Source: Achromobacter insuavis (GTDB lineage: Bacteria; Pseudomonadota; Gammaproteobacteria; Burkholderiales; Burkholderiaceae_B). Taken from it: 38,422 bases of DNA. A model generated the notes under the pieces. The model was not told the DNA's origin and searched no databases. It was given only the letters and a program-made list of their open reading frames with translations. Within the stretch, counting starts at the first letter, position 1, and each line of letters opens with the position of its first letter. The stretch is taken from positions 1 through 38,422 of the forward strand of contig NZ_CADIJR010000059.1 in NCBI RefSeq assembly GCF_902859645.1. The letters run 5' to 3'. The position numbers and the translations under genes are program-made. Below, piece by piece: positions 1 through 38,422 of this stretch.

Positions 1-366
1 CGCCGCCACGTGGGCGGGCGGGAAGGGGGCGGCGCGGGAGACGGCGAGCGCCAGCGGGGCGGTCTGCGCGGCGGGCGCCGGGGTGACGTGGGCCAGCAGG
101 CCGAACGGGCACTGCGCGCCGGTGTCGGCGCTGGAGTGGCCGCCGCCGGACTTGCCGTCGGAAGAGAGCGCGATCTTGACGGTGGTCAGGTCGCCGGCGG
201 CCGAGCAGAAGGTCACTTCGAGCCGGCCGTCGTGCAGCGCGCGGGCGTCGGGCATGTAGCCCGTCGGCACCAGGGCGCGCAGCAGCAGCGCCAGGAACGC
301 CAGCCACAGCACGCCCCGGACGCGCGGGGCGCCGGCGGTACGCGAGGGATGGGTCAGGGCGGACAT
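1..366 (-). CDS. DUF2946 family protein (3' end cut by window)
   Basis: The reading frame is open from an ATG at 366 to the window edge, giving 122 codons without a stop. A hydrophobic stretch at residues 19-35 runs into a LVPTGYMPD motif, then come TFCSAAGD (Cys54) and QCPFGLL (Cys86). This hydrophobic N-terminus, 'ALVPTGYMP' turn and spaced cysteines match DUF2946, small membrane-anchored or exported proteins often found near copper or TonB-dependent receptor genes. No Shine-Dalgarno sequence is evident. The gene lies 34 nt after the stop of the hydrolase fusion on the same strand and may share its transcript. The function is unknown; the metal link comes from family context, not from this window. 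Confidence 0.72.
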   Translation of the reverse strand, partial: MSALTHPSRTAGAPRVRGVLWLAFLALLLRALVPTGYMPDARALHDGRLEVTFCSAAGDLTTVKIALSSDGKSGGGHSSADTGAQCPFGLLAHVTPAPAAQTAPLALAVSRAAPFPPAHVAA

Positions 367-400
367 GGAGCGATTGTAGGCCGAGCGGCCGGGGACGGTT

Positions 401-1918
401 TCAGGTGTCGGGATCGAGGCGCCGGATCAGGGCGATGTAGCGGCGCCGCGCCTGGTCGGCAGGCAGGCCGGCCAGCAGGCGCCAGGTGGCCAGCTCGACC
501 TGTTCGCGCACGCTGGCGTCCGGCGCGTCCTGCGGCGGCGCATCGCCGCGCCGCGCCTGCTGCTCGTAGGCGTAGAGCCGGATGGCTACGCTGGTGGACG
601 GCGCCTGCGGCAGGGCGCGCAACTCGATCACGGCGGCCTCGAACGCGTCCTCCAGGTCGTCGGCGCCGATCGCCAGCGTCTCCCGGTCCATCGCGTCGCC
701 CTCGGGCTCCAGGCCGCTGGCGACGGCCAGCCGCCGCCAGAGTGCGTCCTCGGTGGCCGGGTCCGAGGCCCGCGCGGTGACCTTGGCGATGGTGTTGTTG
801 CGCAGGCGCAGGGTATGGGTGGAGGCGCCGCGGTAGCGGATGGGGCCGTCCTGGACGGAGAACGTCAGCGGCACCGCGATCGACCGTCCGGCCGGTTCGG
901 GCGGGCCGACGCTGTCGACCGTGAAGGTGTTGCGCGAATAGTCCATCACGCGCGAGAACAGGTCGATCAGGCCGCCGCGGCCCTGGTAGACGCCGCTCAG
1001 GGGGCTGTCGCCTTCCTCGTGCCAGGCGACGTCCTCGGCGAACAGCGGGAACAGGGTTTCGAACTGGCCCGACAGCATCGCGTCGCGGTAGTCGCCCAGG
1101 ATGCGTTCGACCTCGTCGCCGCTCATCGCGGCGGCGCGGCCCGGGCGCGCGGTGGCCGGGCGCTTGTCCATGAATTGCAGGATGTCGGCGGCGACCCGGT
1201 CGCGGTCGTTGTCGACGCAGATCATGTGGTAGCTGTTGTCCAGCAGCACCAGCCGGCTGTCGGGAATGGCGTCGTTCAGGAAGTGCGCCGAACGCACCGA
1301 GGTCAGCTCGTCCTCGTGGGCGTGGATGATCAGGCTGGGGCAGCTGATGGCGTTCAGGCCGCGTTGCACCAGGCGGCGCAGGCGGTCGACTTCGCGCACA
1401 CAGGCCAGCGGCACCCAGCGGTAGTGGAAATTCTCGCCGCGCTCGAACTTGGCCTTGACGATGGAGCGCACCAGTTCGTTCTTGATGCCGTAGGGCTCTT
1501 CCTCTTCGACCCGCATGCGCGCGGCCAGGCCGGGGATGCGGTAGACCAGATTGCGCAGGCCGCGGTACCAGGGCGTGCTCCAGCCGTCGATGAAGACCGG
1601 CGCGGCCAGGCTCACCAGCTTGCCCTTGCGGTGCTGCACGCGCTTGCACAGCTCCACCGCCAGCAGCGCGCCCAGGCACATGCCGACCACATGCAGCGTG
1701 TCGTGGCGCGCGGCCACCTCGCGGTACTTGGCGGTGACGGCGTCGATCCAGTCCTCGGCGCGCACCGGCAGCAGGTCCTCGGGCGTGGTGCCATGGCCGG
1801 GCAGCGTCAGCGTGTGGGTCTCGATGCCGGCGCGCTTGAGGATCTTGTGCAGCGAACCCAGGTCGTACTGGGTGCCGCCCAAGCCGTGGATGAGCAGGGC
1901 TCCAGGGTTAGTTGACAT
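401..1918 (-). CDS. alpha/beta hydrolase (Cys nucleophile) - SnoaL-like - acyl-CoA-binding domain fusion
   Basis: A 505-residue cytoplasmic protein without signal peptide or membrane segment. Residues 1-252 are an alpha/beta hydrolase: HGLGG oxyanion loop (11-15), nucleophile elbow GMCLG with Cys81, acid Asp203 (HEDELTS) and His231 (SYHMICVD). Residues 266-385 look like a SnoaL/NTF2-type domain. Residues 420-502 align without gaps to the second half of acyl-CoA-binding protein (LYAYEQQARRGD, TWRLLAGL, Tyr494). Cys nucleophiles occur in PHA synthases and dienelactone hydrolases, so action on an acyl-CoA or other thioester is inferred, not shown. The ATG at 1918 was preferred to an in-frame GTG at 1936. 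The start overlaps the end of the MASE1-PAS gene by 11 nt, implying translational coupling. The ACBP lysines that contact CoA are replaced. Confidence 0.82.
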   Translation of the reverse strand: MSTNPGALLIHGLGGTQYDLGSLHKILKRAGIETHTLTLPGHGTTPEDLLPVRAEDWIDAVTAKYREVAARHDTLHVVGMCLGALLAVELCKRVQHRKGKLVSLAAPVFIDGWSTPWYRGLRNLVYRIPGLAARMRVEEEEPYGIKNELVRSIVKAKFERGENFHYRWVPLACVREVDRLRRLVQRGLNAISCPSLIIHAHEDELTSVRSAHFLNDAIPDSRLVLLDNSYHMICVDNDRDRVAADILQFMDKRPATARPGRAAAMSGDEVERILGDYRDAMLSGQFETLFPLFAEDVAWHEEGDSPLSGVYQGRGGLIDLFSRVMDYSRNTFTVDSVGPPEPAGRSIAVPLTFSVQDGPIRYRGASTHTLRLRNNTIAKVTARASDPATEDALWRRLAVASGLEPEGDAMDRETLAIGADDLEDAFEAAVIELRALPQAPSTSVAIRLYAYEQQARRGDAPPQDAPDASVREQVELATWRLLAGLPADQARRRYIALIRRLDPDT

Positions 1919-3197
1919 CTGCCTGCTCGACTTCACCCAGGCGCCACATGCCGGCCACGACGGCCACGCTGCCGTCGAAATCCTCCAGCGGCGAGCCGCG
2001 GTCGCTGACCACGCGCCAGCCGCCGCCGGCGTGCGCCATGCGGAACAGCAGCGGGGTGCGGTCCTGGGCGCCGGCGCGGCGCGCGGCCCAGTGCAGCGTC
2101 AGGCGCGCGCGGTCGTCGGGATGGGCCAGCGCCAGCAACGCGTCCAGGGTGGGAATGGCGTTGGCCTGCATGCCGAAGGCGCCCTGGAGGTCGCCGGCCA
2201 ACTCGAGCGAGCCGTCGAACGGGTTGTAGCGGTACATCAGCTGGTGGCTGCCCGCCAGCGCCAGGTCGAAACGGCCGCGCCATTGCACGGCATTTTCGAG
2301 TTCCTGCGCGCGGGCGCCGCGCAGCGTGTTGACCAGCAGGATCAGCAGCGCGGTGACCACCAGGTAGACCTGGGTGGCCAGCAGCACGTGCCAGTGGTCG
2401 TTGGCCTCGACGAAGGGGCCCTCGCCCTGGGCGCTCTGGTAGAGCGCCATCAGGGTCAGCGTGACGACGCCCAGGGTGCCGCCCAGCGGGCCCCACACCA
2501 GCGCGGTCAGCACCGCGAACACCAGCGGCAGGTAGGTCAGCTCGAAGGTGACGACGTACGGCAGGTTCTTGATCATGTCGCCGTCGAAGGTCATGAAGGT
2601 CGACACGATCAGGCCGACGTAGGCGATGACGCCCAGCACCAGGTCGCGCCGCCGCGGACCGCCCGAACGGCGCGGGCGGAAATTGGCCCAGACCGTCAGC
2701 GCGGGCGCCAGGATCAGGATGCCCGCCAGGTAGGCCGCCACCCAGGTGCGCAGCCGCACCAGGGCATGGGCTTCCTGGGTCAGCCAGAGCCAGCCGCCGC
2801 CCAGTAGCGCGGACAGGCCGGCGCCGACCACCGCGCCGGCCAGCAGCGCCGCCACCAGGCCCACGCCGCCTTCGCGCGGGGTCAGGCGCTGCACCGTCCA
2901 GGCCGCCAGCAGGCTGGACAGGCTGGCGGTGATGGCGAACACCAGCGCCGTGGCGGGCTGGCCGCGGGTGAAGCTGGTGAGCGCCAGCTGGGCGCAGAAG
3001 AAGGCGGCCAGCAGCAGCGACCAGTTGCGGCGCTGCGTCAACAGATAGGCGCCCACCGCCACGCCGGGCGGCAGCCAGACGAACACGGCATGGCTGACCG
3101 GGTCGTTGAGCAGGCGCGAGAAGACGCCGCACAGCAGGTACGGGATGGCCCATAGCAGGCAGTACAGGTTCTTTCGCGGCGCTTGGGGCATTCCCAT
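1908..3197 (-). CDS. MASE1 membrane sensor with C-terminal PAS-like domain
   Basis: A 429-residue protein. Residues 1 to about 290 form many hydrophobic helices of the MASE1 type (WLPPGVAVGAYLL near the N-terminus, later YLPLVFAVLTALVWGPLGG). Residues 306-423 resemble a PAS_3 fold: MYRYNPFDGSLELAGD, AHPDDRARL, then FRMAHAGGGWRVVSDRG. MASE1 normally feeds a histidine kinase or a GGDEF/EAL domain; none follows here, and the protein stops at its PAS domain. The start at 3197 has AAGGAA a few bases upstream; the open frame continues back to 3518 but across the divergent promoter region. It is the first gene of a minus-strand set and overlaps the hydrolase fusion by 11 nt. Ligand and partner are unknown. 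Confidence 0.8.
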   Translation of the reverse strand: MGMPQAPRKNLYCLLWAIPYLLCGVFSRLLNDPVSHAVFVWLPPGVAVGAYLLTQRRNWSLLLAAFFCAQLALTSFTRGQPATALVFAITASLSSLLAAWTVQRLTPREGGVGLVAALLAGAVVGAGLSALLGGGWLWLTQEAHALVRLRTWVAAYLAGILILAPALTVWANFRPRRSGGPRRRDLVLGVIAYVGLIVSTFMTFDGDMIKNLPYVVTFELTYLPLVFAVLTALVWGPLGGTLGVVTLTLMALYQSAQGEGPFVEANDHWHVLLATQVYLVVTALLILLVNTLRGARAQELENAVQWRGRFDLALAGSHQLMYRYNPFDGSLELAGDLQGAFGMQANAIPTLDALLALAHPDDRARLTLHWAARRAGAQDRTPLLFRMAHAGGGWRVVSDRGSPLEDFDGSVAVVAGMWRLGEVEQADVN

Positions 3198-3360
3198 ATT
3201 GTTCCTTGCAGACGCTGTGACACAGGGCGAGCTGGCGCTCGCGGCAATCAGCGGGTTATACACGGCCCGGCATGGTCCGCGAAAGTTGCCGGGGCATACC
3301 GCCGTCCGAAAATCTTGGTACCCTTGGACGCAGTCATTCTCCACTCCGTTCCAGGATTCA

Positions 3361-4143
3361 GTGCTCTCCTTGCCCGCCCAGACCTTGCCTGTTCCCGATT
3401 TTGCCGGCGTTTCCGGCGTCCTGCCGGCGCGGCCGCCGGCCCGCGGCGCGGTCCGGCTCGTCCGGCTGGCGTTGCTGGCCATGCTGCTGGCGCTGCTGGC
3501 GGCCTGCGGCACGACCAAGGTCCAGCCGGGCTACTACCGGGTGCAGTCGGGCGACACGCTGACGCAGATCGCCCGCAAGCAAGGCACCAGCGTATCGAAC
3601 CTGGTGCGCTGGAACAACCTGTCCAACTCCAACTCGATCGAGGTGGGGCAGATGTTGCGCGTCGCGCCGCCCGCCGGCCAGGCCGCCGCCACGCCCGCCA
3701 AGCCGCGCGCCAGTTCCTCGGGTGGCAGCCGTTCGCCGGCGCCCGCCACTGGCAAGCGGCGCACCGCGCCGCCGGGGGCGATCTCGCTGGTGTGGCCGGC
3801 GCAGGGCAAGGTGACCCGCGGCTACGACGGCTCGGGCTCCAATGGTATCGTCATTTCCAATTCCGCCGGCACGCCGGTGGTGGCCGCCGCCGCCGGCACC
3901 GTCGCCTATTCGGGCAGCGGCCTGCGGGGCTACGGGCACCTGGTGATCGTCAAGCATAACGCCAGCTTCCTCAGCATCTACGCCCACAACAGCAAGCTGC
4001 TGGTCAAGGAAGGCCAGCGGGTGAGCCAGGGCCAGAAGATCGCGGAAATGGGCAACAGCGACAGCAAGCAGGTCGGGTTGTACTTCGAGCTGCGCTACGA
4101 CGGCCAGGCGGTCGATCCGGCGGGCTCCCTTCCCGGAAAGTAG
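3361..4143 (+). CDS. nlpD: NlpD-like LysM/LytM lipoprotein
   Basis: A 260-residue lipoprotein that probably activates a cell-wall amidase at the septum. The signal segment ends in a LLAAC lipobox (Cys49). A LysM peptidoglycan-binding domain lies at about 58-101 (YYRVQSGDTLTQIA) and a LytM/M23 domain at 146-258. The zinc-binding positions are degraded: the usual G-I-D is NGIVIS (Val for Asp) and the usual H-F-E is LYFELR (Tyr for His), while YAH (His209) remains. This is the pattern of catalytically dead activators such as NlpD. The start is taken as GTG 3361 with AGGA close upstream; the ATG at 3481 would leave almost no signal sequence. It is divergent from the MASE1 gene and is not next to surE, pcm or rpoS here. 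Confidence 0.85.
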   Translation: MLSLPAQTLPVPDFAGVSGVLPARPPARGAVRLVRLALLAMLLALLAACGTTKVQPGYYRVQSGDTLTQIARKQGTSVSNLVRWNNLSNSNSIEVGQMLRVAPPAGQAAATPAKPRASSSGGSRSPAPATGKRRTAPPGAISLVWPAQGKVTRGYDGSGSNGIVISNSAGTPVVAAAAGTVAYSGSGLRGYGHLVIVKHNASFLSIYAHNSKLLVKEGQRVSQGQKIAEMGNSDSKQVGLYFELRYDGQAVDPAGSLPGK

Positions 4144-4231
4144 GAGCCCCCACGCTGCGCGCACTGCGTGCGCTTGCTGCCCCCCGAGGGGGCTGCCCGG
4201 CCTTCGGGCGGCCGGGCGGCCGGGCGCCGCA
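4144..4231. repeat. GC-rich intergenic element with three hairpins
   Basis: The gap between the convergent nlpD-like and ABC ATPase genes is a chain of inverted repeats: GCGCAC-TGC-GTGCGC at 4159-4173, GCCCCC-CGA-GGGGGC at 4179-4193, and GCCCGGCC paired with GGCCGGGC from 4194 on. It contains no reading frame. From memory, blocks of this type are common intergenic elements in Achromobacter and Bordetella. Its position suggests a shared transcription stop or mRNA 3' end, but no T-tract is present. Confidence 0.55.
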
Positions 4232-4993
4232 TCAACCGATCTGGCCGGCGTCCTGCGTCAGCGTCGAGATGAATGCCGCGGTGCGCGGGTCGCGCGGGCG
4301 GGTGAAGAGGTCGCGCGAGGCGCCGGATTCGACCACGTCGCCATCGAGCAGGAACACCGCTTCACGCGACACGCTGGCGGCCAGGCGCAGGTCGTGCGTG
4401 GCCATCAGCATGGTCATGCCCTCGGCGGCCAGCTGGCGCAGCACGTCGACCACTTCGGCCGCCAGGCCGGGGTCGAGCGCCGAGGTCGGCTCGTCGCACA
4501 GCAATACGCGGGGGGCGGGCGCCAGGGCGCGCGCGATCGCCACGCGCTGCTGCTGGCCGCCCGACAGATTGGCGGGCCAGGCCTCGGCCTTGTCCAGCAT
4601 GTTGACCTTGCGCAGCAGCTCCTCGGCGCGCGCGCGGGCGCGGTCGGCGGGCCATTTCTGCACCGTCACCAGCCCTTCCATCACATTGCCGATGACGGTC
4701 TGGTGCGGGAACAGCTGGAAGTTCTGGAACACCATGCCGGTCTGCATGCGCACCCGCTGCACCTGGTCGCGCGAGAGCTTCTCGCCGGGCTCGAACTCGA
4801 CCCGCTCGGGGCCGATCTCGAGCGTGCCGCGGTCGGGCACTTCCAGCAGGTTGACGCAGCGCAGCAGGGTGCTCTTGCCGCTGCCGGACGGGCCGATCAG
4901 GGCGGTGACGCTGCCTTCGGCGATGGCCACGTCGACCTGCTTGAGCACCAGGTTGCCGCCAAAGGATTTCTCGATCTGTTCCAGGCGGATCAT
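4232..4993 (-). CDS. tcyN: cystine-type amino acid ABC transporter, ATP-binding protein
   Basis: A 253-residue polar amino acid uptake ATPase. Walker A GPSGSGKST is at 34-42, the Q-loop follows FQNFQLFPH (90-97), the signature is LSGGQ (143-147), Walker B is VLLCDEP (163-169), and the switch His is in THDLRLA. Length and motifs fit the GlnQ/TcyN group. It powers import through the permease encoded just upstream; the two genes overlap by ATGA at 4990-4993, so they should be translated together. The cystine assignment rests on the FliY-like binding protein of the operon; another polar amino acid remains possible. Confidence 0.88.
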   Translation of the reverse strand: MIRLEQIEKSFGGNLVLKQVDVAIAEGSVTALIGPSGSGKSTLLRCVNLLEVPDRGTLEIGPERVEFEPGEKLSRDQVQRVRMQTGMVFQNFQLFPHQTVIGNVMEGLVTVQKWPADRARARAEELLRKVNMLDKAEAWPANLSGGQQQRVAIARALAPAPRVLLCDEPTSALDPGLAAEVVDVLRQLAAEGMTMLMATHDLRLAASVSREAVFLLDGDVVESGASRDLFTRPRDPRTAAFISTLTQDAGQIG

Positions 4994-5739
4994 CGGTTCT
5001 TCTCGGAAAACACCGCGTGCTGGCCGAAGCGTCGCTCCAGGCGCACCTGGGCGGCGGACAGCACCGAACTGAACACCAGGTAGATCAGCGCGGCCTCGGT
5101 GTACAGGATCAGCGGTTCATACGTGACGGCGGCGATGCGCTGGGCCGCCTGGAAGATCTCGGGCACGGTCAGCACGGCGGCCAGCGAGGTGTCCTTGACC
5201 AGGGCGATGAAGGAATTCGACAGCGGCGGCACCGCCACCCGCGCGGCCTGCGGCAGCACGGTGCGGCGCAGCGCCTGGGCGCGCGTCATGCTCAGGGAAT
5301 AGGCGGCTTCCCACTGGCCGCGGGAGATCGACTCGATGGCGCCGCGGATCACTTCGGAGTTGTAGGCGCCGACGTTCAGCGTGAAGCCGATCAGCGCCGC
5401 CGGCAGCGGGTCGAGCACCACGCCGACGCTGGGCAGGCCGTAGAAGATCACGAACAGCTGCACCAGCAGCGGCGTGCCGCGGATCAGCCAGACGTAGAAA
5501 CGCACCAGCGCCACCAGCGGCGCCGGCCCGAACAGCCGGATCAGCGCCACCACGAAGGCCAGCGCCAGCCCCAGCGCGAACGACATCAGCGTCAGCGGGA
5601 CGGTGAACACCAGCCCGGCGTGCAGCAGGGGCCAGAACGAGTCGGCCATCAACTGCACCCAGGCCGGCACCGCGAGGGCGTCGACCTGGGCCAGGATCCA
5701 GTCGGGCAGGACGTTGTGCAGCCAGGCGGGGAGCGTCAT
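4990..5739 (-). CDS. tcyL: cystine-type amino acid ABC transporter, permease
   Basis: A 249-residue inner-membrane permease of the HisM/GlnP (His/Glu/Gln/Arg) family. Its hydrophobic helices and the cytoplasmic EAA-type loop (GAIESISRGQWEAAYSLS, then VLPQAARVAVPPL) mark the contact with the ATPase. RLFGPAPLVALVRFYVWLIRGTPLLVQ is the conserved N-terminal region of the family. It is the middle gene of a binding protein-permease-ATPase operon, 12 nt after the binding protein gene and overlapping the ATPase by 4 nt. It is the only permease in the set, so it probably works as a homodimer, as in TcyL systems. Confidence 0.88.
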   Translation of the reverse strand: MTLPAWLHNVLPDWILAQVDALAVPAWVQLMADSFWPLLHAGLVFTVPLTLMSFALGLALAFVVALIRLFGPAPLVALVRFYVWLIRGTPLLVQLFVIFYGLPSVGVVLDPLPAALIGFTLNVGAYNSEVIRGAIESISRGQWEAAYSLSMTRAQALRRTVLPQAARVAVPPLSNSFIALVKDTSLAAVLTVPEIFQAAQRIAAVTYEPLILYTEAALIYLVFSSVLSAAQVRLERRFGQHAVFSEKNR

Positions 5740-5751
5740 GGAGCGGACCGC

Positions 5752-6537
5752 TTATTGCTGCGCCGACAGGTCCGTGCCGAAGTACTTGACCGAGATGGTC
5801 TTGTAGGTGCCGTCGGCCTTGATGTCGGCCAGCGCCTTGTTGATGGCGGCCACCAGTTCAGGATTGTTCTTGCGCAGCAGCACGCCGGAGTTGCTGAACT
5901 CGGCGGCCTTGTCGGTGGCGGCGATCTTGACCTTGGCGTTGGGCTTCTGCTTCTTGAAGTCCAGGAACGACAGGTTGTCGTTGACCGTGGCCTCGACGCG
6001 GCCCGAGGTCAGCAGGTCGATGGCTTCGTTGAAGCCTTGCACCGCGACCACTTCCGCGCCGTGGCTCTGCGCCAGCTTGCCGAAGTTGCTGGTGAGCGTG
6101 TTGGCGGACTTTTTGCCCTTGAGGTCGGCGAACGACTTGATGGTGGTGTTGTCGTCGCGCACGATCAGCACGGCGGCCGACGAGATGTAGGGATCGGAGA
6201 AGTCGTACTTGGCGCGGCGCGCGTCGGTGATGCCGACCTGGTTGATGACGGCGTCGTAGCGCTTGGCGTCGAGCCCGGCGATCAGGCCGTCCCACTTGCC
6301 TTCGACGAATTCGGCCTTGACGCCCAGGCGCTGGGCGATGGCGCGCCCAATGTCGACGTCAAAACCGGTAAGCTGCCCGGATGCGTCGTGGAAGGTGAAG
6401 GGAGCGTAGGTGCCTTCGGTGCCGATCTTGAACACGCCGGCGGACTTGATCTGGTCCAGCCCCGACTGGGCATGGGCGGCGGACAGGGCGGCGACCTGGA
6501 CCAGGCCGGCGATGAACAACGAGCGCAAGAGTTTCAT
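5752..6537 (-). CDS. tcyJ: cystine/polar amino acid-binding periplasmic protein (FliY/TcyJ-like)
   Basis: A 261-residue SBP_bac_3 protein. The signal peptide (MKLLRSLFIA...ALSAAHA) is probably cut after Ala23. Mature motifs GTEGTYAPFTFHD, KWDGLIAGLDAKRYDAVINQV and TDARRAKYDFSDPY follow E. coli FliY/TcyJ closely, especially the K-W-D-G and D-x-V-I-N-Q-V segments, which is why cystine is the favoured ligand. The start at 6537 has GGAG seven bases upstream and gives a clean signal peptide; an upstream in-frame ATG at 6564 would add nine residues without benefit. It is the first gene of the transporter operon, with an A+T-rich promoter region at 6610-6665. Confidence 0.87.
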   Translation of the reverse strand: MKLLRSLFIAGLVQVAALSAAHAQSGLDQIKSAGVFKIGTEGTYAPFTFHDASGQLTGFDVDIGRAIAQRLGVKAEFVEGKWDGLIAGLDAKRYDAVINQVGITDARRAKYDFSDPYISSAAVLIVRDDNTTIKSFADLKGKKSANTLTSNFGKLAQSHGAEVVAVQGFNEAIDLLTSGRVEATVNDNLSFLDFKKQKPNAKVKIAATDKAAEFSNSGVLLRKNNPELVAAINKALADIKADGTYKTISVKYFGTDLSAQQ

Positions 6538-6638
6538 GGCAATGCTCCACGGATGAGAGATCACTGCGAAAGGCCCGCGTCAGCCGCGCCGCCTTCCGGT
6601 GTAGCCGCACTCTAACAACGCGTCTATTTTTCCACAAA

Positions 6639-6652
6639 GCATAAGGAATAGT
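6639..6652 (-). promoter_or_regulatory. candidate CysB-like element in the tcyJLN promoter region
   Basis: The only A+T-rich patch of the tcyJ/P1-peptidase gap (about 6622-6662) contains ACTATTCCTTATGC on the minus strand. T-A-T-T-C-C-T-T-A-T is reminiscent of elements before sulphur-starvation genes controlled by CysB-family regulators. This is a similarity from memory only; no -35/-10 pair was convincingly placed. Confidence 0.25.
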
Positions 6653-6687
6653 AAAAATATAGCGGCAAGTCATATGCGGCATTCGCG

Positions 6688-6709
6688 CCCCGGGCCGCCC
6701 GGCCCGGGG
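6688..6709. other. strong GC stem-loop before the P1 peptidase gene
   Basis: CCCCGGGCC at 6688-6696 pairs perfectly with GGCCCGGGG at 6701-6709 around a GCCC loop. It ends 20 nt before the start of the peptidase gene, inside its likely leader, and no T-tract follows. It may shape translation of that gene or lie at the edge of the divergent promoter; its role is unknown. Confidence 0.5.
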
Positions 6710-6729
6710 TTCATCCAGGCGGTATCCAG

Positions 6730-7818
6730 ATGGAGACAGGCGTGCAACAACAGTGGAACAGGCGGGCTTTCATGATGGCGGCGGCGGGTGTCGCGGCGTC
6801 CGCGGGCGTCATGCCGGCGCACGGCGCCAACGGCCTGCGGCGGGTGCCCGGCGGCGGCAGCATCACCGACGTGGCCGGCCTCAAGGTCGGGCACTACACC
6901 GACACGCGGCGGCCGACCGGCTGCACGGTCATCATCGCGGAAGCGGGCGCCACCGGCGGCGTGGACGTGCGCGGCGCCGCGCCGGGCACGCGCGAGACCG
7001 ACCTGCTCAATCCCGTCAACATGGTGGAAAAAGTGCATGCGGTGATGCTGGCCGGCGGCAGCGCCTTCGGTCTGGAGGCGGCCACCGGCGTCATGCGCTA
7101 CCTGGAGGAACGCAAGATCGGGTTCGACGTCGGCGTGGCGCACGTGCCGATCGTGCCGGCCGCCATCCTGTTCGACCTGGGCGTGGGCGACGCCTCGGTG
7201 CGGCCCGACGCGGCCGCCGGCTACCAGGCCTGCAAGTCGGCCAGCGCCAAGCCGCCGCAGGAGGGCAACGTCGGCGCCGGCGCCGGGGCGACGGTCGGCA
7301 AGCTGTACGGCGCCAAGCGCGCCATGAAGGGCGGCCTGGGCAGCGCCTCGCTGACCGTGGCGGGCGTCACGGTGGGCGCGATCGTCGCGGTCAATGCGGT
7401 GGGCGACGTGGTCGATCCGGCCACCGGCCACGTGCTGGCCGGCGCCCGCACCGCCGACGGCAAGATGCTGCTGGACACGCGCGCGGCGATCCTGGCGGGC
7501 GACCTGCCGACCTCGATGCGCGAAGGCGCGGCCACCACCATCGGGCTGGTGGCGACCGACGTCAAGCTGACCAAGGCGCAGGCGCAGAAGATGGCGCAGA
7601 CCGCGCACGACGGCCTGGCCCGCACCATCAACCCGATCCACACCATGCTCGACGGCGACACCGTGTTCGCGCTGGGCACGGGCGTGTCCAGCAAGCCCGC
7701 CAACATGATGCTGCTGGGCGTGATGGCGGCCGAGGCGATGGCGATCGCGGTGCAGCGCGCCATCCTGGCGGCGCGCGCGCTGGAAGGCTATCCGGCGGCG
7801 GTGGATTTCATCGCCTGA
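6730..7818 (+). CDS. P1-family (DmpA/NylC-like, S58) peptidase, Tat-exported
   Basis: A 362-residue N-terminal-nucleophile hydrolase. The start has a Tat-type signal (NRRAFMMAAAGVAASAG, then PAHG-AN), so export in folded form is likely. LAGGSAFGLEAA (108-118) and the late IHTMLDGDTVFALGTG are family signatures. The self-cleavage region is REGAATTIGLVATD: Thr269 aligns with the nucleophile of DmpA/NylC enzymes, which split into two chains before this residue. Here the residue before it is Ala268 rather than the Asn or Gly known from NylC or DmpA. Such enzymes act on D-/beta-aminopeptides, amides or nylon oligomers; the substrate here is unknown. AGGCGG precedes ATG 6730; GTG 6742 (GGAG upstream) is an alternative start. 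Confidence 0.86.
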   Translation: METGVQQQWNRRAFMMAAAGVAASAGVMPAHGANGLRRVPGGGSITDVAGLKVGHYTDTRRPTGCTVIIAEAGATGGVDVRGAAPGTRETDLLNPVNMVEKVHAVMLAGGSAFGLEAATGVMRYLEERKIGFDVGVAHVPIVPAAILFDLGVGDASVRPDAAAGYQACKSASAKPPQEGNVGAGAGATVGKLYGAKRAMKGGLGSASLTVAGVTVGAIVAVNAVGDVVDPATGHVLAGARTADGKMLLDTRAAILAGDLPTSMREGAATTIGLVATDVKLTKAQAQKMAQTAHDGLARTINPIHTMLDGDTVFALGTGVSSKPANMMLLGVMAAEAMAIAVQRAILAARALEGYPAAVDFIA

Positions 7819-7837
7819 GCGCCGCTTTCTGTTGGAC

Positions 7838-7871
7838 CAAATGGCGCGCCTGCAAGCAGGAACGCCATTTG
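7838..7871. other. stem-loop between P1 peptidase and trhA
   Basis: CAAATGGCG at 7838-7846 and CGCCATTTG at 7863-7871 are perfect inverted repeats. An inner CCTGC/GCAGG pair in the loop could lengthen the hairpin. It lies 20 nt after the peptidase stop. Without a T-tract it is at best a weak terminator or an mRNA 3'-end stabiliser. Confidence 0.4.
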
Positions 7872-7965
7872 CTGCTGCCCCCCGTGTTCGTGCTGACCCC
7901 AAGCTGTCATATCGCGCCGGCATGATCGAAAGCGTCGGCGCACCGCCTGCGCGGGAGGGGATGGC

Positions 7966-8589
7966 ATGTACGAAGGAGAGCGCTTCAACGGGGCCACGCA
8001 CCTGGCCGGCCTGGCCTTGGCGGTGGCCGCCTCGGGGGCCCTGATCGCGCGGGCCGCGGAATTGAAAGTCGAGTGGCGCCAGACCGTGGCCTGCGCCGTG
8101 TTCGCGGCGTCGATGATCGCCGTCTATGCCTCGTCGGTGCTGTATCACTGCTCGCGCGGACGCCGCAAGGCGCTGTGGGCCAAGGCCGACCACTGCGCCA
8201 TCTACCTGCTGATCGCCGGCACCTACACGCCGCTGGCGTTCGTGCCGCCGGAACTGGGCTGGGGCGCCGCCATGGCGGTGGCGATCTGGCTGCTGGCGCT
8301 GTACGGCATCGGCCGCGAACTATGGTGGGCGCGCGGGGCCGCGCCGGCGTTGCCGCTGTACCTGGCGATGGGATGGCTGGGCGTGATGTGCGCCGCGCCG
8401 ATCGCCGGCGCGCTATCGGGCGCGGGGCTGGCCTGGCTGCTGGCCGGGGCCGGGCTCTATACGGTGGGCACGGTGTTCTACGCCAACGACAAGCGCTGGC
8501 GCCATGCCCACGGCATCTGGCATCTGTTTGTCATGGGCGGGTCGGCCTGCCACTTCGTCACGGTGTTCGGCTTCCTGCGCCACGCCTGA
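7966..8589 (+). CDS. trhA: haemolysin III / PAQR-family membrane protein TrhA
   Basis: A 207-residue polytopic inner-membrane protein with about seven helices. Family markers are GERFNGATHLAG at the start, SSVLYH (first metal-site His), KADHCAIYLLIAGTYTP (His-Asp pair) and HAHGIWHLFV followed by CHFVTV near the end. These His/Asp residues form the zinc-type site of the PAQR fold. YqfA-type homologues affect membrane energetics and fluidity; true haemolysis is doubtful. The start ATG at 7966 opens the conserved MYEGERFNG motif. It converges with the Lrp-type gene at 8600, leaving 10 nt between stops. Confidence 0.9.
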   Translation: MYEGERFNGATHLAGLALAVAASGALIARAAELKVEWRQTVACAVFAASMIAVYASSVLYHCSRGRRKALWAKADHCAIYLLIAGTYTPLAFVPPELGWGAAMAVAIWLLALYGIGRELWWARGAAPALPLYLAMGWLGVMCAAPIAGALSGAGLAWLLAGAGLYTVGTVFYANDKRWRHAHGIWHLFVMGGSACHFVTVFGFLRHA

Positions 8590-8599
8590 GCGCGGGCCG

Positions 8600-9073
8600 T
8601 CAGCGCCAGGCCGCCAGCGGCAGCATGCCGCCGCGGTTCTTCACTTTCCGCATGACGATATGCGAACACAGGTCGCGCACGCCCGCGATCTTGCTGAGCT
8701 TGTCCTCCACGAACTGCGAGAACGCCGCCAGGTTGCGGGTGCGCACCGTCAGGATGTAGTTGGAGGCGCCGGTGACGATGCTGGCCTCGGTGATCTCGTC
8801 ATACAGGGCGATGCCGGCCAGGAATTCCTCGTGCCAGCCGGCGCGGGACTGGTCCAGCGACACGTGCACGACGGCCTCCAGTTCGAACCCCAGCCGCTCG
8901 GCGTCGAGCACGGCGCGGTAGCCCCGGATCAGCCCGCCTTCCTCCAGCGCCCGCACCCGCCGCAGGCAGGCCGACGGCGACAGCGCCACCTGCTCGGCCA
9001 GGTCCTGGTTGCTGAGCTGGCTGTTCTCCTGCAGGCGGTAGAGGATGCGGTGGTCGATGGCGTCCAATTGCAT
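8600..9073 (-). CDS. kynR: Lrp/AsnC-family regulator of kynurenine breakdown
   Basis: A 157-residue Lrp/AsnC protein: N-terminal winged helix (LDAIDHRILYRLQENSQLSNQDLAEQVALSPSACLRRVRALE, about residues 3-45) and a C-terminal RAM ligand domain (VVHVSLDQ ... SIVTGASNYILTVRTRNLAAF). It is divergent from kynU, the arrangement in which KynR senses kynurenine and switches on the kyn genes in Pseudomonas and Burkholderia; that role is inferred from position. The start is ATG 9073; the in-frame TTG at 9085 adds four residues. A perfect palindrome (9067-9081) overlaps the start codon, which suggests autoregulation. Confidence 0.85.
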   Translation of the reverse strand: MQLDAIDHRILYRLQENSQLSNQDLAEQVALSPSACLRRVRALEEGGLIRGYRAVLDAERLGFELEAVVHVSLDQSRAGWHEEFLAGIALYDEITEASIVTGASNYILTVRTRNLAAFSQFVEDKLSKIAGVRDLCSHIVMRKVKNRGGMLPLAAWR

Positions 9074-9081
9074 GGTGCAAT
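9067..9081. promoter_or_regulatory. palindromic candidate KynR site over the kynR start
   Basis: ATTGCA-TGG-TGCAAT is a perfect inverted repeat with six-base arms covering the kynR start codon. A related imperfect element, CGCAATTTAATGCG, lies at 9106-9119 in the kynR-kynU gap. Lrp-type octamers usually bind several spaced sites, so the pair fits autoregulation plus control of kynU. Confidence 0.5.
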
Positions 9082-9211
9082 CCAATTCGAAAAAATGGTC
9101 TATGACGCAATTTAATGCGAAATCCTAGGGTTAGCCACGCCTTGTTTTGCAACTATTCGGCTTGGTCACGCTGCTAGTATGTAGCCAGCATATTGCCCGA
9201 AGGAGCTGTGA

Positions 9212-10462
9212 ATGCATACCCGTGAAGCCTGTGTCGCCGCCGACCGGCAGGACCCCCTGGCGCCGCTGAAGGCGCGTTTCGATCTGCCGCCCGGCGTGCT
9301 CTACATGGACGGCAATTCGCTGGGCGTGATGCCGCGCGCCGCCGCGGCCCGCGCCGCCGAGGTCATCACCCAGGAATGGGGCACGGGCCTGATTCGCAGC
9401 TGGAACACCGCCGGCTGGTTCGAGCTGCCGTCGCGGCTGGGCGACAAGCTGGCCGGCCTGCTGGGCGCGAAAGAAGGCGAGCTGGTCATCACCGACACCA
9501 CCTCGCTGAACATCTTCAAGGCCCTGGCGGCCAGCCTGCGCATCCAGCAGAAGCGCCAGCCCGAGCGCCGCGTGATCCTGTCCGAGCGCGACAACTTCCC
9601 CACCGACCTGTACATGATCCAGGGCATGATCGACCTGCTGCAGCAGGGCTACGAGATGCGCCTGATCGACGACGAACTGCCGCTGGACCGAGCGCTGGAC
9701 GAGGACGTGGCGGTGGTGCTGCTGTCGCACGTCAACTACCGCAGCGGCCAGATGCACGACATGGCCGCGGTCACGCGCCAGGCGCACGAGCGCGGCGCGC
9801 TGGTCATCTGGGACCTGGCGCACGCCGCCGGCGCGGTGCCGGTGGACCTGAACGGCGCCGACGCCGACTACGCCGTGGGCTGCACCTATAAGTACCTGAA
9901 CGGCGGCCCTGGCTCGCCGGCCTTCATCTGGGTGGCGCCGCGCCACATTCCCGACTTCTGGCAGCCGCTGTCGGGCTGGTGGGGCCACCAGCGTCCGTTC
10001 GACATGACGGTCGCCTACGAGCCGGCAGGCGGCATCCGCCGCTACCTGTGCGGCACTCAGCCGATCGTGTCGCTGGCCATGGTCGAGTGCGGCCTGGACG
10101 TGGCGCGCGAGGCCGACATGGCCGAGGTGCGCAAGAAGTCGCTGGCGCTGGCCGACCTGTTCATCGCCCTGGTCGAGGAACGCTGCGCCGGCCATCCGCT
10201 GACGCTGGTGACGCCGCGCAACCACGCCGAGCGCGGCAGCCACGTCAGCCTGCGCCACCCGAACGGCTACGAGGTCATGCAGGCGCTGATCGCGCGCGGC
10301 CTGATCGGCGATTATCGCGAACCCGAGGTGCTGCGCTTCGGCCTGACGCCGCTGTACTTCGGTTACGCCGACGTCTGGGACGCGGTCGAGATCCTCAAGG
10401 ACGTGCTCGACAGCAAGGCCTGGGACAAGCCCGAGTTCAAGCAGCGCTCGGCCGTGACCTGA
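9212..10462 (+). CDS. kynU: kynureninase (EC 3.7.1.3)
   Basis: A 416-residue fold-type I PLP enzyme that cleaves L-kynurenine to anthranilate and alanine in tryptophan breakdown. The Schiff-base lysine is Lys227 in [15 protein letters not shown], the number reported for Pseudomonas kynureninase. Other signatures are YMDGNSLG (31-38), [26 protein letters not shown] and [10 protein letters not shown]. The length is normal. The start ATG 9212 has AGGAG seven bases before it. It is divergent from kynR and followed after 58 nt by an aromatic-type amino acid permease. kynA (dioxygenase) and kynB (formamidase) are not in the window. Confidence 0.95.
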
Positions 10463-10520
10463 GCGGCGGCGCACCGGCCCAAGCGACATCCAACAAGAGA
10501 GCGCAGTACCGGAGGAGACA

Positions 10521-11927
10521 ATGAAACAACCACAAGGCTTCGGCAAGATCGCCGAACGGGAGCAGGGGCTCAAGCGTCGCCTGACGTCCGGCCAGATGAG
10601 CATGATCGCGATCGGCGGGGCCATCGGCACCGGCCTGTTCCTGGGCAGCAAGTTCGCGATCGGCTTCGCCGGCCCCAGCGTCATCATCAGCTACGCCATC
10701 GGCGGGCTCATCACGCTGCTGCTGATGGGCTGCCTGGCCGAGATGACGGTGGCGCATTCCACCTCGGGCTCGTTCGGCGCCTACGCCGAGCACTACATCG
10801 GCCCGCTGGCTGGCTTCCTGGTGCGCTATGCGTACTGGTCGTGCGTGGTGCTGGCGGTGGGCACCGAGGTCACCGCGGTGGCCGAGTACATGAAGTTCTG
10901 GTTCCCGTCGGTGCCGGGCTGGCAATGGGTCTGCCTGTTCTCGGCGGCGCTGATCTTCATCAACGCCATGAGCGTGAAGGCGTTCGGCACCATCGAGTAC
11001 TGGTTCTCGACCATCAAGATCAGCGCCATCGTGGCGTTCATCATCCTGGGCGCCTACGTGGTCTGGGGCAGTCCGCAATACGGCGCGGCGCAGTACACGG
11101 CGCACGGCGGCTTCTTCCCCAACGGCGTGTGGGGCATGTGGATCGCGGTGGTCATCTCGATCTTCAGCTACCTGAGCGTGGAGATGATCGCGGTGGCGGC
11201 GGGCGAGGCCGAGGACCCCGAGCGCGCGGTGAAGAAGGCGTTCCGCGCCACCATCGTGCGGCTGGTGGTGTTCTACCTGCTGACGCTGGCGCTGATCCTG
11301 GCCATCGTGCCGTGGGACCAGGCCGGCAAGGGCGGCAGCCCGTTCGTGACGGTGATGGAAGCGGTGCAGGTGCCGTACGCGGCCGGCGTCATCAACTTCA
11401 TCGTGCTGGTGGCGGCGCTGTCGGCCATGAACAGCCAGCTGTACATCACCACCCGCATGATGTTCAGCCTGTCGCGCGCCGGCCACGCGCCGGCGGCGCT
11501 GGGCAAGCTGACGCGCAGCGGCACGCCGCTGAACGCGCTGCTGCTGTCGACCAGCGGCATCGCCATCGCCACCGTGCTGAACGTGCTGTATCCGGAGACC
11601 TCGTTCACGCTGATGATGGCGATCTCGATGTTCGGCGCGCTGTTCACGTGGATGATGATCTTCGTCACGCACTACTTCTTCCGCCGCCGCTGGGCGCGCG
11701 AGGGCGGCGCGGCGCTGTCGTTCCGCATGCCGGGCTTTCCGCTGCTGACGCTGCTGGGCGCCGGCGCCATGCTGGCGATCCTGGTCACGACCTATTTCAC
11801 CGGCGTGTTCAAGATGACGCTGGTGTTCGGCGTGCCGTTCCTGCTGGTGCTGGCGGCGCTGTATCTGCTGCTGTTCCGCAAGTCCGCCGCGGCGGTGGTG
11901 CTGGAGGCGCGACAGCAGCGCTCCTAG
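10521..11927 (+). CDS. APC-family amino acid permease (AroP/GabP-like)
   Basis: A 468-residue inner-membrane proton symporter with about 12 helices. The signature GAIGTGLFLGSKFAI lies in helix 1, and SGSFGAYAEHYIGPLAGF and GEAEDPERAVKKAFR are typical of the AAT subgroup that includes AroP, PheP and GabP. Preceded by GGAGGAGAC and 58 nt after kynU, it is probably co-transcribed. The context suggests import of kynurenine, tryptophan or anthranilate; the sequence alone does not fix the substrate. It converges with a LysR gene, the stops being only 6 nt apart. Confidence 0.88.
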   Translation: MKQPQGFGKIAEREQGLKRRLTSGQMSMIAIGGAIGTGLFLGSKFAIGFAGPSVIISYAIGGLITLLLMGCLAEMTVAHSTSGSFGAYAEHYIGPLAGFLVRYAYWSCVVLAVGTEVTAVAEYMKFWFPSVPGWQWVCLFSAALIFINAMSVKAFGTIEYWFSTIKISAIVAFIILGAYVVWGSPQYGAAQYTAHGGFFPNGVWGMWIAVVISIFSYLSVEMIAVAAGEAEDPERAVKKAFRATIVRLVVFYLLTLALILAIVPWDQAGKGGSPFVTVMEAVQVPYAAGVINFIVLVAALSAMNSQLYITTRMMFSLSRAGHAPAALGKLTRSGTPLNALLLSTSGIAIATVLNVLYPETSFTLMMAISMFGALFTWMMIFVTHYFFRRRWAREGGAALSFRMPGFPLLTLLGAGAMLAILVTTYFTGVFKMTLVFGVPFLLVLAALYLLLFRKSAAAVVLEARQQRS

Positions 11928-11933
11928 CGTCTT

Positions 11934-12839
11934 TCAAACGGCGCCCGCGCCCTGGCGGATCGCCGCCAGCATGGCGCGGGCGCGCGCCGGCAGCGAACGC
12001 GATCCGTACACCGCATGCATCTGCGGCGCCATGCCTTGCGCCGAGGTGGCGGTGTAGCCGGGACAGACCCGCACCAGCGTGCCGCGGGCGATCTCCGGCG
12101 CCGCCGCCCAGTCGGCCAGCCGCGCGATGCCCACGCCCTGCAGCGCCAGCGCCATCAGGCCGCTGCCGGTGCTGACCCGCACCACCGGTTCGGCATGCAT
12201 CCGCACGATGCGCTGGTCGCGCCGCAGGTGCCAATCCTTTAACACGCGCGGACCGGTATGCATGATGAGCCGGTGCCGCGCCAGCTCCTCGGGTTCGCGC
12301 GGCAGGCCCAGGCGCGCCACGTAGTCCGGGCTGGCGCACAGCAGCCGTTCGTAGGGCCACAGGCGCGCGCCCAGCAGGTCGCTGGACGCCGGGAAGCCGC
12401 CGCGGATGGCGAAATCCAGGCCCTCGGCGATCGGGTCGATTGCCTTGTCGGTGTAGTGGATGTCCACCGTGACGCCCGGATGCTCGGCCGCGTAGCGGCG
12501 CAGCACGGCCGGCAGCAGGGTCACGCCCAGCAGGTCGGGCGCCGAGAAGCGCAGGCGGCCCTGATCGCCTTGCTGGGCGTCGCGCAAGGCCTCGCGCGCC
12601 TGGCTTTCCAGGCGCAGCAGCTCGCGCGCGTATTCGAAGTAGCTTTCGCCCTGCGGCGTCAGCACCACGCTGCTCTTGCTGCGCAACAGCAGCTGCGCGC
12701 CGACCTGGCGCTCCAGCGCCTGCACCGCGCGGGTGACGGCGCTGGGCGAGGCGCCCAGCGCGCGCGCCGCCAGCACGAAGCTCTGGCGTTCGGCGACGGC
12801 GCAGAACACCTGGTATTCCCATAGGGCGCCACGTTCCAC
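11934..12839 (-). CDS. LysR-type regulator, divergent from a threonine-synthase-like gene
   Basis: A 301-residue LysR protein with a winged helix at about 5-65 (YQVFCAVAERQSFVLAARALGASPSAVTRAVQALE) and a CrgA/PbuR-like effector domain (LRFSAPDLLGVTLLPAVL, LDFAIRGGFPASSDLLGARLW). It is transcribed away from the PLP enzyme at 12942. A perfect 15-bp palindrome in the gap (12852-12866) is the expected operator, so that gene is the likely target. The effector is unknown. Confidence 0.88.
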   Translation of the reverse strand: MERGALWEYQVFCAVAERQSFVLAARALGASPSAVTRAVQALERQVGAQLLLRSKSSVVLTPQGESYFEYARELLRLESQAREALRDAQQGDQGRLRFSAPDLLGVTLLPAVLRRYAAEHPGVTVDIHYTDKAIDPIAEGLDFAIRGGFPASSDLLGARLWPYERLLCASPDYVARLGLPREPEELARHRLIMHTGPRVLKDWHLRRDQRIVRMHAEPVVRVSTGSGLMALALQGVGIARLADWAAAPEIARGTLVRVCPGYTATSAQGMAPQMHAVYGSRSLPARARAMLAAIRQGAGAV

Positions 12840-12851
12840 GGCGATTCTCCA

Positions 12852-12866
12852 TTGCGATTATCGCAA
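12852..12866. promoter_or_regulatory. LysR operator, perfect 15-bp palindrome
   Basis: TTGCGAT-T-ATCGCAA is fully symmetrical with seven-base arms and contains a T-N11-A core. It lies 13 nt from the LysR start and 76 nt from the start of the threonine-synthase-like gene. A second TTGCAA element lies at 12874-12879. This is the usual place for the recognition site of a divergent LysR regulator. Confidence 0.7.
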
Positions 12867-12941
12867 CATGATATTGCAACGCCGAGTGCGGGGGCGGACC
12901 TAGACTGCGACCCTTCCCGACTTTCCGCCAGGTTGACCGCC

Positions 12942-14075
12942 ATGCACGATCCCCACTATTTCGATCCCCTCACCGGCGCGCGCCATGCGCTGGGCGAGGC
13001 CCGCTGGTGTTCCGAGGCGCGCACGCCGCTGATGATCTCGCCGCTGCCGGGCATCTCGCGCGACGACATCGATCGCGGCGAGCGCTCGCTGTGGCGCTAC
13101 CGCGCCGCGCTGCCGGCGGCGATCGAGCGACCGGTGTCGATGGGCGAGGGCGGCACGCCGATGGTGGAGCGCGCCTGGGGCGGGCTGCGGCCGCATTTCA
13201 AGCTGGAATGGTTCAACCCCACCTGCAGCTTCAAGGACCGCGGCGCCGCGGTGATGCTGTCGTGGCTGCGCCAGATCGGCATCGACGCCATCGCCGAGGA
13301 CAGTTCGGGCAATGGCGGCGCCGCCATCGCGGCCTTCGGCGCGGCGGCGGGCATGGGCGTCACGATCTTCGCGCCGGCCTACACGTCCAGCGCCAAGGTG
13401 GCGCAGATCCGCGCGTTCGGCGCCGACGTGCGGCTGGTGGAGGGGCCGCGCGAGAACGCCGAGACCGCCGCGATCGAGGCCTCCGCGCGGATCTTCTACG
13501 CCAGCCACAACTGGCAGCCGTTCTTCCTGCAGGGCACCAAGTCCATCGCCTACGAGATGTGGGAGGACTTCGGTTTCGAGGCGCCGGACAACGTGGTGAT
13601 TCCGGCGGGCGCGGGCAGCAACGTGCTGGGCTGCGCCATCGGCTTTGCCGAGCTGCTGGCGGCCGGACAGATCAAGCGCCTGCCGCGCCTGTTCGTGGCC
13701 CAGCCGCTGAACTGCTCGCCGGTGGACGCCAGCTTCCAGGCCGGCGTCGACACGCTGGTGGCGCGCGACGTGCTGCCGACCGTGGCCGAGGGCACCGCGA
13801 TCAGGCAGCCGGTGCGCCTGCGCGAAGTGCTGCAGGCGATCCGCGCCAGCGGCGGCCAGACCGTCGCGGTGCCGGAGGCGGACATCATCGCCGCGGTGCG
13901 CAAGCTGGCGGCGATGGGGCTCTACGCCGAGCCCACCAGCGCCACCGCCGCGGCGGCGCTGGACAGGCTGCGGGCGCGCGGCGCCATCCGCGACGCCGAG
14001 CGCACCGTGGTGCTGCTGACCGGCACCGGCATCAAGGCCACGCAGTTCATGACGGATCTGTATTCGGCGGCGTGA
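12942..14075 (+). CDS. threonine-synthase-like PLP-dependent enzyme
   Basis: A 377-residue fold-type II PLP enzyme. The PLP lysine is Lys98 in NPTCSFKDRGA; the cofactor loop reads EDSSGNGGAAIAAFGA, the phosphate-binding loop is PAGAGSNVLG, and the end has EPTSATAAAAL and LLTGTGIKA. These match threonine synthase and its relatives (cysteate synthase, diaminopropionate lyase-like). SSGNGG in place of the usual SSGNTG, together with separate LysR control away from hom/thrB, suggests a different substrate. ATG 12942 is chosen over an in-frame ATG at 12852, which lies inside the operator. The 3' end overlaps the convergent LysR gene by 29 nt. Confidence 0.82.
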   Translation: MHDPHYFDPLTGARHALGEARWCSEARTPLMISPLPGISRDDIDRGERSLWRYRAALPAAIERPVSMGEGGTPMVERAWGGLRPHFKLEWFNPTCSFKDRGAAVMLSWLRQIGIDAIAEDSSGNGGAAIAAFGAAAGMGVTIFAPAYTSSAKVAQIRAFGADVRLVEGPRENAETAAIEASARIFYASHNWQPFFLQGTKSIAYEMWEDFGFEAPDNVVIPAGAGSNVLGCAIGFAELLAAGQIKRLPRLFVAQPLNCSPVDASFQAGVDTLVARDVLPTVAEGTAIRQPVRLREVLQAIRASGGQTVAVPEADIIAAVRKLAAMGLYAEPTSATAAAALDRLRARGAIRDAERTVVLLTGTGIKATQFMTDLYSAA

Positions 14076-14967
14076 CCGCCGCCGCGTCCGCCAGCAGGTG
14101 GTCGAGCAGGCGGCGGGCGCGGGCGCTGAGGGTCTCGCGCGACTGCACGCACAGCAGCAGTTGGCGCGCGGCCCAGGCGTCGGACAGCGCCACCGGCGTC
14201 ACCCGGAGCAGCTGGCGCATGCTGTCGGCCGTGGTCTCGGGCACGATGCCGACGCCGACGCCGGCCTCGACCAGCCGGCACATGGCGTCGAAGCTGCGCA
14301 GCTGCACCCGCAGCTTGATGGGCTTGCCGACCACCAGCGCCTGCCGCGCCAGAAAGCGTTGCAGCGCGCTGCTGCGGTCGAGTCCGACGAAGTCCTCGTC
14401 GAGCACGTCGCGAAAGGCGACCTCGGCCCGGTCCGCCAGCGCGTGGCCGGCCGGCACGATCAGCACGAAGCGGTCGGCGCGGTAGGCATAAGTCTGCAGG
14501 GCGCCGGTGTCGACCGTGCCGGCGACGATGCCGATATCGGCCGAGCCGTCGGCGATGCACTCGACGATCTCGTCGCTCAGCATTTCCTGCAGTTCGACGT
14601 TGATGCGCGGGTGCGCCGCCAGGAAACCGCCCAGCGCCTCGGGCAGGAAGGCGGTCAGCGCGTTGGTGTTGGACAGCAGGCGCACCGAGCCGCCGAATTC
14701 GCCGGAGAAGTCGGCCAGGTCGTCGCGCAGGCGGTCGGCCTGGGCCAGCATGATGCGGGCATGGGCGGCCAGCTTCAGGCCGGCCGGGGTGGGGATGACG
14801 CCCTGGCGGCGGCGCTCCAGCAGCGGCGCGCCGAGCGAGGCTTCTAGGTTGCGGATGCGGGCGCTGGCGGCGGCCAGCGCCAGGTTGGCGCGGGCGGCGC
14901 CGTGGGTGATGCTGCCGGCCTGCACCACGTGCAGGAACAGCGCCAGGTCGGTCAGATCGAAACGCAT
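14047..14967 (-). CDS. LysR-type regulator, divergent from an anion permease
   Basis: A 306-residue LysR protein: winged helix at about 4-62 (LALFLHVVQAGSITHGAARANLALAAASARIRNLE) and an effector domain with VRLLSNTNALTAFLPEAL, DIGIVAGTV and VEAGVGVGIVPETTA. It is divergent from the DASS-type permease at 15077 and probably controls it. The stop lies 29 nt inside the 3' end of the threonine-synthase-like gene on the other strand. Confidence 0.88.
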   Translation of the reverse strand: MRFDLTDLALFLHVVQAGSITHGAARANLALAAASARIRNLEASLGAPLLERRRQGVIPTPAGLKLAAHARIMLAQADRLRDDLADFSGEFGGSVRLLSNTNALTAFLPEALGGFLAAHPRINVELQEMLSDEIVECIADGSADIGIVAGTVDTGALQTYAYRADRFVLIVPAGHALADRAEVAFRDVLDEDFVGLDRSSALQRFLARQALVVGKPIKLRVQLRSFDAMCRLVEAGVGVGIVPETTADSMRQLLRVTPVALSDAWAARQLLLCVQSRETLSARARRLLDHLLADAAAVTPPNTDPS

Positions 14968-15002
14968 GGCGGCGAGCCTACGCGATGCGCGCAGGCAGCC
15001 TC

Positions 15003-15015
15003 TGCGAATCGCGCA
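15003..15015. promoter_or_regulatory. candidate LysR site before the anion permease
   Basis: TGCG-AATCG-CGCA is a T-N11-A inverted repeat in the 109-nt gap between the divergent LysR and permease genes, 36 nt from the LysR start. The short arms make this a moderate call. Confidence 0.4.
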
Positions 15016-15076
15016 TTTTCAGCCGCGGACAGGGTCCGTACACTGCGCCGATTCGTGTTCTCGTGGTGGTTTGCCC

Positions 15077-16387
15077 ATGCATCTTGTCGCCTCCGGTTTT
15101 CCGATTCTACCCGCGCTGATCACCGCGATCACGATCGCGTTGTGGGCCTTTTCGCGCTTGCCGGAATACCTGACGGCGCTGCTGTTCTTCAGCGCCGCGA
15201 TGATCGTCGCCGCCGCCCCGCGCGAGGTGGTGTTCTCCGGATTCTCGTCGGCGGCATTCTGGCTGGTGCTGAGCGGCTACGTGCTGGGCCTGGCGCTGAA
15301 GTACACGGGCCTGGCCGACCGCATGGCGAGCGCGCTGTCGCGGCGCCTGTCGGGTTCGTATCCCAAGGTGGTGGCCGGCGTGGTGGCGCTGACCTACCTG
15401 CTGGCCTTCGTGATGCCGTCGAACATGGGCCGTATCGCCCTGCTGATGCCGATCGTGCTGGCCTATGCCGACCAGATCGGCCTGGTCGCGGGCCGGCGCG
15501 GGCGCATCGGCCTGGCGCTGGCGGTGGGCTTTGGCACCTTCCAGCTGTCCACCTCCATCCTGCCGGCCAACGTGCCCAACCTGGTGATGGCGGGCAGCAT
15601 CGAATCCAGCTATGGCCTGCAGCTGGGCTACCTGCCATACCTGTGGCTGCATGCGCCGGTGCTGGGCATCCTGAAAGGCGCGGTGCTGGTGGCCTGTATT
15701 GCCTGGCTGTTCCGCGACACCCCCGAGGCGGCGCCGCCTGCGCCCGCCGCCCAGCCCCTGTCGGCGGCGGAAAAGCGCCTGGCCGTGCTGCTGGGGCTGA
15801 CGTTGCTGGGCTGGGTGACGGACGGATGGCACGGCGTGTCGCCGGCCTGGATCGGGCTGGCGTCGGCCTGTGTGTGCCTGTTGCCCAAGGTGGGTTTCGT
15901 CAGCGGCGAGCAGTTCGGCAAGGAGGTGAATTTCCGCACCGCGATCTACGTGGCGGGCATCCTGGGGCTGGCCGCGATGGTGGCCGACAGCGGCCTGGGC
16001 GGCATCATCGGCCGCGCCTTGCTGGCCTGGCTGCCGCTGTCGCCCGAGGCGCCGATGCAGAGCTTCTTTTCGCTGGTGGGGCTGTCGGCGGCGCTGAACT
16101 TCGTGGTCACGGCCAACGGCGTGCCGGCCCTGTATACGCCGCTGGCCGAGACGCTGGCGCAGGCCTCGGGCTTTCCGCTGATGACGGTGCTGATGGCGCA
16201 GGTGGCCGGCTACGCCACCGTCATCATGCCGTACCAGGCCTCGCCCATCGTGGTGGCGATGGGCATGGGCCAGGTGCCGGCGCGCAGCGGGCTGGCGCTG
16301 AGCCTGCTGACCGCGCTGGTGTCGTTCGTGGCGCTGGTGCCGCTGGACTACCTGTGGTTCAGGCTCCTGGGAATGCCGGGATCGTGA
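15077..16387 (+). CDS. DASS/SLC13-type anion permease
   Basis: A 436-residue inner-membrane protein with about 11-12 helices. Two related halves carry FVMPSNMGRIALLMPIVLAY plus GTFQLSTSILPANVPNLVMAG, and NFVVTANGVPALYTPLAETLA plus MPYQASPIVVAM, the paired pore motifs of sodium- or antiport-driven di/tricarboxylate or sulphate carriers. The substrate cannot be read from sequence; an organic acid is most likely. The start ATG 15077 has no strong Shine-Dalgarno. It is divergent from its presumed LysR regulator. The 3' end overlaps the convergent VOC gene by 29 nt. Confidence 0.82.
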   Translation: MHLVASGFPILPALITAITIALWAFSRLPEYLTALLFFSAAMIVAAAPREVVFSGFSSAAFWLVLSGYVLGLALKYTGLADRMASALSRRLSGSYPKVVAGVVALTYLLAFVMPSNMGRIALLMPIVLAYADQIGLVAGRRGRIGLALAVGFGTFQLSTSILPANVPNLVMAGSIESSYGLQLGYLPYLWLHAPVLGILKGAVLVACIAWLFRDTPEAAPPAPAAQPLSAAEKRLAVLLGLTLLGWVTDGWHGVSPAWIGLASACVCLLPKVGFVSGEQFGKEVNFRTAIYVAGILGLAAMVADSGLGGIIGRALLAWLPLSPEAPMQSFFSLVGLSAALNFVVTANGVPALYTPLAETLAQASGFPLMTVLMAQVAGYATVIMPYQASPIVVAMGMGQVPARSGLALSLLTALVSFVALVPLDYLWFRLLGMPGS

Positions 16388-16781
16388 CCAGTTCCTCCTC
16401 GGCGGGGACGGCGTCGGGCGCCGGCGCGAACACGCGCAGGCGGTGGCCGTCGGGGTCGAGCGCCACAAAGGTGCGGCCGAAGTCCATGTTGGTGGGCGCC
16501 TGCAGGATCGGCAGGCCGCGCAGGCTCCAGTCGAGGTGGCGCCGGTTGAGCGCGTCGGCGTCGGGCACGGTGAAGGCCAGCTCGGTGCAGCCGCCGCGGC
16601 CGGCGGCGGCCGGCTCGACGGTGTGGCGCGACCACAGGCCCAGCATCAGGCCGGAATCGAGCGCGAACAGCGCGAAGGTGGGCGAGCTTTCGACGGGCGG
16701 GCGGTTCAGCAGCGCGCTGTAGAACGCCGCGCTGGCCTCGGGCTTGTCGACGTAGAAAATGACGAAGTTCTTGGCGGACAT
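16359..16781 (-). CDS. VOC-superfamily (glyoxalase/bleomycin-resistance fold) protein
   Basis: A 140-residue protein made of two beta-alpha-beta-beta-beta units. NFVIFYVDKPEASAAFYSALLNRPP starts the first and TELAFTVPDADALNRRH the second; GRTFVALDPDGHRLRVFAP closes it. It resembles the phenazine-resistance-like VOC group. Metal-binding residues are not obvious, so it may bind a small molecule rather than catalyse. AGGAG lies six bases before ATG 16781. It sits 111 nt downstream of a YafY/WYL regulator gene on the same strand, with repeat elements in between, and is probably that regulator's target. Confidence 0.83.
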   Translation of the reverse strand: MSAKNFVIFYVDKPEASAAFYSALLNRPPVESSPTFALFALDSGLMLGLWSRHTVEPAAAGRGGCTELAFTVPDADALNRRHLDWSLRGLPILQAPTNMDFGRTFVALDPDGHRLRVFAPAPDAVPAEEELVTIPAFPGA

Positions 16782-16798
16782 GATGCGCTCCTGGTTGA

Positions 16799-16810
16799 AT
16801 GAGCGCTCAT
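16799..16810. promoter_or_regulatory. palindrome upstream of the VOC gene
   Basis: ATGAGCGCTCAT is a perfect 12-bp palindrome 17 nt before the VOC start. It could be an operator for a dimeric regulator or part of the promoter. It is distinct from the TGTCAG direct repeat nearby. Confidence 0.4.
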
Positions 16811-16825
16811 CTTAGAGAGGCATGC

Positions 16826-16841
16826 TGTCAGATTTTGTCAG
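16826..16841. promoter_or_regulatory. 10-bp-spaced direct repeat, candidate YafY/WYL operator
   Basis: TGTCAG occurs at 16826-16831 and 16836-16841, one helical turn apart; on the minus strand this is a tandem CTGACA. Tandem half-sites in the gap between a YafY-type regulator and a VOC gene fit binding by this regulator class to the promoter of the VOC gene. Confidence 0.5.
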
Positions 16842-16892
16842 CAGTCTTCATGCCGATGTCGCACCCGCCGGCGCGGCGGCGGACGCCCCGGA

Positions 16893-17585
16893 TCAGCAGC
16901 CGTCGGACTTGGCGGTATTGAGGGCGCGCCATTCCTTGAGCAGCACGTGGCGGCGGCGCGGATAGCGTTGCCCGGGCTCGAGCGTGGCGATGCGGTCGGT
17001 GCGGAAATGGCGGAAGTCCTGGCGCAGTTCGCACCAGGCCATGACGATGCGCACGCTGTCGAAAAACCCCAGGGCGAACGGCCAGATGACGCGCTCGGAA
17101 TCGGCACCCTTGTCGTCGCGGTAGGTGATGGCGATCTTCTGTTCGCCGCGGATCGCCTGGCGGATCAGGGACAGGTCGACCCGGTCGACCACCGCCCAGC
17201 TGCTGGGGCCGACCAGCAGCGGAATGGCGTCCAGTTCGTCGCGCAGTTCCTGCGGCAGCACCGCGCTGATCTTGGCCAGCGCGTTGGCGGCGGCCTGGCC
17301 CAGCCGCGCGTCCGAGCGGCCGGCGACCCAGCGGGTGCCCAGCACCAGGGCCTCGATTTCTTCGGTGCTGAACATCAGCGGCGGCAGCATGAAGCCGGGC
17401 CGCAGCACGTAGCCGATGCCCGGCTCGCCCTCGATTTCGGCGCCCTGGGCCTGCAGCGTGGCGATGTCGCGGTACAGCGTGCGCAGGCTGACGCCCAGGT
17501 CGGCGGCCAGGCGGTGGCCGCTGACGGGCAGGCGGTGGCAGCGCAGGGTCTGCAGCAGGTCCAGGAGGCGTTCGGTGCGGGACAT
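16893..17585 (-). CDS. YafY-family transcriptional regulator (HTH_11 + WYL)
   Basis: A 230-residue regulator. The N-terminal HTH_11 is MSRTERLLDLLQTLRCHRLPVSGHRLAADLGVSLRTLYRDIATLQ (1-45), followed by IEGEPGIGYVLRPGFMLPPLMFSTEEIEAL. The C-terminal WYL-like domain includes ITYRDDKGADSERVIWPFALGFFDSVRIVMAWCELRQDFRHFRTDRI. WYL domains sense small ligands or nucleic acids. ATG 17585 was chosen; the frame extends to a TTG at 17606. It lies directly upstream of the VOC gene on the same strand, the common regulator-effector pair of this family. Confidence 0.9.
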   Translation of the reverse strand: MSRTERLLDLLQTLRCHRLPVSGHRLAADLGVSLRTLYRDIATLQAQGAEIEGEPGIGYVLRPGFMLPPLMFSTEEIEALVLGTRWVAGRSDARLGQAAANALAKISAVLPQELRDELDAIPLLVGPSSWAVVDRVDLSLIRQAIRGEQKIAITYRDDKGADSERVIWPFALGFFDSVRIVMAWCELRQDFRHFRTDRIATLEPGQRYPRRRHVLLKEWRALNTAKSDGC

Positions 17586-17673
17586 GGGGGGCGGGCAAGG
17601 GCGCAACGGCGTAATGCTGCCACGAAAACGGCAGCAGCCGGAAGCCTCGGCCCGCCGTCCTTATCCTGCTGAC

Positions 17674-18636
17674 TCAACCCGGCAGCGCCGCCAGCCAGTC
17701 GTGCACCCGCCCGGCCAGCGCCAGGCTGTTGCGGTCCATCATCAGCATATGCGAGTTGCCGTGGATGCCCTGGTCGGGCAGCGACAGCACCGTGACGCTG
17801 GCATGGCGCGCGGCGAATTCCCGCACCCGCGCCCGCATCCGCGGCCAGCGCGGGTCGGTGTCCATGTGGTCGCCCATCACGATCAGGGTAGGGGTGTCGT
17901 AGCGGGCATCGGGCCCCAGGTCGGGGATGCTGGCCGGCTCCAGCGCCACCAGCGCCCGCACCCGCTCGGGCTGGGCGTGGGCGGCGCGGATGCCGAACAC
18001 GCCGGCCTGCGAATGGCAGACCACGATGGCCGCGCCGATCCGCTCCAGGAAAGCCTGGTAGGCGCGCAGGATGGCGGCATCGGTGTGGACCCAGCGCGGC
18101 ACCATCTGCGCGGCCAGCGCGTCGAACGCCTCCAGCGGGAACTGCGTGTCCGGGTAGGCGCTGCCGGGGCCGGGCCGGGTGCCCGGGCGGCCGATGCGAA
18201 AGCGCGTGTAGCAGTCCTCCCGCGCCTGCACCACCGGCGCGTCGGGCCAGACGTGCGGCGCGGCGCCGGCGCGGCCGCGTTCCACCGCATCGCACAGGTA
18301 GGCGTCCCAGCCGCGCCGCAGGAAATAGTGCAGCCAGCCCGGGCGGCCGTCCGGCGTGGTCTCCCAGGCCGCGCCGGTCATGCCGCCGCCATGCCAGAAC
18401 GCCAGCGGCGGCCGGCCGTTGGCCGGCTCCGACAGGAAGTACTGCGCGTACATCTGTTCGACGCGGTAGGTGCCGTTGGGATCCAGCGCCACCGGCTGGC
18501 CGCCTTCGGCCATGACCAGCTCGCGCCGCGGCAGGCCGCTGAGCGCCAGGTCGCGGCCGCCGACGTGGAACGCGCCCATGTCGCGCAGGCGGATCGGCGC
18601 CAGCGCCGGGCCGTCGTCAGGGGCAGCGGCCATCAT
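17674..18636 (-). CDS. alpha/beta-hydrolase esterase paired with a Bug binding protein
   Basis: A 320-residue hydrolase with no signal peptide. The oxyanion loop is HGGGMTG (82-88), the nucleophile Ser209 lies in VVCHSQAGVFG, and His296 in GNSHMLMMD closes the triad; the acid may be Glu233 (VALEPAS) or Asp256 (VMGDHMD). The elbow reads C-H-S-Q-A instead of G-x-S-x-G. It matches the arylesterase-like family ending in GNxHMLM. The start ATG 18636 overlaps the stop of the upstream Bug gene as ATGA, so the two are translationally coupled. The imported ligand is therefore probably an ester or lactone that this enzyme opens. Confidence 0.83.
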   Translation of the reverse strand: MMAAAPDDGPALAPIRLRDMGAFHVGGRDLALSGLPRRELVMAEGGQPVALDPNGTYRVEQMYAQYFLSEPANGRPPLAFWHGGGMTGAAWETTPDGRPGWLHYFLRRGWDAYLCDAVERGRAGAAPHVWPDAPVVQAREDCYTRFRIGRPGTRPGPGSAYPDTQFPLEAFDALAAQMVPRWVHTDAAILRAYQAFLERIGAAIVVCHSQAGVFGIRAAHAQPERVRALVALEPASIPDLGPDARYDTPTLIVMGDHMDTDPRWPRMRARVREFAARHASVTVLSLPDQGIHGNSHMLMMDRNSLALAGRVHDWLAALPG

Positions 18637-19646
18637 TCGGCCTTGATGTGGTTGGTCTCGATGACCTGTTTCCACTTGGCCGTTTCGGTGGTGACGAAGC
18701 GGCCCAGGTCGGCGCGCGAGCCGGCGGCGGTCTCGACGCCCAGTTCGCGCATCTTGGCCGCCACCTCGGGCGCCTGCAGCGCCTGGGCGAAGGCGTCGTG
18801 CAGCGTGTCCAGCACCGGGGCCGGGGTGCCGGCCGGCGCCATCACGCCGAACCAGGGCGTGATCAGAAAGTCGGGCACGCCGGCCTCGGCGAAGGTCGGC
18901 ACGTCCGGAATCGCCGGCGCGCGCGCGGCGCTGGCCACGGCCAGGGCGCGCAGCTTGCCGGCGCGGATGTTGGCCAGCGAGGCCGGCAGGTTGTCGAAGT
19001 ACATGTCGACCTGGCCGCCGAGCAGGTCGGCCGCCACCTGGCCGGCGCCCTTGTACGGGATGTGGGCCAGGTCGATGCCGGCGCGCTGCTTGAGCAGCTC
19101 GGTCGCCAGGTGGGCCGAGCCGCCGATGCCGGAGGAGGCCGAATTGAGCTTGCCGGGGTTGGCGCGGGCATACGCCAGCAGCGCCGGCAGCGTGTCGGCC
19201 GGCACCTTGGGATTGACCACCAGCACGCTCGGCACGGTGCCGATCATGGCGACGGGGGCGAAGTCCTTGACGATGTCGTAGGGCGCCGGCTGGTAGAGCG
19301 ACGGCGCCACGGTGCAGCCGAATGCGCACATCAGCAGCGTCTGGCCGTCGGGGGCGGCGCGCGCCACCGCCTGCGCGCCGATGTTGCCGCCGGCGCCGGC
19401 GCGGTTCTCGACGATCAGCGGCTGGCCGAGACGCTTGGAAATGTTGTCGCTGAGCAGGCGCGCCAGGATGTCGGGCGTGCCGCCGGCGGGGAAGGGCACC
19501 ACCAGCGTGATCGGGCGGCTGGGGAAGTCGGCGGCCTGGGCGGCCAGCGGCAGGCAGGCGGCCAGCGCCAGCAGGGCACGGCCGGCCCAGCGGGCCAGCA
19601 CGGGGCGCAGGCGCCGCGGCGCGGGAAGGTGGCGGGTGGGGCCCAT
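18633..19646 (-). CDS. Bug/TctC-family tripartite tricarboxylate-type binding protein
   Basis: A 337-residue periplasmic protein with a signal peptide ending in PLAAQA (cut after Ala38). Family motifs are PSRPITLVVPFPAGGTPDILAR, VENRAGAGGNIGAQAVA, IPYKGAGQVAADLLGGQVDMYFDN and VPTFAEAGVPDF. Bug proteins are strongly expanded in Bordetella and relatives and bind carboxylates, amides or aromatics. No TctA/TctB membrane genes are nearby, so it must use a remote transporter or act as a sensor. ATG 19646 has GGAG seven bases upstream; the frame extends to 19778 through the operator region. Confidence 0.9.
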   Translation of the reverse strand: MGPTRHLPAPRRLRPVLARWAGRALLALAACLPLAAQAADFPSRPITLVVPFPAGGTPDILARLLSDNISKRLGQPLIVENRAGAGGNIGAQAVARAAPDGQTLLMCAFGCTVAPSLYQPAPYDIVKDFAPVAMIGTVPSVLVVNPKVPADTLPALLAYARANPGKLNSASSGIGGSAHLATELLKQRAGIDLAHIPYKGAGQVAADLLGGQVDMYFDNLPASLANIRAGKLRALAVASAARAPAIPDVPTFAEAGVPDFLITPWFGVMAPAGTPAPVLDTLHDAFAQALQAPEVAAKMRELGVETAAGSRADLGRFVTTETAKWKQVIETNHIKAE

Positions 19647-19743
19647 GGTTGTCTCCGTAGCGGGTGGCCGGGTCGAAACGCCCGGTCCGTGGCGGACTGT
19701 AGCCAAGCCGGCGGCGCCTGCCCAATGCCGGTGGCGCAAGACC

Positions 19744-19765
19744 ACCATATCGAATTCGGTATGGT
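19744..19765. promoter_or_regulatory. 22-bp near-perfect palindrome, LysR operator of the Bug-esterase pair
   Basis: ACCATA at 19744-19749 and TATGGT at 19760-19765 flank the palindromic core CGAATTCG (19751-19758). Only one base pair of the 22-bp element breaks the symmetry (19750/19759). It lies 38 nt before the divergent LysR gene and 98 nt before the Bug gene, the expected place of a shared operator. Confidence 0.65.
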
Positions 19766-19802
19766 TCTTTTCAGTCATTCAGTTACGGCATAGCATCTCG
19801 CC

Positions 19803-20753
19803 ATGAGCGACGCCCACTCCTTGCCCTCCCTGCGCAGGCTCGACATGAACCTGCTGCTGACCTTCGACGTGCTGATGCGCACGCGCAGCGCCACCGCCAG
19901 TTCGCGCCTGCTGCACAAGACGCAGCCGGCCATCAGCCGCGACCTGGCGCGCCTGCGCCTGCGGCTGGAGGATCCGCTGCTGGTGGTGGTGAAGGGCCGC
20001 TTCATCCCGACGGAGCGCGCGCTGGAACTGCATGCGGCGGTGCACGACGCGCTGGCGCAGCTCGAGGCCGCGCTGCGTCCGGCCGAGGCCTTCGATCCGG
20101 CGCGCGCCGAGGGCGTGGTCAACATCGGCACCGGCGCGCACAGCGAGATCCTGCTGGCCGCGCCGCTGATCGAGCGGCTGCATAGCGCCGCGCCCGGCGT
20201 GACGCTGCGCTTCCAGTCGCTGCACGGCGACTTCGCGCCCGACGACCTGGAGGCCGAACGGCTGCACATCGCCATCGGCCTGTTCGGCAAGGTGCCGGCG
20301 CGCTTTCACCGCGACGCGCTGTATACCGACCGTCGCGTCTGCGTGCTGTCGGCGCGGCATCCCTGGGCCGGGCGCGGCGCGCTGACGCTGGCCGACCTGG
20401 GCGCGATCAAGTGGTTCGCGTTCGAGCAGATGTACGGCCGCGAGACGACCTTCGACCGGCTGCTCAAGCCGGGCGCCGGCCGCATGACGTTCTCGGCCTA
20501 TCTGTCGGGTTTCGGCGTGGCGCCCTACGTGCTGGTGGACACTGACTATGCCACCACCATGCCGGCCAGCGTGGCGCGGGCGCACTGCCGCCATTTCCCG
20601 CTGGCGATGCTGGAAATGCCGGCGCGGCTGCGGCGCATGGAACTGGCGATGGTGTGGGCGCGCCGCCAGCACGCCTCGCCGTTGCAGGCGTGGCTGCGCG
20701 GCCAGGTGCGCGACGTGCTGCGCGAGCGCCTGGCCGCGGACGTCCCGGCTTAG
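19803..20753 (+). CDS. LysR-type regulator of the Bug-esterase operon
   Basis: A 316-residue LysR protein of the NodD/PcpR-like branch. The winged helix is at about 12-72 (LDMNLLLTFDVLMRTRSATASSRLLHKTQPAISRDLARLRLRLEDPLLVV). Effector-domain segments include VNIGTGAHSEILLAAPLIERL and the YVLVDTDYATTMPASVA loop. It is divergent from the Bug gene with the 22-bp palindrome in the gap, so control of that operon is likely. Its stop overlaps the stop of the next convergent gene by 4 nt. Confidence 0.88.
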   Translation: MSDAHSLPSLRRLDMNLLLTFDVLMRTRSATASSRLLHKTQPAISRDLARLRLRLEDPLLVVVKGRFIPTERALELHAAVHDALAQLEAALRPAEAFDPARAEGVVNIGTGAHSEILLAAPLIERLHSAAPGVTLRFQSLHGDFAPDDLEAERLHIAIGLFGKVPARFHRDALYTDRRVCVLSARHPWAGRGALTLADLGAIKWFAFEQMYGRETTFDRLLKPGAGRMTFSAYLSGFGVAPYVLVDTDYATTMPASVARAHCRHFPLAMLEMPARLRRMELAMVWARRQHASPLQAWLRGQVRDVLRERLAADVPA

Positions 20754-21613
20754 CGGGCGACCGGCTTGCCGGTGGCCACGTCGATGGCCGAGCCGTCTTC
20801 CAGGCTGACGCGGTAGATCTCGCGCAGCACGTTGCCGGCGAAACCGATCTCGACGATGGACACGTCCTTGAAGGTGGTCTGGATGCCGTCGGGCAGCACG
20901 GCGTTGAACTTGGCGGACTCCTGCTTCATGGCGTCGGCCAGGCGCGCGTCGTACAGCGCCATGCTGTAGACCAGCGTGGTGTGCGGGTTGTGGGCGCGCA
21001 CTTCCTTGCCGTCCTTCATCACGTTGACGCCGCTCACGCCCATGGTCTTGACCAGGTCGCGGCCGGCGTCGGCCATCTTGGCGTAGACCGGGCCGGTCAC
21101 GCGCGGCAGCGGGCCGTCGCGCAGCGGCGCCAGGGCAGCCGTGGTCACGGTGTTGTAGGCCATCATGGCCTCGAAGCCCGCGCCGCTCTTGACCACGCCC
21201 AGGTCCAGCCACCACGGGTGGCCCGCGCCCTTGGCGGCTTCGGTCGGGTAGAAGTCCTTGAGGGTGACCTGCAGCGGCGCCGGCGGCTTGGGCAGCGCGC
21301 GCAGCATGCGCTGCGGTGTGGCGCTGTCGGCGCTGTGGATGTGGACCACGGTCACGTGCGGGATGTTGGGCGTTTCGGCCTCGGTCTTCAGGCCGAGGGC
21401 CAGCAAGTCCTGCTTGAGCGCGCCGTTGACCTTGGCGTCCAGCACGGCGTTGACGTCCTGCGGCAGGCGGTAGACCACGCCGTAGGTCGTCTTGTGTTCG
21501 CGGAAGGCGGGCTGCTCGAGCGCGCTGTTGTCGATGGGGGCGGCGGCGAAGGCGGCCGAGAAGGTGGCCAGGGACAGGCCCAGGGCGGCCAGGGGCAAGA
21601 CGCGTTTGATCAT
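20750..21613 (-). CDS. exported protein with two H-x-T-h motifs (2H-phosphoesterase-like)
   Basis: A 287-residue protein with a signal peptide (MIKRVLPLAALGLSLATFSAAFA, cut near residue 23-24). Two motifs stand out: PHVTVV (His86, Thr88) and PHTTLVY (His211, Thr213), about 125 residues apart. Paired H-h-[T/S]-h motifs in two half-repeats are the hallmark of the 2H phosphoesterase fold (RNA ligase/cyclic phosphodiesterase type), whose known members are mostly cytoplasmic. The rest of the protein gives no firm family match. AAGGA precedes ATG 21613 at good spacing. It may be periplasmic and act on a nucleotide or sugar cyclic phosphate; this is inference from the motifs. Confidence 0.6.
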   Translation of the reverse strand: MIKRVLPLAALGLSLATFSAAFAAAPIDNSALEQPAFREHKTTYGVVYRLPQDVNAVLDAKVNGALKQDLLALGLKTEAETPNIPHVTVVHIHSADSATPQRMLRALPKPPAPLQVTLKDFYPTEAAKGAGHPWWLDLGVVKSGAGFEAMMAYNTVTTAALAPLRDGPLPRVTGPVYAKMADAGRDLVKTMGVSGVNVMKDGKEVRAHNPHTTLVYSMALYDARLADAMKQESAKFNAVLPDGIQTTFKDVSIVEIGFAGNVLREIYRVSLEDGSAIDVATGKPVAR

Positions 21614-21740
21614 GGATTTTCCTTTTATGTGTAAGACCCGCGAGAGTCCGGTCCAGTGTGGCCACGCCGGATGTACGGCGTATTGCACCAGTCCAAAGAA
21701 ATCCGATAGGCGGCCGAGCCTGGCCGATAGCTGCGCCCGG

Positions 21741-22208
21741 CTATAGCAGGAAGACGGCCGCCACGATCAGCAGCCCCAGCGCCAGGTTGACCCCGACCCA
21801 GCGGCGGATGCCGGCCATGGCCTGGCCGCCGCGCGGCCATTCCGAGGCGGCCACCGCCGCGCGCAGGCGCGGATAGAGCGCCGCGCGGATGTAGGCATAG
21901 ATGGCCGTCATCACCAGCCCGCCCGTGGCCATCACGGTCCAGGCGCGCGGCATGAAGAAGGCGCCGCCGCTGCGCGCGGCCTGGGCCGCCTCCTGGCCGA
22001 TCATGACCGCGCCGGTCGCCAGGATCAGCACGATGGCGGCCAGCACCGCGTTCAGGAACGGGCCCAGCACCGCGGCCATCAACCGCAGGCGCTGCGGCGG
22101 TTCGAGTTGCGCGGCCGCCGGCCGCAGGAAACAGTGGGCGAACAGCATGCCGCCGACCCAGAGGATCACGGCCAGCAGGTGGATGAGTTTGAGGGCGCTG
22201 TAGAGCAT
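21741..22208 (-). CDS. CopD-like small membrane protein
   Basis: A 155-residue protein with four hydrophobic helices: LKLIHLLAVILWVGGMLFAHCFLRPAA, MAAVLGPFLNAVLAAIVLILATGAVMI, TVMATGGLVMTAIYAYIRAAL and WVGVNLALGLLIVAAVFLL. The N-terminal H-L-L-x-x-I-L-W-V-G-G-M-L motif with conserved His is typical of the CopD/YebZ-type copper-resistance domain. Copper transport is therefore only one possibility; many family members have no tested role. ATG 22208 lacks a strong Shine-Dalgarno, and the frame stays open to 22424 across the hurI promoter. It is divergent from hurI. Confidence 0.75.
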   Translation of the reverse strand: MLYSALKLIHLLAVILWVGGMLFAHCFLRPAAAQLEPPQRLRLMAAVLGPFLNAVLAAIVLILATGAVMIGQEAAQAARSGGAFFMPRAWTVMATGGLVMTAIYAYIRAALYPRLRAAVAASEWPRGGQAMAGIRRWVGVNLALGLLIVAAVFLL

Positions 22209-22368
22209 GGTGTCGGAGTTCGGGAAGGGGCCGCGCCGGCGCGATGCCGGCGGCGAGGCCTGGCTGTGGGCGGTGGCCGCCGGAGAAAAGGCGGCCGAAT
22301 CTGTCCCCATCATATATCCCCATGCCGCCCGGGCGGGCTTCTTGACGCGTGTCAGGGTTTTGCATTTA

Positions 22369-22388
22369 GAATGAGATTGATTTTTATT
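22369..22388. promoter_or_regulatory. Fur-box-like promoter region of hurI
   Basis: GAATGAGATTGATTTTTATT resembles the A/T-rich Fur repeat. Just upstream, TTGACG (22342-22347) and TTTAGA (22365-22370) are 17 nt apart and form a plausible sigma-70 promoter, so the box overlaps or follows the -10 element. Iron repression of a FecI-type sigma gene is expected here. Confidence 0.6.
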
Positions 22389-22416
22389 TGTGATCAAGAG
22401 AGTTCGGGAGTCCACC

Positions 22417-22926
22417 GTGTCCAACCTTGCGCTTGCCTCCGGCGACGCCGTCCATCTGCTCTACCGCGCGCACCACGGATGGCTGCATGGCTGGTTGCGG
22501 GGCAAGCTGGGCAATTCCTGCGATGCCGCCGACCTGGCGCAGGACACCTTCCTGCGAGTGCTGCGGCACCGACACGAACTCGACGCGCTGCGCGAGCCGC
22601 GCGCCTACCTGACCACCATCGCCAAGCGCCTGGTGCTGAATCACTACCGGCGCCGCTCGCTCGAACAGGCCTACCTGGACGCCCTGGCGGCCATGCCCGA
22701 GGCCACGGCGCCGTCGCCCGAGCAGCGCCTGCTCATCCTCGAAACGTTGCAGGAAATCGACGAGATGCTGGCGGGCCTGGCGCGGCCGGCGCGCCAGGCC
22801 TTCCTGATGGCGCAGCTCGAAGGGCTCAGCCATATCGAGATCGCCGCGCGGCTGAACGTGTCGGTGCGGTCGGTGCACCGCTACATCGCCAAGGGGTACG
22901 AGCAATGCATCATGGCGGTGATGTGA
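22417..22926 (+). CDS. hurI: FecI-type ECF sigma factor HurI
   Basis: A 169-residue ECF sigma factor. Region 2 contains LYRAHHGWLHGWLRGKLGNSCDAADLAQDTFLRVLR and region 4 QAFLMAQLEGLSHIEIAARLNVSVRSVHRYIAKG. In Bordetella HurI is freed by haem bound to BhuR and transcribes bhuRSTUV. GTG 22417 has GGGAG six bases upstream and was chosen over an earlier GTG at 22390 inside the promoter region. The gene is followed by hurR, which begins before its stop; the Fur-like box upstream couples it to iron level. Confidence 0.9.
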   Translation: MSNLALASGDAVHLLYRAHHGWLHGWLRGKLGNSCDAADLAQDTFLRVLRHRHELDALREPRAYLTTIAKRLVLNHYRRRSLEQAYLDALAAMPEATAPSPEQRLLILETLQEIDEMLAGLARPARQAFLMAQLEGLSHIEIAARLNVSVRSVHRYIAKGYEQCIMAVM

Positions 22927-23906
22927 GCGCCCAGTGGGGCGTGGCGGGCGAACTGCCCGCCGTCGACCGCAAGGTCGCGCGCGAGGCGGCGCGCTGGCTG
23001 CTGCGCCTGAGTTCCGAGCGCGCCACCGATGCCGACGTCCATGCCTGCCAGCAATGGCGCGCCAGCAAGGCCGAGCATGAACATGCCTGGCAGCGCGCGC
23101 AGCGCGTCAATCAGCGCTTCGGCCTGATCCCGGCGTCCCTTGGCATGGCGGCGTTGAACCGGCCCGAATCGGCCGGTCGGCGCGCGGCGCTCAAGACGCT
23201 GGCCGCGCTGATCGTGGCCGGGCCGGCGGGTTGGGCCGCCTGGCGCGCCAGTCCGTTCGAATGGACCGCCGACTACCGCAGCGCGACCGGCGAACAGCGC
23301 CAGGTGGCGCTCAGCGACGGTTCCTCCATGCGCCTGAACACCGCCAGCGCGGTCGACGTCCTGTACGACGCCGACCAGCGGCTGGTGCGGCTGCGCGCCG
23401 GCGAGATCGCGGTCCATGCGGTGGCCGAGACCGGCGCCCATGCGCGGCCCTTCGTGGTGCGCACGAAGCAGGGCGATATCCAGGCGCAGGCGGCGCGCTT
23501 CTGCGTGCGCGAAGACGGCTCTGCCTGCCGCGTCAGCGTGCAGGAGGGCGGCGTGACGCTGCGCCGCGGCGACGCCAGCCTGGCGCTGGCCGCCGGCGAG
23601 CAGGCCTGGCTGCGCGATGATGACGCGCCGCGCATCGAGCCGGCCGACCCGCATGCCGCCGACTGGACGCGCGGCGTGCTGCACGCCAGCGCCTGGCGCC
23701 TGGACGCCTTCGCGGCGGAGCTGGGCCGCTACCGGCCCGGCGTGCTGCGCTGTGATCCGGCAGTCGCCGGGCTGCGCATCTCCGGCGCCTTCCAATTGCA
23801 GGATACCGACGCGGTGCTGGCGGCCTTGCCGTCCACGCTGCCGGTGCAGGTGCGCTACCGCAGCGCTTACTGGGTGACGATCATGCCGCGCGCGGGACAG
23901 GCCTGA
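22905..23906 (+). CDS. hurR: FecR-type anti-sigma/signal transducer HurR
   Basis: A 333-residue FecR protein. The N-terminal cytoplasmic part (DRKVAREAARWLLRLSSERATDADVHACQQWRAS) binds the sigma factor. One membrane segment follows (LKTLAALIVAGPAGWAAW, about 99-116), then the periplasmic FecR domain (ATGEQRQVALSDGSSMRLNTASAVDV, VRTKQGDIQAQAARFCVRED) and a C-terminal STN-like region that meets the receptor's signalling domain. ATG 22905 overlaps hurI by 22 nt and has AAGGGG upstream; GTG 22923 (4-nt overlap) is an alternative. Confidence 0.9.
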   Translation: MHHGGDVSAQWGVAGELPAVDRKVAREAARWLLRLSSERATDADVHACQQWRASKAEHEHAWQRAQRVNQRFGLIPASLGMAALNRPESAGRRAALKTLAALIVAGPAGWAAWRASPFEWTADYRSATGEQRQVALSDGSSMRLNTASAVDVLYDADQRLVRLRAGEIAVHAVAETGAHARPFVVRTKQGDIQAQAARFCVREDGSACRVSVQEGGVTLRRGDASLALAAGEQAWLRDDDAPRIEPADPHAADWTRGVLHASAWRLDAFAAELGRYRPGVLRCDPAVAGLRISGAFQLQDTDAVLAALPSTLPVQVRYRSAYWVTIMPRAGQA

Positions 23907-24018
23907 TTTGTCGTTGTTACAAAAAAGCCGGGGGCGAGCTGTCCGGTTGGCGTTGGCCGAGGGTCATGGTCAGTAGAGGCAAACAAATGCCGATACCCGT
24001 TGGATCGAAAGGACGACC

Positions 24019-26637
24019 ATGGCTCACTCCCCCGCCAGCCGCGCCCGCGGCACCCCCTTGAACCGAGAGGCTCCATGCCGATTGACCCGCCTGGCCCTGG
24101 CGCTGCGCATTGCCACCGTGCTGGCTGCCCCGGCCGTCGCGCTGTGGCCGGCCGCGGCCGCGCAGGCCCAGGCCGCGCCGGCCGAGCAGGCGCGCAGCTA
24201 CCGCATTCCGGCCGGCCCGCTGGCCGAGAATCTGTCGCGCTTCGCCGACAACGCCGGCGTCACGGTGCTGTTCGACGCGGCGCTGGTGGGCCAGCGCCGC
24301 GGTGCCGGACTGAACGGGGAGTATTCCGTGGCTGACGGTTTCGCCCGCCTGCTGGCCGGCAGCGGCCTGGCCGCGCGCGAGCGCAGCCCCGGCGTGTTCG
24401 TGCTGCAGGCCTTGCCGCAGACCGGCGTGACGCAACTGACGCCGGTCACGGTGGAAGGCGAGGGCGCGGCGGTCACGCCGGCCTGGGAAACCCGCAGCGA
24501 CCGCAAGCGCCTGGACGACGCGCAGGTGCGCAGCTGGAGCGACCTGGGCAAGCGCCTGGAACCCGGCGTGAATTTCAACCGCCAGAACAACAGCATCAAC
24601 ATCCGCGGCCTCGACCAGGACCGCGTGCTGACGCGCGTGGACGGCATCCGCCTGCCGTGGCTCGACGACGGCGCGCGCGGCGTCAAGGGCGGCCTGGAGG
24701 CGGTGGACTTCAATTCCCTGTCGCGCCTGGACATCGTGCGCGGCGCCGACGCCAGCGCCGGCGGTTCGGGCGCCATCTCGGGCATGGCCGACCTGTACAC
24801 GCTCGATCCCTCGGACCTGCTGACCGACGGCAAGACCTTCGGCGCGCTGGCCAAGACCGACTACGACACCGCCGACAGCAGCTGGGGCGCCAACGCCGCG
24901 CTGGCCGGGCAGATCCACAGCAATACCTTCTGGCTGGTGCAGGCGGGCGTGCGCAACGGCCACGCGCTCGACAACCGCGGCGACGTCGGCGGCTACGGCC
25001 CGCGCCGCAACCAGCCGACCCCCGAGGACTACGACCAGCGCAGCTTCCTGCTCAAGCTGCAGCAGCGCGTCGAAGGCGGCCACCGCTTCGGCCTGACCGG
25101 CGAATACTTCAAGCGCAAGGCCACCCAGGACAGCATGTTCGAGCAGGGGCCGGGCACCAGCTACCTGATCGGCGAGAACACCACCCGAAAGGAAACCGAG
25201 CGCCAGCGCGTGTCGCTCGATTATTCCTACAAGGCGCCCGCCGAGGGCGGCTGGATCGACAGCGCCACCGCGGTGGTGTACTGGCAGCGCATGCAGCTCG
25301 ATAGCGCGCTCGACGGCGAGCGCAGCCGCGATTCGCGCGCCAACATCATTCCTGGCGATCCGTTCCTCTACGGCTTTCCCAGCGGCGCCTATGGCCGCAA
25401 CAACTCCATCCGCCAGACCATGTTTGGCGCCAACGGCGAGCTGACCAAGCGCCTGGCGGGCAACGCGGTATCGCAGCTGTGGACCGTGGGCGGCGAGTGG
25501 TACGGCAACAAGACCGAGCAGAACTCCAATGGCTACGACAACTGCCCGACGGTGCGTCCCGGCACCCCGGCGCTGTTCGGCCCGCGCACCTGCGACATGC
25601 TGCACACCAACCAGGCCGACGTGCCGCTGTCCAAGGGCAGCCAGTGGGCGCTGTGGGTGTCCGACGAGTTCAGCTTCGGCGACGGCCGCTACACCGTCAT
25701 GCCGGCGCTGCGCTACGACCACTACGAGCAGACGCCCAAGTCCACCGAGAGCTACGCCAGCAACCGCAACGGCGGCGTGCTGCCGCCCGAGAACAGCGGC
25801 GGGCGCTTCTCGCCCAAGCTGCTGACCACCTGGAAGGCGGCCGACGACCTGAGCCTGTACGCGCAGTACGCGTATGGCTTCAAGGCACCCAGCGCGACGC
25901 AGCTGTACACCAACTACGGCGGCCCCGGCACCTACCTGCGGGTCGGCAACCCCTACCTGAAGCCGGAAACCAGCAAGGGCTGGGAGCTGGGCGCCAAGCT
26001 GGGTTCCGATTCGCTCGGCGGCGCGTTATCGTTCTTCGACAACCGTTACCAGAATTTCATCGACAGCAATGTGCCGCTGGATGCCAACTCGCCGCAATGG
26101 CAGCCGGGCTGGGCCGGGCAGTACCCGCTGGGCGTCACCGGCAACGTCAACCGCGCCAAGGTGCGCATCTACGGCGCCGAGGCCAGCGCGCACTGGAAGT
26201 TCTCGCCGGGCTGGCGCACCTGGGGCTCGCTGGCGTGGGCCGTGGGCAAGGATGAGGGCACCGGCCAGTACCTGAACTCGGTGGCGCCGCTGAAGGCGGT
26301 GCTGGGCGTGGGCTACGGCCGCGACGTGTGGGGCGTGGACGCGATGCTGACGACCGCCCTGCGCCGCAACAAGGTCGAGTACCCGGAAGCCGGCGCCACG
26401 ACGCCCAACCGCGACTTCCAGGCGCCCGGCTACGGCGTGGTGGACCTGATGGGCTACTGGCGGCCGACGGCGGTCAAGGGGCTGCAGGTGCAGGCCGGCG
26501 TGTTCAACCTGTTCGACAAGAAGTACTGGGAAGCGATCAACGTGCCGACCGCCGGCGCCACGGCCCTGCCGCGGCCGGTGGACTGGTACACGGAACCGGG
26601 GCGCAGCCTGCGCGTCTCACTGACTTATCAATACTGA
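24019..26637 (+). CDS. bhuR: TonB-dependent haem/haemoglobin receptor BhuR
   Basis: An 872-residue outer-membrane receptor. The signal peptide ends near AAAAQA (residue 50). An STN signalling domain (YRIPAGPLAENLSRFADNAGVTVLFDAAL, about 61-132) contacts HurR; then plug (NINIRGLDQDRVLTRVDGIRLPW) and 22-strand barrel ending in VSLTYQY with terminal aromatic Tyr. The FRAP and NPNL boxes of haem receptors appear as FKAP (621-624) and NPYL (644-647). No histidine lies between them, where HemR-type receptors have a haem-ligand His. AAGGA precedes the ATG. Its upstream gap (23907-24018) should hold the HurI-dependent promoter. Confidence 0.93.
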   Translation: MAHSPASRARGTPLNREAPCRLTRLALALRIATVLAAPAVALWPAAAAQAQAAPAEQARSYRIPAGPLAENLSRFADNAGVTVLFDAALVGQRRGAGLNGEYSVADGFARLLAGSGLAARERSPGVFVLQALPQTGVTQLTPVTVEGEGAAVTPAWETRSDRKRLDDAQVRSWSDLGKRLEPGVNFNRQNNSINIRGLDQDRVLTRVDGIRLPWLDDGARGVKGGLEAVDFNSLSRLDIVRGADASAGGSGAISGMADLYTLDPSDLLTDGKTFGALAKTDYDTADSSWGANAALAGQIHSNTFWLVQAGVRNGHALDNRGDVGGYGPRRNQPTPEDYDQRSFLLKLQQRVEGGHRFGLTGEYFKRKATQDSMFEQGPGTSYLIGENTTRKETERQRVSLDYSYKAPAEGGWIDSATAVVYWQRMQLDSALDGERSRDSRANIIPGDPFLYGFPSGAYGRNNSIRQTMFGANGELTKRLAGNAVSQLWTVGGEWYGNKTEQNSNGYDNCPTVRPGTPALFGPRTCDMLHTNQADVPLSKGSQWALWVSDEFSFGDGRYTVMPALRYDHYEQTPKSTESYASNRNGGVLPPENSGGRFSPKLLTTWKAADDLSLYAQYAYGFKAPSATQLYTNYGGPGTYLRVGNPYLKPETSKGWELGAKLGSDSLGGALSFFDNRYQNFIDSNVPLDANSPQWQPGWAGQYPLGVTGNVNRAKVRIYGAEASAHWKFSPGWRTWGSLAWAVGKDEGTGQYLNSVAPLKAVLGVGYGRDVWGVDAMLTTALRRNKVEYPEAGATTPNRDFQAPGYGVVDLMGYWRPTAVKGLQVQAGVFNLFDKKYWEAINVPTAGATALPRPVDWYTEPGRSLRVSLTYQY

Positions 26638-26705
26638 CCCGCGCTGCCGCCGCTGCGCGTCAGCGGCGGCAGTCCTGATTTTCCATTCCGGCCGGAGAGC
26701 CCGCA

Positions 26706-27764
26706 ATGAACCAAGAAGTGAAGCACACCGATTTCGATACCCGCGCCGCCGACCTGCGCGCGCGCAACGACGCGCTGGCGGCGAGCCAACCCGGCCTGCG
26801 CGCCCGCAACCTGGCGCAGGCGCTGGGCGTGTCCGAGGCCGAATGGGTCGCCGCCGGCTGTGGCGGCGTCAAGGCCACCGAACTGCACGGCCAGCCGCAG
26901 GAGATCTTCCGCGAACTGGGCACGCTGGGACCGGTGATGGCCTTGACGCGCAATGACTGGTGCGTGCATGAACGCCACGGCGAATACCTGGACATCCAGG
27001 CCGACGGGCCGGTGGGCCTGGTGCTGGGTCCCGACATCGACCTGCGCGTGTTCTTCTCGAGCTGGCGCTCGGCCTGGGCGGTCGAGCAGGACGGCCGCCA
27101 CAGCCTGCAGTTCTTCGACGGCGAGGGCGTGGCGGTGCACAAGGTCTACCGCACCGAGGCCACCAACGCCGCAGCGTTCGATGCGTTGGTGGCCCGGTTC
27201 GCCGGCGCGTCGCGCTGGCCCGAGACCGCGCCCTATGCGCCCGCCGCCGACGCGCCGCGGGTCGAGGACAGCGCGCAGTGGCGCCAGGCCTGGCTCGGCA
27301 TGCAGGACACGCACGAGTTCTTCCCGCTGCTGCGCAAGTTCAAGGTGTCGCGCCTGGCGGCGCTGGAGGCGGCCGGCGAGGACCTGGCCCAGACCGTGCC
27401 GGTGGAATCGGTCGAGCGCATGCTGGAGTCGGCCGCGGGCAGCGGCCTGTCGATCATGTGCTTCGTCGGCAACCGGGGCATGATCCAGATCCATACCGGA
27501 CCCGTTGAGCAGCTGCGCCGCACCGGTCCCTGGTATAACGTGCTGGACCCGAAGTTCAACCTGCATCTGGACACCACCGCCATCGCGTCGGCGTGGGTGG
27601 TCAACAAGCCCACCAGCGATGGCTGGGTGACGTCGCTGGAGCTGTATTCTTCCAGCGGCGACCTGATCGCGCAGTTCTTTGGCGAGCGCAAGCCGGGCAA
27701 GCCGGAACTGCCGGGCTGGCGCGAATTGATGTTGGGTCTGTGCCGCGTGCCGTTGGCCGCGTGA
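26706..27764 (+). CDS. bhuS: haem-handling/degrading cytoplasmic protein BhuS
   Basis: A 352-residue member of the HemS/HmuS family built from two related halves. First half: GTLGPVMALTRNDWCVHERHGEYLDIQ and VHKVYRTEATNAAAFDALVARF; second half: GLSIMCFVGNRGMIQIHTGPVEQL and WYNVLDPKFNLHLD. These proteins take haem from the importer and hand it to, or act as, a haem-degrading enzyme. The gene starts 68 nt after bhuR and is followed after 10 nt by bhuT, so the five bhu genes form one transcript. Confidence 0.92.
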   Translation: MNQEVKHTDFDTRAADLRARNDALAASQPGLRARNLAQALGVSEAEWVAAGCGGVKATELHGQPQEIFRELGTLGPVMALTRNDWCVHERHGEYLDIQADGPVGLVLGPDIDLRVFFSSWRSAWAVEQDGRHSLQFFDGEGVAVHKVYRTEATNAAAFDALVARFAGASRWPETAPYAPAADAPRVEDSAQWRQAWLGMQDTHEFFPLLRKFKVSRLAALEAAGEDLAQTVPVESVERMLESAAGSGLSIMCFVGNRGMIQIHTGPVEQLRRTGPWYNVLDPKFNLHLDTTAIASAWVVNKPTSDGWVTSLELYSSSGDLIAQFFGERKPGKPELPGWRELMLGLCRVPLAA

Positions 27765-27774
27765 GGATGAAGCA

Positions 27775-28608
27775 ATGAAGAAATGGCTGGCGATGGCGGC
27801 GGGATGGATGCTGGTGGCTTGCGCGCAGGCGGCGCCGCCTGCGCGCGTGGTGACCCTGGGCGGTAGCGTGACGGAGATCGTGTACGGCCTGGGGCAGGGC
27901 GACAGGCTGGTGGGCGACGACCAGTCCAGCCTGTACCCGGAAGCCGCGACCAGGCTGCCGCGCGTCGGCTATTACCGCGCGGTGCCGGTGGAGGGCGTGC
28001 TGGCGCTCAAGCCCGACCTGGTGCTGGCGTCCGAGCAGGCCGGCCCGCCCGAGGCGCTCAAGCGCCTGGGCGAAGTCGGCGTGAAGGTCGTGAGCGTGCC
28101 GGACGCGCCGTCGGTCGACTCGCTCAAGGCGCGCATCCGCGCCGTCGCCGGCGCGCTGGACGTGGCGCCGGAAGGCGAACGGATGGTGCAGGAGGTCACG
28201 CGCGAGCTCGACAAGGCCGAGGCGCTGCCGGCCACCCGCGCGCGGGCGCTGCTGCTGATCAACCGCAACGGCGCGCCGCAGGGCGCGGGGCATGGCACCG
28301 CGGCGGCCGAGGTCATGCACCTGGCCGGGCTGGCCAATGTGCTGGACGGGCAGCAGGGCTACAAGCCGCTGTCGCCCGAGGCCATCGGCGCGCTGGCGCC
28401 GGACCTGATCATCGTGACGCGTGAATCGCTGCAGGCCAGCGGCGGCCTGGAAGGCTTCGCGCGGCTGCCCGGCATCGCCGTGACGCAGGCCGCCGCGAAG
28501 CAGCGCATCATCGTCATGGACGACCTGCTGATCCTGGGCCTGGGGCCGCGCCTGCCGCAGGCGCTGACCCAGCTCAAACAGGAGGCCGCGCATGCCATGG
28601 CGCGCTAA
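27775..28608 (+). CDS. bhuT: periplasmic haem-binding protein BhuT
   Basis: A 277-residue class III binding protein. The signal peptide is MKKWLAMAAGWMLVACAQA; the stretch L-V-A-C could also serve as a lipobox (Cys16). RVVTLGGSVTEIVYGLG starts the N-lobe, and Tyr66/Tyr67 in GYYRAV correspond to the haem-ligand Tyr of ShuT/HmuT. The rigid linker helix is SVDSLKARIRAVAGALDVAPEGERMVQEVTREL. It delivers haem to BhuUV. The 3' end overlaps bhuU by 17 nt. Confidence 0.92.
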   Translation: MKKWLAMAAGWMLVACAQAAPPARVVTLGGSVTEIVYGLGQGDRLVGDDQSSLYPEAATRLPRVGYYRAVPVEGVLALKPDLVLASEQAGPPEALKRLGEVGVKVVSVPDAPSVDSLKARIRAVAGALDVAPEGERMVQEVTRELDKAEALPATRARALLLINRNGAPQGAGHGTAAAEVMHLAGLANVLDGQQGYKPLSPEAIGALAPDLIIVTRESLQASGGLEGFARLPGIAVTQAAAKQRIIVMDDLLILGLGPRLPQALTQLKQEAAHAMAR

Positions 28609-29590
28609 CCCGCCCCTGGCGCTGGTGTTGCTGGCGGTGGCGTTGGTGGCGGCGGTGCTGGCGGCCAGCGCCAGCGGCGCGGTCTCGATTCCGTTGCGCG
28701 AGCTGCCGTCGCTGTTGTGGGGCACGCCCACGCCGGAGCAGGCGTTGTGGCGCAATGTGCTGATCGACATCCGCCTGCCGCGCGTGCTGCTGGCGGTGGT
28801 GATGGGCGCCGGCCTGGCGATCTCGGGCGCGGCGCTGCAGGCGCTGTTCCGCAATCCGCTGGCCGAGCCCGGCCTGATCGGCATTTCCGCCGGCGCGTCG
28901 CTGGGCGCCGTCATCGCCATCGTGATGACGCATGGCGGCTTCTGGTACACCGCGCCGGGCGCCTTCATCGGCAGCCTGATCGCGACGCTGTCGGCCTACA
29001 TGGTGGGCCGGCGCGTGCCGGGCGTGGCCGGGCTGCTGCTGGCGGGGGTGGCGATCACCGCCATCGCCTTCAGCCTGATCGGCCTGTTCACCTTCATGGC
29101 TTCCGACGCGCAGCTGCGCGACCTGACCTTCTGGAACATGGGCAGCCTGGCCGGCGCCAGCTGGAAGCTGCTGGCCTTCCTGGGGCCGTGGGTGCTGCTG
29201 CTGTCGCTCTGGCTGATGCGCCAGTGGCGCGTGATGAACGCGCTGCTGCTGGGCGAGCGCGAAGCCCAGCACCTGGGCTATTCGCTCAAGCAGGCGCGGG
29301 CCCGGCTGGTGCTGGCCTGCACCCTGATCGTCGGGCCGCTGGTGGCCGCCAGCGGCACCATCGTGTTCGTCGGCCTGGTGGTGCCGCACCTGGTGCGCAT
29401 GACGCTGGGCGCCAACCATCGCCTGCTGCTGCCCGCCTGTCTGCTGGGTGGCGGGCTGGTGATGACGCTGGCGGACTGGCTGGCGCGCATCGTGGTGGTG
29501 CCGGCCGAACTGCCGATCGGCCTGGTGACCGGACTGGTCGGCGGGCCGTTCTTCCTGTGGTTGCTGGCGCGCGGCCGGAGGCACGGTTGA
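28592..29590 (+). CDS. bhuU: haem ABC transporter permease BhuU
   Basis: A 332-residue FecCD-type permease with about ten helices. Signatures are IRLPRVLLAVVMGAGLAISGAALQALFRNPLAEPGLIGISAGA and the coupling region TIVFVGLVVPHLVRMTLGANHR. AGGAGG lies six bases before ATG 28592, which is inside the bhuT end (17-nt overlap). The stop and the bhuV start share one base (TGATG). With BhuV it imports haem across the inner membrane. Confidence 0.93.
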   Translation: MPWRANPPLALVLLAVALVAAVLAASASGAVSIPLRELPSLLWGTPTPEQALWRNVLIDIRLPRVLLAVVMGAGLAISGAALQALFRNPLAEPGLIGISAGASLGAVIAIVMTHGGFWYTAPGAFIGSLIATLSAYMVGRRVPGVAGLLLAGVAITAIAFSLIGLFTFMASDAQLRDLTFWNMGSLAGASWKLLAFLGPWVLLLSLWLMRQWRVMNALLLGEREAQHLGYSLKQARARLVLACTLIVGPLVAASGTIVFVGLVVPHLVRMTLGANHRLLLPACLLGGGLVMTLADWLARIVVVPAELPIGLVTGLVGGPFFLWLLARGRRHG

Positions 29591-30375
29591 TGCTGGCCGC
29601 TGAAAACCTGACCCTGGCGCGCGACGGCAAGCGCATCCTGGAGCGCGTGTCGCTGGCGATCCATCCTGGCGAAGTGGTGGGCCTGCTGGGCAGCAATGGC
29701 GCCGGCAAGTCGACCCTGCTGGGCGCGCTGTCGGCCGAGCTGGGCGCCGACGGCGGCAGCCTGACGCTGGATGGCCGCCCGCTGGACGCGATGCCGCCGC
29801 GCGAACAGGCGCGCAAGCGCGCGGTGCTGCCGCAGAAGCCCGGGCTGACCTTCGACCTGGGGGTGCGCGAGGTGGTGGCGATGGGCGCCTATCCCTTTCC
29901 CGAACTGTCGCCGGCCGAGGTCGACGCGCTGGCGCGCCAGGCCCTGGAATGGGCCGACGTCAGCCACCTGGACGGGCGCCGCTATCCGCAACTGTCGGGC
30001 GGCGAGCAGCAGCGGGTGCAGTTCGCCCGGGTACTGGTGCAGTGCCGCGCGGCGCGGGCCGCGGGCGAGGCCCGCTATCTGCTGCTGGACGAGCCCACCG
30101 CCAGCCTGGATCCGAAGCACCAGGCCGACCTGATGCGGCGCGCGGCGCAGCTGGCGCGCGAAAGCCATACGGGCGTGCTGGTCATCCTGCACGACATGAA
30201 CCTGGCGGCGCGCTGGTGCGATCGCCTGCTGCTGCTGAGCGGCGGCCAGGCGGTGGCGCTGGGCACGCCGGCCGAGGTGCTGACGCCGGCCAACCTGTTC
30301 CTGGCGTATGGCATCGAGGCGCAGGTGATGCCGCATCCGCTGCAGGCCGACCGCTTGCTGGTGCTGATGGCTTGA
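29590..30375 (+). CDS. bhuV: haem ABC transporter ATPase BhuV
   Basis: A 261-residue HmuV-type ATPase: Walker A GSNGAGKST (34-42), signature LSGGE in YPQLSGGEQQRVQFARVL, Walker B YLLLDEPTASLD, switch His in ILHDMNLAARWCD. The insert ARVLVQCRAARAAGEARYLLL between signature and Walker B is common in HmuV proteins. It is the last gene of the haem operon; the start overlaps the bhuU stop by one base. Confidence 0.93.
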   Translation: MLAAENLTLARDGKRILERVSLAIHPGEVVGLLGSNGAGKSTLLGALSAELGADGGSLTLDGRPLDAMPPREQARKRAVLPQKPGLTFDLGVREVVAMGAYPFPELSPAEVDALARQALEWADVSHLDGRRYPQLSGGEQQRVQFARVLVQCRAARAAGEARYLLLDEPTASLDPKHQADLMRRAAQLARESHTGVLVILHDMNLAARWCDRLLLLSGGQAVALGTPAEVLTPANLFLAYGIEAQVMPHPLQADRLLVLMA

Positions 30376-30407
30376 TGGGGGCGAGCCCCGGTAAAATGGG
30401 GCATCGC

Positions 30408-30427
30408 GGCGGCCGCGGCCGCCTTTT
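30408..30427 (+). terminator. weak terminator-like palindrome after bhuV
   Basis: GGCGGCCGCGGCCGCC (30408-30423) is a perfect palindrome that folds as a 6-bp stem with a CGCG loop and is followed by TTTT. It lies 32 nt after the bhuV stop and 27 nt before yajQ. The short T-run makes termination uncertain; it could also be part of the yajQ leader. Confidence 0.35.
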
Positions 30428-30454
30428 CCTCATCTACCGACAGGACCTAGTGTC

Positions 30455-30937
30455 ATGCCTACTTTCGACGTCGTCTCCGAAGTCGACAAACACGAACTCA
30501 CCAACGCCATCGACCAGGCCAACCGCGAGCTCGCCACCCGTTTCGATTTCAAGGGCACGGATGCCAAGTTCGAGCTGGAAGGCTTCGTGGTGACGCAGAT
30601 CGCCTCCAGCGCGTTCCAGCTCAAGCAGATGCTGGATATCCTGCGCGGCCGGCTGTCGGCGCGCGGGATCGACGTGCGCTGCCTGGATGTGGCGGATCCG
30701 CTGGAGAACCTGGGCGGGGCGCGGCAGAAGGTGACGATCAAGCAGGGCATCGAGCAGCCGGTGGCCAAGAAGCTGATCGCGGCGATCAAGAACGCCAAGC
30801 TCAAGGTCGAGAGCCAGATCAATGGCGACAAGCTGCGGATCAGCGGGAAGAAGCGGGATGATCTGCAGACGGCGATTGCGTTGTTGAAGAAGACGGATGT
30901 GGATTTGCCGTTGCAGTTTGAGAATTTTCGGGACTGA
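30455..30937 (+). CDS. yajQ: YajQ-family nucleotide-binding protein
   Basis: A 160-residue DUF520/YajQ protein that begins with the invariant MPTFDVVSEVDKHELTNAIDQA and contains TRFDFKGTDAKFELE and QKVTIKQGIEQPVAKKL. Homologues bind cyclic di-GMP or other nucleotides and act as effectors; the E. coli protein has no settled role. The length is normal. The last 30 or so codons use TTG, GAT and TTT far more than the neighbours do, although the protein sequence stays conserved. The gene stands alone between the bhu operon and a gene-free repeat region. Confidence 0.93.
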   Translation: MPTFDVVSEVDKHELTNAIDQANRELATRFDFKGTDAKFELEGFVVTQIASSAFQLKQMLDILRGRLSARGIDVRCLDVADPLENLGGARQKVTIKQGIEQPVAKKLIAAIKNAKLKVESQINGDKLRISGKKRDDLQTAIALLKKTDVDLPLQFENFRD

Positions 30938-30968
30938 GTTTTTTTTGGCGGCGGGGGCTTCGTAGGCC

Positions 30969-31146
30969 GCCCGTTGCGCGGGGCGCCTGGGGGGTGGGCG
31001 CCCACGATTGCGGTCCGGAGCGTTCGCTCCGGACTTGCCTAGGCGGCCCCCCCCTTCCTCATCTTCGTCCAGGCCTTCGGCCTTCCCTTCAGATTCCCTC
31101 GGGCGCATCGAGGTTGCCCACCCCCCAGGCGCCCCGCGCAACGGGC
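30969..31146. repeat. perfect 31-bp inverted repeat around a hairpin core
   Basis: Arm 30969-30999 (begins GCCCGTTGCGCGGGGC) is the exact reverse complement of 31116-31146. The 116-nt spacer contains a second perfect hairpin, GTCCGGAGCG-TT-CGCTCCGGAC at 31013-31034, and a small AGGCC-TTC-GGCCT. No open frame or flanking target duplication is seen. It looks like a REP/BIME-type pair of intergenic elements in opposite orientation. Confidence 0.75.
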
Positions 31147-31208
31147 TACCGGCGTCTGGGTTTGCGGCGCTGTCAGGTCAGTGAGGGGCGGAGAGATTTG
31201 CGTTGCCC

Positions 31209-31242
31209 GCAAAGACCGGCCGCGCGGGCGGCCGGTTTTTGC
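31209..31242. terminator. intrinsic (possibly bidirectional) terminator between yajQ and the Ada/AlkA gene
   Basis: ACCGGCCGC (31215-31223) and GCGGCCGGT (31228-31236) form a perfect 9-bp stem with a GCGG loop, followed by T5. Flanking GCAAAG and TTTTTGC extend the pairing to about 15 bp with one G-T pair. It lies between convergent genes and can stop plus-strand transcription; the minus-strand T-run is poorer. Confidence 0.75.
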
Positions 31243-31391
31243 ATACGCATTGTGGTGCGTCGAGGGGGGGGCGCTGCGCGCCCGAGAAGGGCGCGCTGGG
31301 GCTTTTCCGGAGATTGGCGGGTTTGGGTCTTGTTGGGCTGGGCCATCGGCGTGACTTGCGCTTGCATGGCGGCGCGGCCCGTTATTCCTTT

Positions 31392-32840
31392 TCAATATTC
31401 CGCCCACAGGTGCTGGGCCGCGTAGGCGCGCCAGGGGCGCCAGGTTTCGGCGCGGGCGAGGAGTTGGGCGGGGGTGTATTCGCGGGCTTCGAGTTTTTCC
31501 AGGGCGCGGATCAGGCCGATGTCGGAGGCGGGGAAGGCGTCGGGTTCGCGCAGTTGGCGCAGGGCGATGTATTGGGCGGTCCATTCGCCGACGCCGCGGA
31601 TCTCGCGCAGGCGGGCGACGGCGGTGTCGAGGCTGTCGGCGGCTTCGAACAGGCGCGGGTTGGCCAGGGCGGCGGCGGCGACGGCGGAGAGGGTGGCGGC
31701 GCGGCTGCGGGGCATGCCGAGGGGGGCGAGGTCGGCGGGGGCGATGGCTTCGGGGCGCGGGAACAGGTGGGTCAGGTCGCCGTCGGGCTGGTCGAGCGGC
31801 TGGCCATGGGCGGCGACGAGCTTGCCGGCGAGCTTGATGGCGGCGCCGACGGTGATCTGCTGGCCGAGGACGGCGCGCAGCGCCAGTTCGAAGCCGTCCC
31901 AGGCGCCGGGAACGCGCAGGCCGGGTCGGGCGGCGGTGAGGGCGGCCATGACCGGGTCGTGGGCCAGTTGGGCGGCGAGCGCGGCGGGGTCGCTGGCCAG
32001 GTCGAAGACGCGGCGCAGGCGGGCGATGATGGCGGGCAGGGCGTGCAGCCGGGGGAAGCGCACGGTGGCCTGCAGCGCGTTGCCGGCGCCGGGCTCGACG
32101 CGGACGGTGCCCTGGGCGCCGTCCAGGCCGATGGTGCGGGTGTAGCTGTCATCGCTCACCCGTTCGATGCCGGGGATGGCGCGGGCGCGCAGGAAGGCCA
32201 GCATGGCGGGCCAGTCGTAGGGCGGACGGTAGCGCAGCAGCAACTTGATTTCGCCTTGCGGGCCGGCCGACACGTCGGGCTTGCCGGAGCGCCGCAGTTG
32301 GCCCGGCGGACGGCCGAACAGGGCCTGGAAGATCTCGTTGAAGCGGCGGATGCTGCCAAAGCCCGCGGCGAAGGCGATTTCGGCCATGGGCAGGCGGGTT
32401 TCGTGGATCAGCTGCTTGGCCAGCAGCACGCGGCGGGTCTGGGCCACGGCCACGGGCGAGGCGCCCAGGTGCTGGCGGAACTGGCGCCGCAACTGGCGTT
32501 CGCCCACGCCCAGGCGCGCGGCCAGCGCATCGACGCCGTCCTCGTCCAGCGCGCCCAGTTCGACCAGGGCCAGGGCGCGCGCGACGCTGTCGGGCAGGCC
32601 CCGGGCGGCGCCCGCGGCGGGCGCGGTTTCCGGGCGGCAGCGCAGGCAGGGGTGGAAGCCCGCTTCCTGGGCGGCGGCGGCCGTGGGGTAGAAGACGACG
32701 TTGCGCGACAGCGGGGTGCGCGCCGGGCAGACCGGGCGGCAGTAGATCCGCGTGGTCTTGACGGCGGTGAAGAAGCGGCCGTCGTAACGGGCGTCGCGCA
32801 CGCGGATGGCGCTGTAGCAGGCATCATGGTCGAGGTTCAT
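31392..32840 (-). CDS. Ada-type regulator fused to AlkA 3-methyladenine DNA glycosylase
   Basis: A 482-residue fusion for alkylation repair. Residues 1-75 are the Ada zinc domain with Cys34, Cys38, Cys65 and Cys68 (RIYCRPVCPA, FHPCLRCRP); Cys34 should accept methyl from phosphotriesters. Residues 80-185 are an AraC-type helix-turn-helix (ARLGVGERQLRRQFRQHLGASP, AFAAGFGSIRRFNEIF). The rest is an AlkA N-domain plus HhH-GPD glycosylase (IRGVGEWTAQYIALR) with catalytic Asp440 in FPASDIGL. This Ada N-terminal/AlkA organisation is known in many actinobacteria and proteobacteria. It is divergent from the ogt-type gene; methylated protein probably activates both. Confidence 0.92.
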   Translation of the reverse strand: MNLDHDACYSAIRVRDARYDGRFFTAVKTTRIYCRPVCPARTPLSRNVVFYPTAAAAQEAGFHPCLRCRPETAPAAGAARGLPDSVARALALVELGALDEDGVDALAARLGVGERQLRRQFRQHLGASPVAVAQTRRVLLAKQLIHETRLPMAEIAFAAGFGSIRRFNEIFQALFGRPPGQLRRSGKPDVSAGPQGEIKLLLRYRPPYDWPAMLAFLRARAIPGIERVSDDSYTRTIGLDGAQGTVRVEPGAGNALQATVRFPRLHALPAIIARLRRVFDLASDPAALAAQLAHDPVMAALTAARPGLRVPGAWDGFELALRAVLGQQITVGAAIKLAGKLVAAHGQPLDQPDGDLTHLFPRPEAIAPADLAPLGMPRSRAATLSAVAAAALANPRLFEAADSLDTAVARLREIRGVGEWTAQYIALRQLREPDAFPASDIGLIRALEKLEAREYTPAQLLARAETWRPWRAYAAQHLWAEY

Positions 32841-32985
32841 GGGGTCATGCTAGCGCCGGACGCGGGCGACCGGCTAGCGGTTTTCGGACACTGTTGTCAC
32901 GCTCACTGCCATGTCCGGAATCCGCCAGCGCGATGCCGGCGGCCGGCCTATATTGGGTGCATCCCCACCGCATCCGGAGCCCGTC

Positions 32986-33537
32986 ATGCCGATTCAAACC
33001 TTCACCCTGGAACGCGTTGCCACGCCCATCGGGCAGATGCTCGTGCTGACCGATGCGCGGGAATGCCTGCGCGCGGTCGATTGGCAGGATTACGAGCCCC
33101 GCATGCATGCCTTGCTGCGGCGCCAGTACGGCCAGGGCGCGGTGCGGATCGAGGACGCCGCGCGGGTCTCGGCCGCGAGCCGCCGGTTGCAGGCGTATTT
33201 CGAGGGCGAGGTCGATGCGATCGACCGGCTGGAGGTGGCGCTGGGCGGCACCGATTTCCAGCGCCAGGTGTGGCGCGCGCTGCGTGACATCGAGCCGGGA
33301 GAGACGGTCAGCTATGGCGTGCTGGCCGGGCGCATCGGCCGGGCCTCGGCGGTGCGCGCGGTGGGCATGGCCAATGGGGCCAATCCGGTGGGGATCGTGG
33401 TGCCGTGCCACCGGGTGATCGGCGCCGACGCGTCGCTGACCGGCTACGGCGGCGGCCTGCATCGCAAGCGCTGGCTGCTGGATCACGAAGGCCGCTGGCG
33501 CGCGGCCGCTGGCGCGCCGGTGGCGCGCGCGGCGTGA
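32986..33537 (+). CDS. ogt: methylated-DNA-[protein]-cysteine S-methyltransferase
   Basis: A 183-residue suicide repair enzyme. The acceptor Cys141 is in the invariant VVPCHRVIGADASLTGYGGGLHRK; the DNA-binding helix is VSYGVLAGRIGRASAVRAVGMANGANP. The N-terminal ribonuclease-like domain (RVATPIGQMLVLTD) is complete. GGAG lies seven bases before ATG 32986; an upstream in-frame ATG (32911) would add 25 residues that do not fit the family. It removes methyl groups from O6-methylguanine and complements the divergent Ada/AlkA fusion, which lacks this domain. Confidence 0.93.
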   Translation: MPIQTFTLERVATPIGQMLVLTDARECLRAVDWQDYEPRMHALLRRQYGQGAVRIEDAARVSAASRRLQAYFEGEVDAIDRLEVALGGTDFQRQVWRALRDIEPGETVSYGVLAGRIGRASAVRAVGMANGANPVGIVVPCHRVIGADASLTGYGGGLHRKRWLLDHEGRWRAAAGAPVARAA

Positions 33538-33544
33538 GAAACGG

Positions 33545-34150
33545 TCAGGCGCGGATCCAGCCGCGCGCGATGGGCAGCGCCAGCAGCTTGCGGTAGAGCC
33601 CCTGCAGCAGCAGGGTCAGCGGCGCGCCGACGCGGCGCCAGACCGGCATGACCAGCCCGGCCGCCACCGGCGCCAGCAGCAGGCCGCCGGCGATGTCCAG
33701 CGGGAAGTGCACGCCCAGGTAGACCCGCGACAGGCCGACCACGGCCGCCAGCAGCAGCGTGACATAGCCCCAGCCGGCCCAGCGCCGGTCGAAGATCAGC
33801 GTGAACGCCAGCGTGGCGAGGATGATGGTGTGGTTGCTGGGGAACGACGACGTGGCCTTGTGGGCGAAGAAGGCGTGGCCCAGGCCGAGGGTGAACGGCC
33901 GCGGGTGCGGCCACAGCGCGCCGCACAGGTAGCTGATGAACAGCGCCGCGCCGATGCCGGCCAGCGCCTTGAGCACCAGTTCGCGTTGCGCCTGCCCGCC
34001 CCACAGCCAGAGCGCGGCCAGAACGATCGGCAGCAATTGGATCAGCCGGTTGGCGACGATCAGGCCGGCCTGGATGCGCCAGGCGGGGCTGGCGGGATCG
34101 GCGTTGATCAGAAGAAACAGGGACTGATTAAGGGGTTCCAGGAATTCCAT
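33545..34150 (-). CDS. PAP2-family membrane phosphatase (BcrC/YbjG-like)
   Basis: A 201-residue inner-membrane protein. The acid-phosphatase motifs are HPRPF (with upstream residues of motif 1), PSNH in SSFPSNHTIIL (motif 2) and SRVYLGVHFPLDIAGG (motif 3, with the catalytic His-Asp pair). This fits undecaprenyl-pyrophosphate or lipid phosphatases that recycle the cell-wall carrier. About five helices are visible. It converges with ogt (7 nt between stops). Confidence 0.85.
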   Translation of the reverse strand: MEFLEPLNQSLFLLINADPASPAWRIQAGLIVANRLIQLLPIVLAALWLWGGQAQRELVLKALAGIGAALFISYLCGALWPHPRPFTLGLGHAFFAHKATSSFPSNHTIILATLAFTLIFDRRWAGWGYVTLLLAAVVGLSRVYLGVHFPLDIAGGLLLAPVAAGLVMPVWRRVGAPLTLLLQGLYRKLLALPIARGWIRA

Positions 34151-34258
34151 GACTCGTCATCTGACTGAAATTATTCGTCAGGCGCGATGGTAGACAGGTT
34201 TGCCGTCAAATCCCTTGCAAAATGCGGCGGAATCCATGGATTTACTTCTGGATGCGAT

Positions 34259-34684
34259 TTAGCCGGTCTGGCCGGCCAGCCATTCGGCGGCGCGCGCCGG
34301 TTTGCACAGGTAGAGCGCGCATTCGGCGGCATCCAGTCTGGAGCGCGCCAGCGCCAGCAGGGGCCGGGCCACTTCCGGCGGCAGGGTCTCGGTGAACCGG
34401 TCGATGAACCCGGCCCCGGCCGGCGAGGGCGCGGGCGAGGCGTCCGCCTCGCGCAACAGGCCCAGCGCGATGCCATACAGCCAGGACGAAAACGGGCCGG
34501 GACCGCGCTCGCGCCAAGGCGCGGCGGCGGCGTCGAAGCCGGCGGCGCCGTCCGCCAGACGGCGCCGCAGCAGTTGCGCCAGCGGCTCCGCGTGGCGGCG
34601 CAGCAGGTCATGCAAGCTCGGCGCGGCGAGAGCCTCTCGCGAGACGTCTGGTGGGCGGCGGCGGTACAGCGAAGGCGTGGGCAT
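34259..34684 (-). CDS. small protein resembling a degenerate ECF sigma factor
   Basis: A 141-residue protein without a sure family. LHDLLRRHAEPLAQLLRRRLADGAAGFDAA followed by GPFSSWLYGIALGLLREAD resembles ECF sigma region 2, where F-x-x-W-L-Y-x-I-A-x-N-x-L-R is typical. LPPEVARPLLALARSRLDAAECALYLCKPARAAEWLAG resembles region 4.2 with a weakened helix-turn-helix. If related, it is short and has lost the usual D-A-x-D-L-x-Q-x-x-F segment, so it may not start transcription. ATG 34684 has no Shine-Dalgarno, and an intrinsic terminator ends 12 nt upstream. It follows the histidine kinase gene on the same strand. It could instead be an unrelated helical protein. Confidence 0.45.
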   Translation of the reverse strand: MPTPSLYRRRPPDVSREALAAPSLHDLLRRHAEPLAQLLRRRLADGAAGFDAAAAPWRERGPGPFSSWLYGIALGLLREADASPAPSPAGAGFIDRFTETLPPEVARPLLALARSRLDAAECALYLCKPARAAEWLAGQTG

Positions 34685-34696
34685 GGGCGGTCTGCG

Positions 34697-34732
34697 AAAA
34701 AAGCACGCCGGCGCGCCGCGAGGCGCGCCGGC
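34697..34732 (-). terminator. intrinsic terminator after the histidine kinase gene
   Basis: GCCGGCGCGCC (34707-34717) pairs perfectly with GGCGCGCCGGC (34722-34732) around a 4-nt loop. On the minus strand the hairpin is followed by GTGC and T6 (34702-34697). It lies 48 nt after the kinase stop and just 12 nt before the sigma-like reading frame, so it both ends the kinase transcript and stands in the leader of the next gene. Confidence 0.78.
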
Positions 34733-34768
34733 CAACGCCGCATTACATCGGCCGCGCCGGTTTTTGGG

Positions 34769-34786
34769 TATCCCTGAAATCAGGTA
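34769..34786 (-). promoter_or_regulatory. NarL-type inverted heptamer box, copy 1
   Basis: On the minus strand TACCTGA-TTTC-AGGGATA, a pair of inverted heptamers, overlaps the stop codon of the histidine kinase gene and lies 85 nt before the sigma-like gene. The same 18-bp layout occurs at 37404-37421 before the response regulator gene. NarL/FixJ-type regulators bind inverted TACYYMT-like heptamers. Confidence 0.55.
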
Positions 34787-36741
34787 ATCGCCGCGCCCGC
34801 CGGCAGCGGCAGGCGCGCGCACAGCCGCGTGCGGCCGGGCGCCGAGGCGATGTCCAGCGCGCCGCCGACGCGGGCGATGCGGGTGGCCATGCTGCGCACG
34901 CCGACGCTCAGGTTGGCGCGGTGCACGGCGTCGACGTCGAAGCCGACGCCGTCGTCCTCGATCTCCAGTTCCAGCTGGCCAGGCGCCGGCTGGCGCAGCG
35001 TCACGCCGACCCGCCGGGCGCGGCTGTGCTTGACCACGTTGGTCAACGCCTCTTCGATCAGGCGCGTCAGCGCCAGGCATTGCAGGGCCGAGGGCGCGCC
35101 GTCCCACGCGGCGGGCACGTCCCAGCGCACCGCCACGTCCAGTTCGTCGAACAGCTGGGTGTAGCGGTGGCGCAGCGGCGCGATCCATTCGCGCGGCGTG
35201 GCGGGCGGCGTCATGTCGGCGCTGGCGCCGTTGTCGATGGTCTGCCGCAGGTCGTTGCGCAGCAAATTGAGCATGGACAGGACCTGCCGGTTCCGCAGCG
35301 GCTCGCCGGCCTGCTCGACCGCCGCCGTCATGCGCACCAGCGAGCCGCCCAGGCCGTCGTGCAGGTCGCGCGCGATCTCCAGCCGGTCCTGCAGCCGGCT
35401 GTTGGCCAGCGCCAGCTCGTGCTCGCGCGCCAGGGTGGTGGCCAGTTCGGCGCGGGCGCGTTCGACCGAGATTTCCAGTTCCTGGTTGAAGCGTTCGATG
35501 CGCCGGACGCTGCGCGCATGGCGCAGGCCCAGCACGGCCGACATGCCGATCAGCACGGCGACGCTGGTGTAGGGAATGTAGGTGCGGCCGCCGTCGATGA
35601 GCTTGAGGATCAGCAGCAGGTCATGCAGGGCGGCGGCCAGGAAGATCACCAGGCAGGCGGCCAGCAGCATCTGCTCGCGGTCGCGGCTGCGCACGGCGTG
35701 CACGGTGCATTGCAGGCAGTTCAGGTAGAACAGCGCCGAGACCGTCAGCACGATGATGCGCTGCATGGTCGACACGGCCGCATCGGGCACGCCGAGAGCG
35801 GCGGCCAGCATCACGGCGACGGCGATCCACAGCGCCTTTTCCAGGCGCGGCCAGGACTGGCCGCCGAAGCGCCAGGTAAACAGGCAGAAGCAGGCGATGT
35901 GCAGCGTCAGCGCGACGGTATTGGCGCGCGCCGCCATCAGGGTGGTGCCGAACGGCCAGGGGCTGACGGCCAGCACGTTGGCGCAGAACAGCACCCAGAA
36001 GAACGCGGTCAGCGCGTACCAGCCGTGGCTCGATTGCCGCGGCTTCATCGCCCACAGCAGGAAGAACAGCGCGCCCAGCGTGGCCGAGATCACCAGGTTG
36101 ACCAGGAACAGGTCGCGGTTGCGCCACCAGCGCAGGTCGTGTTCGCGCGCCAGCGCTTCGGGTTCGCCCAGGTAGACCGGACCCAGGCCGGGCGTCTGGC
36201 CGGCCACGCCGGTCACGCGTATCCAGAGGGTGTTGGCGCCGTCGCGCACCGCGGATTCGGGCAGGCGCCAGTAGCGCGGCATGTTCCAGCTGCGCGACAG
36301 CGGCTCTGCCAGGCTGGCGTCGCGCCACAGCAGATCGTCGTTCAGGTGGATCTCGCCGGCCATGACGATGGACTCGACCGCCAGCGCGGCCTGGCCCGCC
36401 GGCGCGCCGTCGCAGCCATGGCGCCAGTCGATGCGGTACCAGACCACGCCGGTATGGCCAGGCCAGCGGGCGTCCCAGTTGTCGGGCAGCGCGACCGCCT
36501 GCCACGCCGGGCCGTCCGCGGGCCGTTCACCGCCGGGGCCGGCGAGCGCGGCGCGCACGCCGGTCACTTGCGCCACGCAGGCTGGGGAGGCGTCCTGCGC
36601 CAGGGCCGGCGCGGCCAGCAGCGCCAGCCAGGCCAGTAGCGCCAGCCACGTCAGTCGAGCAAGCCGCGCGAGCGCGCCGTGTGGATCGCGCGGGTGCGCG
36701 AGGAGACGGCGAGCTTGCGGTAGATGTGCTTGATGTGGCAT
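34780..36741 (-). CDS. 7TMR-DISM sensor histidine kinase (NarX/HisKA_3 type)
   Basis: A 653-residue kinase. A hydrophobic export segment ends at APALA-Q (residue 48). A periplasmic jelly-roll-like sensor domain follows (WYRIDW, AGEIHLNDDLLWRD, LWIRVTG; about 50-215), then seven hydrophobic helices of the 7TMR-DISM type (about 220-425) and a coiled coil. The HisKA_3 box has His461 in IARDLHDGLGGSL; the ATPase has Asn568 (ALTNVVKHSRAR) and DDGVGFD. The jelly roll suggests a carbohydrate-like ligand. ATG 36741 lies 91 nt inside the response regulator gene; a CTG at 36654, overlapping that stop as CTGA, is an alternative start at the membrane segment. Confidence 0.88.
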   Translation of the reverse strand: MPHQAHLPQARRLLAHPRDPHGALARLARLTWLALLAWLALLAAPALAQDASPACVAQVTGVRAALAGPGGERPADGPAWQAVALPDNWDARWPGHTGVVWYRIDWRHGCDGAPAGQAALAVESIVMAGEIHLNDDLLWRDASLAEPLSRSWNMPRYWRLPESAVRDGANTLWIRVTGVAGQTPGLGPVYLGEPEALAREHDLRWWRNRDLFLVNLVISATLGALFFLLWAMKPRQSSHGWYALTAFFWVLFCANVLAVSPWPFGTTLMAARANTVALTLHIACFCLFTWRFGGQSWPRLEKALWIAVAVMLAAALGVPDAAVSTMQRIIVLTVSALFYLNCLQCTVHAVRSRDREQMLLAACLVIFLAAALHDLLLILKLIDGGRTYIPYTSVAVLIGMSAVLGLRHARSVRRIERFNQELEISVERARAELATTLAREHELALANSRLQDRLEIARDLHDGLGGSLVRMTAAVEQAGEPLRNRQVLSMLNLLRNDLRQTIDNGASADMTPPATPREWIAPLRHRYTQLFDELDVAVRWDVPAAWDGAPSALQCLALTRLIEEALTNVVKHSRARRVGVTLRQPAPGQLELEIEDDGVGFDVDAVHRANLSVGVRSMATRIARVGGALDIASAPGRTRLCARLPLPAGAAIT

Positions 36742-37373
36742 TCGACGGTGTAGCGCGACAGGTACAGTTGCTCGGCGATTTCACGGTTGCCCAGCCCCTC
36801 GGCCACCAGTCGCAGGATCTGCCCTTCGCGCGGGCTGAGCGTTTCGCCCGCCTCGGCGGGCGCGGGCTGGGCCGGCGCGGGGCGCATTTCGGCGATGATG
36901 CGGCGGGCCACGAACGGATCGATCGGCGCGCCGCCGCGCAGCACGCTGCGCAGCGACAGCAGCACTTCCAGGTCGTCGCGTTCCTTGAGCACGTAGCCGG
37001 TGGCGCCGGCGCGCAGCGCGGCGAGGATGGCGTCTTCGGTGCTCCAGGCCGAGATGACCAGGATCGCCAGCGCCGGGTCGGCGGCGCGCAGCTCGGCGAT
37101 CAGGTCGATGCCGCTGCCGTCGGGCAGGCCCAGGTCGATCAGCGCCAGCGCGACCGATTCGTCGGCCGCGCGGCGCCGCGCCTCGGCCAGCGAGGCCGCG
37201 AACAGCAGCGCGTCGGCCGGGTAGCCCAGCTGCCCCAGCAGCCGTTCCAGCCGGCGGCAGACCAGCGGTTCGTCTTCCACCACCAGGACCGGGGCGGGCA
37301 GGGCAAGCGCGGAGACGGGCGGCAGGTCGGTCATGGCGGCGGACAGGGGAGCCACGGGCGAATTTGCCCGCAT
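36651..37373 (-). CDS. NarL/FixJ-family response regulator
   Basis: A 240-residue regulator (227 if started at ATG 37334). The receiver has acidic pocket EDE (33-35), phospho-acceptor Asp80 (LALIDLGLPDGSG), Ser at the switch position (VISAWST) and Lys in GYVLKERDD. The LuxR-type helix-turn-helix is LSPREGQILRLVAEGLGNREIAEQLYLSRYTVECHIKHIYRKLAVSSRTRAI. It is transcribed before, and overlaps, its kinase gene. The 18-bp inverted heptamer box at 37404-37421 lies 30 nt before ATG 37373 and suggests autoregulation. Neither start has a good Shine-Dalgarno. Confidence 0.9.
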   Translation of the reverse strand: MRANSPVAPLSAAMTDLPPVSALALPAPVLVVEDEPLVCRRLERLLGQLGYPADALLFAASLAEARRRAADESVALALIDLGLPDGSGIDLIAELRAADPALAILVISAWSTEDAILAALRAGATGYVLKERDDLEVLLSLRSVLRGGAPIDPFVARRIIAEMRPAPAQPAPAEAGETLSPREGQILRLVAEGLGNREIAEQLYLSRYTVECHIKHIYRKLAVSSRTRAIHTARSRGLLD

Positions 37374-37403
37374 GGCATTTTGCCGGCCTCTCTCCGGGCT
37401 GGC

Positions 37404-37421
37404 TATCCCTGAAACTGGGTA
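37404..37421 (-). promoter_or_regulatory. NarL-type inverted heptamer box, copy 2
   Basis: On the minus strand TACCCAG-TTTC-AGGGATA, matching copy 1 (34769-34786) at 15 of 18 positions including both outer TA ends. It sits between arsC and the response regulator gene in the same orientation relative to the downstream gene as copy 1. Confidence 0.58.
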
Positions 37422-37444
37422 GGCGGCGTCGCGGGGCGGCGCGC

Positions 37445-37873
37445 TCACTTGGCGATGCGCTTGCCCTGGGCGTCGATCACCGCTTCGCCGTCTTCCTTGG
37501 TGAAGGCGCCCTGCTGCGGCGCGGGCAGGATGTCCAGCACCAGTTCGGACGGGCGGCACAGGCGCGCGCCCAGCGGGGTGCTGACGAAGGGGCGGTTCAG
37601 CAGGATGGGGTGGGCCTCGATGGCGTCCAGCAGGGCGTCGTCGCTCAGCGACGTGTCATCCAGGCCGAGTTCGGCGTAGGGCGTGCCCTTCTCGCGCAAT
37701 GCGTCGCGCACCGTGATGCCGGCGCGCTTGAACAGCGCCTTCAGGTCGGCGCGCGAGGGCGGCGTTTCCAGGTACAGCACCACGGTCGGCTCGATGCCGG
37801 CATTGCGGATCATGGCCAGCGTGTTGCGCGAGGTGCCGCACTTGGGGTTGTGGTAGATGGTGACGTCGGACAT
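37445..37873 (-). CDS. arsC: arsenate reductase, glutaredoxin-dependent (ArsC family)
   Basis: A 142-residue thioredoxin-fold protein. The active-site Cys12 is in YHNPKCGTSRNTL; the Arg-rich site includes LLNRPFV and GARLCRP, which match the arginines that hold arsenate in plasmid R773 ArsC. The length is normal. AAGGA lies seven bases before ATG 37873. No arsB, arsR or acr3 gene is adjacent, so it may be a single housekeeping copy. Confidence 0.92.
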   Translation of the reverse strand: MSDVTIYHNPKCGTSRNTLAMIRNAGIEPTVVLYLETPPSRADLKALFKRAGITVRDALREKGTPYAELGLDDTSLSDDALLDAIEAHPILLNRPFVSTPLGARLCRPSELVLDILPAPQQGAFTKEDGEAVIDAQGKRIAK

Positions 37874-37950
37874 GGCGCTTTCCTTGCGATGGTGCGGGGA
37901 CAAGGCAGGAGCATAGTGCATTCCCGCCCGGTCCTCGCCGCCGCCCGGCC

Positions 37951-38422
37951 TCAGGCGCGCAGCTTGCGGCCCAGCCGGCGCCAGCCGATCACCACGCCGG
38001 TCAGGCTCAGGGCCGCGCCGCCCAGGCTCAGGAACACCAGCAGGATGTCCCACAGCGGCCGCCGCGTCAGCAGGCCGGTCCAGTCCCAGCTGTGCAAGAA
38101 AGCGAACAGCCAGCGGCTGGCGCGGTTGCCGCGGTCCTGCCGGCTCAGCACCTGGCCGGTGCGCGGGTCCAGGTAGACCCAGCTGGCCTGCGGGTCGTCG
38201 AACACCAGGCGCCACACCGGCAGCGGCTTCTCGATATGGCCGAGCATGGCGTGTTCGTCGCGGCCGTAGTAGTAGAAGTCGTAATGGCCCAGCACCTGCA
38301 GGTCCGTCAGGGCGGCGCCGGGCACCAGGCGAGCGGCGGCCGCGCGCAGGGCCACGGGGTCGAGCGTGACGGGCTGTGCGTCGGCGGCCGACAGCAGCCG
38401 CGGCGCGCCCGGGCCGTTGCGG
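37951..38422 (-). CDS. PepSY-associated membrane protein (5' end outside window)
   Basis: The frame is open to the window edge and gives 156 complete codons of the C-terminal part. YLDPRTGQVLSRQDRGNRASRWLFAFLHSWDWTGLL is the PepSY-TM signature (periplasmic PepSY piece, then a helix with conserved His). The last helix is DILLVFLSLGGAALSLTGVVIGWRRLGRK. Family members occur with siderophore or haem uptake genes and may be membrane reductases; the partner here lies outside the window. It is 77 nt upstream of arsC on the same strand. Confidence 0.85.
   Translation of the reverse strand, partial: RNGPGAPRLLSAADAQPVTLDPVALRAAAARLVPGAALTDLQVLGHYDFYYYGRDEHAMLGHIEKPLPVWRLVFDDPQASWVYLDPRTGQVLSRQDRGNRASRWLFAFLHSWDWTGLLTRRPLWDILLVFLSLGGAALSLTGVVIGWRRLGRKLRA

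Follow-up and report, generated by a model that had tools for sequence, protein, structure and literature searches.

Organization of the locus

The window, which is the whole stretch of DNA analysed here, comprises 38,422 nucleotides from Achromobacter insuavis. Two overlapping genes on its minus strand, one for a hydrolase (P0001) and one for a membrane sensor (P0002), are the subject of this study. Their features are as follows.

401..1918, minus strand: P0001, hydrolase-SnoaL-ACBP gene, 505 aa
1187..1897, minus strand: alpha/beta hydrolase domain of P0001 (residues 8-244), monoacylglycerol-lipase fold; from Pfam and fold comparison
1676..1678, minus strand: codon of Cys81 in the GMCLG nucleophile elbow; Cys in 92/93 distinct relatives
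1310..1312, minus strand: codon of Asp203, the triad acid; conserved in 92/93
1226..1228, minus strand: codon of His231, the triad base, within SYHMICVDND; conserved in 92/93
1373..1516, minus strand: cap (residues 135-182), where conservation within the sensor-linked family is highest
764..1117, minus strand: SnoaL/NTF2-like domain (residues 268-385); from Pfam and hhalign
425..652, minus strand: ACBP domain (residues 423-498) with a probably altered CoA site (Gln453, Glu475); from Pfam
1908..3191, minus strand: P0002, MASE1-PAS membrane sensor without an output domain, 427 aa; from Pfam and a structure model
2316..3098, minus strand: MASE1 domain of P0002 (residues 32-292); Pfam E 3e-20
1950..2177, minus strand: PAS_3 domain of P0002 (residues 339-414); Pfam E 1.1e-6 and Foldseek PAS matches

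The region 401-1918 can be translated on the plus strand, yet that reading is not the gene in question. On the minus strand, the three domains that the original prediction had placed in one chain (hydrolase, SnoaL-like and ACBP) were all found, the SnoaL-like one with a profile score just under the cut-off.

Catalytic residues and fold of the hydrolase

Relatives of P0001 were taken from 110 loci (30 loci plus the best 80 of 97 named-genome loci), which gave 103 related proteins, 93 of them distinct. In the alignment of these 93 proteins, each triad residue (Cys81, Asp203, His231) is retained in 92. The exception is L029, a distant serine hydrolase that was let in via a short high-identity match. 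Thus, the predicted use of Cys81 instead of serine as the nucleophile agrees with the alignment, and the predicted triad is supported indirectly, by the alignment and by superposition on monoacylglycerol lipases. The domain has the alpha/beta hydrolase fold and the nucleophile-acid-histidine order of the monoacylglycerol lipase-like superfamily; the elbow in the family is GMC[LM]G, not the GxSxG of a serine nucleophile.

A cysteine elbow is reminiscent of PHA synthases. An acyltransferase, in which the acyl group on the cysteine is passed to an alcohol, an amine or a growing polyester, was therefore weighed as an alternative, and the ornithine-lipid O-acyltransferase OlsI gave a weak NCBIfam match (14.3 bits, cut-off 385) that points in the same direction. 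However, no PHA synthase family was present among the Pfam and NCBIfam hits listed at E up to 1, and PHA synthase identity of P0001 was rejected on this ground. Furthermore, the folds nearest to the P0001 model are monoacylglycerol lipases and carboxylesterases, a comparison that covers the hydrolase domain alone, since hydrolase matches fill the result list. The model has a pTM of 0.62, and the mutual placement of its domains is uncertain. We regard the acyltransferase as improbable.

The distribution of the cysteine was followed in a phylum-wide search of 398 genomes, which gave 29 loci (L111-L139), two of them members of the family. In the 27 distant non-family loci, the elbow residue is Ser in 24 and Cys in three (L113, L119 and L124). 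With L023 (GLCIG), there are four Cys elbows outside the family, and the motifs seen are GLCIG, GLCMG and GLCAG. These four distant hydrolases have no MASE1 neighbour within their short flanks. Thus, the family has a fixed Cys elbow, which a few distant relatives share.

The cap is strongly conserved. Over 86 sensor-linked rows its mean entropy is 0.56 bits, and 22 of its 48 positions are near-invariant. The median dN/dS over Achromobacter pairs is 0.042 for the cap, compared with 0.19 for the hydrolase, 0.24 for the ACBP domain and 0.35 for the SnoaL domain. The idea that the cap is the slowest-evolving part by dN/dS holds in Achromobacter and fails in the two smaller groups, Polaromonas (5 sequences) and Caballeronia-Chromobacterium (4 sequences), where the whole hydrolase has a value no higher than that of the cap. 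PAS, NTF2-like, ACBP and hydrolase domains are all module types able to bind small ligands. The family-wide conservation of the cap would also suit an idle or very slow ligand receptor, in which an acyl signal bound by the hydrolase fold forms a long-lived cysteine adduct that reports to the sensor. However, retention of each triad residue in 92/93 proteins is expected of an enzyme, and we consider such a receptor very improbable.

The upstream MASE1-PAS sensor

The P0002 gene lies directly upstream of the P0001 gene, and the two overlap by 11 nt. The MASE1 profile (PF05231) scores 73 bits in P0002, above the cut-off of 29.8. No output domain (kinase, GGDEF or EAL) was found: Pfam at E up to 0.1 gives MASE1 and PAS_3 alone. 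The structure model consists of a membrane helix bundle, a long helix (residues 266-314) and a PAS-like end, the final strand of which reaches residue 422 of 427, and PAS domains head the Foldseek matches. Aligned with L149, P0002 is 27% identical over 362 residues (E 6e-26); in L149, the MASE1-PAS part is followed by HisKA, HATPase and receiver domains. To judge from these sequences, P0002 looks like a receptor minus its kinase part, with the hydrolase gene standing in its place.

The original prediction had overlooked this gene, which is a near-universal partner. Among the best 80 of the 97 named-genome loci, 79 have a MASE1-PAS gene upstream on the same strand; many of these loci share genera and they are not independent. 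In 76 of the 80, the sensor gene is within 100 nt of the hydrolase gene, and 55 of the 76 pairs overlap, where the distances depend on the start codons picked by the script. As for the others, the sensor is at 172 nt in L082, was detected by tblastn only in L093 and L102, and was not found in L100 (Variovorax). Beside the 27 distant non-family hydrolase loci, no sensor was found (0/27) in flanks of about 1.5 kb, which were sometimes shorter.

The reciprocal search was made with a sensor alignment in 330 genomes of the order (E up to 1e-40, with the top five candidates scored per genome), and it gave 16 places in 14 genomes. Because the alignment was built from hydrolase-linked sensors and the cut-off and candidate number were strict, the count favours linked sensors. 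Nine of the 16 places, including that of the window, are in frames of 540 aa or less. A family hydrolase adjoins eight of these nine (one being the window), and all eight hydrolases carry Cys. The remaining seven places are in frames of 703-1024 aa, of which L149 is the one read in detail. The locus L148 (genome G134), from the same bacterial family as the window genome, encodes an output-less MASE1-PAS sensor with no Cys hydrolase in its stretch; this sensor may have a different partner.

Achromobacter also possesses a single-domain paralogue of the hydrolase (L018-L022 and L150), which shares the Cys elbow and lacks a neighbouring sensor. In the genome of the window, the paralogue is L150 (contig G000:C26, hydrolase frame near 5648-6709), and no MASE1 gene was found in 12 kb around it. 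In L018, the paralogue adjoins an AraC-type regulator gene. Because these paralogues and the unlinked hydrolase of L100 retain Cys, the Cys is not tied to the sensor. We also considered residues specific to sensor-linked hydrolases as a clue. Only three positions are invariant in the linked hydrolases yet changed in the unlinked paralogue, which is uninformative and gives little sign of a docking face.

The ACBP domain in Achromobacter and in other relatives

The ACBP profile (PF00887) matches the C-terminal region of P0001 with a Pfam E of 1.3e-8 and 35.4 bits (39.8 bits in the order-sample search), above the curated cut-off of 28.3. Thus, the proposed ACBP-like C-terminal domain was confirmed by a significant match, the lack of which had been named as one of two refuting outcomes. 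An ACBP match was present in 120 of 399 sampled genomes of the order, and the domain of the window is the lowest scorer of the matches listed in that sample. It is the sole ACBP match in its genome. Outside Achromobacter, the ACBP domains of the seven relatives scanned score 67-92 bits.

In ACBPs, Lys32 and Lys54 hold the phosphate of CoA. P0001 has Gln453 at the Lys32 position and Glu475 at the Lys54 position. Both lysines are present in 20 of the 20 distinct relatives outside Achromobacter versus none of the 19 distinct Achromobacter proteins. In these 19, position 32 is Gln in 14, Arg in three, Lys in one and Trp in one; position 54 is Glu in eight, Arg in eight and another residue in three, so that eight keep a basic residue there. 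Across all fused ACBP domains, the Trp58 equivalent is kept in 39/39 and the Tyr73 equivalent in 38/39. Because the dN/dS value of the ACBP domain shows purifying selection, the Achromobacter tail is altered, not decaying. We propose that the domain has probably been altered in Achromobacter, where none of the 19 proteins has both lysines. The predicted role of the tail as an acyl-CoA carrier therefore stands in part: acyl-CoA carriage is likely in the relatives outside Achromobacter, given their lysines, and doubtful in Achromobacter, including the protein of the window.

SnoaL and ACBP as optional domains

By length, the 93 distinct relatives are 39 three-domain, 13 two-domain and 41 one-domain proteins, and L029 is counted within the 41. 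One of the 13 (L016/L043), in which the match reaches query residue 417, resembles a three-domain protein truncated where its contig stops. Hydrolase-only orthologues occur, for example, in Herbaspirillum, Collimonas, Ralstonia and Bordetella hinzii, and proteins of two-domain length in Cupriavidus. The SnoaL profile (PF12680) is just under its cut-off in the window (25.5 bits against 27) and exceeds it in L045, L046, L047 and L049. The middle regions of the clades align with each other with a probability of 96-99.9 by hhalign. The SnoaL and ACBP domains are optional accessories. A quick, unrooted architecture tree, built from 116 of 125 rows after nine near-duplicate Achromobacter rows were left out, needs six changes and is compatible with gain as well as with loss of domains.

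These results bear on the reading favoured by the original prediction, namely an acyl-CoA hydrolase that acts alone and supplies itself, its ACBP tail feeding Cys81; the MASE1-PAS gene would then be only co-transcribed. A cysteine nucleophile suits thioesters, and the canonical ACBP domains in the seven scanned relatives outside Achromobacter, together with the lysine pairs complete in 20/20 relatives from outside this genus, fit this reading. However, many orthologues have no ACBP domain, the ACBP domain of the window combines the lowest listed score with the absence of both lysines, and the sensor upstream in 79/80 loci is left unexplained. Because the SnoaL and ACBP domains are optional among orthologues, self-supply cannot be the core function of the family. 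We consider the self-supplying hydrolase unlikely.

Genomic surroundings and mobility

A PlpD-like patatin-Omp85 gene cluster is present near the sensor-hydrolase pair in 36 of the 110 loci, and the domains were confirmed in L080, L046 and L061. In 31 of the 36, the patatin gene lies convergently just downstream, a single arrangement common to related genera. In L046 the gene sits upstream in divergent orientation, in L061 downstream and co-directional, and in L083, L109 and L110 some kilobases off. A different type of patatin-like gene lies 38 nt upstream of the sensor gene, in the same direction, on a plasmid of Variovorax. Two patatin profiles found no patatin in the Achromobacter loci analysed; the contig of the window has none, and the four Patatin matches of its genome sit on four other contigs. 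The background in 31 genomes is 110 matched stretches, some of which are fragments of one gene, or about one per Mb, and we roughly estimate the chance rate at about 1% per 12 kb neighbourhood. The patatin neighbours point to a lipid-related chemistry, although a single inherited gene order accounts for most of the 36.

The sensor-hydrolase pair was also found on plasmids of Variovorax and Pandoraea. On the Pandoraea plasmid pPO70-1 (L153, positions 3349-7218), the pair is near a transposase gene, and the plasmid is typed as conjugative. Because of this location, the pair may move as a unit.

Other genes were noted around the pair. At positions 1-366 of the window, a DUF2946-type gene adjoins the P0001 gene (the domain was scanned in the L031 orthologue). 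In L031 (7553-9180), the DUF2946-type gene is followed by SCO1/SenC and PCuAC copper-chaperone genes, forming a copper-handling group. Farther along the window, positions 22107-29590 hold an iron-uptake-like group with a FecR-type regulator, a TonB-dependent receptor with an STN domain and a FecCD permease, and positions 34780-36741 (minus strand) encode a 7TMR-DISM sensor histidine kinase.

A possible sensor-hydrolase module

We tentatively propose, with a probability of roughly 0.4, that the overlapping genes encode a two-gene module in which a MASE1-PAS receptor uses a cysteine acyl-hydrolase as its output; the overlapping genes may instead be merely co-expressed. The receptor half would consist of the MASE1 transmembrane bundle, a signalling helix and a single PAS domain with no output domain. 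The hydrolase half is presumably cytoplasmic, and the two would act together at the inner membrane, where the sensor would dock, anchor and gate the hydrolase instead of a built-in kinase or cyclase. Cys81 would attack a lipid thioester or ester to form an acyl-thioenzyme, from which the acyl group would be released or transferred. Long-chain acyl-CoA would be presented by the ACBP tail of the relatives; the Achromobacter tail probably has another role, such as docking or binding of a different acyl ligand. The MASE1 domain of E. coli DgcE is described as the docking site for the GTPase RdcA, and the authors suggest partner docking on other MASE1 domains too (PMC6510439). By analogy, the docked partner here would be an output enzyme, not an activator as RdcA is for DgcE.

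A wider form of this proposal would make the pair a novel type of receptor system in bacteria. A separately encoded thiol acyl-hydrolase would serve as the output of the MASE1-PAS sensor and would free or destroy a fatty-acyl messenger in direct response to a membrane signal. The ACBP and NTF2-like modules, where present, would tune the substrate supply, and the gene pair would be mobile. We consider this wider form rather doubtful.

Previous descriptions and significance

In searches of open full texts, no paper describing the pair or the domain order was found. This agrees with the initial statement that no characterised enzyme is known to have such a domain order. The closest paper found that combines MASE1 and 'beta hydrolase' mentions an unrelated transposon hit (PMC8294551), and the words 'hydrolase' and 'fusion' are absent from the main text of a paper on bacterial ACBP genes (PMC8174751). 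In databases, one orthologue with the hydrolase-SnoaL-ACBP architecture is annotated simply as 'acyl-CoA-binding protein'. In two plasmid records, the sensor is called 'MASE1 domain-containing protein' and the hydrolase either 'acyl-CoA-binding protein' or 'alpha/beta fold hydrolase'. Thus, this is a well-conserved gene pair of known parts, for the combination of which no report was found, and there is an open chance that it represents a new type of receptor-enzyme system.

Few partners are known for MASE1, a widespread sensory domain. Through its conserved pairing with a thiol hydrolase, the role of an output-less MASE1-PAS protein can be addressed genetically and biochemically, and one can ask whether signalling may have acyl chemistry as its direct output. 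The hydrolases also form a natural series from one to three domains, with the ACBP domain intact or altered, and comparing them can show what a tethered acyl-CoA binder contributes.

Comparison with known systems

Bacterial monoacylglycerol lipases (Bacillus H257 MGL, LipS and the Est30-type carboxylesterases) have the same fold and order of triad residues as P0001. In contrast to them, P0001 has Cys for Ser, its own strongly conserved cap, additional SnoaL and ACBP domains and a membrane-sensor partner. The fused tail shares with ACBPs (PF00887) a score above the cut-off and the Trp58 and Tyr73 equivalents; it differs in being C-terminal on an enzyme and, in Achromobacter, in having both CoA-phosphate lysines in 0/19 proteins. 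The PlpD-like patatin-Omp85 phospholipases, which neighbour the module in 36/110 loci, are not members of the pair. Finally, known MASE1 sensors (E. coli DgcE and MASE1-PAS histidine kinases such as L149) have a MASE1 bundle followed by PAS, as in P0002. In contrast to DgcE and L149, the P0002 chain ends after PAS with no GGDEF, EAL or kinase domain, and the hydrolase gene comes next.
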